Part shown: piece after piece, positions 1 through 63,361 of the stretch
Layout of the letters: each line of letters opens with the position of its first letter
Numbering within the stretch: the stretch's first letter is position 1
Source: a virus
DNA: 63,361 bases
Reading direction: 5' to 3' (one strand)
Virus record (IMG/VR): IMGVR_UViG_3300027974_000039
Location: 1-63,361 of that record
The notes under the pieces: generated by a model
Database searches by the model: none
Told to the model about the DNA's origin: nothing
The model's input: only the letters and a program-made list of their open reading frames with translations
Made by a program: the position numbers and the translations under genes

Positions 1-1
1 T

Positions 2-94
2 AATCTAATTCTCAATATTTATAAAGAAAAAGAATCTGATGCTTTAAAAATTTATTTATCTCTAAAAGAAAAATTAGATAAGGAACTAATATAA
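2..94 (+). CDS. C-terminal end of an unidentified protein (partial)
   Basis: An open frame enters from the left edge and encodes 30 residues rich in Lys, Glu and Leu before a TAA stop. The stop is one base before the start of the next gene on the same strand, so the two are probably co-transcribed. The tail looks helical and charged. Nothing more can be said about function because the rest of the gene lies outside the window. Confidence 0.5.
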   Translation, partial: NLILNIYKEKESDALKIYLSLKEKLDKELI

Positions 95-95
95 A

Positions 96-758
96 ATGAA
101 AAACATATACATGCTTAGCGATTGTCATTTGTCTAGAGCAATTGAACACTACTATCCAGAAAAATATGAAGTAAATTTTATTCCTTGGCCTAAAGCTGGT
201 CTTAAAATGCATGGATTTAATATTGAGTCATTAAAAGAAACAGATGAGTTATCTTCTGGTGTTGAAATTCAAAGGACTGTTAACCATGAGCCACAACCAT
301 TTTCAATTATTAAAGATGATGGTGTGTTAGTTATTTGGATGGGATATGTTGACATTAGAACATTCTTGTCTAGATATGAAAATGCAGATGAAACAGTAAA
401 AAACTTTATTGACGATATAAAAAAGAACTTTCCTGGTTCACAAGTTGTAATCATAGAGCCATTACCTCAGTTTACTGAGATGCTTTTAAAGCATGAAGGA
501 ATTAGTCCATATTACACACATGAGCAAAGATTAAATCAAAATAAATTGGTTTTGTCTGCACTACATAAGTATGCAAAAGAAGCGGGATTTGAAATAGTGA
601 TTACTCAGCAAGATATATTAGATGCATTGGGAGTTCCTGAGCTAACTCCATCTATGACGCATACAGATGCACCACATCCAGTAGACGGATTACATCCTGA
701 TCATATGGTCAAGATATGGAACCTATTTGCTGAAAAATTAAGTCCGTTAGCTATCTAG
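96..758 (+). CDS. SGNH/GDSL-hydrolase-like protein
   Basis: The 220-residue protein has features of the SGNH hydrolase fold. An N-terminal LSDCHLS segment sits where the GDS nucleophile block is expected, a central MGYVDIR segment resembles the block with the oxyanion residue, and DGLHPDH near residues 196-202 resembles the C-terminal DxxH block. Such enzymes remove or transfer acyl groups on glycans and lipids, so a role in surface-sugar modification is possible. It begins one base after the preceding stop and its 3' end overlaps the convergent methyltransferase by 8 bases. The motif matches are loose and no biochemical substrate can be inferred. Confidence 0.5.
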   Translation: MKNIYMLSDCHLSRAIEHYYPEKYEVNFIPWPKAGLKMHGFNIESLKETDELSSGVEIQRTVNHEPQPFSIIKDDGVLVIWMGYVDIRTFLSRYENADETVKNFIDDIKKNFPGSQVVIIEPLPQFTEMLLKHEGISPYYTHEQRLNQNKLVLSALHKYAKEAGFEIVITQQDILDALGVPELTPSMTHTDAPHPVDGLHPDHMVKIWNLFAEKLSPLAI

Positions 759-1383
759 TTATTACTAAAATACCAGCAGGCAAGGTTTGAATATCTTTAC
801 CTATTGAAGCAGCTAAATCTTGTACAGCTTTTACGGCACCAGTAGAATAGTTATCGTGTGTATCTACCATTAAAATACCACCATCTACAATTTTATAGAA
901 TAAATTTTCTAGTACATTTTTTGTAGGCTCATATGTAGAAAGGTCTACATAAAGCAAAGATATTTTTTCTACTTTATCTAGTTCTGCTAATGAATTTACA
1001 GATACATTTTCAAAAGTAGATATGTTTTTATCAAAGATTTCGCGGTTAGGCTTAAAGGTATGTTCTTTATAAAATTCGTTATCAAATTCTCCTACATTTG
1101 TTATTCCTTCAAAAGAATCAAACAGATATACGGTAGATTTTGCGTTACTTGCTATAAAGAAAGATTGTTCTCCATTGTGTACTCCACATTGAACAAAGTT
1201 ACCTTCAATTGATTTAACTTGTTTAATTGCGCTATAGAGCACATAGTATCTTTCCCATTCTGGAAATGATTTAATATCAGCTTTGCCAATTATTTCCATG
1301 GCAACTTCAGCTTGCTTGTCTACAATAGACATAAATTCTGGATCAAGTACTTTGTCAGCCCATGGCTCAATTGTATAGTTCAT
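751..1383 (-). CDS. TylF/MycF-type class I methyltransferase
   Basis: The 210-residue protein resembles the macrocin O-methyltransferase (TylF) family, S-adenosylmethionine-dependent enzymes that methylate sugar hydroxyls. The segment GNFVQCGVHNGEQSFF matches the SAM-binding motif I region, VYLFDSFEGI matches the acidic strand-2 motif, and LLYVDLSTYEPT plus GGILMVDTHDN match the metal/substrate region. An in-frame ATG lies 11 codons upstream. The internal ATG at 1383 is preferred because a TATAAT box ends 6 nt before it, as at several other genes here, and the upstream ATG would lie inside that promoter. Methylation of a sugar or of a virion glycan is the best guess. Confidence 0.75.
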   Translation of the reverse strand: MNYTIEPWADKVLDPEFMSIVDKQAEVAMEIIGKADIKSFPEWERYYVLYSAIKQVKSIEGNFVQCGVHNGEQSFFIASNAKSTVYLFDSFEGITNVGEFDNEFYKEHTFKPNREIFDKNISTFENVSVNSLAELDKVEKISLLYVDLSTYEPTKNVLENLFYKIVDGGILMVDTHDNYSTGAVKAVQDLAASIGKDIQTLPAGILVITR

Positions 1384-1389
1384 ATAACT

Positions 1390-1416
1390 ATTATACAGTA
1401 TAAAATTACTAGTCAA
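1390..1416 (-). promoter_or_regulatory. Promoter of the methyltransferase gene, leaderless type
   Basis: On the minus strand a TTGACT -35 (1411-1416) is followed after 15 nt by TATAAT (1390-1395). Only 6 nt separate the -10 from the ATG at 1383, so the transcript should begin at or next to the start codon. The 15-nt spacer is shorter than usual. Confidence 0.6.
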
Positions 1417-1434
1417 CTAGAATATTATGTATAG

Positions 1435-1440
1435 TATAAT
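1435..1440 (+). promoter_or_regulatory. -10 box of the small membrane gene, leaderless type
   Basis: A perfect TATAAT is followed by 6 nt and then the ATG at 1447. This is the same geometry seen at other genes in the window. No good -35 is visible. It is divergent from the methyltransferase promoter about 20 bp away. Confidence 0.5.
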
Positions 1441-1446
1441 TACTAT

Positions 1447-1584
1447 ATGATTAAAAAATATTGTAAAAGGTTTATGATACCTACATTGATATTCTTTTCT
1501 GTTAGTATATTCATATATGATCAGATTAGAAAAATTGGCGGGATAAAAGATCTCTTTGACATAGAGGACGATAGTGAACTATAA
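1447..1584 (+). CDS. Small single-span membrane protein
   Basis: This 45-residue frame is basic at its N-terminus, has a hydrophobic stretch at about residues 9-24 (PTLIFFSVSIFIY) and ends in an acidic tail (DIEDDSEL), the profile of a one-span membrane peptide. The TATAAT box 6 nt upstream supports real expression. Its end overlaps a second small membrane frame by 11 nt, which suggests translational coupling. A holin, antiholin or superinfection role is possible but nothing in the sequence proves one. Confidence 0.45.
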   Translation: MIKKYCKRFMIPTLIFFSVSIFIYDQIRKIGGIKDLFDIEDDSEL

Positions 1585-1672
1585 TAAGTGGAAAGCATAT
1601 ATATTCCTAATTAGATTCTCCTTGTCGCTTATGAGTCTATATCTTGTCCTACTTGCTACTGGGAAAATTTAG
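1574..1672 (+). CDS. Possible second small membrane protein (GTG start)
   Basis: A 32-residue frame starts with GTG inside the end of the previous small gene and is preceded by AGAGGA about 5 nt upstream. Most of it is one hydrophobic stretch (FLIRFSLSLMSLYLVLLATG). Paired overlapping one-span peptides occur in phage lysis modules, but they are also easy to obtain by chance in AT-rich DNA. Confidence is therefore low. Confidence 0.3.
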   Translation: MNYNKWKAYIFLIRFSLSLMSLYLVLLATGKI

Positions 1673-1717
1673 AATATTACCGTAACGGGTTATTTTGGCC
1701 CCTCCCTGTCCTTGGGT

Positions 1718-1759
1718 AGGCAAATAGCCTAGTAAAGGCTTAGAGAGCCTCTAGAGGCT
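1718..1759 (+). promoter_or_regulatory. Array of alternating AGGCT/AGCCT half-sites
   Basis: Half-sites AGGC, AGCCT, AGGCT, AGCCT and AGGCT start at 1718, 1726, 1736, 1746 and 1755, alternating in orientation at close to one helical turn. The last two form the perfect 14-bp palindrome AGCCTCTAGAGGCT (1746-1759). The array sits in a 220-bp gap before the halogenase. It could be an operator cluster or a structured RNA or terminator element. No long T run follows, so a terminator is less likely. Confidence 0.45.
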
Positions 1760-1783
1760 TTATACGGGGTATATCAGATAAGA

Positions 1784-1799
1784 TGTTTCACGTGGAACA
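1784..1799 (+). promoter_or_regulatory. parS: parS-like ParB/Spo0J binding site
   Basis: The 16-mer TGTTTCACGTGGAACA reads TGTTCCACGTGAAACA on the other strand. That is a full match to the chromosomal parS consensus TGTTNCACGTGAAACA bound by bacterial ParB (Spo0J). It lies between the half-site array and the halogenase promoter. No ParA or ParB gene is seen in this window, so the site would act with a host ParB or with one encoded elsewhere in the phage. Confidence 0.7.
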
Positions 1800-1858
1800 A
1801 TATGTTACAGTTGACTAGAATGTGTTCTTCTCGCCGACGCACTTTTTTTCGCACTATA

Positions 1859-1886
1859 TTACACTGAATTTAGGGAAAGGTATAAT
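1859..1886 (+). promoter_or_regulatory. Halogenase promoter, leaderless type
   Basis: TATAAT at 1881-1886 is followed by exactly 6 nt and the ATG at 1893. A weak -35, TTACAC (1859-1864), lies 16 nt upstream. No Shine-Dalgarno sequence fits in the remaining leader. Confidence 0.6.
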
Positions 1887-1892
1887 AATAAT

Positions 1893-3389
1893 ATGGATAA
1901 AAAGAATATAGTTATAGTTGGTGGCGGAACCGCTGGCTGGCTATCTGCTTTATTTGCTCAGCAAAGATACCCTGATCAAAACGTGGTACTGGTAGAGAGC
2001 GAAGAGATTGGAATCTTGGGCGCTGGAGAAGGAACTGTACCACAGCTCTTAAAATTACTACAAGCACTTGGCATTAGCCTAAGAGATTTAATTGCTAACA
2101 CTAAATCAACTATAAAAAATGGTATTGTATTTACAAACTGGTCTAACGACGGCGGCAAGTACATGCACGGGTTTACCTTTGAGCAAAACATATCCCCTTT
2201 TATTAAATCAATTGAATTTAAAGACAAACACTTTCTTAACTCAAGAATATTTGCTTATGCCAACAAAATGGCGCATGAAGATCATTGCTACTATACTATG
2301 ATATCTGATCAAAACCTTGTTCCATATGGTAATGCAGATTTAAATTATGAATATTACTCACAACACGCTTTTCACTTTGATGCTAGAGAGATGGCAAAAT
2401 ACTTAAAGTCTATAGCGACAGAAAGAGGCGTGGGGCATATTGAAGGCAGAGTAATTGATTGCGATATAGAGGGCTTAAACATAAATTCAATTACCCTAGA
2501 AGACAAAACAAAGGTTCCTGTAGACTTTCTTGTAGATTGCACTGGGTTTGCTAGATACTTTATTAAAAAGATGGGTGGTAAATGGATTAGTTACTCCGAC
2601 ACCCTTCCAGCAAACTCCGCACAAGCATTCTTTTTAAAAATGGAAAACCCAGAAGAAATAGAGCCATATACAGAATCTACTGCTACCGATTTTGGATGGA
2701 CTTGGAAGATTCCTTTGCAGCACAGATACGGGTGTGGGTATGTTTATGATTCAAGACTTGTTTCTAACGAAGATGTAAAGAAAGAGATTTTAGAAAAGTA
2801 CGGAGATGTACAGTTTGTAAAGCATTTTACATTTGACCCAGGAACATTTGAAAAAATTTGGATTGGAAACTGTCTTGCTGTTGGGTTATCTGCTGGTTTT
2901 GTAGAGCCACTAGAGGCAACATCGTTACAGATGACTGCGACAACCTTAAGTAGAGTCTTTCATTCAGAAGTAGATATCTTTAACCCATTTGGCATGAAAG
3001 AAAGAATTAATGATCGTGCTTTTAAAGATTCTGAATCAGTAAAAGAATTTATATACTTACACTATATGACAAATAAAACAAACAACAGTTTTTGGAAAGA
3101 TTTTATTTTAAACAACAAAATGCCAGAGGCTTTAAAATCTGTATACGATGATTTTATAAATGTTAAACTTATCCACGACTATGATTTAATGTGGCCAGAG
3201 TATAGCTACTACATAGTTGCTTATGGCAACGGTATAATGGATCAGGAGAAACTAATAAAGTTTTCCAATGAAAACCTAGAAAGATTCTCTGATCAAATAT
3301 ATGCAAACTTTAAGTTAAAAAAAGAGCTTGCAAATAATAGTGCTAAACATTTCGACTTCTTAAAGTTTAACGGGGGATTTAATGAGTAA
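1893..3389 (+). CDS. Flavin-dependent tryptophan-halogenase-family protein
   Basis: The 498-residue protein has the hallmarks of FADH2-dependent halogenases of the PrnA/RebH type. These are an N-terminal FAD motif VGGGTAGW (residues 9-16), a TIKNGIVF segment whose K75 aligns with the catalytic Lys79 of PrnA, the WTWKIP signature of the WxWxIP family (269-274), and FVEPLEATS (336-344) matching the active-site Glu region. These enzymes install Cl, Br or I on activated aromatic rings using reduced flavin, halide and O2. Marine viral halogenases of this family are known, including one that iodinates. The gene overlaps the next small membrane gene by 8 nt. The substrate is unknown; an exposed aromatic residue of a virion protein is one possibility. 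Confidence 0.85.
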   Translation: MDKKNIVIVGGGTAGWLSALFAQQRYPDQNVVLVESEEIGILGAGEGTVPQLLKLLQALGISLRDLIANTKSTIKNGIVFTNWSNDGGKYMHGFTFEQNISPFIKSIEFKDKHFLNSRIFAYANKMAHEDHCYYTMISDQNLVPYGNADLNYEYYSQHAFHFDAREMAKYLKSIATERGVGHIEGRVIDCDIEGLNINSITLEDKTKVPVDFLVDCTGFARYFIKKMGGKWISYSDTLPANSAQAFFLKMENPEEIEPYTESTATDFGWTWKIPLQHRYGCGYVYDSRLVSNEDVKKEILEKYGDVQFVKHFTFDPGTFEKIWIGNCLAVGLSAGFVEPLEATSLQMTATTLSRVFHSEVDIFNPFGMKERINDRAFKDSESVKEFIYLHYMTNKTNNSFWKDFILNNKMPEALKSVYDDFINVKLIHDYDLMWPEYSYYIVAYGNGIMDQEKLIKFSNENLERFSDQIYANFKLKKELANNSAKHFDFLKFNGGFNE

Positions 3390-3660
3390 CATAAAGTATG
3401 TTTTGTCGCAGATGGGCAATATGTCTTATTGGAACAAGGTTAATTTTATAGAGTTTATATCCTTTATGACTAAGGTCACCATTATTGTGCCAGGTCTTCT
3501 TTTTGGGAAACAGTGGTGGTGGCTTTATATATTTGCATTAATTTCCAGCATGTCTCTTATTTGGACATCAACTAAAAAAACTTTGCCAACTATTATTATA
3601 TTTAATATAATTTGGTGCTGCTTAGCTGCTTCAGCTATCCTTAAACACTTTTTGCTTTAG
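3382..3660 (+). CDS. Small membrane protein downstream of the halogenase
   Basis: The 92-residue protein contains two or three hydrophobic segments (about residues 30-43, 45-62 and 68-91) with a WWWLYIF cluster. It starts inside the last codons of the halogenase and so is probably translated together with it. The 3' end overlaps the convergent oxygenase gene by 4 nt. No family is recognised. It could anchor the halogenase or supply a membrane function, but that is only inferred from position. Confidence 0.6.
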   Translation: MSNIKYVLSQMGNMSYWNKVNFIEFISFMTKVTIIVPGLLFGKQWWWLYIFALISSMSLIWTSTKKTLPTIIIFNIIWCCLAASAILKHFLL

Positions 3661-4505
3661 TGTTCTTTAAACTCGCCCATAAATGCATCAGAAAGAGCTT
3701 CACCTTCTAATCCAGAAGATTGATAAAGCTTAATTCTATCTTTTGTAAATTGAGGATTTTCTTTTAATGGTCTATTCCATATATTTACAAATTCTTTCAA
3801 GGAAAGAGTGTCTTTATCTTTAATTTGTTCATAATATTCTGGAGTTTTATAATTGTAAAAAGTTCCTGGATTGTCTTCTGCCTTTAAAACAAAATTTGAA
3901 AATGCATATCTTTTACCAGAGGAAACTGGCTCTACTCCATGTGCATGTGGGGAGAATGCTCCATGTATAACTAAATCTCCTCTTTCTGGTTTAATGGTTA
4001 AACGATTTTCTTCCGTTACTGCATCTCTTCTATTTCCATCTTGATCAATATTTACGTAAAATATTTCTCCGCCTGTAAAATCTCCAAAATATCCGACTAA
4101 ACCAAAATCTAAATCGCAACAAGTTTTCCATACATCTACTTGAGAAAGTCTATGACATTCTCCCTTTCCAGGAGAATCTGAATGTGTAAACATTCCTTCG
4201 TTCATTTCTGGAGTTATAATTAATACATTGCCCTGTGGATGCATTACGTATTCTGGATATAAAAGTTCGCTAGCTTTTTCCCAAAGTGGGTGCATTGATT
4301 TAAGAGATGGACTTACTTTATTTGCATACCAGCTTATAAGAGTGTCTCCATATTTATCACTCATATCATAATCTTTTAATTCATCTTCTACAGTTTTGCA
4401 TTCTTCATCAGTATAAAATCCTTTAAAAAGAAAAACTCCGCTTTGTGTTCCATAATCATCTGGGAAAAAAGAAACTTTAATACAATCTTCTCTATCATAA
4501 AACAT
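3657..4505 (-). CDS. 2-oxoglutarate/Fe(II) dioxygenase, prolyl-4-hydroxylase-like
   Basis: The 282-residue protein carries the full facial triad of the 2OG-Fe(II) superfamily: H108-x-D110 in FTHSDS, distal H189 in PHAHGV, and R199 for the 2-oxoglutarate carboxylate (SGKRYAFSNF). The family uses O2 and 2-oxoglutarate to hydroxylate side chains or small molecules. Six further paralogues occur between 16.3 and 28.0 kb, but this copy lies apart and on the opposite strand. Its ATG overlaps the stop of a tiny upstream gene by one base. It lacks the exact NDDYEGG strand of the others and has GDFTGGEIFY instead. Substrate unknown. Confidence 0.85.
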   Translation of the reverse strand: MFYDREDCIKVSFFPDDYGTQSGVFLFKGFYTDEECKTVEDELKDYDMSDKYGDTLISWYANKVSPSLKSMHPLWEKASELLYPEYVMHPQGNVLIITPEMNEGMFTHSDSPGKGECHRLSQVDVWKTCCDLDFGLVGYFGDFTGGEIFYVNIDQDGNRRDAVTEENRLTIKPERGDLVIHGAFSPHAHGVEPVSSGKRYAFSNFVLKAEDNPGTFYNYKTPEYYEQIKDKDTLSLKEFVNIWNRPLKENPQFTKDRIKLYQSSGLEGEALSDAFMGEFKEH

Positions 4506-4639
4506 TATTTTTTACCAACCTTTTCTAATATTTTTTCCAATAAAGATTTATGCTTGTGATGGTTTTTAATTTTGCATGTTTCATCGCAATTATGATTAAA
4601 TTGTGGACTTGCCATCCACTTTGCAAAATGATGTGCCAT
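4505..4639 (-). CDS. Tiny His/Cys-rich protein coupled to the oxygenase
   Basis: This 44-residue frame (starting MAHHFAKWMASPQ) ends in TAATG shared with the oxygenase start, a sign of translational coupling. It has several His and two Cys (NHNCDETCKIKNHHKHK), which could bind a metal, followed by a basic helical tail. An extended -10 box lies just upstream. No family is recognised, and an iron-handling role beside an Fe(II) enzyme is speculation. Confidence 0.55.
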   Translation of the reverse strand: MAHHFAKWMASPQFNHNCDETCKIKNHHKHKSLLEKILEKVGKK

Positions 4640-4648
4640 AGTAATTAT

Positions 4649-4657
4649 ATTATAGCA
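4649..4657 (-). promoter_or_regulatory. Extended -10 promoter for the tiny gene and oxygenase
   Basis: On the minus strand the sequence reads TGC-TATAAT (4649-4657), 9 nt before the ATG at 4639. A second overlapping TATAAT lies at 4644-4649. The expected -35 position falls in the adjacent terminator hairpin and matches poorly. Confidence 0.5.
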
Positions 4658-4659
4658 TG

Positions 4660-4695
4660 CAAAACCCCTACAGAGGCGGATCCGTAGGGGTTTTG
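4660..4695. terminator. Bidirectional hairpin terminator
   Basis: A perfect 12-bp stem, CAAAACCCCTAC paired with GTAGGGGTTTTG, encloses a 12-nt loop. T-rich arms on both strands allow it to work in either direction. It ends the leftward lysozyme operon and isolates the oxygenase transcription unit. Confidence 0.8.
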
Positions 4696-4766
4696 TGCAT
4701 TTTCATGCATACGCCAGGATTTACTCAACTAGCGTAATATCATTTTATATTATAATTGATAAAATA

Positions 4767-4958
4767 TCAAGATGTTGTTACAATATTTTTTTCTTCAAGC
4801 TGTTTTAAAACTTCTAAAAGCAAATAATTTACTGCAACTGTGCTTTTTTCAATACTTTCATCTGCATCTGTTTCACTCATACCGTTTTGTAGGCAAAGTG
4901 TTTTATTAGCTTCATCAAAAGCCAGATGCATTGTTTTTAATATTTCTTCTTTATTCAT
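4767..4958 (-). CDS. Small hypothetical helical protein
   Basis: This 63-residue acidic, probably all-helical protein is the last gene of the leftward lysozyme operon. Its start overlaps the end of the preceding 70-residue gene by 8 nt. The residue pattern (ESIEKSTVAVNYLLLEVLKQLEE) suggests an amphipathic helix. No known family is recognised. Confidence 0.6.
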   Translation of the reverse strand: MNKEEILKTMHLAFDEANKTLCLQNGMSETDADESIEKSTVAVNYLLLEVLKQLEEKNIVTTS

Positions 4959-5163
4959 TGTCTTCTCCTGGTTTAAAAGAAGGGACTGGCCCTAGTAGGT
5001 ATCCCGCTTGATGATATTCTATCATTTTTTCAACTTCTTGTGAACCCACTACCTTGTTTGCAATAATTGATAGTAGGTCATAAATTCTATGTAGCATTAT
5101 ATAAGTAACCATTGGTAGGTTATCTTCTAGATTACTCGTTTCCGCCTTTTGGTCTTCCTGCAT
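4951..5163 (-). CDS. Small hypothetical protein
   Basis: A 70-residue protein with a predicted helical core (YIMLHRIYDLLSIIANKVV) that overlaps genes on both sides (8 nt downstream, 32 nt with the 36-residue gene upstream). Tight packing in one operon with the lysozyme-like gene suggests co-expression. No function is recognised. Confidence 0.6.
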   Translation of the reverse strand: MQEDQKAETSNLEDNLPMVTYIMLHRIYDLLSIIANKVVGSQEVEKMIEYHQAGYLLGPVPSFKPGEDNE

Positions 5164-5242
5164 CTAACCACCATATTTCTCTACCCATAGCATCCGTTTC
5201 GGAAACTACTCCTGATTCAAATTCAAACTCTTTTTTGTTCAT
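5132..5242 (-). CDS. Tiny hypothetical protein, 36 residues
   Basis: This frame (MNKKEFEFESGVVSETDAMG at its start) overlaps the upstream zinc-ribbon gene by 20 nt and the downstream 70-residue gene by 32 nt. It is acidic and contains IWWLDAGRPKGG. The end of the upstream gene supplies a possible ribosome entry region. Overlap on both sides lowers confidence, but the frame fills what would otherwise be a gap. Confidence 0.4.
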   Translation of the reverse strand: MNKKEFEFESGVVSETDAMGREIWWLDAGRPKGGNE

Positions 5243-5438
5243 TTACTAATTTTACTATATCTTCATACTTAGACAGACCCATGGTATTTTTATAATTGCA
5301 TTCAAGGCAGTATAGGTATATTAAAGATTCTCCGTCGCCATTGCATAAAAGAGAACCTTGATCCTGTGGGCATAAAAGCTTAGGAACAAGGCCCTCTTCC
5401 GAAAGTTTAATGTAAGTAGACACATACTGTATCTTCAT
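5223..5438 (-). CDS. Small zinc-ribbon-like protein
   Basis: The 71-residue protein has four cysteines, C23 (LLCPQD), C32 (LLCNGD), and C44 with C47 (YCLECNYKN). This resembles the treble-clef or ribbon peptides common in phage genomes. It sits 12 nt downstream of the lysozyme-like gene in the same operon, with a purine-rich site before its ATG. Nucleic-acid binding is possible but unproven. Confidence 0.6.
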   Translation of the reverse strand: MKIQYVSTYIKLSEEGLVPKLLCPQDQGSLLCNGDGESLIYLYCLECNYKNTMGLSKYEDIVKLVNEQKRV

Positions 5439-5450
5439 TACACTTCCTTT

Positions 5451-5999
5451 CTAACTATTTGGGAACTTTAAATAAAATTCCTGCGCTCTTGGGGTTAAAC
5501 CCTTCCAAGCTGACCAATCAGTTCCGCCATTGGTCATATAATACGCTATCTCTGCATTTGTAGTTGGGTCAAACAATAACTCGTTTGACTTTAAGCTAAA
5601 TTTTTCTTTACGATCTGTGCCGAGTTCACCCAACATATTGATCTGAAAAATTCCGTAAGAACTGTCTCCAGTATTCCTGTTACCATTGTATGCTAGTGGT
5701 CGTCCATTGGACTCCCTCTTAGCAATGGCCCAAGCCGTTTTAAGGGCTTTTCCTTCAAAACCTACTGCCCACAAAAGATCTTTTAAATCTTCATCTGACA
5801 GAGCCTGAGAAGGCTTGTAAACAGTATTGCTGTACTTCTCTAAGGTTTCTTTCTTAAGTTGTACTTCTGTCTTTGGTTGTACTATTAAAGCTTGTGCATA
5901 TGTTGCATTAACTGTGTTGGAAAACAAAAACATTACTGTTAATGTTATCGCAGCATATTGATGAACAATATCGCTTAAGCTTTTCTTTATATTCTCCAT
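5451..5999 (-). CDS. Secreted lysozyme/transglycosylase-like protein
   Basis: From the chosen start the protein has 182 residues: a short basic N-terminus, a hydrophobic segment at about 16-30 (AAITLTVMFLFSNT) typical of a signal or signal-anchor, a linker, and a lysozyme-fold domain. The catalytic Glu would be E96 in AKRESNGRP, followed by GDSSYGIFQIN (111-121), the classic SLT/lysozyme substrate-cleft motif. It should cut peptidoglycan outside the membrane. An ATG 21 codons upstream is rejected because a strong AAAGGAGG site lies 8 nt before the ATG at 5999. It may be the endolysin or a wall-remodelling enzyme; no separate amidase is seen here. Confidence 0.75.
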   Translation of the reverse strand: MENIKKSLSDIVHQYAAITLTVMFLFSNTVNATYAQALIVQPKTEVQLKKETLEKYSNTVYKPSQALSDEDLKDLLWAVGFEGKALKTAWAIAKRESNGRPLAYNGNRNTGDSSYGIFQINMLGELGTDRKEKFSLKSNELLFDPTTNAEIAYYMTNGGTDWSAWKGLTPRAQEFYLKFPNS

Positions 6000-6007
6000 T
6001 GGCATTT

Positions 6008-6015
6008 CCTCCTTT
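6008..6015 (-). promoter_or_regulatory. Strong Shine-Dalgarno site fixing the lysozyme start
   Basis: AAAGGAGG on the minus strand is 8 nt from the ATG at 5999 and only 2 nt from the ATG at 6005. The former spacing is far better, so the start at 5999 is preferred. Confidence 0.65.
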
Positions 6016-6032
6016 AGAGATAGCGAACTATA

Positions 6033-6062
6033 ATCATACCATTGTAACAAAGAATATGTCAA
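6033..6062 (-). promoter_or_regulatory. Promoter of the leftward lysozyme operon
   Basis: A perfect TTGACA (6057-6062) is followed after 18 nt by TATGAT (6033-6038), preceded by TGG as an extended -10. It is divergent from the ribonucleotide reductase promoter, the two -35 boxes being 12 nt apart. Confidence 0.7.
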
Positions 6063-6074
6063 ATACTTTTTCTC

Positions 6075-6102
6075 TTGACATAGAATATCTATTTAGTATA
6101 AT
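6075..6102 (+). promoter_or_regulatory. Strong consensus promoter upstream of ribonucleotide reductase
   Basis: TTGACA (6075-6080), a 16-nt spacer and TATAAT (6097-6102) make a perfect sigma-70-type promoter, the best match in the window. The predicted start near 6109 gives a leader of about 195 nt before the ATG at 6303, unlike the very short leaders elsewhere. Confidence 0.75.
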
Positions 6103-6302
6103 TCCAATAGGGGGGTCGGGGGGTCAGCAAATCAACAAAAATCAACATATATTATATATATGTATATATAGAGTATTATATATTATAGTTAACTAAAAAA
6201 CAATCATAAAAATCTTTTTTCTTTTCTTTTATAAAAAAGTTTGATACACTTAGACTTCACTTAAAAAATAATCAATCCGTCAGGCGGAAGAAAAGGCGAC
6301 AC
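6103..6302 (+). other. Long untranslated leader before the ribonucleotide reductase gene
   Basis: The region holds two copies of GGGGGGTC in tandem (about 6110-6126), a long alternating AT stretch, a pyrimidine-rich tract (CTTTTTTCTTTTC), and a small TCCG/CGGA hairpin just before a weak AAAAGG ribosome site. No known riboswitch core was recognised. It could act in attenuation or melting control, but this is inference. Confidence 0.4.
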
Positions 6303-8237
6303 ATGAAAAATACTATCGAAAACCCATATGAAAATTTTATTGCACTATCTAGATATGCTAAATGGGTAGAAGCAGAAGGACGCAGAGAGACATGGGGAGA
6401 AACAGTAGATAGATATTTTTCTTTTATTACAAACCATTTGCAGCAAAACCACAATTACATTCCAGATGAAAAGCTTGTTGCGGAATTAAAAGAGTTTGTA
6501 TTTCAAAGAAATGTAATGCCGTCCATGAGATCTGTAATGACTTCTGGCGCTGCACTAGATAGAGATAATGTTGCTGGATACAATTGTGCGTTCCTGCCAG
6601 TTGATTCTCCAAAATCATTTGATGAAACAATGTACATTTTGATGTGCGGAACTGGCGTCGGATTCTCTGTTGAATACAAGTACATTAACAAGCTTCCTCC
6701 AGTCCCAGAAACTTTGGAAAAATCAACTACAGTTATTACAGTAGAAGATTCTAAACAAGGTTGGGCAAAAGCATACCGTGAGTTGCTTGCATTATTATGG
6801 TCTGGACAAATTCCATCAATAGATGTTACTAAAGTTAGACCAGCTGGAACAAGACTTAAGACAATGGGTGGTAGATCATCTGGTCCACAACCACTTGTAA
6901 ACCTTTTTGATTTTACTATTGCAAAATTTAAAAACGCCACTGGTAGAAACCTTAAACCAATTGAGTGCCATGATATTATGTGCAAAATTGGAGAAGTTGT
7001 AGTTGTTGGCGGAGTTAGACGTTCTGCAATGATTTCTTTATCTAATATTAATGATATTGAGATGGCACAAGCAAAATCAGGAAACTGGTGGGAGCAAAGC
7101 CCACAACGTGCATTATCAAATAATTCAGTTGCATATTCTCGCAAACCAGAAATGGAACAGTTTATTTCTGAATGGAAATCTTTATATGATTCTAAGTCTG
7201 GGGAACGTGGTATATATAATGTAGCAGCAGCACAAGCACAAGCTGCAAAGTATGGTCGCAGAGATCCAGATATTCATTATGGAACTAATCCATGTTCTGA
7301 GATTATTTTGCGTCCTTATCAGTTTTGCAATCTTTCAGAAGTTGTATTGCGTGAAAATGATACTAAAAAAGATATTCAGCGCAAGGTAGAGCTAGCAACT
7401 ATTCTTGGTACATGGCAATCAACTCTTACAGATTTTAAATATCTTAGAAAAATTTGGAAAGATAACACAGAAGAAGAAAGACTTCTAGGAGTTTCTTTGA
7501 CTGGGCAATTTGGTCACAAATTCATGTCTGGTAAAGAAGATTTAATTTCACTAGAAGCATTCTTAATGACATTGCGTGAAAAAGCAAGAGAAGTAAACAG
7601 AGAAGAGTCTGGAAAAATTGGGATTCCAGAATCTGCAGCAATCACATGTGTTAAACCTTCTGGAACAGTATCTCAATTGGTTGGGGTATCTTCAGGAATG
7701 CATCCTTGGCATTCTCCATACTATATTCGTACAGTTCGTGGTTCAAAGGGAGATCCAATTTCAACATTTTTAAAAGAAGTTGGAATTCCAGTTGAAGATG
7801 ATGTAATGAAGCCAAACGAGACTTATGTGTTTTCGTTTCCAGTAAAAGCACCAGAGGGTGCAATTGTTAGAAATGATTTGACAGCAATTGATCATTTAAA
7901 TATATGGCTTGTATATCAACGTGCATGGTGTGAACACAAACCTTCTATTACTGTATCAGTTAAAGAAGATGAATGGATGGAAGTAGGAGCATGGGTATAT
8001 AAAAACTTTGATGAAGTTTCTGGTATTTCATTTTTGCCTCATTCAGAGCACACATATAAACAAGCCCCATATCAAGAAATTTCAAAAGAAGAATATGAGA
8101 CTTTAGTGGCAAAAATGCCTAGTAATATTCGCTGGGAAGACTTGTCATTTTATGAGACAGAAGACGGAACTTCAACAAATGCAACACTGGCCTGTAGCTC
8201 AGATGGAAATTGCGAACTTGTAGATATTTCGGCTTAA
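6303..8237 (+). CDS. nrdJ: Class II (adenosylcobalamin-dependent) ribonucleoside-triphosphate reductase
   Basis: The 644-residue protein aligns in key positions with the monomeric Lactobacillus leichmannii enzyme. C95 in GYNCAF and C342 in QFCNLS form the redox pair, C331 in NPCSEI is the thiyl-radical cysteine with N329 and E333 of the same loop, and C631 and C637 in the tail (ACSSDGNCELVD) are the shuttle cysteines. The 11-residue gap between C331 and C342 equals that between C408 and C419 of the reference enzyme. It makes dNTPs independently of oxygen, given cobalamin from the host. At 644 residues it is shorter than the roughly 740 of the reference. It is transcribed from a strong promoter with a long leader. 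Confidence 0.93.
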   Translation: MKNTIENPYENFIALSRYAKWVEAEGRRETWGETVDRYFSFITNHLQQNHNYIPDEKLVAELKEFVFQRNVMPSMRSVMTSGAALDRDNVAGYNCAFLPVDSPKSFDETMYILMCGTGVGFSVEYKYINKLPPVPETLEKSTTVITVEDSKQGWAKAYRELLALLWSGQIPSIDVTKVRPAGTRLKTMGGRSSGPQPLVNLFDFTIAKFKNATGRNLKPIECHDIMCKIGEVVVVGGVRRSAMISLSNINDIEMAQAKSGNWWEQSPQRALSNNSVAYSRKPEMEQFISEWKSLYDSKSGERGIYNVAAAQAQAAKYGRRDPDIHYGTNPCSEIILRPYQFCNLSEVVLRENDTKKDIQRKVELATILGTWQSTLTDFKYLRKIWKDNTEEERLLGVSLTGQFGHKFMSGKEDLISLEAFLMTLREKAREVNREESGKIGIPESAAITCVKPSGTVSQLVGVSSGMHPWHSPYYIRTVRGSKGDPISTFLKEVGIPVEDDVMKPNETYVFSFPVKAPEGAIVRNDLTAIDHLNIWLVYQRAWCEHKPSITVSVKEDEWMEVGAWVYKNFDEVSGISFLPHSEHTYKQAPYQEISKEEYETLVAKMPSNIRWEDLSFYETEDGTSTNATLACSSDGNCELVDISA

Positions 8238-8246
8238 TGGTAAACT
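8218..8246 (+). promoter_or_regulatory. Promoter of the EF-hand membrane gene
   Basis: TTGTAG (8218-8223), a 17-nt spacer ending in TGG, and TAAACT (8241-8246) overlap the end of the reductase gene. The leader contains a TGGGC/GCCCA hairpin before a GAGGAG ribosome site. Confidence 0.55.
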
Positions 8247-8306
8247 TATAGGATTGGGTAACACCAAAATTCATGGGCAAACCAGCCCACGAGGAGATGA
8301 TAAAAA

Positions 8307-8549
8307 ATGGCTATCAAAAAATTTGATAAAGCTGATTTAAATAAAGATGGGAAAGTAACTATGCAAGAACAAATCTTAGCAGCAATAGGAACTTACGGAA
8401 GAGCATTTTTGGCAGCAGCCACGGCTCTATATATGACTGGCAATACAAATCCAAAGGATTTAATTGCGGCTGGAGTAGCAGCAATTGCCCCAGTAATCCT
8501 AAAGGCATTAAGCCCAAGCAATAAAGAGTTCGGATTTACATCCAAGTAA
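8307..8549 (+). CDS. Small membrane protein with EF-hand-like loop, possible holin
   Basis: The 80-residue protein begins with a canonical calcium-loop pattern DLNKDGKVTMQE (residues 10-21; D-x-N-x-D-G-x-V-x-x-x-E). This is followed by two hydrophobic helices (about 31-43, AFLAAATALYMTG, and 50-66, DLIAAGVAAIAPVILKA) and a short polar tail. Size and two-helix layout fit a holin, which perforates the membrane at lysis. The calcium loop is unusual for that role and may instead tie it to dockerin-like binding. It has its own promoter and a good ribosome site, and a terminator follows. The holin call rests only on topology. Confidence 0.5.
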   Translation: MAIKKFDKADLNKDGKVTMQEQILAAIGTYGRAFLAAATALYMTGNTNPKDLIAAGVAAIAPVILKALSPSNKEFGFTSK

Positions 8550-8565
8550 TTATTAGTCAATTGAG

Positions 8566-8606
8566 AATGCCCTTATGCTAAAATAGTGTAAGGGTATTTT
8601 CTTTTT
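8566..8606 (+). terminator. Hairpin terminator before the fibre locus
   Basis: AATGCCCTTA (8566-8575) pairs with TAAGGGTATT (8589-8598) through one G-T wobble, with a 13-nt loop and a following TTCTTTTT run. It ends the unit of the EF-hand membrane gene. Confidence 0.6.
8576..8584 (+). promoter_or_regulatory. Extended -10 box inside the terminator loop
   Basis: TGC-TAAAAT (8576-8584) matches the TGnTANAAT pattern used elsewhere. It lies in the loop of the hairpin and would drive the fibre genes. The -35 is weak (TCAATT at 8557-8562). Confidence 0.45.
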
Positions 8607-8617
8607 AGGGGTAAAAA

Positions 8618-8962
8618 ATGGCAGCTCAAAAAAATTTTCAGGTAGACGAGAATGCAACGTTTACTTTTGAGGTGCAATATCTTGATGAAGACAATCAACC
8701 AATACAATTAAACCATCACACAGCAAAAATGCAAGTAAGAGATACACAAGGCGGTAAGAAATTAGCATTTACATTATCTGATGTAGATGGAATAACAATT
8801 ACACCTTCACTTGGAAAACTTTCAGTTTCTGTTTCAGCAGAAAGAACTAAAAAACTTTTTTATCCAAAATCTGCATATGATTTAGTTTTAATTGACCCTA
8901 GCGTAAATGTAACAAGACTTTTAGAAGGATATCTAACATTAAATAGGGCGGTGACACTGTAA
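8618..8962 (+). CDS. Phage tail/fibre accessory protein with beta-rich N-terminal domain
   Basis: The 114-residue protein resembles the small beta-sandwich proteins at the head of many phage fibre cassettes. These begin with a segment like VDENATFTFEVQYLDEDNQP and end with a LLEGYLTLNRAVTL-type strand. It is the first gene of the fibre locus and its stop overlaps the next start (TAATG). It likely assembles near the baseplate or fibre base. The family is recognised by pattern only. Confidence 0.55.
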   Translation: MAAQKNFQVDENATFTFEVQYLDEDNQPIQLNHHTAKMQVRDTQGGKKLAFTLSDVDGITITPSLGKLSVSVSAERTKKLFYPKSAYDLVLIDPSVNVTRLLEGYLTLNRAVTL

Positions 8963-9399
8963 TGGCAACCCGCCTGATTGTAACCGAAAATAACCCCCTA
9001 GTAGTAGTAAGAGCTTCTGGTGCCCCTGGAAGAACAATTATCAGCGGAGAAGGAAACCCAATAGATTCCCTTGGAGTCCCTGGGGATTTTTATTTTGACA
9101 CACTTACAACAAGATTTTGGGGTCCAAAGTCTGCATTGTCTGACGAATGGAATATTGAAGAGAGTTTTATCTTAGATAAACAAATTTCTTATATGTATTC
9201 TTGGGAAATGGCTCAAGTTACTGGACCAATACAGGGTATATATTCTGTGTCAATAAATCACAATTTGCAGTTCCACCCCAACGTATCAGTCAAGTCAAGC
9301 TCTGGAGACTTGTTAGAAACTGGAATAGACTATAATAGTATTAACCAAATAACATTGACAATGGCTCAGCCATTTTCGGGGACAGCATACCTGTCCTAA
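8962..9399 (+). CDS. Putative tail/fibre structural protein
   Basis: The 145-residue protein has a Gly/Pro-rich N-terminal part (residues 17-45, including SGAPGRTIISG) with a DFYFDTLTTRFWGPK segment similar to the collagen-flank and WG-type fibre motifs. A C-terminal beta-rich part (ISYMYSWEMAQVTGPIQG onward) follows. It overlaps the previous gene by one base. Context strongly suggests a virion component, and its exact place in the tail cannot be read from sequence. Confidence 0.55.
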   Translation: MATRLIVTENNPLVVVRASGAPGRTIISGEGNPIDSLGVPGDFYFDTLTTRFWGPKSALSDEWNIEESFILDKQISYMYSWEMAQVTGPIQGIYSVSINHNLQFHPNVSVKSSSGDLLETGIDYNSINQITLTMAQPFSGTAYLS

Positions 9400-9413
9400 A
9401 AAGGAGATAAAAA

Positions 9414-10385
9414 ATGGCAAGAAAATTTTTAGTTAGCATTGATCTTAACAAAAATGAGTTACTCAATGCTAGAATTCAAAACTTAGGCGCAGCGCCTTCC
9501 AGTCCAGTATCAGGTCAGGTTTACTACAATACTGGCGATAATATTCTATATTTCTGGAATGGTACCGAGTGGATATCCACATCTGGTTCTCTAGAAGTAA
9601 TTACAGACGCAATTGGGTCATATGTAGAAGGCGGAATTGGTTTAACAAAAGTATTTAATGATAGTACAAATGTAACAACAATAGATTTAGATAATACCGC
9701 AGTAACAGCTGGAACATATGGATCAATAACAAAAGTACCAACATTTACAGTTGATCAGCAAGGTAGACTTACAAGCGCAAGCGAAGCAAATTTAGTAATT
9801 CCACTTAGCACACAAACAACTGGAGACTATGTTGCAACAATTGTTGGAACACCAAATGAAGTTACAGTTTCTCCAAATAGTGGACATAATGCAGCAGTCA
9901 CAATTGGATTACCAGATGATGTTGAAATTACTGGAAACTTACAAGTTGGCGGAAACTTAAATGTAATTGGAACAGTTAACTCTGTAAATACAACACAGAT
10001 TAATATAGAAGATAATAAGGTAAAACTTAATAGCAAATTTACTGGTGCGCCTACAACAGACGCAGGAATTGTTGTTGAACGTGGAACAGAAACAGATGTT
10101 GAAATTTTATGGAATGAAACATCAGATAAATGGACATTAACAAATAACGGAACTAATTACCATGCAATTGCTAGAAAATATGCAGAAACACTTGGTTCAT
10201 CAGCAACATCTTATACAGTTACACATAATCTTGCAACAACAGATGTAACTGTTCAAATATTTGAAGCAGCTACGCCGTTTGCTCAGGTTGAAGCAGATGT
10301 TCAAAGATCAACTGCAAATGCTGTAGTAATTAACTTTGCTTCTGCACCAGCTGCTGGAGAATATAGAGTAGTTGTAGTAGGCTAA
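9414..10385 (+). CDS. Tail fibre protein
   Basis: The 323-residue protein starts with a module (FLVSIDLNKNELLNARIQ, then GQVYYNTGDNILYFWNGTEW) repeated in variant form in the next gene. The body is rich in Thr, Asn, Gly and Val with short beta repeats typical of trimeric fibres (NVIGTVNSVNTTQINIEDNK). The last 70 residues form a distinct beta domain (TVTHNLATTDVTVQIFEAA). A strong AAAGGAG site precedes it. It is one of about a dozen fibre-type genes in this locus. Confidence 0.7.
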   Translation: MARKFLVSIDLNKNELLNARIQNLGAAPSSPVSGQVYYNTGDNILYFWNGTEWISTSGSLEVITDAIGSYVEGGIGLTKVFNDSTNVTTIDLDNTAVTAGTYGSITKVPTFTVDQQGRLTSASEANLVIPLSTQTTGDYVATIVGTPNEVTVSPNSGHNAAVTIGLPDDVEITGNLQVGGNLNVIGTVNSVNTTQINIEDNKVKLNSKFTGAPTTDAGIVVERGTETDVEILWNETSDKWTLTNNGTNYHAIARKYAETLGSSATSYTVTHNLATTDVTVQIFEAATPFAQVEADVQRSTANAVVINFASAPAAGEYRVVVVG

Positions 10386-10387
10386 CA

Positions 10388-10843
10388 ATGTCAAGACAAA
10401 TGCTAGTACCACTAAAACTGTTAGCTTTGTCAGCAGACCCAGAGTTTGGACAGGTTGGCGAAATTTATATAAACACAAACACCAAAAATTTGCGTGTTCA
10501 TAATGGAACAACATGGATAGAACTTACTCCACCAAGTACTGACCCAACTCCATTTTATATGCATACCCATACTTTTGATGGTGATGTACATACAATTGAC
10601 ATTCAAAATCAAATTGATTTTAAATCAATGTCAAACCCAAATACACCAAATTTAGTTCTACCACAAATAGTAGGTTATGATGGCGGAGATCCTAATAATA
10701 ATTTATCTAATCCTACATTTGTTAATGAAAATTTATTTGATGCAGGGTTTTTTGATGGATCAGAAGTAGTAATAGATACAGAAGCAGGGGGAGGCGGCTC
10801 AGCAGATTTTGATGCGCCATCGCTTGACGGAGGAGGATCATAA
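10388..10843 (+). CDS. Short fibre-base protein
   Basis: The 151-residue protein shares its first 50 residues in pattern with the preceding fibre (MSRQMLVPLKLLALS, then VGEIYINTNTKNLRVHNGTTWIEL). It continues with a His/Asp-rich stretch (FYMHTHTFDGDVHTIDI) that could bind metal, and ends in a Gly/Asp-rich tail. The stop overlaps the next ATG. It looks like an adaptor or short fibre. Specific function unknown. Confidence 0.6.
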   Translation: MSRQMLVPLKLLALSADPEFGQVGEIYINTNTKNLRVHNGTTWIELTPPSTDPTPFYMHTHTFDGDVHTIDIQNQIDFKSMSNPNTPNLVLPQIVGYDGGDPNNNLSNPTFVNENLFDAGFFDGSEVVIDTEAGGGGSADFDAPSLDGGGS

Positions 10844-12387
10844 TGGCATTAAAAATTCAATTAAGAAGAGATATATCAGCAAACTGGACAGCAAACAATC
10901 CATTACTTTTGAATGGTGAAGTTGGTATTGAAACAGATACACTTAAGCTTAAAGTTGGTAATGGTACACAAAGATGGAATAGTTTGCCAGGATATATTTT
11001 AAATCCAGGGATGCCAGGAGGAGTTGCAACACTTGATAGCCTTGGCAAAGTGCCATTATCACAATTACCAGATCAAGTTTCGTTAGATGCAGAAGCTGCA
11101 ATAGCAGTTTCTAATGCAATAGGAGTACTAACAACTTCAAGTATTGCTGAAGGAATAAATAAATATTTTACAAACAATAGAGCAATTACTGCTGTAGAAG
11201 GTTTGTTTGATTCAAAAGGATCAGCTACACAAGCTTTATCATCTGCTAATGCTCACACAGCAGCAAAATTTACTGATGCAATTAATGAATCAACTGCAAT
11301 TGCAACTACTAAAGCAAATCAAGCACTTTCTTTAGCTAATCAAAATTCAGAACAATTTACAAATACAGCAATTAATCTTCTTACAACATCTGATATAGAA
11401 GAAGGCTCAAGACTTTATTTTACTACGCCAAGAGTAGAAAATATTGTTGGCCCACTTATTTCACAAACAAGATCATATGTAGATCAAGAAGTTACTGAAG
11501 CTAAAACATATGTAGATTCCGCTTTAACAAATTTTACTGCACCATCTGCAATTTCATCAACATCTGAATTGCCAGAAGGATCTAATTTATACTTTACTAA
11601 TTCAAGAGCAATTACTGCAACAGCTGCTGTAAGAACAGCGCAACTAGGTGCAGCACTTGGAGCAGTAGATGATTTAAGAACTGAAATTCAAAATGATTTA
11701 ACTAATTATGTACCATTATCTGATATTAATGTTTCTGGAGGAGTAGCTGGTTTAGATTCAAATACTAAAATTCAAGATAATGTAATACCATCTACAATTG
11801 CAAGAACCTCAGATATAACAGCTGCTATAGCTAACGTTGTAGCTGCAGCACCAGCCTCGTTTGACACACTTAAAGAAATTTCTGATTATATTGCTGCAGA
11901 CCAAACAGCATCTTCTGCTATAACAACTTCGCTTGGAACAAAATTAAATATAACTACGGCAGCATCAACTTATGCACCTAAAATTTCTCCAACATTTACT
12001 GGTACTGTTACAATGCCATCAGGAGCAATAATACCTGGTTATGCTACAACAGTTAACTTAACAACAGCTCTTACAGAAGCAAAAACATATACCGATACGG
12101 CTGTAAACGGAATAAATAACTCTCTTGGAGATTATGCACTTATATCAGACAGAAATATTGCAGGTGGTTATGCAGGACTTGGTTCAGACAGCAAGATACT
12201 AGAGTCTGCAATTCCAACCGCAATAACAACATCAATTGCAGCAGCCGCAACTCTTGCAGCATCAAACATTAATGGAACTTACACTAACGGAAGTTCTTCT
12301 TCTAATATAAACAAAATTACATATGGCACAAACATTACCCCTCCTTCAAGTGGAAATGCTGCTGGAGATATTTACATCCAATACTAA
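10843..12387 (+). CDS. Long tail fibre with Mtd_N-like N-terminal module
   Basis: The 514-residue protein starts with IQLRRDISANWTANNPLLL and GEVGIETDTLKLKVGNG, the pattern of the N-terminal module of phage tropism determinants (Mtd_N-like). The body repeats EGxxxYFTxxR units (EGINKYFTNNR, EGSRLYFTTPR, EGSNLYFTNSR) linked by Ala/Thr-rich helices, then FDTLKEISDYIAADQ and SPTFTGTVTMP elements common in phage fibres. The 803-residue fibre at 19091 uses the same N-terminal module, so both probably dock to the same site. Confidence 0.75.
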   Translation: MALKIQLRRDISANWTANNPLLLNGEVGIETDTLKLKVGNGTQRWNSLPGYILNPGMPGGVATLDSLGKVPLSQLPDQVSLDAEAAIAVSNAIGVLTTSSIAEGINKYFTNNRAITAVEGLFDSKGSATQALSSANAHTAAKFTDAINESTAIATTKANQALSLANQNSEQFTNTAINLLTTSDIEEGSRLYFTTPRVENIVGPLISQTRSYVDQEVTEAKTYVDSALTNFTAPSAISSTSELPEGSNLYFTNSRAITATAAVRTAQLGAALGAVDDLRTEIQNDLTNYVPLSDINVSGGVAGLDSNTKIQDNVIPSTIARTSDITAAIANVVAAAPASFDTLKEISDYIAADQTASSAITTSLGTKLNITTAASTYAPKISPTFTGTVTMPSGAIIPGYATTVNLTTALTEAKTYTDTAVNGINNSLGDYALISDRNIAGGYAGLGSDSKILESAIPTAITTSIAAAATLAASNINGTYTNGSSSSNINKITYGTNITPPSSGNAAGDIYIQY

Positions 12388-12399
12388 AAGGAGCCTGAA

Positions 12400-15300
12400 A
12401 TGCCGCTAAACATTTTTGATGGTTCTAATTGGAACCCACTCAAAAAAATACAAATTCATGATGGTTCATCATGGAATGAATCAAAGTCGGCATTTATATG
12501 GAATGGATCTGAATGGAAATCATTACTAGATTTAAAACCAAAAAATACATCTTTACCAACATTATCTATACAAGGTAACGCATTTTTTTATTCTGCACAA
12601 GAAACAGTTATATCAACCAATGGGCAATGGGAAAATTCACCTACATCATTTGAGTATCAATGGCAAAAAGCTGCTTATCCTACATCTAATTGGTCAAATA
12701 TACTTGACAAAACATCTAGTACTTTATTTTTAAATGAAGATGAATGGGATTTAAATCAATCTTTAAAGTATGTTGGATATGCTGTTAGATGCAAAGTTAC
12801 AGCAATAAATTCTGCTGGAAAAAATTCTGAAGATGTTTACACACTTTCTAGCCCAGTAATTGCGCCAGCTCCATTAGGAGAAATTAGCGTAAATGTAGTT
12901 TCAAACGGAATTGTCGAATTTACTTGGCAAAAAGTAAAAGGCGCCAATGATTACTATATGCAATATCAAGGACCCCAAGTTCCATTTACTGAAATTATGA
13001 GCATGGTAAATAATACAGATGCTTCAAAGGGAGTATATTCTATACAAGGAACAACATGTAAATTTACTATTGATACTGGTTCAGCAGCTGGAACACTTGG
13101 AATTTTAATAAATCCAATGAATACATCAAATGCTTCTGGTATGTCATTAAGTGGATATGGTAGAAATGCATCAGTAATGGATCTAAAACCAATTAAAGCT
13201 ACAGTAACAGCAACAATGACATCGTTTAGTTGGGGCGGAAGACTAAGTTGGTCTACAAATTTAATACAACAAACTGGCTGGACAATATATAATGAAGGAC
13301 AGCTATACGCAGGATCATTCATGAATGACCCACTAGCAACGTCTTATGATATAAGTGAACTTGGTGTAGGCGGATCAAAATTTGGAGCATTTACAGTACA
13401 AATTACTGGAACAGCACCTAGATATACAGAAACTTCATGGACTTCTTCTCCATCTCTATCTATTGAATATCCAACAGTTCCATTGCCAGTTAATGAAGGT
13501 GCTCCAACAGTTTCTTTAAATGGAAGAACAGTAACTTCAACAAATGGTACATGGACAAATCAAAATTCTATCTATAATTATCTTATTGAATGGTATTCTA
13601 ATGGAGTACCAATGACGTTTGGTGTTGGACAATCAGTAGATTTTAGTACTAACACATCTTATGATAATACTCAAATATCATCTTCTGTTCAAATTTTAAC
13701 TACTGATTTAAGATTGACAGAAAAAATATATAGCAGCAATTCTGTAACAATGCTACCTTCAGCTGCACTTTGTGATACTGCAGCAAAATGTTTAACTCCA
13801 GCATGTCAAGCTTGTGTACGTACATACAACATAAATACAAATGTTGCTACTAGCGTTTGTCCATCTGGAACAATGATTCAACAAGTTTGTATAACTCCAG
13901 GAGTTTGTGACAATAGAACTACAGATGTTGGTTGTGTACCAGTAGGAACAGAATGGTATTGTACTGAATCATATAATGGCGGAGGAATTGGCAATTGTGG
14001 ATATACCTTATCTTCATTTAATAATTCTGGGTCTGGTTCTGGATATTCAAGATCATGTGTTGCTGGTGGTCCATATCCAGCATGTGGATCTACTGGTCCT
14101 GCTACTTCAGTAACTTATTATATTGGATCTTCTGGATGTGATTTTCAAAATGGCACATATTACATGCCTCCATCAGTAAGCGGTCCATTTACTAATGCAA
14201 CTATGCCTGGAGATTATGATAGCATTGGAAGTAGAACTTTTTCTAAATTTGTATATAGAGCAACATCAGCAGAAGCATTAGCAGCAGTACAACAAGCAGC
14301 TTGTACGCCAGCAACTCCACCAGCAACTCCACCAGCAACTCCACCAACAACAGTTATTTGTCAAAATGGAGTTAATTGTAATGAAGCAGCTTGTCAAACT
14401 TGTGGACCATCAAGTTATACTAGTACCAGACCATCATCTGCTTGTCCATCTGGTATAACAAACACTTATGTCTGTTATACTCCAGGCTCTTGTGACAATA
14501 TAACTACAGATACTACTTGTGTAGCACCAACAAGTATTTGGTACTGCACCGAAAGCTATAATGGTGGTGGGGTCGGCAACTGCGGATATACAACATCAGC
14601 ATTTGATAATTCTGCATCTGGATCTGGATACTCACGTTCTTGCAATACTACTGGATACATATCTTGTGGATCTACCAATCCTTCAACTCCGCCTGCTACC
14701 CCACCTTCAACTCCACCAGTCGTAGATTGTACTTCATGTTCCCCAACACAAAGTTATGATAGCACCAGACCAAACGCAGCTTGTCCTTCTGGAACAGAAA
14801 ATTATCATGTTTGTTGGACTCCAGGAAATTGTGAAAATATAATTACAGCAACTGGTTGCGTACCTGTTGCAACTCCACCAGCAACTCCACCTTCAACTCC
14901 ACCAGTCGTAGATTGTAGTTCATGTTCTCCAACACAAAGTTATTCAAGCACAAGACCAGTAGAAACTTACATCTGTCCTTCTGGAATAGAAAACACATAT
15001 GTTTGCTGGACTCCGTCAGGTTGTCCAAATATAGTTACAAGCACTGGCTGTGTTCCAGCATCCACACCACCAGCAACTCCGCCTGCTACTCCACCTGCAA
15101 CCCCACCTACTTACGATTGTAATACATGTAATAGTTATGGCGGAGCTTGTGGAACTTATGGAAATGGAACTTGGTGTATAACACCAGGATCTTGTCCAAA
15201 TATATGTCAAGGCGATCATCCAGATTATTTTGCTCCACCGTTCTTCCCACCGAGCTTCTTTGCTCCACCGTTCTTCCCACCGAGCTTCTTTGCTCCACCC

Positions 15301-15828
15301 ATGTTCTGGTTTGCTCCACCGTTCTTCCCACCGAGCTTCTTTGCTCCACCAGGATTTAAGGGCAAGTGTCTATCACCAGACTCAGTAATATTTACTAATA
15401 TTGGTTGGGTAAAAGCAAAAGACATTAAGCCTGGAGATAATATTATTACAATTAATGGAAATGATATTGACATTGAATCCGTAACTTTAAACAAAACATC
15501 TAAACCGCTCCCAACAAATGTTGAATTTTCAAATTCACAAGTTGTTTCAGTAGAAACAAAGCTTTCAACATTAATAGGATTTAATTACAGAGGAAAAGAT
15601 TACTCAATTACTCAGCCAATATTTGTAAAAACCCCAGAAGGAATTACTTATAAAAATGCTGGAGATATCAAAGTTGGAGACGCAATAATTAGCGTTGATT
15701 CTCAAGGAGAAATTTCTGAAATTATAGTAGATTCAATTCAAATTGATGATTTAGAGTCTACAGTTTATGATATTAGAACTTCACCAGAACCTTGGTTTAT
15801 TGTAAATTCAACTATAGCTATAGCTTAA
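12400..15828 (+). CDS. Giant multidomain adhesin with Cys-rich repeats, Pro/Phe repeats and C-terminal Hint domain
   Basis: The 1142-residue protein starts with short DGSxWN repeats (residues 4-45) and continues with Ig/Fn3-like domains to about 455. From 458 to about 940 it has disulfide-type repeats (patterns CPSGxxNxYVCWTPGxC and TGCVP) separated by ATPPATPP linkers. Then come FAPPFFPPSF repeats (943-985) and a Hint domain from C990 to the end. Hint block A is CLSPDSVIF, GWVKAKDIKPGD follows, and the C-terminal block is VYDIRTSPEPWFIVNS. The family normally self-cleaves or splices, but here the TxxH His and the final His-Asn are absent (SITQPIF and a terminal AIA). It is probably a receptor-binding tail component whose Hint part is a crosslinker, a crippled protease or a structural cap. 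Confidence 0.75.
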   Translation: MPLNIFDGSNWNPLKKIQIHDGSSWNESKSAFIWNGSEWKSLLDLKPKNTSLPTLSIQGNAFFYSAQETVISTNGQWENSPTSFEYQWQKAAYPTSNWSNILDKTSSTLFLNEDEWDLNQSLKYVGYAVRCKVTAINSAGKNSEDVYTLSSPVIAPAPLGEISVNVVSNGIVEFTWQKVKGANDYYMQYQGPQVPFTEIMSMVNNTDASKGVYSIQGTTCKFTIDTGSAAGTLGILINPMNTSNASGMSLSGYGRNASVMDLKPIKATVTATMTSFSWGGRLSWSTNLIQQTGWTIYNEGQLYAGSFMNDPLATSYDISELGVGGSKFGAFTVQITGTAPRYTETSWTSSPSLSIEYPTVPLPVNEGAPTVSLNGRTVTSTNGTWTNQNSIYNYLIEWYSNGVPMTFGVGQSVDFSTNTSYDNTQISSSVQILTTDLRLTEKIYSSNSVTMLPSAALCDTAAKCLTPACQACVRTYNINTNVATSVCPSGTMIQQVCITPGVCDNRTTDVGCVPVGTEWYCTESYNGGGIGNCGYTLSSFNNSGSGSGYSRSCVAGGPYPACGSTGPATSVTYYIGSSGCDFQNGTYYMPPSVSGPFTNATMPGDYDSIGSRTFSKFVYRATSAEALAAVQQAACTPATPPATPPATPPTTVICQNGVNCNEAACQTCGPSSYTSTRPSSACPSGITNTYVCYTPGSCDNITTDTTCVAPTSIWYCTESYNGGGVGNCGYTTSAFDNSASGSGYSRSCNTTGYISCGSTNPSTPPATPPSTPPVVDCTSCSPTQSYDSTRPNAACPSGTENYHVCWTPGNCENIITATGCVPVATPPATPPSTPPVVDCSSCSPTQSYSSTRPVETYICPSGIENTYVCWTPSGCPNIVTSTGCVPASTPPATPPATPPATPPTYDCNTCNSYGGACGTYGNGTWCITPGSCPNICQGDHPDYFAPPFFPPSFFAPPFFPPSFFAPPMFWFAPPFFPPSFFAPPGFKGKCLSPDSVIFTNIGWVKAKDIKPGDNIITINGNDIDIESVTLNKTSKPLPTNVEFSNSQVVSVETKLSTLIGFNYRGKDYSITQPIFVKTPEGITYKNAGDIKVGDAIISVDSQGEISEIIVDSIQIDDLESTVYDIRTSPEPWFIVNSTIAIA
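15229..15357 (+). repeat. FAPP/FFPP-coding tandem repeat
   Basis: About four copies of a roughly 30-nt unit encode FAPPFFPPSF, built from TTCTTCCCACCG (FFPP) and TTTGCTCCA (FAP) words. The array lies directly before the Hint domain. A larger relative is at 22114-22380. Confidence 0.8.
15564..15665 (+). repeat. 102-nt segment identical to one in the second Hint gene
   Basis: These 102 bases in the middle of the Hint domain are identical, base for base, to 22587-22688, while flanking Hint sequence has diverged. This indicates recent recombination or gene conversion between the two genes. Confidence 0.85.
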
Positions 15829-15834
15829 TAATTA

Positions 15835-15843
15835 TGCTATAAT
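15835..15843 (+). promoter_or_regulatory. Extended -10 promoter (TGC-TATAAT)
   Basis: TGC-TATAAT lies just after the stop of the giant adhesin gene. An AAAGGAG ribosome site and the ATG at 15865 follow. No good -35 is seen, which is typical of extended -10 promoters. Confidence 0.55.
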
Positions 15844-15864
15844 TTATAAAAAAGGAGATTAATA

Positions 15865-16095
15865 ATGCTTGATAATAAAGATTTTGACGGGGAAGTATTT
15901 ATGGTCCTTGTCGATGGAGAATATGCTGGGTGGTTTAGCGTACCTAAAGGAAATTTAGAAACAGAAATATTAAGATCTGGTTTATCTAGTAATCCAACAA
16001 TAGTAAATTTTACCGATTTGCCAATAAGCGTATCGGATTTTCCAGCACAAGCAGAGGGCTGGAAATGGGACGGTACATCATTTAAGAAGGATTAA
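15865..16095 (+). CDS. Small protein with W-rich C-terminus, tail accessory
   Basis: The 76-residue protein begins MLDNKDFDGEVFMVLVDGEY and ends with AEGWKWDGTSFKKD, a motif seen in small phage fibre-associated proteins. It is expressed from its own promoter with a strong ribosome site and is followed within 3 nt by the next gene. A structural or assembly role near the fibres is inferred from position. Confidence 0.5.
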   Translation: MLDNKDFDGEVFMVLVDGEYAGWFSVPKGNLETEILRSGLSSNPTIVNFTDLPISVSDFPAQAEGWKWDGTSFKKD

Positions 16096-16097
16096 AT

Positions 16098-16337
16098 ATG
16101 ACTTCAAGATGGCAAACAATAAAAGCAAATTTAGTTGATCCAAATGCAGTGAAACCTTGGGATATGTTAAACCCAAATACTGAATGGACAACAGATGAAA
16201 AAAAAGAAGAACGATATAGCATTTGTAAAGGATGCCCTGAATTTATATCAGCTACAACACAATGCAAGCAATGTGGCTGTATAATGAAAATTAAAACAGG
16301 AATGGAAAAAGCAGTCTGTCCTTTGGGCAAATGGTAA
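16098..16337 (+). CDS. Zinc-ribbon protein of the phage CxxC...CPLGKW type
   Basis: The 79-residue protein has a C-terminal cluster ICKGCPEF, CKQCGCIMKIK and AVCPLGKW, which fits a small zinc-binding family found beside phage tail and oxygenase genes (DUF6171-like pattern). It lies 3 nt after the previous gene and 6 nt before a 2OG oxygenase. Metal binding is well supported by the cysteines; the biological role is not known. Confidence 0.6.
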   Translation: MTSRWQTIKANLVDPNAVKPWDMLNPNTEWTTDEKKEERYSICKGCPEFISATTQCKQCGCIMKIKTGMEKAVCPLGKW

Positions 16338-16342
16338 AATAA

Positions 16343-17047
16343 ATGACTACTATCTTTGACCTTGAAAAACCAAATATTAGAATTATAAAAAACTTTTTAT
16401 CAAAAGAAGAATGTGATGAAATTTTAAAGGTTAAAGAAATGTCAGAAGTTTTATGGTCATTAGACTATGATCTTAATTATCCAAAAAAAGAAAATGTTGC
16501 GGGAAACCTTCAATACTCTGTATCTCAATGGGATGGAATGTGCATTAATATAACCCGTCCTGGATTTGCAGAAAGATATGGCATTAACCAAAAATATTAT
16601 GATTTATTGGCAGATAGAATGAAAATCCATATGGAAGAAAAATTTAATGTTACTGGATTACAAACAGAACAATATTTAATTAATAGATGGAGAATTGGAA
16701 GAGAACAGACCCCTCACCTTGATTATTTTTATGAAGAAGAACCTGACCATGACTATGAAAAACTTGCTAGACATAACATACCAAAATCCTTTTTAGATAC
16801 ATTTGGCCAGATGTTTCAAACAAAACATTATTCATCTTTGGTATACCTAAATGAAGATTACACTGGAGGCGAGCTTTATTTCCCAGAACACAACTTTATT
16901 ATAAAGCCAGAAGTTGGAACTTTAATATGTTTAAAGGGAGATGAGCACAGCTTGCATGGAGTCAAAAAAGTAGAGTCTGGAACTAGATATACGATATCAT
17001 TATTTTGGGAAGATTTAGAATATAAAAATAAAATTGGCGTCAAATAA
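16343..17047 (+). CDS. 2-oxoglutarate/Fe(II) dioxygenase, prolyl-4-hydroxylase-like
   Basis: The 234-residue protein has the triad H125-x-D127 (TPHLDYF), H205 (SLHGV) and R215 (SGTRYTISLFW). The jellyroll signature VYLNEDYTGGELYFPEH precedes the distal histidine, as in prolyl 4-hydroxylase-like enzymes. It lies between a zinc-ribbon gene and a fibre gene on the same strand. Substrate not determined; a Pro in a nearby fibre protein is a reasonable candidate. Confidence 0.88.
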   Translation: MTTIFDLEKPNIRIIKNFLSKEECDEILKVKEMSEVLWSLDYDLNYPKKENVAGNLQYSVSQWDGMCINITRPGFAERYGINQKYYDLLADRMKIHMEEKFNVTGLQTEQYLINRWRIGREQTPHLDYFYEEEPDHDYEKLARHNIPKSFLDTFGQMFQTKHYSSLVYLNEDYTGGELYFPEHNFIIKPEVGTLICLKGDEHSLHGVKKVESGTRYTISLFWEDLEYKNKIGVK

Positions 17048-17059
17048 ACTTTTGTAGGG

Positions 17060-17065
17060 TATAAT
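17060..17065 (+). promoter_or_regulatory. -10 box (TATAAT) before a fibre gene
   Basis: TATAAT preceded by GGG lies 37 nt before the TTG start at 17103, which has a GGGGGT ribosome site. No clear -35 is seen. Confidence 0.45.
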
Positions 17066-17102
17066 TATCTAAGCAACATAATCACACATAGGGGGTAGTC
17101 AA

Positions 17103-17660
17103 TTGGCCACCAATTATCCAAACAGTATCGATCAGCTTGTTAATCCAAATGGTTCAGATACATTAGCATCACCATCTCATTCCCAACAGCACACCAATGC
17201 AAATGATGCTATTGAAGCATTAGAAACAAAAGTTGGCGTAAACGGTTCAACAGATCCATCATCACTTACATACAAAGTTTCAACTATTGAAACAGTATTG
17301 ACTGATCTAGGAAATAGCACAGATACAATCCAAGAGCTTTTAGGATTGGAAGGCAACAACGACCTTGCAGTTTATGGTATTGAGAATCCTACAAACGTAG
17401 ATTCCTTTGCAAAGAACACATGGAGAACTGCTAAGTATAACATTCAGGTGACAAAGGGTTCCGATGTGTATACATCAGAGATTCTTGTTTCTCACGATGG
17501 AACAAACATAATGGTTTCAGAAGCAAACATTATCTCAAACACAAACAACAACATATTTAGTTATACCTTTGAAGAAAACTCAGGTATAATTAGTCTAAGA
17601 GTCACCCCTGTTTCTGGTTCTATCTCAGTTAGATACGTCAGAACAGCGCTTAAAGCATAA
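17103..17660 (+). CDS. Tail fibre/structural protein (TTG start)
   Basis: The 185-residue protein begins at TTG, 6-7 nt after GGGGGT. Its N-terminus (NYPNSIDQLVNPNGSDTL, then HSQQHTNANDAIEALETKVG) is a well-known phage fibre or baseplate module. The C-terminal 80 residues form a beta-rich domain (YNIQVTKGSDVYTSEILVSH) that resembles the end of the 303-residue protein at 17690. It is most likely a fibre or fibre-tip subunit. Confidence 0.7.
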   Translation: MATNYPNSIDQLVNPNGSDTLASPSHSQQHTNANDAIEALETKVGVNGSTDPSSLTYKVSTIETVLTDLGNSTDTIQELLGLEGNNDLAVYGIENPTNVDSFAKNTWRTAKYNIQVTKGSDVYTSEILVSHDGTNIMVSEANIISNTNNNIFSYTFEENSGIISLRVTPVSGSISVRYVRTALKA

Positions 17661-17689
17661 TAAAAAAAGCAACAAGAGGAGTCATATAA

Positions 17690-18601
17690 ATGGCAACAGT
17701 AACAAAAAACTTTAGAATTAAATCGGGCCTTATAGTTGAAGGTACTACAGGTACAATCAATGGCCAAAACATACTTACAGAAACAGGCGGGAATGCTTAT
17801 ATTCTCAATCTTGTTGGCGGTGCCACTCTTGTAAAATCTGTAGACGCAGGAACATTTGCAGTCGATGGTGCAGGCAATCTTACAGTAAAGCCTAATACAT
17901 TTGATGCATACGGATCCGCTTCAGCAGCTCAATCAGCAGCTATTGCAACAGCATCAGCAGACGCAACATCTAAGGCCAACGCAGCACGATCTGCAGCAGA
18001 AGCCACTGCATCAAGTGATGCAACAACAAAAGTAGCAGCAGAAGCTGCTCTTAGAGTATCAGGCGATGCAGCCTCAGTAGCGACAGCAGCAGCTGACGCA
18101 ACATCTAAGGTAGCAGCAGAAGCTGCTCTTAGAGTATCAGGCGATGCAGCCTCAGTAGCGACAGCAGCAGCTGACGCAACATCTAAGGCCAATGCAGCTC
18201 AGGCAGCAGCAGAAGTCACAGCAGCAAATGCTGTAAACGCATTAGCACAAGGAACTTCAAGATTCTCAGAAGTAAATATAAGCAACACAACTTCACAGAA
18301 AGCAACAAAGGCAACATTAACATCTGCTGGAAATGCAGTAGCTACAAGCTGGCTAAAAGCAGATTTCCCAACAGCTAAATTAATTGTTAAATTTGAAACT
18401 GCAACACATACTCAGGTTTCAGAAGTTCTTCTTTCATCAGATGCTTCAAACAACATAGCAATCACAGAGTATGCTTCAGTCGGTACAAATGGAGATCTGG
18501 GAACAACCTCAGCTTCATATGGACAAGGATACATCAATGTTGATGTTATCACAGTAAATCCAAATACTACAGTAACAGTAATGGCAACATTAATTAAGTA
18601 A
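17690..18601 (+). CDS. Tail fibre with Ala-rich coiled repeats
   Basis: The 303-residue protein starts with an N-terminal module (TKNFRIKSGLIVEGTTGTI) shared with the 120-residue protein at 18667. The middle is Ala/Ser-rich and probably coiled coil, containing two perfect copies of a 26-residue unit beginning VAAEAALRVSG (residues 115-166). The C-terminal domain (LIVKFETATHTQVSEVLLSS) resembles that of the preceding fibre gene. It is likely a trimeric fibre shaft with a receptor-facing tip. Confidence 0.7.
   Translation: MATVTKNFRIKSGLIVEGTTGTINGQNILTETGGNAYILNLVGGATLVKSVDAGTFAVDGAGNLTVKPNTFDAYGSASAAQSAAIATASADATSKANAARSAAEATASSDATTKVAAEAALRVSGDAASVATAAADATSKVAAEAALRVSGDAASVATAAADATSKANAAQAAAEVTAANAVNALAQGTSRFSEVNISNTTSQKATKATLTSAGNAVATSWLKADFPTAKLIVKFETATHTQVSEVLLSSDASNNIAITEYASVGTNGDLGTTSASYGQGYINVDVITVNPNTTVTVMATLIK
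18032..18187 (+). repeat. Perfect 78-bp tandem duplication in a fibre gene
   Basis: Two 78-nt copies (18032-18109 and 18110-18187) are identical and keep the frame, each adding 26 residues to the coiled shaft. Further degenerate copies flank them. Confidence 0.85.
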
Positions 18602-18615
18602 TTAAATAAAAGGTA

Positions 18616-18636
18616 TGGGGTCCTTCCAAAACCCCA
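18616..18636 (+). other. Stem-loop between fibre genes
   Basis: TGGGGT (18616-18621) and ACCCCA (18631-18636) can pair around a 9-nt loop. No T run follows, so it may be an mRNA processing or stability element rather than a terminator. Confidence 0.3.
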
Positions 18637-18666
18637 CAAAAACAATTAGGGGATATGTGAACTTAA

Positions 18667-19029
18667 ATGGCAACAGTAAATAAAAACTTTAAAGTAAAGA
18701 ACGGGTTAAACGTAGCAGGCACTGCAACGTTTGATTCTAATATTGTATTAGGAACAGCCCCACTATCTTTTGATGCAGCAACAAGTAGGCTACAAGTCCA
18801 GATCAATGGAACTTGGCAGCCTATAGCTTTGTATTCAGAAATTCCAAATGAGAACACAATGTTGTCATTTATGGATGTTGGACTAGCCATTGACTATAAT
18901 GGTCAGCCAACCTATATCATTCAGGCAAATGGAGTAACACCATCAGGAACAAGTAAATATGTTCTTGGAGGGGACCCTTCAACTACTGAATTTGGAATGA
19001 CTTTTGATTCAGGAGCATTAGTAGCATGA
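18667..19029 (+). CDS. Short fibre protein sharing the N-terminal module of its neighbour
   Basis: The 120-residue protein starts with TVNKNFKVKNGLNVAGTATF, clearly related to the start of the 303-residue fibre upstream. It is followed by a single beta domain (LSFDAATSRLQVQINGTWQP). It may be a truncated fibre or an alternative tip. The ribosome site is weak (AGGGG lies about 14 nt upstream). Confidence 0.6.
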   Translation: MATVNKNFKVKNGLNVAGTATFDSNIVLGTAPLSFDAATSRLQVQINGTWQPIALYSEIPNENTMLSFMDVGLAIDYNGQPTYIIQANGVTPSGTSKYVLGGDPSTTEFGMTFDSGALVA

Positions 19030-19051
19030 TGCTAAATTGTAATGGTTTAAA

Positions 19052-19060
19052 TGCTATAAT
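19052..19060 (+). promoter_or_regulatory. Extended -10 promoter (TGC-TATAAT)
   Basis: TGC-TATAAT lies 30 nt before the ATG at 19091, with an AAAGGGG ribosome site between. It drives the 803-residue fibre gene. The -35 is weak. Confidence 0.55.
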
Positions 19061-19090
19061 TTCAATATATCAAATTAAAGGGGTGGCATA

Positions 19091-21502
19091 ATGTCAACAG
19101 TAAGAATTCAAGTACGTAGAGGTTTATCTTCAGAATGGACCGCAGCAAATCCAGTATTGGCTGCAGGTGAAATGGGTGTTGAAACAAACACAAACAAATT
19201 TAAATTTGGTAATGGAACAGATGCATGGACTGCTCTTTCCTATGCGGCTTCAGATGCTGCAGCAATTGGTGAAATTTCCCAAGATGCTATCAATCAAGCA
19301 CTATCAGTAGGAGCAGGATTAACAAAGACTTATAATGATGGCGCAAATACAATTACTGTAACTGTAGATACAGATGTAGTTTCAACTAAAACATTTGCTA
19401 TTGCAGAAGCAACATCAAAAGCAGCCGCAGCACAAGCAGCAGCAGCATCCTATACAGATACTGCAGTTAGTGGAATAAATAACTCACTTACAGATTATTT
19501 AGAGGTTGCAGATAGAGGAGTAGCCAATGGAGTTGCTTCATTAAATAATTTAGGTAAGGTCCCAGAGGCACAATTAAATTTACAATCACTTTCAACAAAC
19601 GTAATTACTAGTGGTAACGTAACAGCAGAAAATGTAACAGTAAATGCTAATTTAATTGTTAATGGTACAACAACAACATTAAATACTCAAAATGTTTCTA
19701 TAGAAGATACACTTCTATATATTGCTGAAAATAATAATTCAAGCTCATTAGATTTAGGCTTTGTAGCTGGACATAACACTGGTGTATATAACCATACAGG
19801 ACTAGTAAGAGATGCTTCTGATAATAAATGGAAGCTTTTCAAAGATGTTACAGACGAACCAACAACAACAATAAATTTTGCTCAAGCTAATTTAGATAAT
19901 TTAGCATTATTTAACTTAGATTCAAATGCAATTCAGGCAGTTTCAATTACAGCAACTGGAACCGCAGCATTGCCAAATAGTTCAATTACAACCGCAAATA
20001 TTCAAAGCCAAGCAGTTACAGCAGAGAAGCTTGCAACAGATTCAGTTGAAACAGCAAAAATTAAAAATGGTGCCGTTACTGGAGCAAAATTAGAAGATAT
20101 GACAGTTACAGCAGCTAAGCTTGGAGCTTATGCAGTTACTAGCGGTAAAATTGAAGATGGTTCAGTTATTACAGGAAAGCTTGGAGCAGCATCAGTTACA
20201 GAAGATAAAATTGCAACAAATGCAATTACTGAACCTAAAATTGCAGCAGGTGCAGTTGTTGAAACAAAACTTGCATCAGGATCAGTAACATTAGCAAAGC
20301 TTGCAAGCGCTTCAGTTGATTCATCAAAGCTTGCAGCAGGATCAGTAACTTCTGCTAAAATTGCAGACAATTCAATTGTATTAGCTCACATGACAGATAA
20401 CTCTGTTGGAACTGTTGAAATTGTTGACTCAGCAATTACTGAGGCAAAACTTGCCGCAGCAGCAGTTGGCTCTACTAAAATTGCAACAGGCGCTGTATCA
20501 AATGCACATATTGCAGCGGAAGCAGCAATTGCAACATCAAAGATCTCAGGTCTTGATACAGCACTTGGATTACGGGCCCCACTTGCTTCACCAACATTTA
20601 CAGGAACAGTAGTTCTTCCAAGTACAACATCAATTGGAAATGTTTCCTCAACAGAGCTTGGATACGTAGATGGAGTTACATCTCCTATACAGACACAGCT
20701 TGCAGCAGGTACAACTGCTCTTGCAAATCACGAAGCAGATACAACAAACATTCACGGAATTTCAGATACTTCACTTCTAGCAACTACAGCAAATGTTGCT
20801 ACTGCTAAATCAGAAGCTATTACAGCAGCAGGTACTGCAGCAGATACAAAGGTATCTACAGCAGTGGCAGCACTTACAAAGTCTTCAGTAGGCCTTGCAA
20901 ATGTTGATAATACAGCCGATACAGCAAAGCCAGTATCTACAGCACAGGCTACAGCAATAGCAACTGCTAAATCAGAAGCAATTGCATCTGCAACAGCATC
21001 AGTCACAGCAGTTATAAATGGTGCACCAGCAGCATTTGATACACTTAAAGAAATTGCAGATTATATTGCAACAGATCAAAGTGCTGGTTCAGCATTAACT
21101 GCATCAGTTGCAACTAAAGCTCCTCTTGCCTCACCAACATTTACTGGAACAGTAACAGTTGGAGCAGCAGGGATTGTATTCTCTGATGGAACACAAACAC
21201 AAGCAGCAGTTCCTTCTATAACAACATTTGCATCATCTTTTGCAGCATCAGCAACACTTGCAGCAGGAGAACAAGATAAATTTGTACCAGTAGATGGAGC
21301 AGTAGTTATTACTCTTCCTGCAACAGGATATTCAACTGGACAGTCAATTGATTTCTACCAGGCTTCAGGCACAGGAGCATCATTTGCTTCAACAAACTCC
21401 GTAGTAGGAACACCAGGACTTAAGTTTAGAACTACAAACTCAGTTGTAACAGCAATGAAAACTTCAAGCGGATGGTTGGTCTTTGGAGACCTATCAGCGT
21501 AA
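19091..21502 (+). CDS. Long tail fibre with Mtd_N-like module and KIAxGAV repeats
   Basis: The 803-residue protein begins with IQVRRGLSSEWTAANPVLA and GEMGVETNTNKFKFGNG, the same N-terminal module as the fibre at 10843. Residues about 296-487 consist of 10-11-residue repeats of the type AVTxxKLAxGSV, a pattern of elongated beta-helical or triple-stranded shafts. Later parts carry LASPTFTGTV, HEADTTNIHGISDTS and a beta-rich C-terminal domain (FVPVDGAVVITLPATGYS). It is probably a main side or central fibre. Confidence 0.78.
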   Translation: MSTVRIQVRRGLSSEWTAANPVLAAGEMGVETNTNKFKFGNGTDAWTALSYAASDAAAIGEISQDAINQALSVGAGLTKTYNDGANTITVTVDTDVVSTKTFAIAEATSKAAAAQAAAASYTDTAVSGINNSLTDYLEVADRGVANGVASLNNLGKVPEAQLNLQSLSTNVITSGNVTAENVTVNANLIVNGTTTTLNTQNVSIEDTLLYIAENNNSSSLDLGFVAGHNTGVYNHTGLVRDASDNKWKLFKDVTDEPTTTINFAQANLDNLALFNLDSNAIQAVSITATGTAALPNSSITTANIQSQAVTAEKLATDSVETAKIKNGAVTGAKLEDMTVTAAKLGAYAVTSGKIEDGSVITGKLGAASVTEDKIATNAITEPKIAAGAVVETKLASGSVTLAKLASASVDSSKLAAGSVTSAKIADNSIVLAHMTDNSVGTVEIVDSAITEAKLAAAAVGSTKIATGAVSNAHIAAEAAIATSKISGLDTALGLRAPLASPTFTGTVVLPSTTSIGNVSSTELGYVDGVTSPIQTQLAAGTTALANHEADTTNIHGISDTSLLATTANVATAKSEAITAAGTAADTKVSTAVAALTKSSVGLANVDNTADTAKPVSTAQATAIATAKSEAIASATASVTAVINGAPAAFDTLKEIADYIATDQSAGSALTASVATKAPLASPTFTGTVTVGAAGIVFSDGTQTQAAVPSITTFASSFAASATLAAGEQDKFVPVDGAVVITLPATGYSTGQSIDFYQASGTGASFASTNSVVGTPGLKFRTTNSVVTAMKTSSGWLVFGDLSA

Positions 21503-21525
21503 TCGGATTAAAGGAGAATATATAA

Positions 21526-22851
21526 ATGTCAAAACAAGCAGGTAGAATGAGCCAAGGAGCTAATGACTTCTTAGCTCCGTATGCTCCAACAATTGGTACA
21601 GCAACAAATGTAGGCTCAAGTAGAGCTTTCAATAATGGACGGGCAGATGTAACTTTTACAGCTGACTCAAGAAATGCTGCAGATTCATTTACTGTTACCT
21701 CTTCTCCAGGAAACTTTCTTGGAACTGGGGCATCATCTCCAATTTCAGTTACAGGCCTTCAGTCAGGAGTTGCTTACACATTTACAGTAACCGCAACAAA
21801 TGCAGCAGGAACATCAGCTCCATCTGAAGCATCTAATTCTGTTACAGCTACAACTGTACCTCAAGATCCACAAAGTGCAACTGCAACTGCAGGAATTAAT
21901 CAAAACACTATTTCTTGGACAGCTCCAAATAATGGTGGATCAGCAATAACAAATTATTATATTGTTGGAAATGATGGAACATCTGGTAACACAGCATCTA
22001 CATCAATAGTAATTGCAGATACTGCTAATACTTCTCAATATTATAATATTTATGCAGATAACGCTAATGGTAGATCAATTGCTTCAGGTAATACAGCCAC
22101 TATTACAACTCTAGCACCGTTCTTCCCACCGTTCTTCCCACCGTTCTTCCCACCGAGCTTCTTTGCTCCACCGTTCTTCCCACCGTTCTTCCCACCGAGC
22201 TTCTTTGCTCCACCGTTCTTCCCACCGTTCTTCCCACCGAGCTTCTTTGCTCCACCGAGCTTTTTTGCTCCACCGTTCTTCCCACCGTTCTTCCCACCGA
22301 GCTTCTTTGCCCCACCAAGCTTCTTTGCTCCACCAGGATTCTGGTTTGCCCCACCAAGCTTCTTTGCTCCACCAGGATTTAAGGGCAAGTGTTTATCACC
22401 AGACTCAGTAATATTTACTGCAGATGGATGGGTACAAGCTAAAAATATTAAAGTTGGAGATGCAATATTAACTATTGACGGAAGTCATATTAATCTTGAA
22501 TCAATAACTTCAAATAAAATTTCTGAATCACTTCCAGAAAATGTTAAATTTACAGATGGTCAAGTTGTTTCTGTTACAGAAAAAACTTCAACATTAATAG
22601 GATTTAATTACAGAGGAAAAGATTACTCAATTACTCAGCCAATATTTGTAAAAACCCCAGAAGGAATTACTTATAAAAATGCTGGAGAAATTGAAATAGG
22701 AGAAATAATCCTACATGTTGATTCTGAAGGATCAGTATCAGAGGTTCCAGTAACTTCAATAGAAAAGGATGAAGCAGAATCAACTGTTTATGATGTTAGA
22801 ACATCTCCACAGCCATGGTTTATAGTTAATTCCTTTATAGCAATAGCATAA
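21526..22851 (+). CDS. Fn3 adhesin with Pro/Phe repeats and C-terminal Hint domain
   Basis: The 441-residue protein starts with a short basic N-terminus. Two fibronectin type III domains follow (about 20-112, with GLQSGVAYTFTVTATNAAG, and 115-195). A long FFPPFFPPSFFAPP array covers residues 196-286, and a Hint domain runs from C289 to the end. The Hint domain has CLSPDSVIF, GWVQAKNIKVGD, SITQPIF and VYDVRTSPQPWFIVNS; like its partner at 12400 it lacks the TxxH His and the terminal His-Asn. The shared layout of linker plus Hint suggests both adhesins are processed or attached in the same way. A strong terminator follows. Confidence 0.78.
   Translation: MSKQAGRMSQGANDFLAPYAPTIGTATNVGSSRAFNNGRADVTFTADSRNAADSFTVTSSPGNFLGTGASSPISVTGLQSGVAYTFTVTATNAAGTSAPSEASNSVTATTVPQDPQSATATAGINQNTISWTAPNNGGSAITNYYIVGNDGTSGNTASTSIVIADTANTSQYYNIYADNANGRSIASGNTATITTLAPFFPPFFPPFFPPSFFAPPFFPPFFPPSFFAPPFFPPFFPPSFFAPPSFFAPPFFPPFFPPSFFAPPSFFAPPGFWFAPPSFFAPPGFKGKCLSPDSVIFTADGWVQAKNIKVGDAILTIDGSHINLESITSNKISESLPENVKFTDGQVVSVTEKTSTLIGFNYRGKDYSITQPIFVKTPEGITYKNAGEIEIGEIILHVDSEGSVSEVPVTSIEKDEAESTVYDVRTSPQPWFIVNSFIAIA
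22114..22380 (+). repeat. Long FFPP/FAPP-coding tandem repeat
   Basis: About 265 bp of repeated TTCTTCCCACCG, GAGCTTC and TTTGCTCCA words encode an aromatic-proline chain of roughly 90 residues. Unit order varies, as expected from slippage or unequal recombination. Confidence 0.85.
22587..22688 (+). repeat. 102-nt segment identical to one in the first Hint gene
   Basis: This segment is identical to 15564-15665 and encodes the central Hint part starting STLIGFNYRGKDYSITQP. Neighbouring Hint sequence differs at many positions. Confidence 0.85.
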
Positions 22852-22859
22852 ATATCTAT

Positions 22860-22893
22860 AAAAGAGGGGTGGCCTACAAGCTGCCCCTCTTTT
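22860..22893 (+). terminator. Intrinsic terminator after the second Hint adhesin
   Basis: AAAAGAGGGG (22860-22869) pairs perfectly with CCCCTCTTTT (22884-22893), giving a 10-bp stem whose last arm supplies the T run. The next promoter starts 5 nt later. Confidence 0.8.
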
Positions 22894-22897
22894 GCTA

Positions 22898-22926
22898 TTG
22901 TCTTTGTAAATTCAAAATGATACAAT
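22898..22926 (+). promoter_or_regulatory. Promoter of the oxygenase cluster, leaderless type
   Basis: TTGTCT (22898-22903), a 17-nt spacer ending in TGA, and TACAAT (22921-22926) are followed by 6 nt and the ATG at 22933. The transcript should start at or within one or two bases of the start codon. Confidence 0.65.
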
Positions 22927-22932
22927 AAAGGT

Positions 22933-23646
22933 ATGACTACTACAAACAGCCCATATGGATTTTCATCAAAAGAAGAACTTTTCCCAGGAGTCTGGGTATA
23001 TAGAGATGTAATTAAAAAAGAATTAAATGTAATAGATAGACTTAACTCAATTGGAGAAGCATCTATCAGAGACAATGAATCAAGATTTAGTTGGACTTTT
23101 GGATTTGTTGGATACAGCGAAAAAAGACCTTCATACAGAGATTGTGAAGATATTAAAGTTGGAGAAATAAATAATCCAACAAATGAAACTCAAACGCTAG
23201 TTGCTGATTTGTGGTCTGATTTAAAAAAAGTACAAGATGTTGCAGTTCAAGATTATTGTAATAAATACAATGTAAAAATGAATTTTTGGGAAGTTATGAA
23301 TTGCATACGATATGGCAAAGGACAGCATTTTCAAGAGCATGCAGATCATGGATTTTCATATAGTGCAACAGTGTCTTTAGTAGCATATATAAATGATGAT
23401 TATGAAGGCGGTAATTTGTTTTTTCCTAAAATTGGCTTAGACATTAAGCCAAAAGCTGGAGACCTATATATTTTCCCATCTACCTATTTGTTTTCTCATA
23501 GAGCAATGCCAGTAATTGAAGGACAAAAATTTTCTATAGTTACGATGCTTGATTATAATGATCATGCCCACAAACAAGAGTTTTTTGAAGCAAGAGCCAG
23601 ATGGGTTGAAGAAGACGCAAAAACTGGCAAAAATTCTTATGCATAA
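22933..23646 (+). CDS. 2-oxoglutarate/Fe(II) dioxygenase, prolyl-4-hydroxylase-like
   Basis: The 237-residue protein has H136-x-D138 (EHADHG), H189 (FSHRA) and the core AYINDDYEGGNLFFPK. The 2-oxoglutarate-binding basic residue is K199 (EGQKFSIVT) rather than the usual Arg; some relatives use Lys. It opens the oxygenase/DUF6065 cluster with its own leaderless promoter. The next gene starts inside its last codons (shared TTATGCATAA region). Confidence 0.85.
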   Translation: MTTTNSPYGFSSKEELFPGVWVYRDVIKKELNVIDRLNSIGEASIRDNESRFSWTFGFVGYSEKRPSYRDCEDIKVGEINNPTNETQTLVADLWSDLKKVQDVAVQDYCNKYNVKMNFWEVMNCIRYGKGQHFQEHADHGFSYSATVSLVAYINDDYEGGNLFFPKIGLDIKPKAGDLYIFPSTYLFSHRAMPVIEGQKFSIVTMLDYNDHAHKQEFFEARARWVEEDAKTGKNSYA

Positions 23647-24352
23647 AATTAAAGCCTATACTATAAGAGAAGGCTACGGAGAAGTTACGCCTCTTTCTAT
23701 TAAAAGAGAGTGGATGGATAATACTTATGATGCACATGCATACAAGTGTTTTCCAGTAGGCCTTACAAATCAATTAGGATGGGGAATATCTTTTCCAGAA
23801 GATATATCTTTTATATGGGATGGTATTTGCGATAGTACTCCAGATCATGTGAAAATTTTATCTGGAGAAAAATATGCTTATTCTGGAAGAGCTAATGGAA
23901 CAATAAGTTTTAATACAGGCTTAATGTTTGTTACAGATGAAAATACAAGTCTTTTATCTATGCCTGTCCCAAATTTATTTTTTGAAGGTGCTGTTCCATT
24001 TACAACTTTAGTAAGTACATCATTTTTCCCTGGGGAATTGCCGTGTGCTTGGATGATAACAAAAGCAAATGAAATTATAACAATTAAAGCGGGGACTCCA
24101 ATAATTGCAATATTACCTATAGATCTAGAAGGACTTCAAAACTCAGAAATTAACTTTGAGCCTATGTCATCGGCACCTCAGCAAAAATTTGATTCAACTG
24201 AATATTCAAATGTTGTTTATAATCTTAATAGATCAGCTACTTGGTCTAATTTTTATAGAGATGCAGTAGATCATTTAAAAAACAGTATAGGGAAACATCA
24301 AATTAAAGCAATAAGACTAAAGGTAAATAATGAAAACAATACAAGTTTATAA
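23639..24352 (+). CDS. DUF6065-like protein, first copy
   Basis: The 237-residue protein starts at the ATG at 23639, overlapping the oxygenase end by 8 nt. An earlier in-frame ATG deep inside that gene is less likely. Conserved blocks are KREWMDNTYDAHAYKCFPVG, GWGISFPEDISFIWDG, SMPVPNLFFEGA and IKAGTPIIAILPIDL. These fit the DUF6065 family, whose function I do not know. The block ending IKAGTPIIAILP recalls a cupin-like beta barrel. A second copy follows directly. Placement between oxygenases suggests a linked pathway. Confidence 0.65.
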   Translation: MHKIKAYTIREGYGEVTPLSIKREWMDNTYDAHAYKCFPVGLTNQLGWGISFPEDISFIWDGICDSTPDHVKILSGEKYAYSGRANGTISFNTGLMFVTDENTSLLSMPVPNLFFEGAVPFTTLVSTSFFPGELPCAWMITKANEIITIKAGTPIIAILPIDLEGLQNSEINFEPMSSAPQQKFDSTEYSNVVYNLNRSATWSNFYRDAVDHLKNSIGKHQIKAIRLKVNNENNTSL

Positions 24353-25025
24353 AACAGGCGGTCCAGAAACAATTTTATCCCCACTTGAAACAGATAGAGA
24401 GTGGATGCATGAAAATAAATATGGCTATAATTGTTTTCCAATAACTCTTCCAAACAAAATGGGTTGGGCAATATCTTTTCCAAAAGATATATCTTTTATT
24501 TGGCATGGTAGCAATAAGCAAGGTCCCGATGGTGATATAGAAATTTTATCTGGAGAAGAACATTGTTATTTTGAAAGAGGCGGTGGAGTTATTGGATTTC
24601 CCACTAATCTAGTTTTTAAAACAGAAGAAGACTTAAGCATAGTAACAATGCCAGTTCCAAATCAATTTATAGATGGAGCTCAATGTTTTACATCAATTTT
24701 ATCAAGTTCATTTTACACTGGAGCACTACATGTAGTTTGGAAAGTAACTTCTCCTAACAAAATTATAACAATAAAGGCTGGCACCCCTGTTGCAGCCGTA
24801 TTGCCAATTTCACTAAAAGAGATAAATAATATAAAGGCAGTTATTTCAGAAGAATCAATTTCAGATACGGTTCATGATGGAGATTACGTTGATGCCATGA
24901 CCAAATATGGAATGGATAATATGAGAACTTCAGATTGGTATAAAAAAGGAATAGATCATAAAGGTAATATAGTAGGAAAACATGAAATAACAAGCTTTAA
25001 ATTTGAAGTAGAAGAAAGAAAATGA
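24330..25025 (+). CDS. DUF6065-like protein, second copy
   Basis: The 231-residue protein repeats the pattern of its upstream neighbour: DREWMHENKYGYNCFPITLP, GWAISFPKDISFIWHG, TMPVPNQFIDGA and IKAGTPVAAVLPISL. A tandem duplication is therefore clear, though the pair has diverged strongly. It overlaps the first copy by 23 nt and is probably coupled. Both copies keep the Trp/Gly/Phe core, so both are likely functional. Confidence 0.65.
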   Translation: MKTIQVYKTGGPETILSPLETDREWMHENKYGYNCFPITLPNKMGWAISFPKDISFIWHGSNKQGPDGDIEILSGEEHCYFERGGGVIGFPTNLVFKTEEDLSIVTMPVPNQFIDGAQCFTSILSSSFYTGALHVVWKVTSPNKIITIKAGTPVAAVLPISLKEINNIKAVISEESISDTVHDGDYVDAMTKYGMDNMRTSDWYKKGIDHKGNIVGKHEITSFKFEVEERK

Positions 25026-25033
25026 TTATATGG

Positions 25034-25039
25034 TAAAAT
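25034..25039 (+). promoter_or_regulatory. -10 box (TGG-TAAAAT)
   Basis: TAAAAT preceded by TGG lies 41 nt before the ATG at 25081, with a GAGGAAAT ribosome site. The -35 is weak. Confidence 0.4.
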
Positions 25040-25080
25040 TAGATAAACAGCACTTTTTATGTATTATGAAGAGGAAATAA

Positions 25081-25755
25081 ATGAAACCGTCAAATGCTTG
25101 GTCACATGAACCACCAAAGTCTATAACTCCATCTGGATTTTTTGGAAACTCAATAGATAACATTGTTGAAATAAAAGATTTTTTAAGTTTAGATGAACGC
25201 AAGCGTCTAATGGACTTTGCTCTGAATAATAAAATTTGGGATATAACTGAAACTCACAGAGATGCAGATGGATTAGTTTTGTATGATCACACTGTTTGGG
25301 AAGACAGAGTATGCACTTATAATTCTTTAATGGCTTCAGATCCTTCTATATTAGATTTGATTTATAGCATGATTAATAGATTAAAAATAGAAGTAGATGC
25401 ATTTTTTAATGTTGATGCAAAAGAAACTGGACCTGCAATTGTTAGATGGCCCATTGGAGCTCGTCAGGAACCACACGCAGATAAAGAATTTCATTCTGGC
25501 CCAGAAAAAGGAAGAGCAAATGACTTCCCTTGGTATGACCTAGCTGGACTATTTTATTTTAATGATGATTATGAAGGTGGAGAATTATATTTTCCACAGC
25601 ATGGAATTGAATTTCAGCCAGTTGCAGGAGCAGCATATTTTTTCCCAGGTGATATGTATTATACACACGGTGTCCGCCCAGTAAAATCTGGAAATAGATT
25701 TACATCGCCATTTTTTTGGACGATAAATAAACATACAGGAGAAAAACAGCCATGA
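25081..25755 (+). CDS. 2-oxoglutarate/Fe(II) dioxygenase, prolyl-4-hydroxylase-like
   Basis: The 224-residue protein has H132-x-D134 (EPHADKEF), H196 (YTHGVRP) and R206 (SGNRFTSPFFW), with the core FYFNDDYEGGELYFPQH. The complete triad and the 2OG Arg predict an active hydroxylase. Its stop overlaps the next oxygenase start by 4 nt (ATGA), so these are translated as a pair. Confidence 0.88.
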   Translation: MKPSNAWSHEPPKSITPSGFFGNSIDNIVEIKDFLSLDERKRLMDFALNNKIWDITETHRDADGLVLYDHTVWEDRVCTYNSLMASDPSILDLIYSMINRLKIEVDAFFNVDAKETGPAIVRWPIGARQEPHADKEFHSGPEKGRANDFPWYDLAGLFYFNDDYEGGELYFPQHGIEFQPVAGAAYFFPGDMYYTHGVRPVKSGNRFTSPFFWTINKHTGEKQP

Positions 25756-26603
25756 GTGAATTAAGCTATATAGAACTTTATCCAAAAATTGATGTATACA
25801 GAAATGTATTAGAAGATCCAGAAGCTTTATATAAAACTATGAATAAATCTGAAAAAACTTCTGAAGGCAAATATTTTTTAAAGACTTGGGATCCATGGGC
25901 ACATTTTGGAACTTACACACAAAAAAAAGATATAAGAGAAGTTGCTGATGATGTTTTGTCACATGAAATGTTTATTGAAGAAAAAAAGTTTGTTGAAGAT
26001 GTAGAGTCTGCATATAATAAAGTTATTTTAGATTATGTTGAAAGACATAAAATTAACCTTCCAGAAGGGTGGAGATTTAGCGGAGCTTCATATTCTAAAT
26101 ATAATGCAGGAATAAATAATTTAAATAATAATTTAACAATGCAATATCATACAGATCATATTACATCACAAAGAGATATGCCTGGAGATAAATTTTTTAT
26201 AACCTGTACAATGTATATAAATGATGATTATGATGGTGGAGATATTGAATTTTATATTGATGGGACAATAATTAATCATAAGCCTAAGCCTGGAGACATA
26301 TTGGTATTTCCATCTACTCAACCATATTATCATGGTGTTAAAACAATTAACACAAATGAAAAGTTTTTTGTTAGAAACTTTATTATGACTCCTCACAATG
26401 GAACAGAAGAATGGCTTGCAAACCAAAGAAAATTTGGTGCTTACAGATGGGCAAAAATGGAACAAGAAAGAATAGACAATGAGGATAAAAGAAATATGCT
26501 TTATTTTAATGATGGCGTATTAGTTTCTTACGAAGATCATATTAAAAAACAATTTGGTAGCGAAGAAAAATTACATGACCAGTATCCAAAGGAGATGATG
26601 TAA
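25752..26603 (+). CDS. 2-oxoglutarate/Fe(II) dioxygenase, divergent member
   Basis: The 283-residue protein has H133-x-D135 (YHTDHI), H194 (YYHGVKT) and the core MYINDDYDGGDIEFYIDG. The 2OG anchor position is K204 (NEKFFVRNF). An extra N-terminal region of about 100 residues and a C-terminal extension of about 75 residues distinguish it from its neighbours. It is coupled to the genes on both sides. Substrate unknown. Confidence 0.85.
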   Translation: MSELSYIELYPKIDVYRNVLEDPEALYKTMNKSEKTSEGKYFLKTWDPWAHFGTYTQKKDIREVADDVLSHEMFIEEKKFVEDVESAYNKVILDYVERHKINLPEGWRFSGASYSKYNAGINNLNNNLTMQYHTDHITSQRDMPGDKFFITCTMYINDDYDGGDIEFYIDGTIINHKPKPGDILVFPSTQPYYHGVKTINTNEKFFVRNFIMTPHNGTEEWLANQRKFGAYRWAKMEQERIDNEDKRNMLYFNDGVLVSYEDHIKKQFGSEEKLHDQYPKEMM

Positions 26604-26604
26604 C

Positions 26605-27357
26605 ATGGAAAGAGATATGATTATAACAAGACATAAGTCAGATATTGTAACTTATGAAAACTTTCTTACTCCAGAAGAATGCAAATCTGTAATTGAAGTT
26701 TTAGCAATTAAAATGGAAAAAGAAGAATTAAAATGGATGCCAATTTCTTTTTATGAGTCTTATTCTTCTGGTATGCCAGAAGTAAATGACCCAGATACAA
26801 TTGCATGCGGATTACCAGGAGATTTTTTTCAAGTATTGAGACAGCGAGTCATTGATGCAACAGCAGATATGGCAGGTAAAAATCCTGAGCAGATGTCGCA
26901 AATAAGCTGGCACTCTCAAAGATGGGCACCTGGAGCATTTGCTAATATGCACTCAGATAATACAGACAATGAAGGAAAATCTGGTGCATTTACTAGAAGT
27001 AGATATGCAACATTTATTTATTTAAATGATGACTTTGAAGATGGCATATTAAACTTTAAACATGGTCTCACCATTGTGCCAAAAACTGGGTTAATGGCAA
27101 CATTTGCTGGTGGATTTGAAAATACTCATGAAGTTACAACAGTCAAGAAAAATATTAGATATACGCTGGGATCTTTTTGGGATGATAGAGAAGAGTCAGA
27201 TTATCCACAAGAAATAAGAGATGCTTGGGCCACAGAGCTTGCAGAAGTTAGAGCTCATCAAAAAATAGAAGCTGTTGAGTGGGAAGAAATTCGTAATAAA
27301 GGATTAAGAATAACTAATGCTGGAGAAACTTATCCAGCTTCAGAAGTGGAGAACTAG
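26605..27357 (+). CDS. 2-oxoglutarate/Fe(II) dioxygenase
   Basis: The 250-residue protein has H116-x-D118 (NMHSDNT), H175 (NTHEVTT) and R185 (NIRYTLGSFWDD). The core is YLNDDFEDGILNF, where the usual Gly-Gly pair is replaced by Asp-Gly. It starts 1 nt after the previous stop, with an AGGAG site inside the upstream gene. A C-terminal helical extension (about 195-250) is unique to this copy. Confidence 0.85.
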   Translation: MERDMIITRHKSDIVTYENFLTPEECKSVIEVLAIKMEKEELKWMPISFYESYSSGMPEVNDPDTIACGLPGDFFQVLRQRVIDATADMAGKNPEQMSQISWHSQRWAPGAFANMHSDNTDNEGKSGAFTRSRYATFIYLNDDFEDGILNFKHGLTIVPKTGLMATFAGGFENTHEVTTVKKNIRYTLGSFWDDREESDYPQEIRDAWATELAEVRAHQKIEAVEWEEIRNKGLRITNAGETYPASEVEN

Positions 27358-27358
27358 T

Positions 27359-28009
27359 ATGGAAAATAATATTGAATTTAAACAATTTCAAATGTTTGAC
27401 CTAAAACCACTTTCAAATGATATCTGGTATTGGGAAAATGTACTAAGTTTTCCAGAAGACCTAAAAAAATTTATTGATACTATAGATGATGAACCAGAAT
27501 CTTATTCAAGAATATCAAAATGGGAAAATTGGACGGCAAGCAATGATAGTAGTCTTGTATATGGCAAAACAAAAGTTATCAACAAAGATAATTTAAAAAT
27601 TTCTACTGGGTCAGACTCTATAGATAAAAGAACATTATACATTGCTAATAGTATTTTAATGGCATTTGAAATGTGCACAGAAAGATATTTAGCTATACGT
27701 AATTTAGATAAAAATAATTATAATTTAAATCTTGATAGAATTACTATTAAAGCATGGAATGAAGGACAGTCCATGGGCCCACATTTTGATGGTCAAGATG
27801 GAAATAAAGATTTGGCATTTTCTTTGGTTGCATATATTAATGATGACTATGAAGGCGGAGAAATTAGCTTTCCAAATCATAATATTACTATTAAGCCAAA
27901 GGCTGGAAGTTTAATAATGTTCCCATCGCAAGAGCCATATATTCATGAAGTAAAACCAATTACATCTGGTACTAGATATATGAGCCCTGCACACGTATAT
28001 ATTAAGTAG
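27359..28009 (+). CDS. 2-oxoglutarate/Fe(II) dioxygenase, prolyl-4-hydroxylase-like
   Basis: The 216-residue protein starts at the ATG at 27359 directly after the previous stop, with GGAG about 9 nt upstream. An earlier in-frame ATG at 27317 would overlap the upstream gene by 41 nt and is less likely. It has H142-x-D144 (GPHFDGQ), H196 (YIHEVKP) and R206 (SGTRYMSP), with the core AYINDDYEGGEISFPNH. It is the last oxygenase before the collagen-like fibre gene. Confidence 0.87.
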   Translation: MENNIEFKQFQMFDLKPLSNDIWYWENVLSFPEDLKKFIDTIDDEPESYSRISKWENWTASNDSSLVYGKTKVINKDNLKISTGSDSIDKRTLYIANSILMAFEMCTERYLAIRNLDKNNYNLNLDRITIKAWNEGQSMGPHFDGQDGNKDLAFSLVAYINDDYEGGEISFPNHNITIKPKAGSLIMFPSQEPYIHEVKPITSGTRYMSPAHVYIK

Positions 28010-28017
28010 ATCGGTGG

Positions 28018-28023
28018 TATAAT
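28018..28023 (+). promoter_or_regulatory. -10 box (TATAAT) of the collagen-like fibre, leaderless type
   Basis: TATAAT is followed by AAAAAA and the ATG at 28030, the same 6-nt spacing as at other leaderless genes here. It is preceded by TGG as an extended -10. No convincing -35. Confidence 0.55.
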
Positions 28024-28029
28024 AAAAAA

Positions 28030-29145
28030 ATGACTAACACAGGTATAAATAACTGGCGTTTCCCAGACTATACAGACACCCCAGACGTCCCCAGAGACCT
28101 TGGAAACCTTGGTACTGACATAGCCGCATACATAGCCTCTCATCCAGGCCCACAGGGTCCTTCAGGCACCTTATCCGTAGGTACTGTAACTACTGTTAGC
28201 GCATCTACTCCAGCATCAGTTGTTAATGTTGGGACATCTTCTAATGCTATATTAAACTTAACATTACCTAGAGGAATAGATGGAATTATTGGTGGCCCAG
28301 GCCCATCAAATGTTTTAGAGATTGGCACCGTTACTAGTGGAGTTACTCCAAATGCTACCATAACTGGAACAAGCCCAACACAAACATTAAATTTAGTTTT
28401 ACCACAAGGTCCTCAAGGAGTGCAGGGTCCGCAGGGTCCGCAAGGCCCAACAACAGTAGCCGTTGGAACTACAACAACAGGTGCTGCTGGAACAAATGCT
28501 TCAGTAACAAATACTGGAACAGCAACAAATGCTGTGTTTGCATTTACAATTCCAAGAGGCGCAACTGGAGCAACTGGCGCACAGGGAATACAAGGCATAC
28601 CTGGTTCTAGCGCAACAATTGATCCAATTCCAACTACAATAAGTTTAAATATACCAATTTCATCTGGCTATGGAGTAAACTCTAATTGGTATCCATTTGC
28701 AAACAATTTGTATTCAATTGGTCAGCCAATTGATGCTGGCTCAGGAGTTACATCAAACAGATTTTGGAAAACAATATATTCTAACACTGGAACTATAAAT
28801 ACTTCTGATCAAAGATTAAAAACGGATGTATCTGTATCTACACTCGGCCTTAATTTTATAAATGATTTAAATCCAGTAAGCTATAAGTTTATTGAAGGTG
28901 GCAAAGAAATAGTTGACGGCGATCTAGTTTCTATTCCTGGATCAAGAACTCATTATGGACTTATTGCACAAGAAGTAAAAGAAGTTTTAGACGCATCTGG
29001 AGTATCTGACTTTGCTGGTTGGGTAAAGATGGACATGTCAGTAGAAGATTCAATGCAAGGACTTAGATATGATCAGTTTATTGCTCCACTTATTAAAGCA
29101 GTACAAGAGCTTACAGCGAGAGTTAAAGCCCTAGAAGAGCAGTAA
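28030..29145 (+). CDS. Collagen-like tail fibre with S74 self-cleaving chaperone domain
   Basis: The 371-residue protein has Gly-X-Y segments GPQGVQGPQGPQGPT (about 128-142) and GATGATGAQGIQGIPG (about 177-193), plus a short one near residue 41. The C-terminal Peptidase_S74 intramolecular chaperone starts near residue 258 (SDQRLKTD, then HYGLIAQEVKEVL). S74 domains trimerise the fibre and then cut themselves off at the Ser. Gly-X-Pro stretches are the classic substrate of prolyl hydroxylases, and four oxygenase genes lie directly upstream. Confidence 0.85.
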   Translation: MTNTGINNWRFPDYTDTPDVPRDLGNLGTDIAAYIASHPGPQGPSGTLSVGTVTTVSASTPASVVNVGTSSNAILNLTLPRGIDGIIGGPGPSNVLEIGTVTSGVTPNATITGTSPTQTLNLVLPQGPQGVQGPQGPQGPTTVAVGTTTTGAAGTNASVTNTGTATNAVFAFTIPRGATGATGAQGIQGIPGSSATIDPIPTTISLNIPISSGYGVNSNWYPFANNLYSIGQPIDAGSGVTSNRFWKTIYSNTGTINTSDQRLKTDVSVSTLGLNFINDLNPVSYKFIEGGKEIVDGDLVSIPGSRTHYGLIAQEVKEVLDASGVSDFAGWVKMDMSVEDSMQGLRYDQFIAPLIKAVQELTARVKALEEQ

Positions 29146-29148
29146 GAC

Positions 29149-30954
29149 ATGTCATATAAATATACTGTCTTAAAAGATAATCCACTTTCATTTTTTTTAC
29201 TAGATGAAGTTCGTTCTGGTGCTGCTGGCGTATACAGTAATTTAACATCATTATTTTCAACATACGCAGATTTAAGAGATAATGGGATTTCATATGCAGC
29301 AGTAAGTGGTCTGCCAATAAAAGATTATTCTGGTAATGCAATGGAAGGATATGCAATTGATGCTTCTGCCATGGAAGTATTGCCCATAGTTGGAGCGGGT
29401 ATTAGAGGAACAGAAATTAATGAAAATATAGACCTGTCTTTAAAAGCTTTAGGAATTGCTACTTCTAAAAATCCAGATAGCCCATTTGCATTTGAGATAT
29501 GGTTTAGCCCAGATATATCTGATTCAGAAGAATATTTAATACTTGGAGACGCAACAAATAAAATAGGACTATTTTATAATAATGAAAATGTAATATTTAA
29601 ATGTACAGAACAAGAAAAAATATTTTACAAAGTAACTAAAAATCAAGTTATGCATATAGTAGGTACATTTTCTAAAGACAAAATTTCATTATACATAAAT
29701 GGAGTCCTTGTTTCTGAAAAATTAATCACTTCAGGATTTAAATTTATCAATGAGTCACTTGCAATAAAAATTGGTCCAGCTAATACTGGTAAAAAATTTA
29801 TAGTAGATTCTGCAGCAATTTATAATTATGAAATTGAAAATACAAAAATTTTATCTCATTATATGGTTGGATATAAAGAAACAAAATACTCACAAATTGT
29901 TTATTCTAAAGATGGCACATTATTCTCATTAAATTCTGTGTTTATAAAACCAGATGTATCCTACAGATATCCTGGATTAAAATCTTTAGATTCTATAGTT
30001 TCGGGAGATGCATACTATAATCCAACCTATAAAAGAATAGAGTTTGCACAAACAATATTACCAGAAACAAAAACTTTTATATTTGAAGAAAGGCTTTATG
30101 TTCCTAATCCAGAAACAATTGTTTCTTCTAGAATATCTTATGGCCAAGATGTAGAAAATATATTAGTAGAAGCTAAAGTTCCAGGACAAGAATGGAAGGC
30201 ATGCAAAAATAATTCTGTTTTACCATACTACAACAAAAATGAAAATTTAATTGGGCCAATATTAGATATTCGTGTGACAATGACGACGCTTGATTCTTCT
30301 TCTGATTTGCCTTATTTTGATAAGCTAGAAATTGATTTATATTCTAACAAAGACTTTTATTCTGACAGTGGTGGAGGAAAAGTATATTCGGACTATGACT
30401 ATTCACTTGGATATTACAATTACCCAGTAAGAATGCAAAATAAATATAATGGTCTTTCCATGATTTCAGGACATGGATTCTCTGTAGATCTTGCAATACA
30501 GCCAAGAACCATTGAAATGTTTTTTACCCCAAGAGAAGGAAAAAATGTTTTATTCTCATCAAATGCTGCATCCTTTAAATGGACTAATGCGGGGGCAATA
30601 ACAAAAAATGGAATTAGCGCAATATACGTTAATGGTATAAATAGAACTGCATCTACAAATATATCTGAATTCCTTTTAAGTGGAGTTTCACACCATATAC
30701 TAATAGTCTTAAGCGCAGTTGCTACAAGCATTAAATTTAATCAGAGTCAAAACGGATCAGAATATGGTGGATCTAATACCTATAGCAATTTAGCATTCTA
30801 TGAGACTCCATTTACCGCTTCACAAGCCTTAAAGAATTATAATCTATATTGCTCAGATAATTCATTTACAGTGCAGGACCCAGGTATAAATTTTTCAGAA
30901 AGTGCTAATGGTCAAGACAATACAGCCTACTTCATCAGATCTTTTGACGTATAG
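29149..30954 (+). CDS. LamG/concanavalin-A-like tail protein
   Basis: The 601-residue protein contains two LamG-like jellyroll regions. The first (about 80-200) has YLILGDATNKIGLFY and SLYINGVLVSEK. The second (about 440-580) has MFFTPREGKNVLFSS and AIYVNGINRTAS. This fold commonly binds carbohydrate in phage tail proteins. It starts 4 nt after the collagen-like fibre and is probably co-transcribed. It is likely part of the host-recognition apparatus or a minor tail protein. Confidence 0.7.
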   Translation: MSYKYTVLKDNPLSFFLLDEVRSGAAGVYSNLTSLFSTYADLRDNGISYAAVSGLPIKDYSGNAMEGYAIDASAMEVLPIVGAGIRGTEINENIDLSLKALGIATSKNPDSPFAFEIWFSPDISDSEEYLILGDATNKIGLFYNNENVIFKCTEQEKIFYKVTKNQVMHIVGTFSKDKISLYINGVLVSEKLITSGFKFINESLAIKIGPANTGKKFIVDSAAIYNYEIENTKILSHYMVGYKETKYSQIVYSKDGTLFSLNSVFIKPDVSYRYPGLKSLDSIVSGDAYYNPTYKRIEFAQTILPETKTFIFEERLYVPNPETIVSSRISYGQDVENILVEAKVPGQEWKACKNNSVLPYYNKNENLIGPILDIRVTMTTLDSSSDLPYFDKLEIDLYSNKDFYSDSGGGKVYSDYDYSLGYYNYPVRMQNKYNGLSMISGHGFSVDLAIQPRTIEMFFTPREGKNVLFSSNAASFKWTNAGAITKNGISAIYVNGINRTASTNISEFLLSGVSHHILIVLSAVATSIKFNQSQNGSEYGGSNTYSNLAFYETPFTASQALKNYNLYCSDNSFTVQDPGINFSESANGQDNTAYFIRSFDV

Positions 30955-30957
30955 CCT

Positions 30958-30978
30958 ACAATATATTAAAAATATTGT
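30958..30978 (+). other. AT-rich stem-loop between fibre and portal modules
   Basis: ACAATAT and ATATTGT form a 7-bp stem with a 7-nt loop. No T tract follows. It could be a weak terminator or processing site at the module boundary. Confidence 0.3.
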
Positions 30979-30997
30979 CACAGACTAGTACAGAAGA

Positions 30998-31026
30998 TGG
31001 ACTTTTGCTAGGAATAATGGTAAACT
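30998..31026 (+). promoter_or_regulatory. Promoter of the portal unit
   Basis: TGGACT (30998-31003), a 17-nt spacer ending in TGG, and TAAACT (31021-31026) lie 9 nt before the ATG at 31036. The transcript would have almost no leader. Confidence 0.45.
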
Positions 31027-31035
31027 GGGTTACAT

Positions 31036-31374
31036 ATGGAAATCTTAAATCAAAAAAGCCAAATTATTGAAGAGACACGCCTAGGCATATACGTATGGGA
31101 AATGCCAGATGGCCGATGGATCGGTGACGATGATGGCAATTTTCTTTCTATAACATCTACAAAAGGCAACAGATCTAAAATTGCCGCACTTGCAGATGCT
31201 GTTAGACATTATGGCATTAGCGAAGGCCAACCTAAATTTCTTTCAGGTAAAAGAAAAATTGATGATGAAGAATTTGAACATCAAAACCAAAGACTTAAAT
31301 GGGGACTTACTCCAGATCCACTTGATATTGGAGAATATAAAGACTCAGTCTTAAGAGGGGGAGCAGTAAAATGA
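31036..31374 (+). CDS. Small conserved-type protein upstream of portal
   Basis: The 112-residue protein has a beta-rich front (LGIYVWEMPDGRWIGDDDGN) and a helical tail with KWGLTPDPLDIGEYKD. It overlaps the portal gene by 4 nt (ATGA), so the two are coupled. Position suggests a head-assembly or packaging accessory, but no terminase motifs are present. Confidence 0.55.
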   Translation: MEILNQKSQIIEETRLGIYVWEMPDGRWIGDDDGNFLSITSTKGNRSKIAALADAVRHYGISEGQPKFLSGKRKIDDEEFEHQNQRLKWGLTPDPLDIGEYKDSVLRGGAVK

Positions 31375-32954
31375 CACAATTTTTAGAAGATGGACCAGAA
31401 GATACATACGAGGTATCTGTTAAAAATAGCTCAGACCTATTTTCATTTAAGAAAGAAAAAGAACACGTAGACCCATTTGCTATTGGTATAGATGACCTTA
31501 AGAAGGTAAGAGGCCTAGGCACAAATTTTAAGAGAAAAATAAATAGAGATTTTGCAAAATCATTTACTGGTAAAGATGGAGCAGGTACACAACAGAATCT
31601 ATTACAGTCAGCAGTTACTGGATATGCAATGTTTGACCTTGTTCAACCAGTATATAATTTAGAATACCTTTCTCAAATATATGAAGTTTCAACATACAAC
31701 TATGCAGCCATTAATGCTAAGGTAGCAAACATTGTTGGTCTTGGATACTCCTTTATGGAAACAAGAAAAACAAACGATGCAATTGATGCAATAACAGATG
31801 ACAAGCAGTTAGATAGAGCACGTAGAAAGCTTAATAAGTTAAAGCAGGATCTTCAAGATTGGTTAGATGCAACAAATGATGAAGATACATTTACTGAAAC
31901 ATTAATAAAAGTATATACAGACCTAGAAGCAACTGGTAATGGCTACTTAGAGGTAGGTAGAACTACAGGCGGAGACATTGGATATATTGGACATATCCCA
32001 GCAAAAACTATGCGTGTAAGAAGACTTAGAGATGGATTTATGCAATTGCTTTATGGCAAGGCTGTATTCTTCAGAAATTTTGGAGATACAGAAACCATTA
32101 ATCCAATTGGTGATTCAGAAGATAGACCAAATGAAATCATTCATTTAAAGAAATATACTCCAATGAATAATTATTATGGTATCCCAGATATCGTAGCAGC
32201 ACAGATGTCGCTTGCTGGAAATGAATTTGCTGGCAGATATAACCTAGATTACTTTGAAAATAAAGCGGTTCCAAGATATATTATTACGGTTAAAGGAGCA
32301 AAGCTTTCTCCAGAGTCAGAAAGAAAATTGCTTGAATTCTTCCAGGTTGGATTAAAGGGAAAGAATCACAGATCACTATATATCCCTCTACCAGCCGACA
32401 CTCAAGATAATAAGGTTGAATTTAAAATGGAGCCAGTTGAAGCTGGTGCTCAAGAGTCTTCATTTAATATTTATAGACAATCAAATAGAGATGAAATTCT
32501 ATTGGCACACAGAGTTCCAATTAATAAAATTGGTGTCCCAGAAGGTGTATCTTTGGCAAATGCTAGAGATGCAGATAAAACATTTAAAGAGCAGGTTTGC
32601 CGACCAGCTCAAATGAGACTTGAAAAAAGAATTAATTCAATAATTGAAGAAAAGACAGATGCATTAAAAATTAAATTTGAAGAGTTGACTTTAACTGACG
32701 AAGACACCCAAAGTCAAATAGATGAAAGATATTTAAGAATGCAGGTTATTACTCCGAATGAAGTTAGAATTAGAAAAGGAATGATTCCTGTTGACGGCGG
32801 AGATGAAATGGTTGAATTAAAGCCACAGCAAGCTGCTGATCAAAAAGCAACTGCTGGTAAAACTAGGGCCAGGGATTCAGAAAGATCTGCTGCATCTTCC
32901 GATAAAGTCGGAGAAGGCAGAAATGCAAAAGGTGATGGAAAAAAGGTTGACTAA
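31371..32954 (+). CDS. Portal protein (PBSX-type)
   Basis: The 527-residue protein resembles PBSX-family portals. Features are VYNLEYLSQIYEVSTYNYAA, then IVGLGYSF, a helical stem region (residues about 140-175), YLEVGRTTGGDIGYIGHIPA, and YFENKAVPRYIITVKGAKLS. The last 60 residues are Lys/Asp-rich and disordered. It forms the dodecameric DNA gate of the capsid. It is followed by the protease-scaffold and capsid genes in the expected order, and no terminase is seen upstream in this window. Confidence 0.85.
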   Translation: MTQFLEDGPEDTYEVSVKNSSDLFSFKKEKEHVDPFAIGIDDLKKVRGLGTNFKRKINRDFAKSFTGKDGAGTQQNLLQSAVTGYAMFDLVQPVYNLEYLSQIYEVSTYNYAAINAKVANIVGLGYSFMETRKTNDAIDAITDDKQLDRARRKLNKLKQDLQDWLDATNDEDTFTETLIKVYTDLEATGNGYLEVGRTTGGDIGYIGHIPAKTMRVRRLRDGFMQLLYGKAVFFRNFGDTETINPIGDSEDRPNEIIHLKKYTPMNNYYGIPDIVAAQMSLAGNEFAGRYNLDYFENKAVPRYIITVKGAKLSPESERKLLEFFQVGLKGKNHRSLYIPLPADTQDNKVEFKMEPVEAGAQESSFNIYRQSNRDEILLAHRVPINKIGVPEGVSLANARDADKTFKEQVCRPAQMRLEKRINSIIEEKTDALKIKFEELTLTDEDTQSQIDERYLRMQVITPNEVRIRKGMIPVDGGDEMVELKPQQAADQKATAGKTRARDSERSAASSDKVGEGRNAKGDGKKVD

Positions 32955-32971
32955 ACCTAATCAACTGCTAT

Positions 32972-33000
32972 TTGCATTATAGTAGATAAACCATTAAAAT
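32972..33000 (+). promoter_or_regulatory. Promoter of the capsid unit, nearly leaderless
   Basis: TTGCAT (32972-32977), a 17-nt spacer and TAAAAT (32995-33000) are followed by 7 nt and the ATG at 33008. Confidence 0.6.
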
Positions 33001-33007
33001 TAAGCAT

Positions 33008-34351
33008 ATGAACATTGAAAAAGCCCAGTGGTCCACCGACGGCCAAAACATTCATTTAGCTGTCCCATTCACAAAGGTGAATAGGGAGAATAGAACTGTT
33101 TCTGGATTTGCTACACTAGATAACGTAGATCAAACAGGCGATGTTGTAACAGCAGAAGCAAGCATGAAAGCATTTGAAAGTTTTAGAGGCAATCTTAGAG
33201 AAATGCATCAGCCACTAGCTGTAGGTAAAGTAGTTTCTTTTAAACCAGAAACATACTACGATCAAAAGTCAAAAGAGTTTTATAATGGAGTGTATGTTAC
33301 ATCATACATCTCAAAGGGTGCACAAGATACATGGGAAAAAGTTCTTGACGGAACACTTTCAGGTTTCTCAATTGGTGGAAAGATTAAAGAGTCAGACAAC
33401 GAAATGAATAAGTCAACAGGAGAGACTGTAAGATTTATTAAGGATTACGATCTAATAGAATTATCAATTGTTGATTCACCAGCAAATGAAATGTGCAACA
33501 TCATATCAATTGAAAAGATGAACGGTCAACTTGTATTTAAAGGAATGGCTGCAGATGTAGTTACAGAAAATATTTTTTATTGTGAAGAAAGCGACTCTGT
33601 TTTTATCTCGACAGACAAAACATATGCTTCTCCAGTTACTGGAAAAGAAGCTACGCTTATTGGCTGGGTTGAAAGCTCAGACATAAACAAATCAAAAGAG
33701 ATAGATAAGATTCTTGCTTCATTCAAGAAGTCAAGAGTTCCGTTGCCTGGAATACAAACAATAGCAAAACAGGTAAACGTACAAGGAGGTAATGAAGTGG
33801 AAAAACTAAACGTAACAGCTGAAGATTCAGCAGTAGTAACTGCAGAAACAGCAATCGTTGAAGAGACCGTAGTTGCATCTGATGCACCTGCAGTCGAAGA
33901 TGCACCAAACGCTGATAACTCAGTGGAAGATGCAGACTCTGCTTCTGTAGATGTCTTTAAGTCAGTTGATGCTCCTCAAGCAGAAGCTGCAGTTGAAGAA
34001 CCTGATTTTGCAAAAATGTTAGTAGACCTAAAGGGATTCTTTGCAGATACTCTTAGCAAGGCTACAGAGGCAAATGCAGTACAGGTTTCAGAAATCAAAG
34101 AAACTGTAGAGACTTTTAGCAAGAGCGTAAATGCTCAAATTACAGAGTTAGCAGAAAAGCACAGTGCACTTAGTGCCGCTGTCACAGAAATAAAGGGCAC
34201 CATTGATGGTGTTCAAAAGCGTGTAGATGCCGTAGAAGGCGATACAGCAATCAAGAAGTCCTCAGACCTTGGCGGGTCTGTTGCACCAGCAGTAAACAAA
34301 TCAAAATGGAACGGTTCTTTCCTCGGTTCCGTAAACGAAATATTTAACTAG
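33008..34351 (+). CDS. Prohead protease fused to a scaffold-like domain (peptidase S78 family)
   Basis: The 447-residue protein has an N-terminal HK97-type maturation protease. H67 lies in REMHQP, the nucleophile Ser in LSGFSIGG (S118 or S121), and LIELSIVDSPANE is the conserved third motif. Residues about 250-440 are acidic, Ala/Val/Glu-rich and coiled coil, like the delta or scaffold domain that guides capsid assembly and is then degraded. Protease and scaffold are thus one polypeptide, as in several siphoviruses. It is driven by its own promoter. Confidence 0.85.
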   Translation: MNIEKAQWSTDGQNIHLAVPFTKVNRENRTVSGFATLDNVDQTGDVVTAEASMKAFESFRGNLREMHQPLAVGKVVSFKPETYYDQKSKEFYNGVYVTSYISKGAQDTWEKVLDGTLSGFSIGGKIKESDNEMNKSTGETVRFIKDYDLIELSIVDSPANEMCNIISIEKMNGQLVFKGMAADVVTENIFYCEESDSVFISTDKTYASPVTGKEATLIGWVESSDINKSKEIDKILASFKKSRVPLPGIQTIAKQVNVQGGNEVEKLNVTAEDSAVVTAETAIVEETVVASDAPAVEDAPNADNSVEDADSASVDVFKSVDAPQAEAAVEEPDFAKMLVDLKGFFADTLSKATEANAVQVSEIKETVETFSKSVNAQITELAEKHSALSAAVTEIKGTIDGVQKRVDAVEGDTAIKKSSDLGGSVAPAVNKSKWNGSFLGSVNEIFN

Positions 34352-34365
34352 GGTAGGTGAATTAT

Positions 34366-35415
34366 ATGAGCAATGAAACATTAGAAAAAGCAATCGCAGC
34401 AGGCACAACAGCCTCAACTGGTTTTGCATCAACAGCAGGTGGAGCAGGAGTACACACAGCGTCTGAAAACGGCAACGGTGGTCTTCTAAATCCAGAACAA
34501 TCAGCTCGCTTCCTAGACTATATGTTCGATTCAACCGTAATTGGAAAAGTCGCACGTACAGTTCGAATGAAGTCAGACACAACAGAGATTGATCGTATGT
34601 CAGTAGGAGAAAAGCTTGTTAAGCTTGCATCCGAAGGAGACAACACAGGTGTTAACTCAGCTGTAACTTTCTCAAAGATCTCTCTAACAACAAAGAAGCT
34701 TCGCATGGATTGGGAACTTTCAACTGAGTCTCTAGAAGACAATATTGAAGGTGCCGATCTTGAAGATCACATTGCACGTTTGATGGCAACACAAGCAGGA
34801 AATGACATCGAAGATGTTATTCTTAACGGTGATGAGTCACTTTCAAGCGATGCACTATACAAGTCATTTAATGGTGTTGTAAAGAAGGCTAAGACCTCTG
34901 GTCGTGTAGTCGATGCAGCAGGTGCGGGAATTTCCCGTGCTGTATTTAACTCAGCGCTAAAGGCTCTTCCACGTAAGTACAAGCAACGTCGTACAGACCT
35001 TCGCTTCCTTGCAGGATCAAACTTGATCCAAGATTACTTATACTCAAACTCACAGAACATACAGAATGTTACTCCACAAGATATTGCCTCTGGCATTATC
35101 CGTGGTGATGTTCCTGTTCTAGGAGGTCCTGCAGGATATGTAGCTCCATACGCATTTGGTATTCCAATCGTTGAAGTTCCACTTCTTCCAGAGACACAGG
35201 CTGGTACATATGCAAGCCCATCAGGATCACACGGAGATGTCCACTTGACATTCCCTAACAACGTGGTAATTGGTGTAAAGCGTGACGTAACAGTTTACCG
35301 CTTCTTCTGGCCACGTAAGGACTCAATCGAGTACACAATGTATACTCGTGTTGGTGTTCAAATCGAGCAGGCAGACGCTTGGGTCGTTGTAAAGAACGTT
35401 AAGGTTGCTTCCTAA
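34366..35415 (+). CDS. Major capsid protein (HK97 fold)
   Basis: The 349-residue protein follows the protease-scaffold, as expected for the capsid subunit. A GTG three codons upstream (34357) is possible, but GGTAGGTG lies 8 nt before the ATG at 34366. HK97-like features include an N-arm followed by LLNPEQSARFLDYMFDSTVI, the E-loop region LVKLASEGDN, and a spine helix with EDHIARLMATQAGNDIE. A C-terminal domain ends near TMYTRVGVQIEQADAW. It uses more CGT and C-ending codons than the fibre genes, consistent with very high expression. A strong terminator follows. Confidence 0.85.
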   Translation: MSNETLEKAIAAGTTASTGFASTAGGAGVHTASENGNGGLLNPEQSARFLDYMFDSTVIGKVARTVRMKSDTTEIDRMSVGEKLVKLASEGDNTGVNSAVTFSKISLTTKKLRMDWELSTESLEDNIEGADLEDHIARLMATQAGNDIEDVILNGDESLSSDALYKSFNGVVKKAKTSGRVVDAAGAGISRAVFNSALKALPRKYKQRRTDLRFLAGSNLIQDYLYSNSQNIQNVTPQDIASGIIRGDVPVLGGPAGYVAPYAFGIPIVEVPLLPETQAGTYASPSGSHGDVHLTFPNNVVIGVKRDVTVYRFFWPRKDSIEYTMYTRVGVQIEQADAWVVVKNVKVAS

Positions 35416-35434
35416 TTAGGAATTAATCTCGGAG

Positions 35435-35468
35435 AAGCCCCCAATTAATTTTGGGGGCTTTTCATTTT
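35435..35468 (+). terminator. Intrinsic terminator after the major capsid gene
   Basis: AAGCCCCCAA (35435-35444) pairs with TTGGGGGCTT (35451-35460) around a 6-nt loop and is followed by TTCATTTT. Confidence 0.85.
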
Positions 35469-35478
35469 AATTATACAA

Positions 35479-35487
35479 TGCTATAAT
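35479..35487 (+). promoter_or_regulatory. Extended -10 promoter (TGC-TATAAT)
   Basis: TGC-TATAAT follows the capsid terminator by about 10 nt and precedes an AAAAGGAG site and the ATG at 35515. The -35 is poor. Confidence 0.55.
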
Positions 35488-35514
35488 GGTTTTACCTAGA
35501 AAAAGGAGTAATAA

Positions 35515-35910
35515 ATGTCTTTTGACACATTAAAAGTCGGAGAGCTAAAAGCAATTGCAGAAGATTTTGCAGTTGAAACAGAAGGACTTAAGAACAAGCA
35601 GGACATAATTGCAGCACTATCAGAAGAAGGTGTTACATACGCAGTGTATGCTAAGACACTAAAAGATATAGAAGATGCAAAAGAGGAAATTGAAATCCTC
35701 CCAGTATTTGATCCAAAGGCAGAACGTACAGAAGATACTGTGCTAGTTAGAATGACAAGAGCAAACTTTAGGTATGACATTTTGGGGCACACGTTCACAC
35801 AGGACCACCCATTTGTAGCAATGCATAAAGATGCTGCTCAATCAATTTTTGATATAGAGGAGGGGTTTCGTTTAGCCACACCAAAAGAAGTACAGGATTA
35901 TTACGGCTAA
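35515..35910 (+). CDS. Head-tail module protein with SAP/HeH-like N-terminus
   Basis: The 131-residue protein begins with LKVGELKAIAEDFAVE and KNKQDIIAAL, a helix-extension-helix pattern like the SAP/HeH/LEM type that binds DNA or protein. The C-terminal half includes VRMTRANFRYDILGHTFTQD and FRLATPKEVQDYYG. Similar small proteins follow capsid genes in many siphoviruses. A role in head completion is inferred from gene order. Confidence 0.6.
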   Translation: MSFDTLKVGELKAIAEDFAVETEGLKNKQDIIAALSEEGVTYAVYAKTLKDIEDAKEEIEILPVFDPKAERTEDTVLVRMTRANFRYDILGHTFTQDHPFVAMHKDAAQSIFDIEEGFRLATPKEVQDYYG

Positions 35911-35925
35911 TCTTAATCGCAAAAA

Positions 35926-36906
35926 ATGGAAATTATAGTAGGAACAAATGCTCCAATAAAGCAAAGAGTCTTTTGGAAAGGCGGCATATCCAAAGCAGAC
36001 TCATTGCCAACAGTTAAGTTTTATGACATAACTGAAGACCCAGCAGTTGCTCCATCTATTAATCCAGCAACTCTTTTACATACACAAACAGCAGAAGAAA
36101 TAGACACAGACTTTGGAGTATACAGTGTATACCCACCATTGTCTCTTACAAATAGACCTAGATCATTAAAATTGGTTTGGGAATATGAAGTAGAAGACCA
36201 ACCAGTAATAAAAGAGCATAAGTTGTTTGTAGTTAAACCATATACTGATTTAACTCAAGCAGCAGATGCATTAGGATTTGGTTTTGATCAGTCTGACCCA
36301 AATTATAGAACATTTGCAGATCTTACTGCTGCAGAACGCTATGCAAGAAAATTAATTGAAAACTACACGGGTCAACAATTTCATTTATATGATGATGTAA
36401 ATGTTGTATATTCTACTGGTTCAGATACCTTACCTTTGCCATATAAAATTAATGAACTACATGAACTTTATTTAAATGATATGCTTTTAATAGATAACAT
36501 TAATCATATAAATAATTTTGCTTTGCCAATTTTTATATCTGATAGTGGTTTCGGATTAAGAGTGGATAGATCAAAAGCTTTAGATAACATCGTTTACTAC
36601 GCTAATGGAATGGTCCCACCAAGCATTAATGATGCTGGAAGAGGCGTATTTATAAATGGCGGTACTTACAGAGTTGCTGGCAGATATGGATGGGAACATG
36701 TCCCAGACGAAGTAGAGCTTGCATGCATTGAATTAATGAGAGATTTTTTCTCTAAAGATAAAGAATGGCGCAATAAATATATAAAGAGCATACAGACATT
36801 TGATTGGCAGTTCCAATATGATACATCTGCATTTAGCGGAACAGGCAATAACTATGCCGATCAACTATTGCTTCCATATGTAACAAACAAAATGGTAGTT
36901 ATTTAA
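35926..36906 (+). CDS. Head-tail connector protein
   Basis: The 326-residue protein appears two-part. An N-terminal beta-sandwich of about 110 residues (PIKQRVFWKGGISKADSLPT) precedes a C-terminal helical adaptor (ADLTAAERYARKLIENYTGQ). GRYGWEHVPDEVELACIELM matches the gp6/gp15-type connector pattern. It likely forms the first ring below the portal. Fusion of a beta domain to the adaptor is somewhat unusual. Confidence 0.65.
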   Translation: MEIIVGTNAPIKQRVFWKGGISKADSLPTVKFYDITEDPAVAPSINPATLLHTQTAEEIDTDFGVYSVYPPLSLTNRPRSLKLVWEYEVEDQPVIKEHKLFVVKPYTDLTQAADALGFGFDQSDPNYRTFADLTAAERYARKLIENYTGQQFHLYDDVNVVYSTGSDTLPLPYKINELHELYLNDMLLIDNINHINNFALPIFISDSGFGLRVDRSKALDNIVYYANGMVPPSINDAGRGVFINGGTYRVAGRYGWEHVPDEVELACIELMRDFFSKDKEWRNKYIKSIQTFDWQFQYDTSAFSGTGNNYADQLLLPYVTNKMVVI

Positions 36907-36907
36907 G

Positions 36908-37336
36908 ATGAACAACCTAGTTGATTCTATTTTCAATATGAAGGTAGATGTATATCTGCAAGAAGATTATCAGGACCAGAATACTGGTGCCATTAAGAAA
37001 TCTTGGATATATGAAAAAACTATCCCATGCTTTGCAAAAGGGGTTATATCAAACTCAGCTACTGCAAGAAATGGAGATAGCCAGTCTATATCAACTAAAT
37101 ATAAAGATACTCAGACAATAGAAATTAGAACACAAACAAGACTTACATATAGACAAAAAATAACTAACGTTAAAGATTCTTCTAATAATGTAATTTGGTT
37201 TGAATTAAATTATCCAAATGATACACCAACAGTATTTGAAATTATAAGCTCAACTCCTATTACAGATCCTTTTGGAACACTTATGGCATATAACTCAGTT
37301 GCCAAAAGGTCGGAGAATCAAATAATTGGAGACTAA
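36908..37336 (+). CDS. Head closure (stopper-like) protein
   Basis: The 142-residue protein is predicted beta-rich (NMKVDVYLQEDYQDQNTGAI, then TIEIRTQTRLTYRQKITNVK). It occupies the position of head-tail stoppers of the gp16/FII type, directly after the adaptor. It starts 1 nt after the adaptor stop and overlaps the next gene by 11 nt. The assignment depends mainly on size and order. Confidence 0.6.
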   Translation: MNNLVDSIFNMKVDVYLQEDYQDQNTGAIKKSWIYEKTIPCFAKGVISNSATARNGDSQSISTKYKDTQTIEIRTQTRLTYRQKITNVKDSSNNVIWFELNYPNDTPTVFEIISSTPITDPFGTLMAYNSVAKRSENQIIGD

Positions 37337-38120
37337 CGGAGTAGCACTATTACAAGCAGCTTCTGGCCTAGAAAGATTAATGGTCGGTTCAGCTGCCGCT
37401 GGAGTTCTCAAAGACAGTAACGTAGCACAGATATCTGCATTCTTATATTACCAAGCAAATGTAGCAGCAAAGCTTACGTCAAATAAAGCATTTCAAAGAC
37501 TTTTTAAAACTACAATATTTAATCAAATAGACCAAGACTTTGGATTATTCATAGACTCTCAAGCACGTACAAAACCAAAGTCATTACATCATGTATACGA
37601 ATGGAATAAGACTGGGCAAACCACTAGCAGATTATTTAAGTTAAATAGAATGGATTCAACAGGACTTTCATTTAAGATTAACTACGATCTAAAATTATCT
37701 AAGTCTTCAGTTCCTACAAAAAATAGAAAACAAAAAAGCAGATATGTTTTTGCAAATAAAGCTGCGGTCATGGAAAAGGGTATGCCAATTATCATTAGAC
37801 CAAAATCAGCTGAAAGGCTTGTATTTGAGATTGATGGAGAAGTTGTATTTATGCCAAAGGGGAAGTCAGTTACAGTAAGAAGCCCAGGCGGTAGAGCATC
37901 TACTAATCAATTTGACCTTGCGTATAGTAGATATTTTAGCGGACCTATGGTATCTCATTCTATTAAGGCTTCTGGATTTCAAAATATATTTGGGTCTAAG
38001 TTTGAAAAAGCAATGAGAGTTCCTTCTTCTATATCCAAGGTGCGTTATTCTTTTAGTCCAGGTACAATTAGACTACAAGCGGACTCAGCATTAACTGAAC
38101 AATTTGGAGGAGCAGCATAA
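37326..38120 (+). CDS. Neck/tail completion protein
   Basis: The 264-residue protein probably starts at a TTG that overlaps the previous gene by 11 nt, with GGAG upstream. An ATG at 37380 is the alternative. It is basic, with a helical front (LLQAASGLERLMVGSAAAG) and a beta-rich remainder. By synteny it should be the neck or tail-completion protein between stopper and terminator (HK97 gp10-like position). It shares one base with the next start. Confidence 0.5.
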   Translation: METNGVALLQAASGLERLMVGSAAAGVLKDSNVAQISAFLYYQANVAAKLTSNKAFQRLFKTTIFNQIDQDFGLFIDSQARTKPKSLHHVYEWNKTGQTTSRLFKLNRMDSTGLSFKINYDLKLSKSSVPTKNRKQKSRYVFANKAAVMEKGMPIIIRPKSAERLVFEIDGEVVFMPKGKSVTVRSPGGRASTNQFDLAYSRYFSGPMVSHSIKASGFQNIFGSKFEKAMRVPSSISKVRYSFSPGTIRLQADSALTEQFGGAA

Positions 38121-38626
38121 TGGCAAATTATAATATAGATGCAATGTATGAAATTAGAAAGCACTTATGGCAGGAACTAATATTAAATAGTTTAGTAGAC
38201 CCTAATTCATATTACAGCGACAACTTAGGCGAATCAATAATTCCAATTATCCCAGTCCAACAGGCTCCAGAAATGAATCAATTTTTAAGCGGCAAGACAC
38301 ACATTGTTTATGACAAGATAGGAAGCACCTACGAAGAAAACTGGATGATATGTTGCGAAAAGATATCGTTTACAATCTACTCGGTAGACCATGCCGAAAT
38401 AAATGCTATTAGAAATATGATGATGGATGTATTTAGAAGAATGGACGATTCTGCCAAAGACCTAAATAACTCTAAGTCCACGGATAAAATAATATTTCAC
38501 AACACAATGATTGTAGACATGTCTCCTACAGAGCCATCCGAGGAGCTAGCAGGTTTTCTGGCGGCAGACGTTATATTAGAGGTCAAATACTCTAGGACAG
38601 TTGGAGATAAAGGCAGGTTTGATTAG
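38120..38626 (+). CDS. Tail terminator-like protein
   Basis: The 168-residue protein (IDAMYEIRKHLWQELILNSL, then WMICCEKISFTIYSVDHAEI and ADVILEVKYSR) has the size and alpha-beta pattern of the ring protein that ends tail-tube growth. It lies directly upstream of the major tail protein, the usual place. Synteny-based. Confidence 0.6.
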   Translation: MANYNIDAMYEIRKHLWQELILNSLVDPNSYYSDNLGESIIPIIPVQQAPEMNQFLSGKTHIVYDKIGSTYEENWMICCEKISFTIYSVDHAEINAIRNMMMDVFRRMDDSAKDLNNSKSTDKIIFHNTMIVDMSPTEPSEELAGFLAADVILEVKYSRTVGDKGRFD

Positions 38627-38627
38627 T

Positions 38628-38656
38628 TTGCCTTTTGGTTGATTGTAAGATAAAAT
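38628..38656 (+). promoter_or_regulatory. Promoter of the major tail protein gene
   Basis: TTGCCT (38628-38633), a 17-nt spacer and TAAAAT (38651-38656). The leader is about 80 nt with an AT-rich stretch and ends in a CAGGAGG ribosome site. Confidence 0.6.
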
Positions 38657-38739
38657 TATACCAAGAGGAAATGAGCCTAGCCAGCTTGATTTAAAGTAAG
38701 TCAATATATATATATTTATTTAACAGGAGGTTTTACAAC

Positions 38740-39453
38740 ATGGCAGTACAAAACGTAGGTAATGCTAAGAATATTCTAGTTGGTGCTTCACCACTATTTA
38801 TTTCAAACTTAGACGTTACAGCAGCAAAGTACAAAGCTTCTGAGCCAGGTGCCACCGATGGTGTCGCATATGTTTCAGGAACATCTTATACAACAACTTT
38901 AAATGCAATTGATCCAAAATTAAAGTCAGGCGTACCAACACCAACTTTAGACTTTGCATACCGTAACGTAGGTTACACAAACAATGGTCTTCAGGTTACA
39001 TACAATCCATCATACGGTTCAGTAACAGTAGATCAGCTTCTTGATACAGCAAAGCTTTTCAAGGAGTCAATGGAAGTTATGATTGCAACAGAAATGGCAG
39101 AAGGTACTCTTGAGAACGTTCTAGCAGTATTTGGACAATCATCATCAACATTAGTAGAAGCAGGAACAGGCTTAACAGCAACCGATACACTTGGTCTTGC
39201 TGGTGGTGCACTAGGAGAAGCTCCAACAGAGCGTCAACTTATTGCAGTAGGTCAAGGTCCAACAGCTGATGCAACAAGAACTGAGCGTGTATATTATGCA
39301 CGTCGTGTTCTTTCTGTACAACAGTCACAGTTCTCTTTGGCTCGTAACGCAGCATCAACATTCCCAGTAACATTCCGTTTGCTTCCATCTGGTGACTCAG
39401 CTCACGCAGGCAAGGAATATGGTTTTATTGTAGACCGTGTTCTAGTAGCATAA
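38740..39453 (+). CDS. Major tail protein
   Basis: The 237-residue protein has the beta-rich pattern of tail-tube subunits (SGVPTPTLDFAYRNVGYTNN, GLQVTYNPSYGSVTVDQLLD, and a C-terminal EYGFIVDRVLVA). It lies between the terminator-type gene and the chaperone pair. Its own promoter, a perfect CAGGAGG site, codon use shifted to CGT/CTT and a GAAA-loop terminator all point to strong expression of a stoichiometric virion protein. Confidence 0.8.
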   Translation: MAVQNVGNAKNILVGASPLFISNLDVTAAKYKASEPGATDGVAYVSGTSYTTTLNAIDPKLKSGVPTPTLDFAYRNVGYTNNGLQVTYNPSYGSVTVDQLLDTAKLFKESMEVMIATEMAEGTLENVLAVFGQSSSTLVEAGTGLTATDTLGLAGGALGEAPTERQLIAVGQGPTADATRTERVYYARRVLSVQQSQFSLARNAASTFPVTFRLLPSGDSAHAGKEYGFIVDRVLVA

Positions 39454-39472
39454 TTAATATAAATTAATTAGT

Positions 39473-39502
39473 AAAACCCCCCTAAGAAATTAGGGGGGTT
39501 TT
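39473..39502 (+). terminator. Intrinsic terminator with GAAA tetraloop
   Basis: AAAACCCCCCTAA pairs with TTAGGGGGGTTTT over 13 bp around a GAAA loop. The next promoter's -35 starts 5 nt later. Confidence 0.88.
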
Positions 39503-39506
39503 ATCA

Positions 39507-39535
39507 TTGTATTGGTAATTCTGATATGATACAAT
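39507..39535 (+). promoter_or_regulatory. Promoter of the tail chaperone/tape measure unit
   Basis: TTGTAT (39507-39512), a 17-nt spacer ending in TGA, and TACAAT (39530-39535). An AGGAGG site and the TTG start at 39566 follow. Confidence 0.6.
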
Positions 39536-39565
39536 AATTAAGACGAGATCCTAGGAGGATTTAAA

Positions 39566-39898
39566 TTGGCAACAACAGTATATGATGTAGAAGAAATTCA
39601 ACTACAAAATGGCGCAACCGTAAAGTTAAAGCCTTTAACAATTAAAGAGCTTAGAAAGTTTATGGCAGCTATTGCAAAGACAGCAGAAGTAACTACAGAA
39701 GATGAGACGCTAACCATCCTAATCGATGCTTGTGCAGTAGCATTAGAAAAACAGCTTCCAGAATTAGTGGCCGACAGAGATGCATTTGAGGACGTATTAG
39801 ATGTACCAACAATTAATCGCATCCTTGAAGTTTGTGGTGGTATTAAGATGGACGATCCAAATTTGCTAGCAGCAGCGGTTCTAGCTGGTCAGAACTAG
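39566..39898 (+). CDS. Tail assembly chaperone G-type protein
   Basis: The 110-residue protein starts at TTG, 7 nt after AGGAGG. It resembles siphovirus tail chaperones that coat the tape measure protein before the tube forms (VKLKPLTIKELRKFMAAIAK, then LTILIDACAVALEKQLPELV and INRILEVCGG). It ends 33 nt after a slippery heptamer, so a share of ribosomes should shift into the longer GT product. Confidence 0.8.
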   Translation: MATTVYDVEEIQLQNGATVKLKPLTIKELRKFMAAIAKTAEVTTEDETLTILIDACAVALEKQLPELVADRDAFEDVLDVPTINRILEVCGGIKMDDPNLLAAAVLAGQN

Positions 39899-40224
39899 AT
39901 CTAGCTGCATTAGAAGGAGAAGTATTCTTAATAGGAAACTATAAGAATTACGAAGAATTAGAAGACAGTCTTTCAATGCCAGAGTTAATTCAAACCTTCT
40001 CAGCAATGCAAAAGACTGAATCAGAAAAAAGAAAGTTTCTGGCATCCATACAAGGCATAGAGCTTGACAGTGGAGAACAAGAAGAAAACAAGAGTTTTGA
40101 AGATGTAAAAAGAAAAGCTCTTGGAATAACTGCAGATGCATCTGATATTGTTTCACTACAAGGTCAGTTTGCTTCAGAAGCAGGGTTCGGTATCGGGGCA
40201 GGACTCGGATACCAAAAGGAGTAG
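39566..40224 (+). CDS. Tail assembly chaperone GT-type product via -1 frameshift
   Basis: The -1 frame is open from 39847 to the stop at 40222-40224 and has no good start of its own before 39976. A shift at AAATTTG (39859-39865) joins 100 residues of the G frame to 119 residues of the T frame, giving about 219 residues. The T part continues ASSGSSWSELDLAALEGE and ends GIGAGLGYQKE. The organisation matches lambda G/GT and many other siphoviruses, in which both forms are needed for tail assembly. Confidence 0.78.
39859..39865 (+). other. -1 ribosomal slippery site AAATTTG
   Basis: Read in the G frame as A-AAT-TTG, it fits the X-XXY-YYZ rule. It is the only such heptamer in the overlap of the two frames and the reading register is correct for a -1 shift. 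Confidence 0.75.
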
Positions 40225-40228
40225 GTAG

Positions 40229-43200
40229 TTGGCAGATCAAAATATAGTTACCAACATAACTGCGACGGCTAATTTTAGTAGCCTAACAGCGCAGTTACAA
40301 GCGGTGACCTCTCAACTTCTAAAACTTCAAGCTACAACAATTGGTTTAAATAAAAATTTAACTAGCCAAGTTGGAGTAATGAATCGTCAGTTTGACGAAA
40401 CCATGCGCTCCACTGGCCAGTTTGCCAGACACTTTGTAACACTAACTTCAGACGTATCTAAGTTCGGACAGAACCTAGATAGCGGAAGAATGAAGCTAGG
40501 TCAATATTTTCAAACATGGCAAGGACACACAAGAAAAACTAGCACATTAGTTAAAGAGCTAGCTAAACAGCAGGTAATGCTTGAGAATGCAATTATCCAA
40601 CCACTAGGTAAAAATGCTCAAGGATTAATGCAATATAACGTAATGGTTCAATCTGGACTAGATGCAACAAAGAATAAATCTGCACTATTAAGACAAGAAC
40701 TATCTATCATGAATAAGGTCATGAATGATGGGGCGGGCCAATTAATTAACTGGGGTAAAAATACACAGTGGGCTGGTAGACAGCTTACAGTAGGACTTAC
40801 TGTACCATTAGCAGCATTTGGTATGGCTGCAGCAAAAGCATTTAGACAAGCAGACGAAGAGCTTGTTAGACTTACAAAGGTTTACGGCGGGTTAACAGCA
40901 ACATCATCATCAGATTTATTAAAAGTAAGAAAAGATGTAGCTGCTTTATCTAGAGAATTAGCATCTGGCTTAGGTGCAAACTTTACAGAGACTATTGGAT
41001 TAGCAGCTGACATTGCTGCAACTGGAAAAGAAGGAAATGCACTTCTAGAATCAACTAGACAAGCAACAAGACTTTCAGTTCTTGGTGAAGTTGATAGGCA
41101 AGAGGCAATGAAAGCAACACTATCAATTCAGACAGCTTTTGGACAAAACACAGATCAGTTAGCACAATCAATTGACTTCCTTAACGCAGTTGAAAACCAG
41201 ACATCAACGAGCCTTGCAGATTTAGTAGAAGCAATTCCTAAAGCTGGACCAGTTGTAAAAGCATTAGGTGGAGACGTACAAGATTTAGCACTTTATTTAA
41301 CAGCAATGCGAGAAGGCGGAATCAATGCTTCAGAAGGAGCAAATGCATTAAAATCTGCATTAGCATCTATCATTAATCCAACTAAGGTTGCAAAGGGTAT
41401 GTTCATGGATCTTGGTATAGATCTTGGCGGTATAGTTGAAAAAAATGCTGGAAACTTAACTGGAACAATAATGGCATTAAAAGATTCACTAGATACATTA
41501 CAACCACTAGAAAGAGCAAGAGCAATTGAGCAGCTATTTGGTAAATTCCAATTTGCAAGAATTAATGCATTATTTGAGAATCTTGGGAAACAAGGAAGCC
41601 AGACACTAAAAGTATTAGATTTGATGAAAGCTAGCACATCAGATTTAGCTAGTATATCTGATCGAGAATTAAAAACAATGACTGAATCTGCCTCTGGTAA
41701 ATATAAGAGAGCACTTGAATCTGTAAAAGCAGACCTAGCAGTAATTGGAGAACAATTCTTAAAGGTTGGAACATTTGTATTAAATGCAATTGATGGAATT
41801 GTTAAATTTATTGGGCACCTTCCAGGACCAATTAAAGCAGTACTAGGATTTATTGGAAGCCTTACAGCAATTGCTGGACCTATTATTATGTTAACTGGTG
41901 TGCTTGCTAACTTCTTTGGATATATTATTAAGGGTATTTTTGCTTTAAAGAATATTGGTAAAGGTGGAACAGGATTTAAACTTTTAACTCCAGAATTGAT
42001 GGCAGCAGCAGAAGCTGGCAAAAGTGTAGAGCAATCATTCTATAGCGATACAAAGGCAGCAGCCACATTCTCTGATGCAGTATTAACATTAGCAGCTTCA
42101 TTTGAAAAACTAAAGCAAAGCGCAATGTCTTCCACTATTGCAACTAATAATAGTATGTCTACAGTTGCTGGTAGCCCAGTTATGCGTGGCGGAGGAAGAA
42201 TTGTAGATAAAGAAAACCCTCTTGTTGGAAGACCTTATTCAAGAGATATGTCTCATGTTATTCCAACTGGATCAAAGACTGCAGAACAAAGAGCAAATGA
42301 AACAATATTTTCTACTGTTCCTGGCCCTAAGCCAGTAAACTTAAGACTTTCAAATTCACCACAAACATACATGAGTGAAGATCTTCCAAGAATTCCTGGA
42401 GTAACTTCAGTCAATGGAGTATCTAACGGTATAGTTGCAGCGGAAGCAGCAAAATGGCATTCTATGACAGCAGCACTTGCTATGCAATCAAAGGCAGAAA
42501 TAGCATTACTTAAAACTGAAGTAGCAGCAACTGGAACAGTAACTGCCTCACTAGCAGATTCCTATCAAGCATTACTTCCACAAATGACAAAAATAACTAC
42601 TTTAGCTGCAGAAGAAACAGCACTAATAGTTAATCAATTACAAGCTGGCAAGATTACAGTAGAAGCAGCAAGGGCAAAGATATTTGCATTGAATGCACAA
42701 GTAGAAGCTATGATGGCTCAAACTGCACAAGGAGTTGCTACAGCTCAAGCAAGAAGCATTAGTTTAACTACAGTTCCATTAACTAGCCAGCCAGTTGTTA
42801 GCGCAGCTGGTAAATCAAATATGAAAGAGCTTTTTCATAAATCAGAAACTTCTAAATTAGTAGATTCAATAGCACGTGGCCTTGGCGTTAGAACTTCTGG
42901 AGCTGGATATAGCATTCAAACAACAAAGCCTAGATTTAATACTGGTGGAAAGATTGAAAACTTTGGTCAAAACAAAACTCGGGTAAGCGGTCCTGCATCT
43001 GTAACATACGATGATCGAATGGGCAGCGTTCCAGTAGGTGGATATGTATTAAACCAAGCAGCATCTATGGATCCAGCAAATGCTCAATTAGTAGCAGCAG
43101 CTCCATCAACTCATAAAAATAGTGGTGGTAATATAACTGCACTCCTTACACCAAAAGAAACAGTATTTGGTCCAGGCATTCAAGATAATCCAGAACTTTT

Positions 43201-46200
43201 TGCCGCAGTAGATGCAGCAAATAATGGAAGGCCAGTTGCAGGACATATGGGTGGCGGAAGAATTAGTCTTTCAAAATCTAATTACGGAGTAATGGGCCCA
43301 GCAGTAATGGGTAAAATTTTAGCACAGCTATTTAAGCGCAATCCAAAACTTTCAAGAGAGATGCTACTAGGAAGAGACATGTCTTTGTCTGGCGCAGAAG
43401 CTAGAGCATATCAAGAAAGTGTATTTGGTTCTGCAGTTAGATCATCATCTAAAGAATTAAGTAGACAATATTATTATGTAGGAAATTGGGGCGGAAGGCT
43501 AAGATCAAGTGTTAATACAGCTCTTTCCCATGGTGCTGCTAAAAAAGCTGATGTTGTAAGCGATTTAATGCATGGATCATCACAACAAGCACTTCCTTCA
43601 CTTACAAGATTTTTGCAAGTAAATAAAATATCTGCAGATAAAATACAATTGTTAACTGATCGTGCTAGAGCAAATATAGTTTCTGGTTTATCTGGAACTG
43701 GTAAAATTGGAGAAGCAGAGTGGTCAAGACTTCAACACAAAGAGTATCTTGCTATAGCAAAAGAACTTCGATTAAGAAAAGAATACTTAGAAAGTTTAAA
43801 TGTTCCAGGACAAAGAAGAGCTCATTCAACTGATCCAGCTGCAAGAGGAATTCAAGCAGAAACTGCTTTAAATCCATATGGCAAAACAGATTTAGAAAAA
43901 CTTATTGCCGCAAATGATGCAAATGGAACAAGATACATGGGGTCATACCGTAATTATGGAATAGAAAAAATTAATGGAGAACCAACAGCGCTAGCGCATA
44001 TGATGCCTAAATTCAATTATGGTGGCAAAATAAGACCAGGAAAGTCTAATTACGGAAAGCCTATGTTCCTTGGAATGCCTAGAAGAATTAAGGATATAGA
44101 GCAACAAAGACAATCTAGACTTCACATGGAAGAAATTAGTGCTGGTCTTAAGAACAGCAGATTTGCAGATGTGCCACCAACAGATTTTGGTAAATTAATA
44201 ACACCTACTTCTGGAAGAAGTTTCCCAGTTCCAGGTATTGGTGGATTATATGAAAAACCAGATGGCACTAGAGTATTTGTTAAGCCAGTAATGGATGAGA
44301 CAGCAGCGTTAGCCGAACAACGTGCAACAATCATTGCAAGAAATGCACATGGATTACATTCACCAATGCAATCAATTAGGACCATGATAGACCCAACTGA
44401 TCCAGCTGGTAAAAGAAAACTTCTTGTTTTAGAGTCCCCATACGATAAAGCATTTGCACAATCTTCTGGAGAATTTAGCAGGAAAGATTATTTTAAACAA
44501 TTAGTAGCCGCTAATTTAAGAGGAGATAAAGATTTAGGGGCAGGCAATCTATATGGTGGGACACTTGCAGATGTAGGAACTGCTGGCGTATTTAAGATGG
44601 CTTCTGGCAAGAGAACATATGAAACAAATATGCCTTCAATGTCAGATCAAGCACGTATTAATTTGCTTGGAGTAAAAGGTGGAGCCAAGAAGTTCTTTGC
44701 AGAATCTACTTTAAATATACCAAAGGGAATGACACCTAAGCAATATCATGAAACAATGATTGCTGAGATAGACACTGTTCTTCCAGCTTTAAAGAAAACA
44801 ATATCAGAATTTAAATTAAATGCAGAAGAATTAGCTATATATAATGCAATGATTAAAAGACTTGAAGATGGCAGAAATGTTAATTGGCAAGAATTTCATG
44901 GCATCCATTCTGCAGTAAAACCTGCAGCGGCTAAAGCGCTTACCCCTGCAGCGTTAAAGAAATTAAAAGACGAAGTAGATTTAAGAATAAGACAAAAAGG
45001 ACATGCAATATCTTTAAGCGATAATTCATTTAAAACGCCTCTTAATGGATTTAATGGAGGCGGAGGAATTGGTAATGTCTTAAAGGGATTAGCTATGAGA
45101 AGAATTGGTGCAGGCTTTGGGCCAACAGGTGCACCTAAACCTAGTACATATGAATCAGCTCCATGGGGAGTTAACTCACTATCTATTGAAATGGCAAATA
45201 CATTATTTGCAAATTCTGGATTAAGAAAGCATACACAAAAACTTCTTTACGATAAGTTTGCTGCTGCCTTGGCAAAAGAAAAACCTTATGGATACGTTAA
45301 AGATGCACAAGGTTCTTTAAAGAATGCACTTGAGCCAGCATCACTAGATGCAGTAATTAGACAAGCTGCTAGCGATTTAGTTGGCGATAGAAATCTATTA
45401 AGACAACTATCTCCAATAGATAAAGACATTCTTAGAAACAAATATTTAAATTGGGATTCAAGAAAAGATACCCCAATGACTGCAGAGCTAAAGAAAAAGA
45501 TATTTGGCATTGATGGTAAAAGAGAAATGGGTGGACCAGTATCTCCAGGACAAAATTATGTTGTTGGAGAAAAAGGCCCAGAAATATTCAGTCCTTCACA
45601 AAGCGGAAATATTATTCCAGGATATGAAGTTGGCGGAGTTATTAGATATGGTAAAGATTCATATGGAGTAAGTGGTAATCCAGCAAAACGTGCAGCAGAA
45701 GCAGCAGCTAAAGCAGAACGTATTGCAGCTTCTCAAGCTGCAGCAACTGCAAACCCAGAATATAAAGAAGGACCGCTTTCTGTAGGTAAAACTACAATAG
45801 TTGGAAATGGCGGAGTAAGAACAAATGCTTATGGCCTGCAGGGGTCTTTCCCGTATGCTCCAGGATTAAAGCTTCCATTAAGAGGATTTAATGCAGCAAT
45901 AGATTCAGCTATATTATCAATTTCAAGTAATTTAAAGGCAGCATCAAATAGATTAATTACTAGCACAAGAATGATTGGCGATCAGATAAACTCATCTTTA
46001 AGAACATTATCTGATGGAGCAAAAAGATTTGGAACATCAATTACAGCATCAACTAAAACACTTGTTTCTTCATATAAGCATGGTGGATCTGAAATATTAA
46101 AATATGGTGCCCCTGGAGCGTTTGTTGGAACTAGAGAAGATCGTAACGCTAGAATGCTTGGTTCATTTAAAGCTAATGCTGCATATTCAACTGCAGCAAT

Positions 46201-48865
46201 AATGCATCCACTTCAATATTTAAAGCAAAAGGGTGTATTGGGAATGGATCCTAATAAGCCAGCTCTTGGAACTGGTGCCCTGGGCAGTACTGTTGGAATG
46301 ATGGGTGGAATGGCAGCTGGAACTGCAATCGGTGCAAAATTTGGAGGACAACAAGGCGCAATGATGGGAAGCATGGCTGGAATGATGGCTGGTCCAGCTT
46401 TAATGTCAGGTGCTGGTAAAGCAGTTTCAATGATGGCAGCCAGATCAGTTACCATGGGAGTTGCATCAGCTGGACTTGGAGCAACAGCAGCTGGAATTGC
46501 AGGCTTAGTAGCACCACTTGCTGCAGTAACAGCTGCAGTTTATGTTGGATACAAAGCGTGGAAACATTATAAAGAAGGACAAACTCTTAATATATCTACA
46601 TTTGGTCTTACTGCAGAAGCAGCTAAAAAAGCTAATTTAAGATTTACAGACTTTGGTTCAAAAATAAAAGATACTATTCAGGATTCAAAAGATTTGGCTG
46701 CTGCAAATAAACTTGTATATGAAAGCATGAAAGATGGCGGAACTCCATTTCAGATGACAATTGCAGAATATAAAAAACTAAAGGTTGAAGTAAAAGAAAC
46801 ATTTGGCGAGCAGATTAAAGCATTAGATAGACAACCGTCTACTAAAGTTCCAGATGCAGTCCGAAGAATTAAAGAACAGTTAATAGCAGCTGGAATGTCT
46901 GCTGAAGAAGCAACTAAAAAAGTATATACAATGCTTCAGCTTTCAAATAAAAAAGATCAATCAATTACTGCAACAATGGGTAACGCAGACTTTAAAGCAA
47001 TTACAGATCCTCAAAGCGCTGCAGTTTCTGCAGTCACAAGTTTTGGTAAAGACACAAAAGATCAAGGAAATAAAGAAAAAGCTGCATCATTAAATACAGC
47101 TCTCATGGCAACTGAAACTGGAATTAACGATTTAATTGCAAAGAGAGAAAGACTTGTAGCAAAAGATTTGACTGGAAAGACTAAGTCATTAACATATGCA
47201 GAAGCCGAAAAACAAATGATAGATCAGATAAATAAATCTAAAGAAGCTGGCACAGTAATTACTCAGGGCACAATTGATGAAATGGCAAAAACAAATCCAG
47301 AAGTTAAAAAAATGATTAATGGATCTGATACAGTTGTAAGCGTATGGCAAAAAATTAGATTGCAGGCGCAAGGATTTACTGGTGATCTTTCTAAATTAAA
47401 TTCATCTCAAACAAAACTAATTGCTGATTCTTTTGCTGCTATAGCAACATCTGTTGTAGCAACTAATTCAAGTAAAGATGGACTTCTTTCAAAACAATAC
47501 AGTGCGCTTGGAAAATTAGAAGACAAGATTAAATCTTATACTAAAGCATTAAAGGGTCAAACAGTTTCTCAGCAGATATCTGATAGGGATAAACTGTCTG
47601 CACTTAATAAGCAAATTGAGGCAAATAATAAACTTGCTGAGGCCAGAAAGAAAGCACTTACTGCCGCACAAGCAGATGCTGATCTTGGCAGAGAAATTGA
47701 AAAGACTAGACTTGCAATGCAAAATGCTTCAGCTACTGGAGATACAGTACAAGCACAATCATTGAGAATTGATTTAGAATCATTAACATCTCAGCAACAA
47801 ACAGAGTCTCAAACAAAAGCTATTGATAAAGCAACTGAAGCTGCTAATAAGCCGCTACAGGATGCTATTAAGGCTATGAATGATAAGCAGCAAGGTCTTG
47901 CAGACAGTGCAGCATTAGCTGGAGAAAGTTTAGACAAGGTCCGCACTAAATATGATGAGCAAAAAGCAGCTATAGATAAAGTAAATAATTCAATGACTGC
48001 ACTTTATGGAAATGCAGCAGCAGCTGGTAAATCAATAGAAGAATATGTTAAGACAAATAAAGAAGCTGCAGCAGGATTAGTAGCAGCAACAGAAGCAGCT
48101 ACTGGTACAAAGATGGAAAGATATACTGAAACAAAAGCTTATGAGGGTGGACAACTAGTAACTAAAAAAGTTCCAGTTTCACCACAAGCAAATGCACTAT
48201 CAATACTAGCAAAAGCAGGAGCGGGATCTGCTGTTAATGACGCACTTGCAAACAGCATTAAGGGTGGAGCAACACTTAAAGATGTTGTAAATGCAGTAAA
48301 GGGTGGCGTTGCAGGAATAAAAAGAAAAGATATTGCAGTATCTGGAGATTACTCTAAAGCAATGGAAGAAAAAGAATTTAATGGAGTTAAGACAAAAGTT
48401 TTAAATGCACAAGCTAGAAGATCAATTGCACAATCACAAGACTTACAAATAGGAGAAACTTTTATTTGGAATGGTCAAAGATATGGGAAAAGCCAAAAAG
48501 ATGGCAACATTGTTTTTATGGGTAAAGCTGCAACTGGAGTACAAGGCGGAGCGGCAGGAATGTACCTTGTTGGAGAAAAAGGACCAGAATTTGTTCACTT
48601 AAAGAGTCGTGCTAATATTATGCCAAACGATGTTATGAATACATTAGCTGCAGCATCTCCAAGATATAATTTTGATAAAGCTCAATATAATATGAAAGAC
48701 GGAACTACTTCAGGTAATTCATATGTTGTAAATCAAAATATTTACGCATCTGAAGGAATGGATGTTGAGGCATTATCAAATATGATTGTTAAAAAAGCAG
48801 AAATTGTTATTGGACAAAAGGCCAAAGTTAATGTTAAAATGGTTGGACAGGGGAAGAATATATAA
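40229..48865 (+). CDS. Tape measure protein, very long, with embedded kinase-like domain
   Basis: The 2878-residue protein starts at TTG after AAAGGAG. The N-terminal part carries the TP901-type core (LVEAIPKAGPVVKALGG, then GGINASEGANALKSALASI, near residues 330-375). Hydrophobic stretches lie at about 535-572 and 2030-2120 (Gly/Met-rich, then GIAGLVAPLAAVTAAVYVG). VGEKGPE motifs occur near 1780 and 2775. GGxIxxxKxxYG motifs at about 1012, 1267 and 1805 mark borders of inserted modules. One insert has kinase-like landmarks: K1352 (RVFVKP), E1363, GDKDLGAGN (D1433 to N1440) and D1448 in LADVG. It sets tail length and may enter the cell. Confidence 0.88.
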   Translation: MADQNIVTNITATANFSSLTAQLQAVTSQLLKLQATTIGLNKNLTSQVGVMNRQFDETMRSTGQFARHFVTLTSDVSKFGQNLDSGRMKLGQYFQTWQGHTRKTSTLVKELAKQQVMLENAIIQPLGKNAQGLMQYNVMVQSGLDATKNKSALLRQELSIMNKVMNDGAGQLINWGKNTQWAGRQLTVGLTVPLAAFGMAAAKAFRQADEELVRLTKVYGGLTATSSSDLLKVRKDVAALSRELASGLGANFTETIGLAADIAATGKEGNALLESTRQATRLSVLGEVDRQEAMKATLSIQTAFGQNTDQLAQSIDFLNAVENQTSTSLADLVEAIPKAGPVVKALGGDVQDLALYLTAMREGGINASEGANALKSALASIINPTKVAKGMFMDLGIDLGGIVEKNAGNLTGTIMALKDSLDTLQPLERARAIEQLFGKFQFARINALFENLGKQGSQTLKVLDLMKASTSDLASISDRELKTMTESASGKYKRALESVKADLAVIGEQFLKVGTFVLNAIDGIVKFIGHLPGPIKAVLGFIGSLTAIAGPIIMLTGVLANFFGYIIKGIFALKNIGKGGTGFKLLTPELMAAAEAGKSVEQSFYSDTKAAATFSDAVLTLAASFEKLKQSAMSSTIATNNSMSTVAGSPVMRGGGRIVDKENPLVGRPYSRDMSHVIPTGSKTAEQRANETIFSTVPGPKPVNLRLSNSPQTYMSEDLPRIPGVTSVNGVSNGIVAAEAAKWHSMTAALAMQSKAEIALLKTEVAATGTVTASLADSYQALLPQMTKITTLAAEETALIVNQLQAGKITVEAARAKIFALNAQVEAMMAQTAQGVATAQARSISLTTVPLTSQPVVSAAGKSNMKELFHKSETSKLVDSIARGLGVRTSGAGYSIQTTKPRFNTGGKIENFGQNKTRVSGPASVTYDDRMGSVPVGGYVLNQAASMDPANAQLVAAAPSTHKNSGGNITALLTPKETVFGPGIQDNPELFAAVDAANNGRPVAGHMGGGRISLSKSNYGVMGPAVMGKILAQLFKRNPKLSREMLLGRDMSLSGAEARAYQESVFGSAVRSSSKELSRQYYYVGNWGGRLRSSVNTALSHGAAKKADVVSDLMHGSSQQALPSLTRFLQVNKISADKIQLLTDRARANIVSGLSGTGKIGEAEWSRLQHKEYLAIAKELRLRKEYLESLNVPGQRRAHSTDPAARGIQAETALNPYGKTDLEKLIAANDANGTRYMGSYRNYGIEKINGEPTALAHMMPKFNYGGKIRPGKSNYGKPMFLGMPRRIKDIEQQRQSRLHMEEISAGLKNSRFADVPPTDFGKLITPTSGRSFPVPGIGGLYEKPDGTRVFVKPVMDETAALAEQRATIIARNAHGLHSPMQSIRTMIDPTDPAGKRKLLVLESPYDKAFAQSSGEFSRKDYFKQLVAANLRGDKDLGAGNLYGGTLADVGTAGVFKMASGKRTYETNMPSMSDQARINLLGVKGGAKKFFAESTLNIPKGMTPKQYHETMIAEIDTVLPALKKTISEFKLNAEELAIYNAMIKRLEDGRNVNWQEFHGIHSAVKPAAAKALTPAALKKLKDEVDLRIRQKGHAISLSDNSFKTPLNGFNGGGGIGNVLKGLAMRRIGAGFGPTGAPKPSTYESAPWGVNSLSIEMANTLFANSGLRKHTQKLLYDKFAAALAKEKPYGYVKDAQGSLKNALEPASLDAVIRQAASDLVGDRNLLRQLSPIDKDILRNKYLNWDSRKDTPMTAELKKKIFGIDGKREMGGPVSPGQNYVVGEKGPEIFSPSQSGNIIPGYEVGGVIRYGKDSYGVSGNPAKRAAEAAAKAERIAASQAAATANPEYKEGPLSVGKTTIVGNGGVRTNAYGLQGSFPYAPGLKLPLRGFNAAIDSAILSISSNLKAASNRLITSTRMIGDQINSSLRTLSDGAKRFGTSITASTKTLVSSYKHGGSEILKYGAPGAFVGTREDRNARMLGSFKANAAYSTAAIMHPLQYLKQKGVLGMDPNKPALGTGALGSTVGMMGGMAAGTAIGAKFGGQQGAMMGSMAGMMAGPALMSGAGKAVSMMAARSVTMGVASAGLGATAAGIAGLVAPLAAVTAAVYVGYKAWKHYKEGQTLNISTFGLTAEAAKKANLRFTDFGSKIKDTIQDSKDLAAANKLVYESMKDGGTPFQMTIAEYKKLKVEVKETFGEQIKALDRQPSTKVPDAVRRIKEQLIAAGMSAEEATKKVYTMLQLSNKKDQSITATMGNADFKAITDPQSAAVSAVTSFGKDTKDQGNKEKAASLNTALMATETGINDLIAKRERLVAKDLTGKTKSLTYAEAEKQMIDQINKSKEAGTVITQGTIDEMAKTNPEVKKMINGSDTVVSVWQKIRLQAQGFTGDLSKLNSSQTKLIADSFAAIATSVVATNSSKDGLLSKQYSALGKLEDKIKSYTKALKGQTVSQQISDRDKLSALNKQIEANNKLAEARKKALTAAQADADLGREIEKTRLAMQNASATGDTVQAQSLRIDLESLTSQQQTESQTKAIDKATEAANKPLQDAIKAMNDKQQGLADSAALAGESLDKVRTKYDEQKAAIDKVNNSMTALYGNAAAAGKSIEEYVKTNKEAAAGLVAATEAATGTKMERYTETKAYEGGQLVTKKVPVSPQANALSILAKAGAGSAVNDALANSIKGGATLKDVVNAVKGGVAGIKRKDIAVSGDYSKAMEEKEFNGVKTKVLNAQARRSIAQSQDLQIGETFIWNGQRYGKSQKDGNIVFMGKAATGVQGGAAGMYLVGEKGPEFVHLKSRANIMPNDVMNTLAAASPRYNFDKAQYNMKDGTTSGNSYVVNQNIYASEGMDVEALSNMIVKKAEIVIGQKAKVNVKMVGQGKNI

Positions 48866-49314
48866 TGGCAGCTTTAGTTTTACCAGTAGGCTCAGCATTG
48901 TTTATACAAGATGCCGCTGGAACATGGCAAAAACTAACTGAACATAATAGATCTCCAATATCTGTAGATGTACAACGCTTTGAGCAGACCTCTAGAATGG
49001 CCAATGGAAGCCTTAGAAAGCTGTTTATAGCCGATAAGAAGAACGTCTCTACCTCCTGGAGCATGGTTCCTTCATACTCTACCATGACCGTAGATGGCGG
49101 CTGGGGAGCGGAAGATATAAAAACATTTTATTTAAGCGCTAAAGGCCAAGGAACATTTAATGCCAGAATAGCATATAACGCAGCAAGGACCGAAGATTTT
49201 GTAGCAAGCTTTACTTCATGCTCATTTAATTTAATTAAAAGAAATGTAAAGGAAAAAGTGGCGGATACAGCACAGGCATTTTGGGATGTAACTATTGCAC
49301 TGGAAGAAGTATAA
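48865..49314 (+). CDS. Distal-tail-like minor tail protein
   Basis: The 149-residue protein follows the tape measure gene with a shared base and precedes a large minor tail protein, the usual place of the distal tail hub. It is beta-rich (ISVDVQRFEQTSRMANGSLR, KKNVSTSWSMVPS, AFWDVTIALEEV). The identification rests on position and size. Confidence 0.6.
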   Translation: MAALVLPVGSALFIQDAAGTWQKLTEHNRSPISVDVQRFEQTSRMANGSLRKLFIADKKNVSTSWSMVPSYSTMTVDGGWGAEDIKTFYLSAKGQGTFNARIAYNAARTEDFVASFTSCSFNLIKRNVKEKVADTAQAFWDVTIALEEV

Positions 49315-52300
49315 TGCAATCAGTAAGCCAAACAACTCTAGATAAACTAAATACATCTGCTTCATATTCAATGTCAGGTGGATGCTGGCTAGAATATAAT
49401 ATGAATGATTTAATTGATAAGGCAGCAGTTACAGCCACACCAGCTGATACTGCAACTCAAATAGATCCCATTACTGGTAAGACCTACCAGCCATTTAAAA
49501 AACTATTCCCCCTAACAAGTATAATAGATCCAAGAAGACCTGGAGTAGCAGGCATTAATTATTTTATATTAAACCAAAACGTTACTAACAGCATACCAAA
49601 ATATAATGTTTCATCAGACCTTCCAGTAAGAACTTATTTTTCTAGTCCTAAGAACCAATATAAATTTTGGGTTTCACCCAAATCTGGAGGAACAACTTTA
49701 GATAATTTTAGTTTTACTGTAGACTACCCAGTATCACAAACTGCTGTTGCAAATACAATAATTGTTAAATTTGAAACATCTTATTCTAAGCCATCCACAT
49801 GGTCTATAAAAATACAAGATCACGCAGGCACTGAAACAACAATATCGACAAATGGAGTTGTGCCAGACAATGGGGTATTTCAGTTATACTGGAATGGATC
49901 CTCATGGTCTACTACAAAATTTACAATACCTTCTGCTCCAGTTAATATTAAAAAAATTATTGTAGCAGTAAATACAATTAGCGTTGCCAACTCTTATCTT
50001 GGAGTAATAGAGGTTGGAGCAAGATATATTCAAGACGTATCAAATAGAATAGTTTCTTTTCAAGTTTCAAAAACTTCATCTGATGACTCATCTGGCATTG
50101 TTCCAGTTGGATCAGTAACCTCAAACGCTTTATCAATGTCACTAGAAGGATATGATAAAAAGGGTATTGAGTATGATAAGACGATGCCATTTAACAAAGA
50201 CAATATTAATCTATACAAGAATGTAAAGGTGTCCCCATTCAATAAAATAGGAGACGATGTTATCCCACAGGGAGTATTTTATATAGATTCATTTACATTG
50301 TCAGAGTTTGGAGACATTGACATACAAGGGCTAGACGGAGCAAAGTTTTTACAAGAGATCCTTGCTCCAGATATTGTAATTCAAAATGCCCCATCACAAG
50401 CAATAATAAGAAGACTTTTAGATAGCGTAGGATTTACTCAATATAATTTTAATACATATGGTAAGGGCAATACAAACAAAGTTGACTCTGCTACCATAGT
50501 CCCATTGTATTGGTTTACAGAAGATACAAAGACAGTGTGGCAGCATATTCAAGAGTTATGTAGAGATACGCAAATGATAGCGACATTTGATAATAATGAC
50601 ATGCTTCAATTCTATCCTAGAGATTATTTATTTGATAAAACAAGAACATCTAGTTTTAAATTTAGAAGCGAAACCAAAGGTACTAATATCCCCAACATAA
50701 TATCTTTAACTAAAGAAACAGTTCCATCTGTTAAAGCTGTAAAAGTAATATACACTCCAATTATTAGCACAAACTATCAGGGGTCTTCAGATAACCTTTA
50801 TGTTTCTCCACCAGCTGCTATTGGTGCAGCCGCATTACAGACTACTTTATTAGCAACTGCTCCAGCTGAAACAGATGCACTAAAAGGCGTAGTATCTTTA
50901 TCTCCTATAAGTGTATACAGCGAGTTGGCAGATACATCTTTTTATAATAAAGCTGGATACTTCCTGATTAACAATGAAATAATTGAATATGATGCAATTG
51001 AATTTCAATATGAACCTCTTTCTGCTCCTAATACAGTTATAAAGAAATGGATAACATCAGACTCAGACATTGCTAAATTTCTTGGGGAAAGCAAGATCAA
51101 TTCATTTAAGCCTACTCTTAGATATAGAATTAAAGAAAGAAATGCATTTAATGCAACTGGTAAAGGTATTGGTGTTGGAGAAAACCATTTAGTAAATATT
51201 GATTCATTAAAAGAAGAATGGACTGGGTCTAGGCTAAACTTAAAAGATAAAACAAATATTAGCGACGCAGCAGCATTTTCATTAAGACAAACAGATGGAT
51301 CTGGAACTTCAATATCTAGATCTTTGCTTACAATAGTTGCCCCTCAAGCATCTAAAGAATATTACTGTGCTTCAATTAATCCAGATATAAACTTTACATC
51401 ACAAAAATATTTTTCAATTGGGACAGCTTTATTTTTTAAACTAGCAAAAGCAGGAACAGGCAGAACAACTGGAGAGCAGTATGTATCTGCTGGATTAGGC
51501 ATAGGTCTTGACGCCAATAACTTAAATGGGTATATTTTAAAAATTGGAACTTCTCAAAATGTAGCAAACAAAGGATTAAACTATAGAGACGTACAGTTAT
51601 ATAAAATAGTTAATGGAGTAGAGACTGCAGTTTCTGATACTCAAAAAACAGAAGATGTATCAATTACTGGAGTATCTGGGGGAGAATTTTATAGAGTAGA
51701 CGTAAGAGTTTCTCAAGCAACAACTGGTAAAATAATATTTAAAATTAAATTTAATAATTCAGTTATAACAGCAACAGACTCTGAGCCAATAGCATTAGGA
51801 AATAAAATTGCATTAGTTGGTATGCAAGGCGAAGTAGCTTTTGACTATGCATATATCTCGTCATTAAAGAAAGAAGATTTTACTGGCTCTTATTCTTATG
51901 ACAACTATGGCTCATATGTTGGGTCAGCTACAGAGCTAAAAAATGTATTTGGTGACTTTATAGCTATTGGATCTGCCTCTACTATTCCAAGTCCATGGAT
52001 AAAAGAATTTGGTCCTGTTGCAAGAGAAATTAAAAAGATATCAACTAAATATGCAACTAGACCAGGGTTTGTAAAATACCCTCAAATAATATTAAACCCT
52101 AACGTAACATTATTAGGATATGATGCCAACTCATTTGGAATAGATGCTTATATTTTAAATAACACTGGAGCATTTGTTGATTTAGCAGACGGTGGACAAA
52201 AGAGTTTTATTGTAGTTGGAGAAACAGTTGCCCCATTAGATCCATTTGAGTATATTGATCCAGATTTATCTGCAACTAAAAATGATGAGCAGGTTGCATT

Positions 52301-52577
52301 TGAATCTATGTGGATACAAAAAGAGTCGGAAGCAATGGAGCTTTCTAAATGGATGAGAACACAATGGTCTAAACAGCAAACAGTAATTCAAATAGATGTA
52401 TTCCCTAATCCTATTATTGAAACAGGAGATGTGGTGGAGATATCTTATCCTAATAACTTGGTATATTCAACTGAGGATACTGGTAAAACGGCTGGCAAAT
52501 ATATTGTACTAGATATTGAGCAGGGGTATAGTCAGGCTCCATCTACAAAGCTTACCTGTAGGTCGATTTATGTTTAA
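49314..52577 (+). CDS. Large minor tail/baseplate hub protein
   Basis: The 1087-residue protein starts at the ATG in the TAATG overlap with the previous gene; an in-frame ATG 11 codons upstream is unlikely. N-terminal hub-like parts include VSFQVSKTSSDDSSG, YIDSFTLSEFGDIDIQGLDG and QAIIRRLLDSVGFTQYNF, a pattern of actinophage and Gram-positive-phage minor tail proteins. A LamG-like insertion lies at about 690-860 (NLNGYILKIGTSQN, VGMQGEVAFDYAYISS). The C-terminus resembles a hub domain (IETGDVVEISYPNNLVYSTE). Confidence 0.72.
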   Translation: MQSVSQTTLDKLNTSASYSMSGGCWLEYNMNDLIDKAAVTATPADTATQIDPITGKTYQPFKKLFPLTSIIDPRRPGVAGINYFILNQNVTNSIPKYNVSSDLPVRTYFSSPKNQYKFWVSPKSGGTTLDNFSFTVDYPVSQTAVANTIIVKFETSYSKPSTWSIKIQDHAGTETTISTNGVVPDNGVFQLYWNGSSWSTTKFTIPSAPVNIKKIIVAVNTISVANSYLGVIEVGARYIQDVSNRIVSFQVSKTSSDDSSGIVPVGSVTSNALSMSLEGYDKKGIEYDKTMPFNKDNINLYKNVKVSPFNKIGDDVIPQGVFYIDSFTLSEFGDIDIQGLDGAKFLQEILAPDIVIQNAPSQAIIRRLLDSVGFTQYNFNTYGKGNTNKVDSATIVPLYWFTEDTKTVWQHIQELCRDTQMIATFDNNDMLQFYPRDYLFDKTRTSSFKFRSETKGTNIPNIISLTKETVPSVKAVKVIYTPIISTNYQGSSDNLYVSPPAAIGAAALQTTLLATAPAETDALKGVVSLSPISVYSELADTSFYNKAGYFLINNEIIEYDAIEFQYEPLSAPNTVIKKWITSDSDIAKFLGESKINSFKPTLRYRIKERNAFNATGKGIGVGENHLVNIDSLKEEWTGSRLNLKDKTNISDAAAFSLRQTDGSGTSISRSLLTIVAPQASKEYYCASINPDINFTSQKYFSIGTALFFKLAKAGTGRTTGEQYVSAGLGIGLDANNLNGYILKIGTSQNVANKGLNYRDVQLYKIVNGVETAVSDTQKTEDVSITGVSGGEFYRVDVRVSQATTGKIIFKIKFNNSVITATDSEPIALGNKIALVGMQGEVAFDYAYISSLKKEDFTGSYSYDNYGSYVGSATELKNVFGDFIAIGSASTIPSPWIKEFGPVAREIKKISTKYATRPGFVKYPQIILNPNVTLLGYDANSFGIDAYILNNTGAFVDLADGGQKSFIVVGETVAPLDPFEYIDPDLSATKNDEQVAFESMWIQKESEAMELSKWMRTQWSKQQTVIQIDVFPNPIIETGDVVEISYPNNLVYSTEDTGKTAGKYIVLDIEQGYSQAPSTKLTCRSIYV

Positions 52578-52591
52578 TGAAATGGTAGAAT
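52563..52591 (+). promoter_or_regulatory. Promoter of the distal baseplate unit, leaderless type
   Basis: TCGATT (52563-52568), a 17-nt spacer ending in TGG, and TAGAAT (52586-52591) are followed by exactly 6 nt and the ATG at 52598. Confidence 0.55.
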
Positions 52592-52597
52592 CTTAGT

Positions 52598-53005
52598 ATG
52601 GCTACAAAAAAACCAAGAATAGGAAAGTCGCAAATTGCTGGCGGAGTTAAAGTCCAGCTACCAATAGACTCACCCCTAATTGGAGTATTAAAAACAGATC
52701 AATATGATATTGTAAATGTATATACCAATCAAATAGATAAGACATATATTGCTTCATCTCCAGACAACAACGATGACCCTGATGAAAATGATGATAATTA
52801 TCCAGACGATCCCATAGATACATCTGATGCACCAAATTTAGAAGATATAGTATTAATTGGAACTACTGGTAAAAGATATTCATCTGGACAAACAATAACT
52901 GACCCAGAAATATATTATGACGCAAACAATAACAGATTACTTAGAGTTACTTTCGAAGTTAAAAATAGTGTTGGAGAAACTGTAAAGGGAGTAATGATAA
53001 TATGA
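52598..53005 (+). CDS. Baseplate-associated protein with Asp-rich linker
   Basis: The 135-residue protein has a basic front, a strand-rich part (KVQLPIDSPLIGVLKTDQYD), an Asp/Pro-rich linker at about 65-88 (PDNNDDPDENDDNYPDDP), then a small beta domain. It overlaps the next gene by 4 nt. Its apparent leaderless promoter suggests independent expression. It is probably a minor virion protein; the linker could bind divalent cations. Confidence 0.55.
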   Translation: MATKKPRIGKSQIAGGVKVQLPIDSPLIGVLKTDQYDIVNVYTNQIDKTYIASSPDNNDDPDENDDNYPDDPIDTSDAPNLEDIVLIGTTGKRYSSGQTITDPEIYYDANNNRLLRVTFEVKNSVGETVKGVMII

Positions 53006-53892
53006 TAACAAAATTTGGTAAAAGATTTATAACATCTTATTTAGCAAGTGGACTTAATTTTAATCAAAAAGATATTGCTATTGGAATAGGGTCACAAACA
53101 CCAACTCTTAATGACTCAGACATGCAGTTTGAATTTTACAGATCAGGAGTTTTTCTTGGGAGCTCTGACATACAAACAAATACAGCAACTGGAGAAACAA
53201 CATATTCTGTAGTTTATAAAACTACATTGCCTACAGATGTTGAAGGAATTATATCAGAGATTGGAATATTCCCTACTGGATTTATTCAGAATACAGACTA
53301 CTCATCCAAATACATATCATCATTTGAAGATACTACACAGTGGGCAGATTCAACTGGAGCTCAACCAACATCAGTATCAACGCCAACTCCAAGGATAGGA
53401 TCTTCATATTTTTCTGTTACAGCAACATCAGGACAATCAAAATCATACAGTTTAAATACTGTTTTTGATCTTTCTGGATATGGAGTAGAAGATTCTATGA
53501 CTCTTGCTTTTTATCAATCAGATTTAAATTTAGATTATATTTATGCTAGATTTTATAGCTCACCAACTAACTATAAAGAAATAAGATTTCCTGGATATTC
53601 AACAATTGGTCAAAAAATTTCATTACCAATTAAATTATCTAGTTTATTTAACTCAACATTTTCGTCTACTGGATCAACAGATTTTTCTAAAATTACTACA
53701 ATAGAAATAGGAGCCAAAGCTAAATCTTCAGGAAATGCAAATGTTTTATTAGATGGATTAAGACTAAACGATGAAGATAGATACAATAGTCAATATGGTT
53801 TAATTAGTAGATCTATACTTACTACGCCTATAGTAAAAACCCTTGGAGTAGAGATGGACATTGAGTATAAGATAGACTTAGGATTTTTATAA
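53002..53892 (+). CDS. Baseplate/minor tail protein
   Basis: The 296-residue protein begins TKFGKRFITSYLASGLNF, a start seen in several phage baseplate proteins, with a central carbohydrate-binding-like beta region (SLNTVFDLSGYGVEDSMTLA, then IEIGAKAKSSGNANVLLDGL). It shares one base with the next gene. Likely part of the tail tip, with exact role unknown. Confidence 0.55.
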   Translation: MITKFGKRFITSYLASGLNFNQKDIAIGIGSQTPTLNDSDMQFEFYRSGVFLGSSDIQTNTATGETTYSVVYKTTLPTDVEGIISEIGIFPTGFIQNTDYSSKYISSFEDTTQWADSTGAQPTSVSTPTPRIGSSYFSVTATSGQSKSYSLNTVFDLSGYGVEDSMTLAFYQSDLNLDYIYARFYSSPTNYKEIRFPGYSTIGQKISLPIKLSSLFNSTFSSTGSTDFSKITTIEIGAKAKSSGNANVLLDGLRLNDEDRYNSQYGLISRSILTTPIVKTLGVEMDIEYKIDLGFL

Positions 53893-56408
53893 TGCCTGAT
53901 AAATATTCACCACCAGACTTAAGTAAAACAGCTGCAGGAGCTGCAGCAGCAGCTAATCAAACAACTGCAGATTCCTTTGTTATTAAAAAATCAGGATTAA
54001 ATGTTGTAATGAATGCTAAATATCAATTTTCATTTTCATATTTATATGCTGATCCAAATAATGCTTCAAACCTTATTCCTGGAACAAGATCTCCAAATTT
54101 TATTGTTACACTACAAACTCCTGATTTAACTCAACCAGTAACAAATTTAGTTGTTACTCCAGGACTTCTTTCTTACTCAGTAAAATGGGATTTAATAGAT
54201 AAAGCACTTACTGCTAATAAATGGCTAATAGATATACAAATATATGAAAGTTTAACTGGAGCATTTGCAGGAGAAGAATATTTAGTTTGGGACGGTAATG
54301 GAAGTTCTGCAACGATACTTGTTTCAAATACAGCAAACAGATGGATACGTGTAGATACAAGAGATCAAGATTATAGAAAGAAAAGTGCATTTTCTGGTAT
54401 GTTTAAAGCAACAGATCCAATTGTTGTAGACACGGTTGGTCCAGATAATGTTACTTCAGTTAGTTCTACTAGCGGTATTGATACAACTGGATATTTGGGA
54501 TTTAATGCATATGCAAATATATCTTGGCCAGCAGTAACAGGCAAAGGTATAAGAGGATATAGAATTAGATTTAGTAATGATAATGGAGCTACTTATTCCT
54601 ATGTTGATTCTCCAGGCACTGGAACAACTTATAAACTTGCAGGGCTTGCTATTGGATCAACATATAAAATAGCAGTTGCAACATATGATGAATACAATAA
54701 TACATCATCCTCATATGTATCTGGATCAGATGTTACAGTTACGGGAACACCATCTGTATCAAATTATATTTCTGGAGGTCCATTTCAATTTGGCGTAGGT
54801 GTAGGATCTGTTTCTACAAATAAAGGATTATATTTTGACGCTAGCAACTACTGGTATGTTAATGCTACCAATAGCGCAAGACTTAAGGTTGGCGGAGCAT
54901 CAAGCAACTACCTTTTGTGGGATGGCTCAACTTTTGCGATAGACGGAAATATTACTGCAAGAGGCGGAACGTTTAGCGGAAACATATTTATGTCTACTTC
55001 TGGTGCATCAATTTATAATGGAACTATTGATGCCACTACTGGTAATTTAACTGGCAATGGGTTTGCATTAAATTCAACAGGACTTAAAGTAGCTAATGGA
55101 ACTAACTCAGTAACAATCGCAGCAGCAACTGGAACTATTACTGCAAATGCAGGATCAATTGGTGGATGGACTTTAAGCGGTAATACCCTTTCTAAGAATA
55201 ATGTTATATTAGACAGTACTGGTCAAATACAAGTTGGTTCATCTGCAACATCTAGCATTTATTTAAACTCATCTAATGCTAGCTTTCTTATGTGGGCTGG
55301 CAATAATACTCCAGATTCAAATGCAAAATTTAGAGTAGGAACAGACGGAACTTTATATGCTAGAAATGCAGTGTTTGGAGCAGGAACATCTGTAGAAGGC
55401 TATGCAACTTCTGGACAATTAAGTGCGGTTGATACAAAAGCTACTAATGCAGCATCATCTGCATCAACAGCATCAACAAATGCATCTACTGCATTAACTA
55501 ATGCACAAACTGCAGCAACAGATGCCAATACAGCAAAAGTTGCAGCTGCCGCAGCAAAAGCAATTGCAGACGCAGCTCTTCCATCAACAAGTTTTGATCG
55601 AGCTGCTATTGTTGCAAAAATAAGCACTAGTACAGATACAACAAGAATTGATGGCGGATTATTAAAAACAGGAACTGTTTCAGCCGATGCCGTAGTAACA
55701 GATTTTATTTCTGCATTTTCAATTAATGCTAGCAAGATTACTACGGGAACTATATCTGGAATTAAAGGCATATTCACAGATGGAGAAGTTGGCGGGTTTA
55801 CATTAGGTAATGCAGACTTAACTGCAAGTACTTCAAAACTTCCCAGAATAATTTTTGGAAACAAAGTATTACTTGGCTATGATTCAAGTAACGGAGTATA
55901 CACATTAAATGCTGGAAATCCATATACAGATTCGGGTGGCTCATTCTATGTAAATACAAACTCAAACGTATTTAGATTTGCAGCAGATTCAGCATCAAGA
56001 TCTTATGCAGCTGAAATTAGAAATACTGTAAGGGCAAGAACCTTTAGATATATAGTAGAGTCTGTACTAGATAGCTCGTCTAGAAGATTCAAAGAAAATA
56101 TTGTTGATGTTCCAAAACATTACTATGAAAGAATATTAAAGGTTAAACCTACTTTTTTTACTTATATAAATAATCACCCAGAGACACAACCTGAAGTATG
56201 GGGAAATCATGGAATGGGTCCAATAGTTGAAGATTTGGAAGAGGCAGGACTAGGAATATTTGTTGAAAGAAATTTAAATGGACAACCAACCTCACTTAGA
56301 AATCCACAAAATATGGCATTTTTACTTATACCAGTAGTTAGAGATCTTAAAGCCCAGGTTGATACGCTTGAGGCAAGGCTAATAGAATTGGAGGGGAATA
56401 ATGTTTAA
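53892..56408 (+). CDS. Tail fibre/receptor-binding protein with Fn3 and S74 domains
   Basis: The 838-residue protein has an N-terminal attachment region, a Fn3-like domain at about 185-290 (IRGYRIRFSNDNGATYSYVD), and beta repeats with a pectin-lyase-like look (GTIDATTGNLTGNGFALN). An Ala/Thr coiled segment lies at about 515-565. A C-terminal Peptidase_S74 chaperone starts near residue 728 (SSRRFKENI, then MGPIVEDLEEAGLG). It lies downstream of the hub and is a good candidate for the tail-tip receptor-binding protein. It overlaps the next gene by 8 nt. Confidence 0.78.
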   Translation: MPDKYSPPDLSKTAAGAAAAANQTTADSFVIKKSGLNVVMNAKYQFSFSYLYADPNNASNLIPGTRSPNFIVTLQTPDLTQPVTNLVVTPGLLSYSVKWDLIDKALTANKWLIDIQIYESLTGAFAGEEYLVWDGNGSSATILVSNTANRWIRVDTRDQDYRKKSAFSGMFKATDPIVVDTVGPDNVTSVSSTSGIDTTGYLGFNAYANISWPAVTGKGIRGYRIRFSNDNGATYSYVDSPGTGTTYKLAGLAIGSTYKIAVATYDEYNNTSSSYVSGSDVTVTGTPSVSNYISGGPFQFGVGVGSVSTNKGLYFDASNYWYVNATNSARLKVGGASSNYLLWDGSTFAIDGNITARGGTFSGNIFMSTSGASIYNGTIDATTGNLTGNGFALNSTGLKVANGTNSVTIAAATGTITANAGSIGGWTLSGNTLSKNNVILDSTGQIQVGSSATSSIYLNSSNASFLMWAGNNTPDSNAKFRVGTDGTLYARNAVFGAGTSVEGYATSGQLSAVDTKATNAASSASTASTNASTALTNAQTAATDANTAKVAAAAAKAIADAALPSTSFDRAAIVAKISTSTDTTRIDGGLLKTGTVSADAVVTDFISAFSINASKITTGTISGIKGIFTDGEVGGFTLGNADLTASTSKLPRIIFGNKVLLGYDSSNGVYTLNAGNPYTDSGGSFYVNTNSNVFRFAADSASRSYAAEIRNTVRARTFRYIVESVLDSSSRRFKENIVDVPKHYYERILKVKPTFFTYINNHPETQPEVWGNHGMGPIVEDLEEAGLGIFVERNLNGQPTSLRNPQNMAFLLIPVVRDLKAQVDTLEARLIELEGNNV

Positions 56409-56604
56409 ATTTTTTTGTTCTATATGTGCAGACGATAAAGATCTTTATGCTGAAGAGCTAGATATGAGTTATGCTTATGCAATATGCCCAGATTGTGGTA
56501 ATACTTTAAAAGAAACTTATGCAAGGCATGATAATATTACAGAGTCTGAAATGACAACTGAATCATACTTTTCCAATAATGGACTAGACACAAATACCCC
56601 ATAA
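56401..56604 (+). CDS. Small zinc-ribbon protein
   Basis: The 67-residue protein has CSIC near residue 6 and CPDC near residue 29, a four-cysteine zinc knuckle, followed by an acidic polar tail. It starts within the end of the fibre gene. Function unknown; such peptides often bind nucleic acid or protein. Confidence 0.55.
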   Translation: MFKFFCSICADDKDLYAEELDMSYAYAICPDCGNTLKETYARHDNITESEMTTESYFSNNGLDTNTP

Positions 56605-56613
56605 TGGTATACT
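56585..56613 (+). promoter_or_regulatory. Promoter of the 49- and 140-residue genes
   Basis: TAGACA (56585-56590), a 17-nt spacer ending in TGG, and TATACT (56608-56613), followed by an AAGGAG site and the ATG at 56636. Confidence 0.55.
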
Positions 56614-56635
56614 GTAAATCTATCAAGGAGATATA

Positions 56636-56785
56636 ATGGATAATAAATTAGAATTAGTAATAACAGCATTGCAGCAACGCATTGGAGAGCTTGTCTCACA
56701 ATATGAGACACATATTGCATTGCTTCGTGCAGAAATTACACAGATCCAGCAAGTACAAAATCCTGTGGAGTCAGAGGAGAAATAA
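56636..56785 (+). CDS. Small coiled-coil protein, 49 residues
   Basis: The frame begins with an ATG 5 nt after AAGGAG and encodes an almost wholly helical peptide (LELVITALQQRIGELVSQYE) with heptad-like Leu/Ile spacing. Its stop is 1 nt before the next gene. It could be a small assembly factor or a trimerising peptide. Confidence 0.6.
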   Translation: MDNKLELVITALQQRIGELVSQYETHIALLRAEITQIQQVQNPVESEEK

Positions 56786-56786
56786 A

Positions 56787-57209
56787 ATGGCAGAACAATT
56801 ACAACCAATGCCTGTAAATCCAGGGGATCCAATAACATCAGAGTTGTTGTCTAACATTGTGTCTAATATTAACATAATAAATAGTTTATCTAATAGTCTT
56901 AGCAGTAGCCCAACAGCAGATCCTACCCCTGCTGCTAGTGCAATACAAATTCAATCTGGACGAATAAAGATTACGGCTAACAAAGACGGCAAAACTGTTA
57001 CCGCAGTGAAATTTAAAAAAGATTTTGATGCTCAACCAAATATTGTGTGCTCAATTTGGCAGTCATCTGGAGCAGCAATATTAATCAATAAATATCAACC
57101 AATAGTAACTGCTGCATCAAATACAGGATTTTCAATACAAGCTCAAAATGTAGGAGCAACCGCTGGAGGTTCTTTTTACGTAAATTGGATTGCTTGTAGT
57201 ACAACATAG
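56787..57209 (+). CDS. Small beta-rich structural protein
   Basis: The 140-residue protein starts at the ATG at 56787, 8-9 nt after GAGGAG. An upstream in-frame ATG would overlap the 49-residue gene and is rejected. A helical front with SNIVSNINIINSLSNSLSS is followed by a single beta domain (IQIQSGRIKITANKDGKTVT to NVGATAGGSFYVNWIACSTT) that resembles tip domains of short phage fibres. Likely a virion protein. Confidence 0.6.
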   Translation: MAEQLQPMPVNPGDPITSELLSNIVSNINIINSLSNSLSSSPTADPTPAASAIQIQSGRIKITANKDGKTVTAVKFKKDFDAQPNIVCSIWQSSGAAILINKYQPIVTAASNTGFSIQAQNVGATAGGSFYVNWIACSTT

Positions 57210-57212
57210 GTA

Positions 57213-57240
57213 TTGACATTATGTAGCATTATGCTACAAT
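57213..57240 (+). promoter_or_regulatory. Promoter with overlapping 17-bp operator-like inverted repeat
   Basis: TTGACA (57213-57218), a 16-nt spacer and TACAAT (57235-57240). TGTAGCAT (57222-57229) and ATGCTACA (57231-57238) form an inverted repeat covering the spacer and -10, a classic repressor-site position. Confidence 0.7.
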
Positions 57241-57252
57241 TTTATTTATACT

Positions 57253-57278
57253 ATAGGCCATGAATATTCATGGCCTAT
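57253..57278 (+). promoter_or_regulatory. Perfect 26-bp palindrome in the leader of the phosphoesterase gene
   Basis: ATAGGCCATGAAT is followed directly by its reverse complement, with no spacer. It starts just past the predicted transcription start and lies 16 nt before the ATG at 57295. It may be a dimeric repressor site or, as RNA, a hairpin. Confidence 0.65.
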
Positions 57279-57294
57279 TAACATTAAGGTAAAT

Positions 57295-58095
57295 ATGACA
57301 AACGATTTAAAATGGATGCTCTCGTCAGATCAACAGTTCCCGTATCAAGATGATAAGATGATTGAGCTATGGTTTAAGGTCATGAAATGGTTTAAGCCAG
57401 ATGTTGTTGACTACCTTGGGGATACAGACGACCAAGCATGCTATAGCAAATATACAGAAGGACGCTCAGCAGAATTTTTAAACTTTCATAAAACAGATAG
57501 CAGGGACCTTATCGTTCCAATGATGCGACACGAAGCAAAAGGCGCAAGAGATTTTTATGCAAAGACAAGAGATATGCTTCCAGAGGCTCAGTTATTTTCA
57601 GCACTTGGTAATCACGATGTAAGAATCTTTAACTATGTTGATGCAAAACTTCCAGACTACATAAATGAAGTTACACCAGAAGCATTATGGGGACTTGACT
57701 CATTAGGATATGAATATATTTATTATGATGAACTACCTAAGCGCCGCTTTGGAGATATTCACGTTCACCATGGACTTTCAATTGCAGCAACAGGATCTGC
57801 AAGAAAAGATATGGAAGACATGCAGGTATCTTTAATTCGTGGTCACTCACACAGAATTGCTTCTCATATGGTAACATACGAACTTAGAAACAATGGCGCT
57901 GGAGAAACTCTTCGTGGATACGAGATTGGTCATATGTGTGACGAAAAGGGTCCAGGAATGAAATATACACAACACCACGATTGGCAAAAGGGATTTGCTG
58001 TTGCACATATTGTTAATGACTATCCTCACATTCAAATGATCCACGTGTCACCAGATTACTCTTGCGTGGTGGATGGAAAGTTTTTTCAAGTATGA
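57295..58095 (+). CDS. Calcineurin-like metallophosphoesterase
   Basis: The 266-residue protein has the metal-binding blocks of the family: SSDQQFPYQD near residue 10 (variant D-x-H block), YLGDTDD near 41, GNHD near 105, HVHHG near 160 and RGHSHR near 182. Such enzymes cleave phosphomono- or diesters of nucleic acids, nucleotides or proteins. It is the first gene of the replication-side module and carries its own tightly regulated-looking promoter. The substrate could be DNA ends or nucleotides; this is not determinable here. Confidence 0.8.
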   Translation: MTNDLKWMLSSDQQFPYQDDKMIELWFKVMKWFKPDVVDYLGDTDDQACYSKYTEGRSAEFLNFHKTDSRDLIVPMMRHEAKGARDFYAKTRDMLPEAQLFSALGNHDVRIFNYVDAKLPDYINEVTPEALWGLDSLGYEYIYYDELPKRRFGDIHVHHGLSIAATGSARKDMEDMQVSLIRGHSHRIASHMVTYELRNNGAGETLRGYEIGHMCDEKGPGMKYTQHHDWQKGFAVAHIVNDYPHIQMIHVSPDYSCVVDGKFFQV

Positions 58096-58280
58096 TCAAG
58101 TGTAATAAATGCGGAGGAAGAGTATTCGTTGATAGAGTATTCTCTCAAAAAATGCATATGGAACTATTTTGCATCATGTGCGGTAAACGCTGGATGATGA
58201 ATAAGCATACAAATAGGATGGGTAAATGGCTAGAGACACTAGAAGAAAATCACTCAAAGAAGTACGGTATTTCTTCTTAA
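58092..58280 (+). CDS. Small zinc-ribbon protein
   Basis: The 62-residue protein starts at an ATG overlapping the phosphoesterase stop (ATGA). It has CNKCGG and CIMCGKRW, a classic treble-clef or ribbon pair, then a basic Met/Lys-rich tail. Its end overlaps the next frame by 55 nt, so one of the two boundaries may be imprecise. A DNA- or RNA-binding role is plausible. Confidence 0.55.
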   Translation: MIKCNKCGGRVFVDRVFSQKMHMELFCIMCGKRWMMNKHTNRMGKWLETLEENHSKKYGISS

Positions 58281-58708
58281 ACGAAAAGATACACAAGACT
58301 CTTAGTCTATCTAGAGCCAAAGATCAGCTTATTGCTTGGTCTTATTTAGATAAGAAAAGAATGCTTTACCCATATTCAGAAGTAGATAAAAATATGGGGA
58401 GTGCTTATAGTATTGTTCAGGTTGCCTCAATGTTAAATAAGCATAGGGTTACAATACAAGACTACATTCTAGAAGGCAAAATAAAATCTCCACAAAAGAT
58501 TTATCCTATTGGCAGCGCTTCAGAAGATACTTGGTATAAGTATATGTTTAGCGACAAAGATATATTAGATCTACACCAATATATATTAGAGGCTGGACAT
58601 TCTAAAAATGTTCCATCTAAGGCAGAATTATTGGCTCTTCTCAAACACAGCTTTATATTGTATACTAAGACCGTAGACGGTTTTGTACCAGTATGGAAGG
58701 CGGAGTAA
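58226..58708 (+). CDS. Helix-turn-helix protein, MerR/excisionase-like
   Basis: The 160-residue protein contains SIVQVASMLNKHRVTIQDYI followed by LEGKI (residues about 55-80), which fits the winged-helix motif of excisionase/MerR-type DNA-binding proteins. A basic N-terminus and a helical C-terminus follow the usual plan of small phage regulators. It could be a transcription or replication regulator. Its stop overlaps the next start (TAATG). Confidence 0.6.
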   Translation: MARDTRRKSLKEVRYFFLNEKIHKTLSLSRAKDQLIAWSYLDKKRMLYPYSEVDKNMGSAYSIVQVASMLNKHRVTIQDYILEGKIKSPQKIYPIGSASEDTWYKYMFSDKDILDLHQYILEAGHSKNVPSKAELLALLKHSFILYTKTVDGFVPVWKAE

Positions 58709-58839
58709 TGAGTTACAACGCAATATATACACTTGAGACTGGCGCTTCTAAGAAGCGTAAGAGAGAAAAAGAAGTTGAGGAATGGAATTCAAAGAACGGC
58801 CCTGTTGTAGTGAAAAAGGTGGAAGATGGAAAAAAGTAG
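58708..58839 (+). CDS. Tiny basic protein, 43 residues
   Basis: The frame starts in the TAATG overlap and encodes a very basic peptide (GASKKRKREKEVEEWNSKN) that overlaps the next gene by 14 nt. It is tightly packed in the operon. Unknown role; nucleic-acid binding possible. Confidence 0.55.
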   Translation: MSYNAIYTLETGASKKRKREKEVEEWNSKNGPVVVKKVEDGKK

Positions 58840-58939
58840 GGTAGTTACTTGTGATATTTGTAATCGGGATATAGAAGTTCGTTGGGGCATATTTGCCAGT
58901 GATACACTAACTAGACATAAGAAGGCGGAACATAAATGA
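58826..58939 (+). CDS. Tiny zinc-finger-like protein, 37 residues
   Basis: The frame encodes CDIC near residue 9 and H31/H36 (TRHKKAEH), the C2H2 spacing of a single zinc finger. A GGTGG-type purine stretch precedes the ATG. It overlaps both neighbours. Confidence 0.5.
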   Translation: MEKSRVVTCDICNRDIEVRWGIFASDTLTRHKKAEHK

Positions 58940-59142
58940 CAACGAGAGTAAAGGTCGATCTTTCTTTTACTAGAAATCTTGGTAACTATGAAAGCATTAG
59001 GATTAATGTTGGCGTAGAAGATGATGTTCGTTCTGGGGAGACAGTTGATTCTGCCACCGAAAGGGTATACGCATTTGTAGAAAACAAGCTTGTTCAAAAG
59101 ACAAGCGAAGTAGAGGAAGAGCTTAAGAGTGGCAAACAATAG
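58936..59142 (+). CDS. Small hypothetical protein, 68 residues
   Basis: The protein starts in ATGA overlap with the zinc-finger gene. VKVDLSFTRNLGNYESIRIN and ETVDSATERVYAFVENKLVQ suggest a small alpha-beta fold of a type seen near phage replication genes. No function recognised. It overlaps the next gene by 14 nt. Confidence 0.6.
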   Translation: MTTRVKVDLSFTRNLGNYESIRINVGVEDDVRSGETVDSATERVYAFVENKLVQKTSEVEEELKSGKQ

Positions 59143-59449
59143 AGAGCCATATATCCTTATGACAAATTACCAGAATCTTTACAAAGAGAAATATGGTAGA
59201 CTTCCTACACTAAACAAGTTTAGAGAAAAGTGGGCTATGCAAGATGTAATTGATAGCGTAGGATTTCATAAGGCAAATGATCTATTAAACTATTATTTTA
59301 GTCTAGAAAAAACGGGCCACCCACTGCAATTTTTTTATTATAACTTTGACAAAATGGAAAATGCTAGAATAGAACTACAAAAGGATATTGAGACACGCCG
59401 ACTACTGCGAGAGTCTACTAAGAAGATGGTGGAAGAGGGCGGGCTATGA
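59129..59449 (+). CDS. Small protein upstream of the helicase, possible helicase loader
   Basis: The 106-residue protein likely starts at GTG, with AGAGGAAGAG about 6 nt upstream. It is largely helical (YKEKYGRLPTLNKFREKWAM, then ETRRLLRESTKKMVEEGG). It sits directly before the DnaB-like helicase with a 4-nt overlap, the usual spot for a loader or helicase partner. No AAA+ motifs are present, so the loader idea is only positional. Confidence 0.5.
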   Translation: MANNREPYILMTNYQNLYKEKYGRLPTLNKFREKWAMQDVIDSVGFHKANDLLNYYFSLEKTGHPLQFFYYNFDKMENARIELQKDIETRRLLRESTKKMVEEGGL

Positions 59450-60693
59450 ATACAGAAGCAACACTAATCTCTGCTATATGCAAGAATAAAGACATTAGCA
59501 CCGTTATGGCAGAGAATGTAGATGAACTATTTACTTCTCATGGAGATGTTTGGGATGGATTAAAGTCCTATTATAATAAGTTTAAGGCAATACCAGAAAT
59601 TGGAATCCTACAAGAAAAGTTTAAAGACTTTGAGCCAGACTTAAATGCAACAGCAGAGACTGCATATTATCTAGATAACCTTAAGAATGAGTTCTTATCT
59701 AGCAGACTAAAGAGTATTTTAATTCGTGGCGGATCCATGCTAAAAGAAGATGCAGCCTCTAGAGTAATTGGCGAACTTCAATCACAGCTTTCTAGTTTAA
59801 ATAAATATACTAATAATGTGCGTGACTTAGATATAACTGATGCAGATAATGCCATTAAGCATTTAGAGGCTCTGAAGGTCCGTACAGCCGAGATGGGCGG
59901 TTCTCCAGGCATCAAGACAGGGTTCCAGTCAATTGACCTTGCATACCCCACTGGAATGGCTCCAGGGCACCTTATAGTGGCCATTGGGTGGCCAGGACGA
60001 GGTAAGACATGGTTCACATCATATCTAGCCTGTAAAGCTTGGGAGCAGGGATTTAAGCCAATGATTGTTTCTCTTGAGATGACTCCTGAAAATATGCGTG
60101 ACAGAATTTATACTATGTTGGGGTCTGGCCTATTTAAAGCAAGCGACTTTGCTAAGGGTGATATTAATATTGATGATTTTAGAACTTGGTCTGGAAAGAA
60201 ATTTGCGGACAAGAATAAGTTTATCTTAGTTTCAAATGAGGGTTCTGGAAACGTAACTCCAAATGCTATTCAGGCTAAGATAGATCAGCATAAGCCAGAT
60301 ATTGTTATTCTTGATTACCACCAGTTGTTTACTGACAATAATAATTCAAAGGCACCAACAGAACGTAACATGAATATCTCTCGTGAGTTTAAAAACTTAG
60401 CGGTGAGAAATAACATTCCTATTATTGATATTACTGCTGCTACTGCAGACGATATTACAGATCAAGATAACCCACCTATGATGAGCCAAGTTGCTTGGTC
60501 AAAAGCAATTGAATACGATGCTGATATGGCTATGGCTATTCATAAATACAAAGGAACTGACATGATTGAAATTGTTTCCAGAAAGAATAGACACGGACAT
60601 GACTTCGGTGTATTCTTAGATTGGGATATTAACAGGGGTATAGTCAAAGAGATTTACGAAAATCCGTTTGCAGATGACGCACAAAAGAATTAA
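59446..60693 (+). CDS. Replicative DnaB-like helicase
   Basis: The 415-residue protein has a helical N-terminal part and a RecA-type domain with Walker A GWPGRGKT (181-188), a H1a-like EMTPENMRDRIY segment, and Walker B DIVILDYHQLF near 285. The C-terminal motif region includes AWSKAIEYDADMAMAIHK and IVSRKNRHGHDFGVFLD. It unwinds DNA at the phage fork and pairs with the DnaG-like primase downstream. The organisation resembles DnaB/KaiC-type phage helicases. Confidence 0.88.
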   Translation: MNTEATLISAICKNKDISTVMAENVDELFTSHGDVWDGLKSYYNKFKAIPEIGILQEKFKDFEPDLNATAETAYYLDNLKNEFLSSRLKSILIRGGSMLKEDAASRVIGELQSQLSSLNKYTNNVRDLDITDADNAIKHLEALKVRTAEMGGSPGIKTGFQSIDLAYPTGMAPGHLIVAIGWPGRGKTWFTSYLACKAWEQGFKPMIVSLEMTPENMRDRIYTMLGSGLFKASDFAKGDINIDDFRTWSGKKFADKNKFILVSNEGSGNVTPNAIQAKIDQHKPDIVILDYHQLFTDNNNSKAPTERNMNISREFKNLAVRNNIPIIDITAATADDITDQDNPPMMSQVAWSKAIEYDADMAMAIHKYKGTDMIEIVSRKNRHGHDFGVFLDWDINRGIVKEIYENPFADDAQKN

Positions 60694-60976
60694 AAGATTT
60701 CAAATTGATGTTGAGTTTAATGACGATAGTCAGATTATAAGCTTAAGACCTCAATACGAAAACTTATTAACACAAGACATGCGTGGCAAGGGATACATAA
60801 GAGTATTAGATATTGATCCAGCTTTCTCAATAGAGTTTACTGGAGAAACATGGAGATTCTTAATGACTCTCCATGGGGTATATGTGGGAAGGAAAAAGGC
60901 ATGGCAATTCGAGGGTACAACTCAAAACAAATTGATACCAAGGACTACGCCCCAAGCCACATTAAATCAGTTCTAG
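60674..60976 (+). CDS. Small hypothetical protein between helicase and primase
   Basis: The 100-residue protein probably starts at the ATG at 60674, inside the helicase end; a TTG two codons upstream is less likely. It has a beta-rich pattern (RFQIDVEFNDDSQIISLRPQ, then GYIRVLDIDPAFSIEFTGET). It overlaps the primase gene in another frame by 76 nt. Function unknown. Confidence 0.5.
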   Translation: MTHKRIKRFQIDVEFNDDSQIISLRPQYENLLTQDMRGKGYIRVLDIDPAFSIEFTGETWRFLMTLHGVYVGRKKAWQFEGTTQNKLIPRTTPQATLNQF

Positions 60977-61896
60977 CTGAAATAGGACTTAATGTTGTTG
61001 GTGCTACAGGCAATGACTTTCTATGCTACTGCCCATTTCATTCCAATAGACATACCTCTAGCTTTAGCGTAAGCCAAACATCTGGTGCGTTCATTTGCTT
61101 CAACCCTGCTTGCGGAGAGACTGGCACTCTAATTGATTTAATTAAACGCACTATGCACAAAAATGATTTTCAGTCTTTAAGATTAATAGCAGCAAAAGAA
61201 ACAGAAGCGCTAGACAACTTTGATGAAATTATGGAAGACATGCTTGAAGAGAAGCCAGCCTTTGAAGAATTTTCGCAAGGCATATTAGATAGGCTTCACT
61301 CCGACCTTGCTAGTAATTCTAGTGCCAGATCATATCTTGAGTCTAGAGGAATTAACATAGAGTCAATGAAACATTTTGGACTTGGCTATTCGCCAGCAAT
61401 GAATATGGTAGTCACTCCAGTGCATAGCCCAGACGGAATGCCAATTGGAATAGTCGGCAGATCTATTGAGGGAAAGACTTTTAAGAATAGCACTAGCCTT
61501 CCAAAAAGTAAAACTCTATTTAACATTCATAGGGCAAAGAAAATTGGAGACCAAGTAATAGTTTGCGAATCAAACTTTGATGCAATAAGAATTCATCAGG
61601 CTGGTTTTCCCAACGTTGTTGCAACTCTAGGTGGATTTTTGTCTAACGAACAACAATCTTTATTGAATAGACATTTTAATAAGATAATAATTATGACAGA
61701 TGCTGATGAAGCTGGCAGAGAATTAGGCAAATCTATTTCTGGCAAGCTTAGGAATAAAGATATTTCTTGGGCCTCCTTTGGATATCGTGAGATATATCCA
61801 AATAAGGCTAAGGATGCGGGTGATTTGACTGAAGAAGAAATAAAAACATGCATAAAAAAATCAGTATCAGATATTGAATATCGCTCATGGATATGA
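60901..61896 (+). CDS. DnaG-like primase
   Basis: The 331-residue protein starts at the ATG at 60901, chosen because GGAAGGAAAAAGG lies just upstream. The earlier ATG at 60850 lacks a ribosome site. It has a CHC2-type zinc finger (C44, H47, C66, C71 in CYCPFH and ICFNPAC) and a TOPRIM fold (VIVCESNFDAI with the catalytic Glu, and IIMTDADEAG with the DxD pair). It is compact, lacking the C-terminal helicase-binding domain of full-length DnaG. It makes RNA primers for phage replication. Confidence 0.87.
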   Translation: MAIRGYNSKQIDTKDYAPSHIKSVLAEIGLNVVGATGNDFLCYCPFHSNRHTSSFSVSQTSGAFICFNPACGETGTLIDLIKRTMHKNDFQSLRLIAAKETEALDNFDEIMEDMLEEKPAFEEFSQGILDRLHSDLASNSSARSYLESRGINIESMKHFGLGYSPAMNMVVTPVHSPDGMPIGIVGRSIEGKTFKNSTSLPKSKTLFNIHRAKKIGDQVIVCESNFDAIRIHQAGFPNVVATLGGFLSNEQQSLLNRHFNKIIIMTDADEAGRELGKSISGKLRNKDISWASFGYREIYPNKAKDAGDLTEEEIKTCIKKSVSDIEYRSWI

Positions 61897-61902
61897 TATA
61901 CT
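61874..61902 (+). promoter_or_regulatory. Promoter of the single-strand-binding protein gene
   Basis: TTGAAT (61874-61879), a 17-nt spacer ending in TGA, and TATACT (61897-61902). A leader with AAAAGGAG and the GTG start at 61951 follow. Confidence 0.6.
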
Positions 61903-61950
61903 AAAACAACAGATGGATTTACACCATCAACTATATAAAAAGGAGATACA

Positions 61951-62628
61951 GTGGGTATCGTAAAAGGTCTAAAAGGATTAAATCAGGTTATGGACAAGCC
62001 TTCATACAGCGAAGGTGACGGAACAAAGGCACGTTGGGCAAAGCTAGAAGATGCAGAAAGCGTAAAAGTTCGTTTCTTGCAAGAACTAGATCCTGACTCA
62101 CCAATGTACAACGAAAAAAATGGTTTGGGTTTTATTGCTGTAGAGCATACTAACCCTAAAGACTACAAGCGCAAGGCACTATGTTCAATGGAAGATCAAG
62201 GCAAGTGCTATGGTTGCGAACAACACCGCAAAGATTATAAGGCGGGATGGAAAGGTCGTTCACGACTTTACATGAACGTATTAATTGATGATGGCAAGGA
62301 AGAGCCATACGTAGCAATTCTTTCTCAAGGTTCAAGTGGTAAGACAATCACGCCAACCCTTATTGAGTATGCTGGCGAGATGGGTTCTATCAGTAATTTA
62401 ATGTGGCGTATTAAGCGTACGGGCACAAAGACAGATACAAGTTATACAATAATTCCTTTAGCTAAGGATGAAACACCATTTGATTCCACAGCACTTGAAT
62501 TGTATGATTTGGAAACAACAGCAATTCGAGACTTGCCCTACACAGAGCAAGAAGGATTCTTTAATGGAGAAGGCGGAAGCCACGAAGCTCCTGCAGCTTC
62601 GGACTCAGACAGCAATTTAGTCTGGTAA
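61951..62628 (+). CDS. Single-stranded DNA-binding protein, gp32-like with zinc site
   Basis: The 225-residue protein starts at GTG after AAAAGGAG. H66, C78, C86 and C89 (ALCSMEDQGKCYGCEQH) form a zinc site within an OB-like region (VKVRFLQELDPDSP, SRLYMNVLIDDGKEE). The acidic C-terminal tail (SHEAPAASDSDSNLVW) fits the protein-interaction tail of phage SSBs. It protects ssDNA and coordinates helicase, primase and polymerase, and it has its own promoter and terminator as expected for an abundant protein. Confidence 0.7.
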   Translation: MGIVKGLKGLNQVMDKPSYSEGDGTKARWAKLEDAESVKVRFLQELDPDSPMYNEKNGLGFIAVEHTNPKDYKRKALCSMEDQGKCYGCEQHRKDYKAGWKGRSRLYMNVLIDDGKEEPYVAILSQGSSGKTITPTLIEYAGEMGSISNLMWRIKRTGTKTDTSYTIIPLAKDETPFDSTALELYDLETTAIRDLPYTEQEGFFNGEGGSHEAPAASDSDSNLVW

Positions 62629-62639
62629 CTATTTACAGT

Positions 62640-62673
62640 CAGGGGCAGTCTATTGACTGCCCCTGCTTTATTT
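62640..62673 (+). terminator. Intrinsic terminator after the SSB gene
   Basis: CAGGGGCAGTC (62640-62650) and GACTGCCCCTG (62655-62665) pair perfectly around a TATT loop, followed by CTTTATTT. The next promoter's -35 lies in the hairpin. Confidence 0.88.
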
Positions 62674-62681
62674 AGTAGAAT
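62653..62681 (+). promoter_or_regulatory. Polymerase-unit promoter embedded in the terminator, leaderless type
   Basis: TTGACT (62653-62658) spans loop and arm of the terminator. A 17-nt spacer, TAGAAT (62676-62681), 6 nt and the ATG at 62688 follow. Confidence 0.65.
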
Positions 62682-62687
62682 AACATT

Positions 62688-62894
62688 ATGCTTACATATG
62701 AAATCCCAGATCCGTTTGAGACATTTGTTGCTAATAAATATAAAGACTATAAAGGAATGCTATACGACTTCTTTGCAAGGGAATGGTATTTAAAAACTGC
62801 ATGTTGTGGAGAAGATCTTTACGCACCAAACAAAAAGACTATGACTAAGATAAGACTTTATCATACAAGAAACGAATGCATGGGCGGGTATTAA
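62688..62894 (+). CDS. Small hypothetical protein upstream of the polymerase
   Basis: The 68-residue protein contains DYKGMLYDFFAREWYLKTA and CCGEDLYAPN. It starts 6 nt after a -10 box and shares one base with the polymerase start (TAATG). A replisome accessory is possible, with no family recognised. Confidence 0.55.
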   Translation: MLTYEIPDPFETFVANKYKDYKGMLYDFFAREWYLKTACCGEDLYAPNKKTMTKIRLYHTRNECMGGY

Positions 62895-63361
62895 TGAGTT
62901 TTACACACCTACACGTTCATTCATATTATTCATTAATGGATGGACTGAATTCACCTAAAGAATTATGCCAAGCAGCGCTAGATGCTGGGCAAACTGCGAT
63001 TGCAATTACAGACCATGGTACTCTCTCTTCACACAGAGATATGCAAATTGCCGCAAAGGAAATTGGCATTAAGCCGATTCTTGGTGTTGAGGCGTACATT
63101 TCTCCAACCGATAGATTTGATAGATCTTCTAAGACAGATAAATCTATTCAGGCCTATAACCATATTATTTTGTTGGCGAAAAATAAAAAGGGGCTGGAGA
63201 ATATTAATGCTCTACAGGAGCTGGCATGGAACGAAGGCTTTTATCATAAGCCCCGTATTGATAGAGAGGTTTTAAATGATTATAGCGAAGGTATTATCGT
63301 TCTCAGCGGATGTCTTAATGGACTCATTAGTAAGGCTATCGATAAAGGTAACATGGAGGAA
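62894..63361 (+). CDS. dnaE: DnaE-type DNA polymerase III alpha subunit, N-terminal PHP part (cut by window edge)
   Basis: The 156 residues available begin with THLHVHSYYSLMDGLNSPKE and AIAITDHGTLS. These are the metal-binding motifs 1 and 2 of the PHP domain of bacterial C-family polymerases; VEAYIS and SGCLNGLISKAI follow as in DnaE. The gene runs off the right edge. A phage-encoded DnaE is typical of several actinobacteriophage groups. The true protein should be about 1000 residues or more. Confidence 0.88.
   Translation, partial: MSFTHLHVHSYYSLMDGLNSPKELCQAALDAGQTAIAITDHGTLSSHRDMQIAAKEIGIKPILGVEAYISPTDRFDRSSKTDKSIQAYNHIILLAKNKKGLENINALQELAWNEGFYHKPRIDREVLNDYSEGIIVLSGCLNGLISKAIDKGNMEE

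What the first reader, a model, noticed from the sequence alone, without database searches (positions are those of the whole stretch)
1893..3660. Phage-borne flavin halogenase coupled to a small membrane protein
The halogenase keeps the FAD motif, catalytic Lys75, WTWKIP and the active-site Glu. It overlaps a 92-residue membrane protein gene, which is not usual for soluble halogenases. Aromatic-rich FFPP linkers and Trp/Tyr-rich fibres in the same genome are possible substrates. A host metabolite or signalling indole is an alternative.
Basis: partly seen in the sequence, partly recalled or inferred. Interest (0 to 1): 0.62.

Follow-up and report, generated by a model that had tools for sequence, protein, structure and literature searches.

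The report
Phage halogenase with constant membrane partner
This virus genome carries a gene for an enzyme that attaches chlorine, bromine or iodine to aromatic molecules, overlapping the gene of a tiny membrane protein; the same membrane protein, found so far only in viruses, stays next to many very different halogenases, which suggests an undescribed membrane-linked halogenation module.

Summary
ORF 1893-3389 is an intact flavin-dependent halogenase (Pfam Trp_halogenase, 5e-104), and a 92-residue membrane-protein ORF (3382-3660, "MEM") overlaps it by 8 nt. Phage halogenases are known (cyanophages, pelagiphages, VirX1), so the enzyme alone is ordinary. The pairing is not. In IMG/VR, 52 of 60 distinct MEM proteins of this type abut a halogenase, between many different neighbour genes and in both gene orders. 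MEM stays up to 96% identical while its halogenases fall to 21-30% identity, so partners have been swapped. MEM has no database family and was not found in cultured phages, plasmids, or beside 80 cellular halogenases. Limits: a longer sister family (117 aa) occurs mostly without halogenases, a few 92-aa-type copies stand alone, and many halogenases lack MEM. Most likely MEM does a general membrane-side job for interchangeable halogenases (docking, or passage of a common small solute); this is inferred. A SemiSWEET/PnuC-like fold was hinted at but not upheld. The FFPP-linker substrate idea is not supported: 23 of 27 halogenase/MEM records lack such linkers. Verdict: known enzyme, new virus-specific membrane partner.

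The parts
1893..3389 (+). Flavin-dependent halogenase (Trp_halogenase family), 498 aa; FAD motif, K75, WTWKIP, E338/E341 intact
3382..3660 (+). MEM: 92-aa membrane protein, about 3 TM helices with an N-terminal helix; 33 invariant columns in 37 relatives
3382..3389 (+). 8-nt gene overlap (ATGAGTAA), consistent with translational coupling; the commonest overlap length among relatives
3372..3377 (+). GGGGGA, possible ribosome-binding site of MEM lying inside the halogenase C-terminal codons (GGFNE)
   Evidence: match to consensus only
3657..4505 (-). Convergent neighbour, weak 2OG-Fe(II) oxygenase match; context, not shown to belong to the pair
751..1416 (-). Upstream neighbour, TylF-like methyltransferase; context only

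Best explanation
The two genes form a conserved module. The first makes a soluble FADH2-dependent halogenase that adds chloride, bromide or iodide to an aromatic molecule. The second, read from overlapping codons, makes a virus-specific inner-membrane protein (MEM) that does a general job for whatever halogenase is encoded beside it: most likely it holds the enzyme at the cytosolic membrane face, or moves a small solute common to all these reactions (halide, flavin-related compound, aromatic substrate or product). Shown: sequence families, overlap, recurrence, partner swapping, purifying selection. Inferred: co-translation, functional cooperation, topology, and the membrane role.
For: 52 of 60 distinct MEM sequences are adjacent to a halogenase, 3 more nearby; typical overlaps are 8 or 4 nt. 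Pairs sit between about 19 left and 23 right neighbour families and in both gene orders (counted by cluster). MEM 96/89/89% identical sits beside halogenases only 27/26/29% identical. MEM-adjacent halogenases fall in several separated tree clades, 16 changes of state. 70 of 80 MEM records hold a PF04820 halogenase. Charged and polar residues inside or next to the predicted helices are invariant even with the sister family (N21, E24, K31, S56, K66, T70, N75), which a mere anchor would hardly need. Because the halogenases differ so much while MEM does not, MEM's job is probably not recognition of one substrate (inference).
Against: A sister family of MEM (about 117 aa) is common without halogenases nearby (9 of 80), and 121-kb and 212-kb records carry it with no halogenase. 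Four distinct MEM sequences of the 92-aa type have no adjacent halogenase, two of them in synteny with loci that do (L038 vs L069, L078 vs L080). About two thirds of halogenase-first viral loci lack MEM within the DNA held, so the enzyme can do without it. No physical interaction could be tested.
Confidence: 0.5

Rival explanations
1. MEM is an independent phage membrane protein with its own role (for example acting on a conserved host membrane complex), and halogenases merely insert repeatedly beside it because it marks a recombination hot spot.
For: Sister family mostly halogenase-free; syntenic loci with MEM but no halogenase; MEM is more conserved than the halogenase; different synonymous divergence of the two genes in one close pair (dS 0.05 vs 0.36) suggests recombination between them.
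Against: A hot spot should collect other cargo too, yet the gene beside the 92-aa type is nearly always a halogenase (52 of 60), in both orders and among many contexts, usually with a short coding overlap.
Confidence: 0.27
2. MEM is a SemiSWEET/PnuC-like mini-transporter (3 TM, dimerising) that imports substrate or halide, or exports product, for the halogenase.
For: First AF2 model: top structural matches are SemiSWEET, mitochondrial pyruvate carrier and SWEET (4rng_C Z 8.3, 1.9 A over 75 residues). Second model: best viral match is a 77-aa phage PnuC, probability 0.80 but E-value 0.69, and SemiSWEET parts at 1.3-1.7 A over 49-50 residues. Conserved charged and polar residues in the helices.
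Against: Both models have modest confidence (pLDDT 70 and 74, pTM 0.51); the second model ranks unrelated helical proteins higher; profile comparison with SemiSWEET fails (probability 0.3%); no Pfam match.
Confidence: 0.2
3. The halogenase modifies virion proteins (fibres or linkers).
For: Aromatic linkers exist in this genome; in DSL-LC01 the halogenase lies downstream of collagen-like genes, in HTVC008M between terminase genes, in L036 beside fibre-like genes (read from sequence, not by profile).
Against: FFPP linkers are absent from 23 of 27 halogenase/MEM records; a membrane partner fits cytosolic virion assembly poorly; in the window the neighbours are a methyltransferase and an oxygenase.
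Confidence: 0.12
4. MEM is itself the substrate: the halogenase halogenates its conserved Trp/Tyr residues.
For: W46 and W78 are invariant, W47 and Y49 nearly so.
Against: The sister family keeps the same aromatic residues without a halogenase; the residues lie at or in the membrane.
Confidence: 0.05

Closest known systems
Flavin-dependent tryptophan halogenases (PrnA, PyrH, RebH; PF04820)
   Same: Whole-length profile match, FAD motif, WxWxIP, catalytic Lys and Glu
   Different: Only distant sequence similarity to the characterised enzymes; C-terminal region varies; none of 80 cellular halogenase loci examined has MEM
Phage halogenases: VirX1 (cyanophage Syn10, PDB 6qgm), P-SSM2, pelagiphage HTVC008M
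   Same: Phage-borne halogenases of the same family; HTVC008M 39% identical, VirX1 8.3e-49
   Different: No MEM found in the phage collection; HTVC008M and P-SSM2 loci inspected directly
Actinomycetia phage DSL-LC01 halogenase (OQ999401; PMC10611076)
   Same: Freshwater actinophage with halogenase and WhiB
   Different: Halogenase overlaps a glycosyltransferase gene instead of MEM
SemiSWEET / PnuC / MPC triple-helix-bundle carriers
   Different: No sequence-profile relation to SemiSWEET; match depends on the model

Membership tests
Flavin-dependent halogenase (PF04820) | Full-length family profile match | tested here: met
   5.4e-104 over residues 5-452
Flavin-dependent halogenase (PF04820) | GxGxxG FAD motif, WxWxIP motif, catalytic Lys and Glu | tested here: met
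   G10 G12 G15, WTWKIP 269-274, K75, E341; K75 in all 100 relatives scored
Flavin-dependent halogenase (PF04820) | Halogenation with FADH2, oxygen and halide | not testable with these tools
   needs an enzyme assay
Flavin-dependent halogenase (PF04820) | Partner flavin reductase | not tested
   host unknown; none sought in the window
VirX1-type phage halogenase | Iodide preference and broad substrate scope | not testable with these tools
   biochemical property (PMC8407142)
SemiSWEET (MtN3/saliva) | Family sequence profile | tested here: not met
   hhalign probability 0.3% against three SemiSWEET sequences; no Pfam match
SemiSWEET (MtN3/saliva) | 3-TM triple helix bundle fold | tested here: inconclusive
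   model-dependent matches
PnuC | 3-TM repeat fold | tested here: inconclusive
   77-aa phage PnuC best match in BFVD, E 0.69

The most novel reading that the evidence does not exclude
Phages, largely freshwater ones, share a virus-only membrane module: one nearly constant 3-TM protein that serves interchangeable halogenases, giving membrane-associated halogenation (docking plus passage of halide, substrate or product) of host or virion molecules during infection.
Probability: 0.4. Interest if true: 0.8.

Novelty: new variant of a known kind. Interest (0 to 1): 0.62.

Why it matters
Phage halogenases are common but their biological role is unknown. A constant membrane partner points to where the reaction may happen and gives a simple handle for testing: with or without MEM, and swapped pairs. 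It also reveals a widespread, uncatalogued family of phage membrane proteins with a well-conserved core.

Tried and rejected
MEM as a known family: no useful match in Pfam, NCBIfam, PHROGs, PADLOC or PDB sequences. MEM in cells: none found by a two-pattern scan of 84,980 genomes or a profile search of 398 genomes of one phylum; both are limited, and no positive control was available. SemiSWEET membership: not met by profile. FFPP linkers as a general substrate: rejected. A halogenase C-terminal tail specific for MEM: among the tails read, GGFNE endings occur only with MEM, but MEM-less relatives end in similar GGLND/GGLQQ/GGYSQ tails, so no clear docking motif. Strict dependence of MEM on a halogenase across genomes: rejected for the long sister family. 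One common alternative membrane partner in MEM-less halogenase loci: not found, apart from a 48-53 aa one-TM protein in one phage group. Holin or defence role for MEM: no evidence found. Structures not listed by the fold searches are not taken as excluded.

Full report
What is there. The window is a 63,361-base virus record of IMG/VR, 36% G+C, with phage structural genes (portal, maturation protease, tail fibres) and a ribonucleotide reductase whose nearest DNA relatives in the phage collection are Streptomyces phages. Many related loci carry a WhiB-like gene (cluster 7; recognised from its motif, not by a profile search), a marker of actinophages (PMC10202952). The window itself gave no WhiB motif hit, so an actinobacterial host for the window is an inference. 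ORF 1893-3389 is a complete flavin-dependent halogenase. ORF 3382-3660 encodes a 92-residue membrane protein, here MEM, overlapping it by 8 nt.

The enzyme. Motifs and catalytic residues are intact. The closest cultured-phage relative is the pelagiphage HTVC008M halogenase, 39% identical; cyanophages have many. The cellular relatives returned by the genome scan reach 37% identity (best-segment values) and are mostly proteobacterial. A phage halogenase, VirX1 of cyanophage Syn10, has been characterised and prefers iodide (PMC8407142). The enzyme alone is therefore a new member of a known kind.

The partner. A scan of viral contigs with MEM gave 363 relatives. Of the 80 best records, 70 contain a halogenase anywhere in the record; of the ten that do not, six have MEM at a contig edge (L012, L018, L037, L067, L077, L085). 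After merging near-identical MEMs, 60 distinct sequences remain, counting also those found in the halogenase-first scan: 52 lie within 150 nt of a halogenase, 3 nearby, 1 at a contig edge, 4 without; one of the four (L024) has a halogenase about 10 kb away. Overlaps of 8 nt (38 loci) and 4 nt (22 loci) dominate when the halogenase is upstream; MEM can also be upstream of, or converge on, the halogenase (these locus counts include near-duplicates). Forty-one dereplicated pairs have about 19 different left and 23 different right neighbour families (counted by cluster; one pair, L127, carries the long MEM type), so the pair is not just a relic of one gene order.

Partner swapping. Among 40 pairs, MEM identity is 57-96% and halogenase identity 21-84%, with weak correlation (rho 0.23). 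Examples: L079/L058 MEM 96%, halogenase 27%; L064/L053 89%, 26%; L049/L048 89%, 29%. On a tree of 107 halogenases, MEM-adjacent ones appear in several separated clades, with 16 changes of state (quick tree, SH-aLRT only, and the count pools adjacent with nearby MEM and the long MEM type). Simple joint inheritance of one pair does not explain this; either MEM or halogenase has been exchanged repeatedly while the pairing was kept.

Limits of the coupling. The reverse scan found MEM within the held flanks of 28 of 80 halogenase loci; marine and several other viruses have halogenases without MEM, often beside 2OG-Fe(II) oxygenases. A longer MEM type (about 117 aa, extra N-terminal helix) shares 18 invariant residues with the short type but is mostly not near halogenases (9 of 80). 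Among 24 records chosen by a DNA polymerase, 8 carry MEM of the long type and only 1 a halogenase. Two syntenic comparisons show MEM present with and without the halogenase (L069 vs L038, L080 vs L078). Hence MEM's basic function need not be halogenation.

What MEM looks like. It has no database family and was not found in plasmids, the phage collection, 398 genomes of one phylum or beside 80 cellular halogenases (the genome searches lack a positive control). The positive-inside pattern suggests a cytosolic N terminus, three TM helices and a cytosolic loop with K66 (inference). N21, E24, K31, S56, K66, T70 and N75 are invariant in 48 diverse sequences. Two AlphaFold2 models agree on secondary structure (pLDDT 69.7 and 73.6, pTM 0.51). 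The first resembles SemiSWEET and pyruvate carriers; the second does so only in part and matches other helical proteins more highly, with a phage PnuC-annotated protein as best viral match at E 0.69. A profile comparison with three SemiSWEET sequences fails. The transporter-fold idea is kept as a rival, not as the verdict.

Mechanism. The most likely reading is a module in which MEM does something common to all its halogenases at the membrane. Because the halogenases differ strongly, above all in their C-terminal regions, a service independent of one particular substrate fits best: docking, or passage of a common solute. Selection acts on both genes (dN/dS 0.03-0.28; several dS values saturated). 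Steps shown: gene families, overlap, recurrence, swapping, conservation. Steps inferred: translational coupling, topology, cooperation, and the kind of service.

FFPP linkers are real in the window (11 matches, none expected), but 23 of 27 halogenase/MEM records lack them (the set includes four records with the long MEM type), so they are not the general target.

Verdict. The halogenase is ordinary; the virus-specific, nearly constant membrane partner of interchangeable halogenases is, to my knowledge and in the papers searched (an open-access library only), undescribed.

Noticed in passing
L153, L154, L155 (also L131, L140, L145): Viral contigs with three to five halogenase genes within about 13 kb, in L131 and L153-L155 interleaved with several 2OG-Fe(II) oxygenase-like genes, and no MEM.
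   Followed up: partly
L052:3548-4366, L036:4000-4740, L047, L058, L104:5246-5995: Proteins of about 220-270 aa of unknown function (PHROG 7084 / 17480) recur within two genes of viral halogenases, with and without MEM; relatives occur in haloarchaeal tailed viruses, in one case near fibre and adhesin genes.
   Followed up: partly
L166-L245: A 117-aa sister family of MEM with an extra N-terminal TM helix is widespread in viral contigs, highly conserved, in many gene contexts, without database match.
   Followed up: partly
window 15241-15347 and 22120-22313: Phe/Pro-rich FFPP/FFAPP repeat linkers in two proteins, repeated only in the window and its closest relative among 27 records checked; function unknown.
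   Followed up: partly
window 1893-3660 versus L002: Synonymous divergence from the closest relative is 0.05 in the halogenase but 0.36 in MEM, which may mark a recombination breakpoint between the two genes.
   Followed up: no
L104:5992-8515: Overlapping or abutting three-gene arrangement: halogenase, a gene of the 2OG oxygenase cluster, MEM.
   Followed up: no
L093, L097, L099, L100, L101: In one phage group the slot after the halogenase holds a 48-53 aa one-TM protein instead of MEM.
   Followed up: no

What the first reader, a model, noticed from the sequence alone, without database searches (positions are those of the whole stretch)
12400..22851. Two tail adhesins end in Hint domains without the standard catalytic His and terminal Asn
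Both the 1142-residue and 441-residue proteins end in a Hint-type domain that starts with Cys (C990, C289) and keeps the CLSPDSVI and VYDxRTSP blocks. The TxxH His and the C-terminal His-Asn needed for classical splicing are missing (SITQPIF, then a terminal AIA). No C-extein follows. This could be a Hedgehog-like thioester device that links the fibre to a nucleophile, a slow self-cleaving cap, or a purely structural end.
Basis: partly seen in the sequence, partly recalled or inferred. Interest (0 to 1): 0.8.

Follow-up and report, generated by a model that had tools for sequence, protein, structure and literature searches.

The report
Intein-like caps ending phage adhesins
Two adhesin-like proteins of an uncultured, apparently aquatic phage end in a domain with the fold of self-cutting inteins and Hedgehog proteins; it keeps the attacking cysteine but has lost other catalytic residues, and it sits where related phage proteins carry either nothing or a known self-cutting domain, so it is probably a self-removing or covalently reactive cap, although no cutting has been shown.

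Summary
Both proteins (1142 and 441 aa) end in a Hint domain. AlphaFold2 gives pLDDT 92.8, and all 50 best PDB matches listed are inteins, BIL domains or Hedgehog. Cys1 (C990, C289) is present, block-B His is Gln, the terminal His-Asn is Ile-Ala, and nothing follows.

It is not an isolated degenerate pair. I assembled 83 distinct complete relatives from uncultured viral contigs. Cys1 is present in 82 of 83. The His position holds only Gln (49), His (32) or Glu (2), and switches H/Q at least six times. Fifty relatives keep the terminal Asn, 49 as His-Asn, mostly followed by a single Lys. The window clade lost this once. C289 is the only Cys in the 441-aa protein.

The domain follows an aromatic-proline stalk. 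In the window clade the stalk ends in [F/V]K in 32 of 32 proteins, just before the Hint. Twenty-seven Hint-less stalk proteins stop exactly at FK. One phage has FK directly followed by a Peptidase_S74 self-cleaving chaperone whose catalytic Ser is the next residue.

I infer that the Hint is an alternative self-removing (or thioester-forming) C-terminal module. Cleavage is not shown. A purely structural cap remains the main rival.

The parts
12400..15828 (+). 1142-aa stalk protein: N-terminal region shared with other phage adhesins, Cys-rich middle (46 Cys outside the Hint), aromatic-Pro stalk, C-terminal Hint
   Evidence: ORF; Cys count, stalk; N-terminal homologues
15229..15360 (+). aromatic-proline stalk FAPPFFPP...FAPPGFK of the 1142-aa protein (residues 944-987)
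15367..15825 (+). Hint domain 1, C990-A1142 (Cys1 codon 15367-15369; block-B Gln1072 codon 15613-15615)
   Evidence: homologous to the modelled domain (71% identity)
21526..22851 (+). 441-aa stalk protein: FN3 domains, aromatic-Pro stalk, C-terminal Hint; C289 is its only cysteine
   Evidence: fn3 E 2.8e-9; single Cys
22117..22383 (+). aromatic-proline stalk PFFPPFFPP...FAPPGFK of the 441-aa protein (residues 198-286)
22390..22848 (+). Hint domain 2, C289-A441 (block-B Gln371 codon 22636-22638)
   Evidence: AlphaFold2 pLDDT 92.8, pTM 0.84; Foldseek to inteins, BIL, Hog; alignment A2
16343..17047 (+). 2OG-Fe(II) oxygenase gene downstream of Hint protein 1 (context, possibly stalk modification)
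   Evidence: Pfam PF13640 E 3.1e-8; enriched downstream of Hint genes
22933..23646 (+). 2OG-Fe(II) oxygenase gene immediately downstream of Hint protein 2 (context)
   Evidence: Pfam PF13640 E 2e-13
28030..29145 (+). collagen-like fibre protein with C-terminal Peptidase_S74 self-cleaving chaperone (functional comparator in the same phage)
   Evidence: Pfam PF13884 E 1.2e-13
53892..56408 (+). fibre protein with Peptidase_S74 domain (comparator)
   Evidence: Pfam PF13884 E 3.1e-5, above cut-off

Best explanation
Each protein is an FN3 or Cys-rich adhesin with an aromatic-proline stalk and a C-terminal Hint module. Shown: the Hint fold, near-invariant Cys1 and block-B Ser/Thr, restriction of the block-B position to Gln/His/Glu, loss of His-Asn and of any C-extein in this clade, and a module boundary at the '[F/V]K' end of the stalk. 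Inferred: after the stalk folds or assembles, Cys1 attacks the preceding (usually Lys) carbonyl by an N-S acyl shift. The Gln side chain, and perhaps the clade-invariant Arg after VYDx, would replace the catalytic His. The thioester is then hydrolysed, or passed to a nucleophile, so the Hint leaves and the stalk is exposed ending ...PPGFKGK. No Asn cyclisation is needed because nothing follows the domain. It would thus be a functional counterpart of the S74 self-cleaving chaperones found on other phage fibres, working like Hedgehog or BIL N-terminal cleavage only.
For: Hint fold. Cys1 in 82 of 83 distinct domains; block-B position Q 49, H 32, E 2 and nothing else; the block-B Thr position is always S or T. 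H/Q changes at least 6 times on a tree built without those columns, while loss of terminal Asn occurs at the base of the window clade (32 rows, SH-aLRT 98). Nineteen Gln-type relatives keep His-Asn, so Gln is not simply a mark of decay. C289 is the only Cys in the 441-aa protein, and most short homologues likewise have no other Cys. The stalk ends in K (32/32) preceded by F (30/32) just before the Hint; 27 of 87 Hint-less stalk proteins end exactly in FK, against 5 of 1895 non-stalk ORFs (Fisher p about 5e-34). In L103 the same stalk reads PPAFK then S126-D-V-R-D-K131, a Pfam Peptidase_S74 domain starting at S126; S74/ICA domains cut just before that Ser, using a Ser-Lys dyad five residues apart (PMC8326128). 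Inteins lacking block-B His can remain active, and bulky -1 residues rescue the first step (PMC6333167; PMC7664689); the -1 residue here is Lys or Arg in 28 of the 33 domains without terminal Asn.
Against: No cleavage or thioester has been observed. Block-B His, the most conserved intein residue, is missing in 30 of 32 members of the clade, and Gln has not been shown to replace it. The -1 residue is Gly or Ala in four clade members, where the bulky-side-chain rescue would not apply. FK may only mark where a module was joined on, and cleavage at Cys1 would leave extra residues after FK. The S74 comparison rests on one clear fusion (L103).
Confidence: 0.47

Rival explanations
1. Purely structural cap: an intein-derived fold that lost catalysis and now folds, trimerises or shields the stalk end, or binds a receptor. 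Cys1 is kept for packing or for an inter-chain disulfide.
For: In the window clade block-B His, block-F His and the terminal His-Asn are all gone. Many invariant columns are probably structural (G, F-N, V-Y, W). One relative (L175) has lost Cys1 as well.
Against: Cys1 in 82 of 83 down to about 35% identity, S/T always at the Thr position, and only H/Q/E at the His position. This is hard to explain by packing alone. His-Asn is kept in many Gln-type relatives.
Confidence: 0.28
2. Hedgehog-like covalent transfer: the Cys1 thioester is resolved by an amine or hydroxyl on the host surface or on another phage protein, linking the stalk covalently to it.
For: Same retained parts as Hedgehog autoprocessing (Cys1, Hint fold, no C-extein, no Asn). 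Many records (18 of 32) carry exactly two Hint adhesins, which could react with a common partner.
Against: No ligand-binding extension comparable to the sterol-recognition region follows the Hint. There is no evidence for a nucleophile, and block-B His is missing.
Confidence: 0.12
3. Internal Cys1-Gln thioester on a Hint scaffold: the conserved Gln beside Cys1 forms a side-chain thioester, as in bacterial thioester adhesins and complement C3, making the tip a covalent harpoon.
For: The conserved pair of a lone Cys and a Gln in an adhesin-like protein. Cys-Gln thioesters self-form in bacterial adhesins and bind hosts covalently (PMC4450167). The block-B residue contacts the Cys1 scissile bond in inteins.
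Against: Two clade members (L036, L037) have His in place of Gln with the rest intact. Gln-type relatives that keep His-Asn suggest an intein-like role. Geometry could not be measured because no coordinates were available, and known thioester domains have a different fold.
Confidence: 0.06

Closest known systems
Bacterial intein-like (BIL) domains (e.g. 2lwy, Clostridium thermocellum; 6y75, Tetrahymena BUBL1 BIL2)
   Same: Best structural neighbours (6y75 E 5.7e-8, 2lwy E 2.7e-7) and best sequence-profile match (2lwy). Part of non-intein proteins, no nucleophilic +1 residue; BIL domains give mostly cleaved products (PMC7664689).
   Different: The window clade lacks block-B His and terminal His-Asn, and has no C-extein. 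The HN-K relatives are much closer to BIL.
Hedgehog autoprocessing (Hog/Hint) domain, 1at0
   Same: C-terminal Hint with Cys1 and no Asn or C-extein chemistry; TM-score 0.71 on the query.
   Different: No TxxH His and no sterol-recognition extension; sits after a phage stalk.
Class 1 inteins, including rare ones without block-B His (Tko CDC21-1 group)
   Same: Fold, Cys1, blocks A, B and F recognisable; natural loss of block-B His is tolerated in some.
   Different: No terminal Asn, no +1 nucleophile, no C-extein, no homing endonuclease; cannot splice.
Peptidase_S74 / intramolecular chaperone autocleavage domains of phage fibres
   Same: Occupies the same place: directly after the FK end of the same stalk in L103; C-terminal module of phage fibre proteins; self-cleaves at its own N-terminus in known members.
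   Different: Unrelated fold and a Ser-Lys dyad instead of Cys; an analogy of position and proposed role, not homology.
UniProt/BFVD 'Hint domain containing protein' of uncultured Caudovirales phages (e.g. A0A6J7WKC1)
   Same: Closest predicted viral structures (E 2.3e-10, TM 0.84), some with FN3 or PASTA names like the adhesins here.
   Different: Automatic annotations only; no description of the family, the H/Q switching or the module exchange was found in the paper library.

Membership tests
Hint fold superfamily | horseshoe-shaped all-beta Hint fold | tested here: met
   AlphaFold2 pLDDT 92.8; the 50 listed PDB matches are all Hint proteins
Hint fold superfamily | curated Pfam Hint models above cut-off (Intein_splicing, Hint_2, PT-HINT, Hint) | tested here: not met
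   All below cut-off (e.g. Intein_splicing 25.9 against 35.8 bits); only PDZ passes, and the fold contradicts it. The models are insensitive here: the BIL-like relatives also fall below
Class 1 intein | Cys/Ser/Thr at position 1 | tested here: met
   C990/C289; 82 of 83 relatives
Class 1 intein | C-terminal (His-)Asn/Gln and +1 nucleophile with C-extein | tested here: not met
   ends in AIA at the Asn position, nothing follows
BIL domain | Cys1, TxxH, terminal His-Asn, non-nucleophilic +1 | tested here: not met
   Window: SxxQ and no His-Asn. Relatives such as L086 (TETH ... THNK) meet it
Hedgehog Hog domain | Cys1 and block-B TxxH His | tested here: not met
   Cys met, His is Gln in the window; two clade members (L036, L037) keep SxxH
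Hedgehog Hog domain | sterol-recognition region after the Hint | tested here: not met
   protein ends with the last Hint strand
Self-cleaving Hint domain (any) | cleavage before Cys1 | not testable with these tools
   needs expressed protein
Thioester adhesin domain (Cys-Gln) | thioester domain fold and Cys-Gln bond | tested here: not met
   fold is Hint; the bond itself is not testable here
PDZ domain (Pfam PF00595 passes its cut-off) | PDZ fold | tested here: not met
   27.5 against 23.2 bits, but no PDZ structure among the 50 listed matches

The most novel reading that the evidence does not exclude
A family of aquatic phage adhesins uses a Hint-fold domain with a His-to-Gln active site as a covalent device. 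Cys1, alone or with the conserved Gln, forms a thioester that links the stalk to the host surface or to a partner protein. This would be a phage 'chemical harpoon' built on an intein scaffold.
Probability: 0.13. Interest if true: 0.92.

Novelty: new variant of a known kind. Interest (0 to 1): 0.62.

Why it matters
Hint domains are best known as inteins and in Hedgehog; the phage examples met in the papers read were inteins inside terminase or ribonucleotide reductase. Here a large, apparently undescribed group of uncultured aquatic phages carries Hint as the terminal module of stalked adhesins, interchangeable with nothing or with the S74 self-cleaving chaperone. The natural series (His with HN-K, Gln with HN-K, Gln with IA, His with IA) is a ready-made set for asking what an intein active site can lose and still work, and whether Gln can replace the block-B His. 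If the chemistry is alive, the modules would be natural counterparts of engineered Asn-to-Ala cleavage inteins, or covalent adhesion devices.

Tried and rejected
PDZ: Pfam reports PDZ above its cut-off, but structure search gives only Hint, so rejected. Chance resemblance to Hint: rejected. Cultured phages: no match for two probes and one weak 30% Staphylococcus phage match for the third, so no useful relative. Cellular genomes: one scan of GTDB contigs confirmed no relative. Gln as a mark of simple decay: not favoured, because Gln-type relatives keep His-Asn and the site never holds anything but Q, H or E. Class 3 intein (block-F Cys): not followed, as HN-K relatives have a conserved Cys a few residues further on, but the characteristic Trp is absent in the alignment. 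Measuring the Cys-Gln distance in the model: not possible, no coordinates are returned. Literature on phage C-terminal Hint adhesins: none found in the open library; two papers mention only inteins in terminase or reductase.

Full report
1. The observation. The two ORFs are present at the stated coordinates. Their last 157 residues are 71% identical. Numbering is exact: C990/C289, Q1072/Q371, D1124/D423, R1126/R425, A1142/A441. The end AIA aligns with the last three residues of the canonical block G, so the final Ala stands where an intein has its terminal Asn, and no residue follows.

2. The fold. An alignment of 20 family members gave an AlphaFold2 model with mean pLDDT 92.8 and pTM 0.84. 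The 50 PDB matches listed are all Hint proteins: BIL2 of Tetrahymena (E 5.7e-8), the C. thermocellum BIL domain 2lwy, DnaB, RecA and other inteins, and Hedgehog 1at0 (E 2.3e-6). A sequence profile also finds 2lwy (E 6.5e-6) and several inteins, and aligns the window's Q-P with the H-P of block B. Pfam alone would mislead: every Hint model stays below its cut-off, while PDZ passes.

3. The family. Relatives come only from IMG/VR contigs. Cultured phages gave nothing useful, and the GTDB genome scan confirmed none. I assembled 83 distinct complete domains. Cys1 is present in 82. The block-B His position is Q in 49, H in 32, E in 2. The block-B Thr position is always S or T. The terminal Asn is kept in 50 (49 as His-Asn), and 45 proteins end with a single Lys after it. 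The window clade (32 domains) ends in IA, IS, IT or VS with nothing after. On a tree built without the block-B stretch, Cys1 and the final residues, the window clade is one group (SH-aLRT 98), terminal Asn changes twice in all, and H/Q changes at least six times. Some deep placements have long branches. L086 and its relatives are complete BIL-like domains (TETH, HN, then K); L036 and L037 have the window's end but SxxH. In the 441-aa protein, and in most short homologues, C289 is the only cysteine. So Cys1 is under strong constraint, and the His-to-Gln exchange is specific and repeated rather than random decay.

4. The place of the module. The domain follows an aromatic-proline stalk (FFPP, FFAPP). 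Among 150 distinct stalk proteins, 63 end in Hint, 27 stop exactly at FK, and others end in short Cys-rich tails, aromatic tails or FN3. Only 5 of 1895 non-stalk ORFs end in FK (Fisher p about 5e-34). In the window clade a K preceded by F (30/32) or V closes the stalk just before the Hint. In L103 the stalk PPAFK runs directly into a Peptidase_S74 domain whose first residue is Ser126, with Lys131 five residues on. Published S74/ICA domains cut just before that Ser with a Ser-Lys dyad at this spacing (PMC8326128), so the mature L103 stalk should end in FK. The same adhesin bodies occur with and without Hint: L082 carries orthologues of both window proteins (52% and 57% identity over their N-terminal parts), and neither has a Hint. 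In the 32 Hint-bearing records searched, 18 have two Hint domains and none has more; 20 records with Hint-less stalks have none. Most of these records are probably incomplete.

5. How it probably works. Shown: fold, conserved residues, module boundary, exchange with other ends. Inferred: Cys1 attacks the preceding carbonyl, the Hint is released, and the stalk is left ending ...PPGFKGK, much like the S74 product and the Hint-less proteins. Lost block-B His is a real difficulty, but several inteins work without it (PMC7664689), and in the Ssp DnaB intein bulky -1 residues restored the first step (PMC6333167); here -1 is mostly Lys or Arg. The terminal Asn is not needed for N-terminal cleavage: mutating the C-terminal junction enforces that side reaction (PMC6333167). 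A structural cap stays at 0.28, covalent transfer at 0.12, an internal Cys-Gln thioester at 0.06.

6. Known or new. It is a member of the Hint superfamily, but by the tests made here not an intein, a BIL domain or a Hog domain. Phage proteins with similar structures are already named 'Hint domain containing' automatically. I found no paper in the library that describes C-terminal Hint modules of phage adhesins, their H/Q switching, or their exchange with S74.

Noticed in passing
window 16343-17047, 22933-23646, 25081-28009, 3657-4505(-): Seven 2OG-Fe(II) oxygenase genes. Across distinct Hint tails such a gene lies within 2.5 kb downstream in 58 of 83, but upstream in 7 of 37 (Fisher p 3e-7). 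They might hydroxylate prolines of the aromatic-Pro stalk; FK-ending stalk genes show the same neighbour (11 of 12).
   Followed up: partly
L057-L176 (e.g. L059, L083, L093, L109): The aromatic-proline stalk (PPFFPP repeats) is a widespread, apparently undescribed C-terminal element of uncultured phage proteins, often ending exactly in FK.
   Followed up: partly
L086, L177-L256: Relatives with intact His-Asn followed by only one Lys: near-canonical BIL-like domains whose C-extein is a single residue; they also carry a second conserved Cys in block F (SC[DE]P).
   Followed up: partly
L052 (199-666): Block-B stretch reads SDHQP: a His one residue before the conserved Gln.
   Followed up: no
window 1893-3389: Tryptophan halogenase homologue (Pfam E 5e-104) in the phage.
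   Followed up: no
window 16098-16337: Small Cys-rich protein (DUF6171, E 2.8e-6) between Hint gene 1 and the oxygenase.
   Followed up: no
window 23549-25025: Two adjacent, similar proteins of about 230-260 aa (repeated gene) after the second Hint gene and its oxygenase.
   Followed up: no

What the first reader, a model, noticed from the sequence alone, without database searches (positions are those of the whole stretch)
23639..25025. Tandem DUF6065-like genes embedded in the oxygenase operon
Two diverged copies, overlapping by 23 nt, sit between P4H-like oxygenases. Both keep REWM, GWxISFPxDISFIW, MPVPNxFxxGA and IKAGTP blocks. The conserved pairing suggests they act with the oxygenases, perhaps as substrate carrier or second catalytic step. 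Function of the family is not known to me.
Basis: partly seen in the sequence, partly recalled or inferred. Interest (0 to 1): 0.5.

Follow-up and report, generated by a model that had tools for sequence, protein, structure and literature searches.

The report
Phage dUTPase-fold proteins paired with oxygenase
Two neighbouring genes of unknown function in an uncultured phage encode proteins predicted to have the fold of dUTPase, an enzyme that cleans up nucleotides, but without its catalytic residues, and in related phages they sit next to one particular oxygen-using enzyme, which suggests they help it modify something.

Summary
Window 23639-24352 (d1) and 24330-25025 (d2) overlap by 23 nt, share 41% identity, match Pfam DUF6065 and lie among 2OG-Fe(II) oxygenase genes.

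Main result: the AlphaFold model of d1 (pLDDT 92) resembles trimeric dUTPases. A homologous family, phrog_7084, modelled separately, does too. Phage phrog_7084 rows keep the motif-3 Asp and motif-4 Gln (39 of 39); phage DUF6065 rows keep neither (0 of 70). DUF6065 looks like an exapted, non-dUTPase member of this fold. By sequence alone the dUTPase link is not significant.

At the main site 107 of 107 DUF6065 genes with both neighbours visible adjoin a 2OG oxygenase (unassigned genes 174 of 532), and the upstream one is the orthologue of window 22933-23646 in 101 of 105 first copies. The reverse search gave 65 of 65 distinct loci. Shared descent may explain part. Twelve bacterial regions showed no such oxygenase.

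The tandem pair is uncommon (6 of 105). d2 is an old paralogue, recently exchanged together with the next oxygenase. Other phages fill that slot with phrog_7084 or a third DUF6065 type.

Best guess: scaffold or substrate-binding partner of the upstream oxygenase. Fold well supported; function inferred.

The parts
23639..24352 (+). d1: DUF6065 protein, 237 aa; predicted trimeric-dUTPase (beta-clip) fold without the dUTPase catalytic motifs
24330..25025 (+). d2: second DUF6065 protein, 231 aa, 41% identical to d1; old paralogue rather than a recent tandem duplicate
22933..23646 (+). ox0: 2OG-Fe(II) oxygenase; near-invariant upstream partner of DUF6065; invariant HxD, H and K in 13 aligned orthologues; overlaps d1 by 8 nt
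25081..25755 (+). ox1: 2OG-Fe(II) oxygenase that closes the DUF6065 slot downstream
25752..26603 (+). ox2: 2OG-Fe(II) oxygenase
26605..27357 (+). ox3: 2OG-Fe(II) oxygenase
27317..28009 (+). ox4: 2OG-Fe(II) oxygenase
16343..17047 (+). ox5: sixth 2OG-Fe(II) oxygenase, about 6 kb upstream
21526..22851 (+). 441-aa protein with fibronectin III domain, PFFPPSFFAPP-type proline repeats and a Hint/intein-like C-terminus; candidate substrate (inference)
   Evidence: (fn3 above cut-off; Hint_2 and Intein_splicing below cut-off)
28030..29145 (+). 371-aa tail-fibre-like protein with collagen-like GPQG repeats and a Peptidase_S74 chaperone domain; candidate substrate (inference)
   Evidence: (S74 above, Collagen below cut-off)
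24300..25780 (+). recombination tract: 100-base blocks 97-100% identical to L006 except three at 90-93%; flanking blocks 67-91%; carries d2 and ox1

Best explanation
d1 and d2 are divergent members of the trimeric-dUTPase (beta-clip) fold that lack the dUTPase catalytic residues. In this phage group DUF6065 is the dedicated partner of one 2OG-Fe(II) oxygenase, ox0; in the window the two genes overlap. Most likely it is a non-dUTPase, probably trimeric, binding or scaffold subunit that presents a substrate to ox0, perhaps the proline-rich or collagen-like fibre proteins encoded next to it. Shown: homology to phrog_7084, predicted fold, absence of the motifs, strict linkage in this phage group. 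Inferred: trimer, contact with ox0, substrate, scaffold role. A second dUTPase-fold protein in the slot before ox1 (d2, a third DUF6065 type, or phrog_7084) may make a mixed oligomer.
For: Model of d1: mean pLDDT 92.4, pTM 0.86. All 50 Foldseek PDB rows listed are dUTPases, best E 7.1e-4, probability 1.00; VIA-align Z 10.9 (3lqw, 126 aligned, 5.0 A) and Z 10.7 (8hrv_B, 116 aligned, 2.9 A). The phrog_7084 homologue, modelled separately, gives only dUTPases and dCTP deaminases in its 50 Foldseek rows, best E 1.7e-3, and VIA Z 9.6, 3.1 A over 126. Profiles: phage DUF6065 vs phage phrog_7084 E 2.9e-5, probability 74; a mixed rhizobial/halovirus/phage phrog_7084 set vs bacterial DUF6065 E 1.7e-10, probability 97. 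No acidic residue in columns 121-130 and no Gln at column 157 in any of 70 phage DUF6065 rows; Asp156, Asp158 and Gln186 in 39 of 39 phage phrog_7084 rows. Linkage: 107 of 107 vs 174 of 532 unassigned genes; upstream gene ox0 in 101 of 105 main-site first copies, the others being 3 contig ends and one divergent oxygenase; reverse 65 of 65 distinct loci. Proline-rich proteins in 49 and collagen-like in 41 of 53 loci with enough flank, by crude patterns without a control.
Against: Only 2 Foldseek PDB matches for d1 reach E 0.001, and 0 for the phrog_7084 model; TM-scores normalised by d1 are 0.34-0.41 in the rows shown. At sequence level DUF6065 does not reach dUTPase: no PF00692 match; hhalign P 0.16 and, with other row sets, 0.28 and 0.097, the last in another register, against 0.32 and 0.30 for an oxygenase control; no dUTPase in a PDB profile search. 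The motif register thus rests on a weak alignment and a multiple alignment with relatives. Linkage may reflect common descent in one phage group. Of three second-site copies one adjoins an oxygenase of another type and two have a short gene between. Twelve bacterial regions show no such oxygenase. Nothing shows physical contact, oligomer or substrate. Invariant Cys37, Asn44, Asn112, Tyr206 and His220 could equally form a new active site.
Confidence: 0.4

Rival explanations
1. DUF6065 is an enzyme in its own right, with a new active site built on the dUTPase fold (invariant Arg23, Trp25, Cys37, Asn44, Asn112, Tyr206, His220), doing a second step on the oxidised product or on a small molecule.
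For: 19 columns are invariant over 70 divergent phage rows, and RxWM, AYxCxP, the Asn and GW recur in the five bacterial DUF6065 proteins aligned. The Cys, the following Gly-Trp/Tyr and the P-x-N position also recur in phrog_7084. A Glu stands at motif 3 in the bacterial DUF6065 proteins (such as GVIETDW) and an Asp in phage phrog_7084 (GIIDND).
Against: The phage DUF6065 branch lacks the acid that most of its relatives have (0 of 70). No pathway neighbour common to phage and bacterial members was seen.
Confidence: 0.25
2. DUF6065 is a virion or assembly protein (a trimeric tail component or fibre chaperone) whose gene lies in the tail region; the oxygenases are neighbours rather than partners.
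For: The main-site locus lies near proline-rich and collagen-like genes in 49 and 41 of 53 loci. The dUTPase fold is trimeric in known members (recalled), like tail fibres. In halovirus HF1 the phrog_7084-like gene lies at the edge of a block with baseplate and minor virion protein genes.
Against: Second-site copies lie in a region with DNA-polymerase-like and RecA-like genes (read by eye), again near an oxygenase. Rhizobial plasmids carry relatives with no phage structural gene annotated beside them.
Confidence: 0.15
3. The family handles nucleotides: DUF6065/phrog_7084 bind or hydrolyse a (modified) nucleotide and the oxygenases belong to a nucleotide or DNA modification pathway.
For: Fold, motif 3/4 residues and an Arg-x3-Gly-Gly-x-Tyr tail resembling motif 5 in phrog_7084. 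phrog_7084-like genes lie next to thymidylate synthase in HRTV-7 and near ribonucleotide reductase, with small genes between, in HF1 and S-RIM4. A PF00692 dUTPase is found in 0 of 15 related phage records, which may be fragments.
Against: DUF6065 itself lacks these motifs, and so does the S-RIM4 relative (GIFHTD, no Gln). The main operon sits among structural genes, and its oxygenases match the 2OG-FeII_Oxy_3 model (Tet_JBP only at E 0.05-0.08 in two of them).
Confidence: 0.1
4. The linkage is synteny inherited in one phage group, with no functional coupling.
For: Main-site loci share much the same gene order, and ox0 and DUF6065 may travel together by descent.
Against: Order varies around the ox0-DUF6065 unit: optional phrog_7084, second DUF6065, extra oxygenase, sulfotransferase-like and Asp/Asn-hydroxylase-like insertions. 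L136 has a rearranged order, and the separate second site again lies near an oxygenase. DUF6065 proteins in the set are down to 40% identical to d1.
Confidence: 0.1

Closest known systems
Trimeric dUTPase (Pfam PF00692)
   Same: Predicted fold; the stretch STSFFPGELP...IKAGTPIIAILPI aligns with DYRGEV...GDRIAQ, weakly.
   Different: No motif-3 Asp, no motif-4 Gln, no PF00692 match; family-specific RxWM...AYxCxP...N..GW region near the N-terminus.
PHROG phrog_7084 (unknown function)
   Same: Homologous and same predicted fold; follows DUF6065 in 47 of 105 main-site first copies; rhizobial relatives are annotated 'DUF6065 family protein'.
   Different: Phage rows keep motif-3 GIIDND, motif-4 Gln and an R-x3-GG-x-Y tail.
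Adenovirus E4-ORF1 (exapted dUTPase-fold protein)
   Same: Viral protein with the dUTPase fold and no dUTPase activity (PMC4006922, one passage of the Introduction seen). Adenovirus proteins named 24, 32 and 17 kDa, which I take from memory to be E4-ORF1 forms, are in the BFVD Foldseek list.
   Different: Acts on host PI3K signalling in animal cells; no oxygenase link known to me.
Bacterial DUF6065 proteins
   Same: Pfam family; RxWM, AYxCxP, GW and W-G positions and the Asn of the P-N position.
   Different: Glu at motif 3 (E-x-[DN]-W); behind autotransporter genes in Sinorhizobium plasmids; no oxygenase found nearby.

Membership tests
DUF6065 (PF19541) | Score above the curated cut-off (26.6 bits) | tested here: met
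   103.6 and 90.2 bits
Trimeric dUTPase (PF00692) | Beta-clip dUTPase fold | tested here: met
   Predicted model of d1 only; Foldseek and VIA-align
Trimeric dUTPase (PF00692) | Match to the PF00692 profile | tested here: not met
   No match up to E 0.1 in d1 or d2; 0 of 15 records including the window
Trimeric dUTPase (PF00692) | Motif-3 catalytic Asp | tested here: not met
   0 of 70 rows have an acidic residue in columns 121-130; register depends
Trimeric dUTPase (PF00692) | Motif-4 Gln | tested here: not met
   0 of 70 rows at column 157
Trimeric dUTPase (PF00692) | Homotrimer with shared active sites | not testable with these tools
   No complex prediction offered
phrog_7084 | Match to the PHROG profile | tested here: inconclusive
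   Weak matches, E 1.2e-5 (d1) and 5e-5 (d2); clear homology by profiles but a separate subfamily
Cupin | Cupin fold / metal site | tested here: inconclusive
   No cupin among the 50 rows shown; absence from a list is not exclusion; no cupin Pfam match in d1 or d2 up to E 0.1
2OG-Fe(II) oxygenase (PF13640), neighbours | Score above the cut-off (27 bits) | tested here: met
   Six genes, 29.4-51.5 bits

The most novel reading that the evidence does not exclude
Phages of this group carry a dedicated virion-hydroxylation complex: a pseudo-dUTPase oligomer (DUF6065, with d2 or phrog_7084 as second subunit) that holds trimeric proline-rich or collagen-like fibres for a partner prolyl-hydroxylase-like oxygenase, i.e. 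a phage counterpart of collagen hydroxylation built on a recycled nucleotide enzyme.
Probability: 0.15. Interest if true: 0.8.

Novelty: new variant of a known kind. Interest (0 to 1): 0.55.

Why it matters
It proposes a fold and an evolutionary origin for a family of unknown function; a full-text search for 'DUF6065' in the held library found 0 papers. What phage 2OG oxygenases do could then be tested on a two-gene unit.

Tried and rejected
Cupin reading: not supported by the fold lists (absence from a list is not exclusion). Simple recent tandem duplication of d1 into d2: d2 groups with the second-site copies (99/95, 97/93). Holding d2 with five close d1 rows is rejected (AU p 0.021); holding it with the ten-row d1 clade is not (p 0.106). 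The groups were named after a first tree was seen and long branches are involved, so an old duplication near d1 is not excluded. Fusion of DUF6065 with an oxygenase: none among the ORFs of the 212 loci then held (the only double match was a halovirus protein matching both DUF6065 and phrog_7084).

Named phages: no DUF6065 match in 50,697 records, with d1 or with a bacterial query. Genome collection scan with A1: 86 pattern matches, one relative. Phylum sample around it: 2 of 99 genomes, one of them the starting genome. PDB sequence searches with d1, A3 and A4: nothing relevant. My regular expression for Hint domains found 0 of 53, a failure of the pattern, since Pfam shows weak Hint matches in the window protein. 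Text searches on phage 2OG oxygenases and collagen-like fibres: listings only, none of those papers read; the dUTPase/E4-ORF1 search led to two passages of one paper. Genome locus L326 was only scanned with profiles. The control genome Caulobacter vibrioides rings for DUF6065 but was given no handle, so its neighbourhood was not seen.

Rows dropped: one search reduced 191 viral loci to 104 by identical DUF6065 C-termini, and gene calls there favour profile matches; second-site copies and L051 were not in it. One search counted 114 distinct DUF6065 genes: 105 main-site first copies, 6 second copies, 3 second-site. ox0-ox5 labels are best BLAST matches among the six window oxygenases. One search dropped 15 of 80 as duplicates. 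A3 holds 68 of 70 representatives plus d1 and d2, some with N-termini trimmed; A4 holds 39 of 39.

Full report
WHAT IS THERE. d1 (23639-24352) and d2 (24330-25025) overlap by 23 nt, are 41% identical and both match Pfam DUF6065 well above its cut-off. d1 also overlaps the upstream oxygenase by 8 nt. Five 2OG-FeII_Oxy_3 genes surround them and a sixth lies at 16343-17047. NG86 dN/dS is 0.04-0.12 (d1, four pairs) and 0.19 (d2, one pair), as for genes under purifying selection. The window is a 63-kb virus record. Its portal and major capsid proteins are 55-57% identical to those of Streptomyces phages, so an actinobacterial host is possible but not shown.

NEIGHBOURHOOD. I fetched relatives by DUF6065 itself, not by oxygenase (one search used a phrog_7084 protein). 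Of 191 viral loci, 104 differ in their first DUF6065 protein. In these, 107 of 107 DUF6065 genes with both neighbours present adjoin an oxygenase, 52 of 53 phrog_7084 genes do, and 174 of 532 unassigned genes do. labels 114 distinct DUF6065 genes: 105 first copies at the main site, 6 second copies and 3 second-site copies. Of the 105, the upstream gene is ox0 in 101, a contig end in 3 and a divergent oxygenase in one (L205). The downstream gene is ox1 in 51, phrog_7084 in 47, a second DUF6065 in 6 and another gene in one (L136). The reverse test with an ox0 alignment gave 65 of 65 distinct loci with DUF6065 directly downstream, 15 of 80 being dropped as duplicates. These are the 80 best matches of a longer list, so distant ox0 relatives are untested. 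Three phages carry a further DUF6065 elsewhere, one beside an oxygenase and two separated from one by a gene of about 100 codons.

BACTERIA. The linkage is not general. In Sinorhizobium plasmids DUF6065 follows an autotransporter gene. phrog_7084-like proteins of rhizobial plasmids, annotated as DUF6065 family, were viewed in six regions; two further plasmid regions had no annotation. The plasmid gene tables are incomplete, so I also searched the ORFs of these 11 plasmid regions and one genome region with a profile of 90 phage oxygenases: no match in 12 of 12. The profile recovers 1062 of the 1063 phage oxygenase ORFs but could miss distant bacterial ones. Of three named viruses with phrog_7084 relatives, S-RIM4 has one weak oxygenase match (E 5.8e-5) about 2.3 kb away, HRTV-7 and HF1 none.

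FOLD. AlphaFold2 on 70 aligned sequences gave a confident model of d1 (pLDDT 92.4, pTM 0.86). Foldseek lists only dUTPases in its 50 PDB rows; the best E is 7.1e-4, two matches reach 0.001, and TM-scores are 0.34-0.41 by the query and up to 0.69 by the shorter targets. VIA-align gives Z up to 10.9. A search of predicted viral structures lists first three uncharacterised phage proteins (30, 25 and 17% identical), then among others dUTPases and adenovirus proteins. A model of a phrog_7084 protein from a separate alignment gives dCTP deaminases and dUTPases only, best E 1.7e-3, Z 9.6. The two families are homologous by profile: E 2.9e-5, probability 74; a mixed phrog_7084 set against bacterial DUF6065, E 1.7e-10, probability 97. 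Sequence profiles reach dUTPase only weakly: phrog_7084 P 0.009, with GIIDND on TIDADY and the Gln loops in register; DUF6065 P 0.16. With other row sets phrog_7084 gave 0.007 and 0.012, DUF6065 0.28 and, in another register, 0.097; an oxygenase control gave 0.81-0.84 and 0.30-0.32. So DUF6065 by sequence alone is hardly better than the control, and PDB profile searches found no dUTPase. The relationship rests on predicted structure and on phrog_7084 as the link.

MOTIFS. Across 39 phage phrog_7084 rows the two Asp of GIIDND, the motif-4 Gln and an Arg-x3-Gly-Gly-x-Tyr tail resembling motif 5 are invariant. Across 70 phage DUF6065 rows columns 121-130 hold no acidic residue and the Gln position is Ala/Ser/Thr/Asn/Val. 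Five bacterial DUF6065 proteins have Glu there (ETDW, EADW, ETNW); five rhizobial and two halovirus phrog_7084-like proteins have GIVDTDTY- or GVVDIDRY-like stretches, close to the dUTPase TIDADY; the S-RIM4 relative has GIFHTD and lacks both Asp and Gln (dUTPase motif numbers recalled). So the phage DUF6065 branch lacks the acid that most relatives have. It keeps its own invariant set (including R23, W25, M26, Y35, C37, P39, N44, G47, W60, N112, Y206, G218, H220), which marks a conserved site of unknown use.

THE PAIR. Two DUF6065 genes in tandem were found in eight contigs: the window, and those of L001, L002, L003, L006, L039, L113 and L114. d2 is not a fresh copy of d1: it groups with the second-site copies (99/95 and 97/93). 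A recent duplication from five close d1 rows is rejected (p 0.021), an older one is not (p 0.106); long branches call for caution. L113 and L114 carry a third type, 50-53% identical to d1 and 46-47% to d2. Between the window and L006 the blocks from about 24300 to 25780, holding d2 and ox1, are 97-100% identical except three at 90-93%, while flanking blocks are 67-91%: a recent exchange of a d2-ox1 block. That different second members settle in the same slot hints that two dUTPase-fold subunits work together; this is inference.

MECHANISM. The reading I favour is a non-dUTPase binding or scaffold protein acting with ox0. Candidate substrates are the neighbouring proline-rich proteins (49 of 53 loci) and collagen-like proteins (41 of 53), found by crude patterns without a control. 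A precedent for a viral dUTPase-fold protein without dUTPase activity is adenovirus E4-ORF1 (PMC4006922, one Introduction passage). Trimer, contact with ox0 and substrate are not shown. Rivals are a new enzyme, a virion component, a nucleotide role, or inherited synteny.

VERDICT. The fold assignment and the near one-to-one link with ox0 in this phage group are the new points; function stays open.

Noticed in passing
12400-15828 and 21526-22851: Two proteins share proline-rich PFFPPSFFAPP-type repeats and a similar C-terminus (CLSPDSVIFT...FIVNS.IAIA); for the second Pfam gives weak Hint/intein matches.
   Followed up: partly
24300-25780: Recombination tract 97-100% identical to L006 (three blocks 90-93%) with flanks 67-91%, carrying d2 and ox1.
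   Followed up: yes
L113:8699-9403 and L114:2106-2810: A third type of second DUF6065 gene in the same slot.
   Followed up: partly
L137, L138, L139: Second-site DUF6065 copies in a region with replication-like genes, again near a 2OG oxygenase.
   Followed up: partly
L019:8067-9342 and L039:7386-8643: A sulfotransferase-like gene and an Asp/Asn beta-hydroxylase-like gene lie upstream of ox0 in this branch (L039 proteins matched; L019 by sequence resemblance only).
   Followed up: no
L055, L324, L056: phrog_7084 relatives lie next to thymidylate synthase (HRTV-7) or near ribonucleotide reductase (HF1, cyanophage S-RIM4).
   Followed up: partly
L052:6448-9729 and L054:8073-9732: In Sinorhizobium plasmids a DUF6065 gene starts 10 nt after the end of an autotransporter gene.
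   Followed up: no
31371-32954 and 34357-35415: Portal and major capsid proteins 55-57% identical to Streptomyces phages of about 120-133 kb.
   Followed up: no
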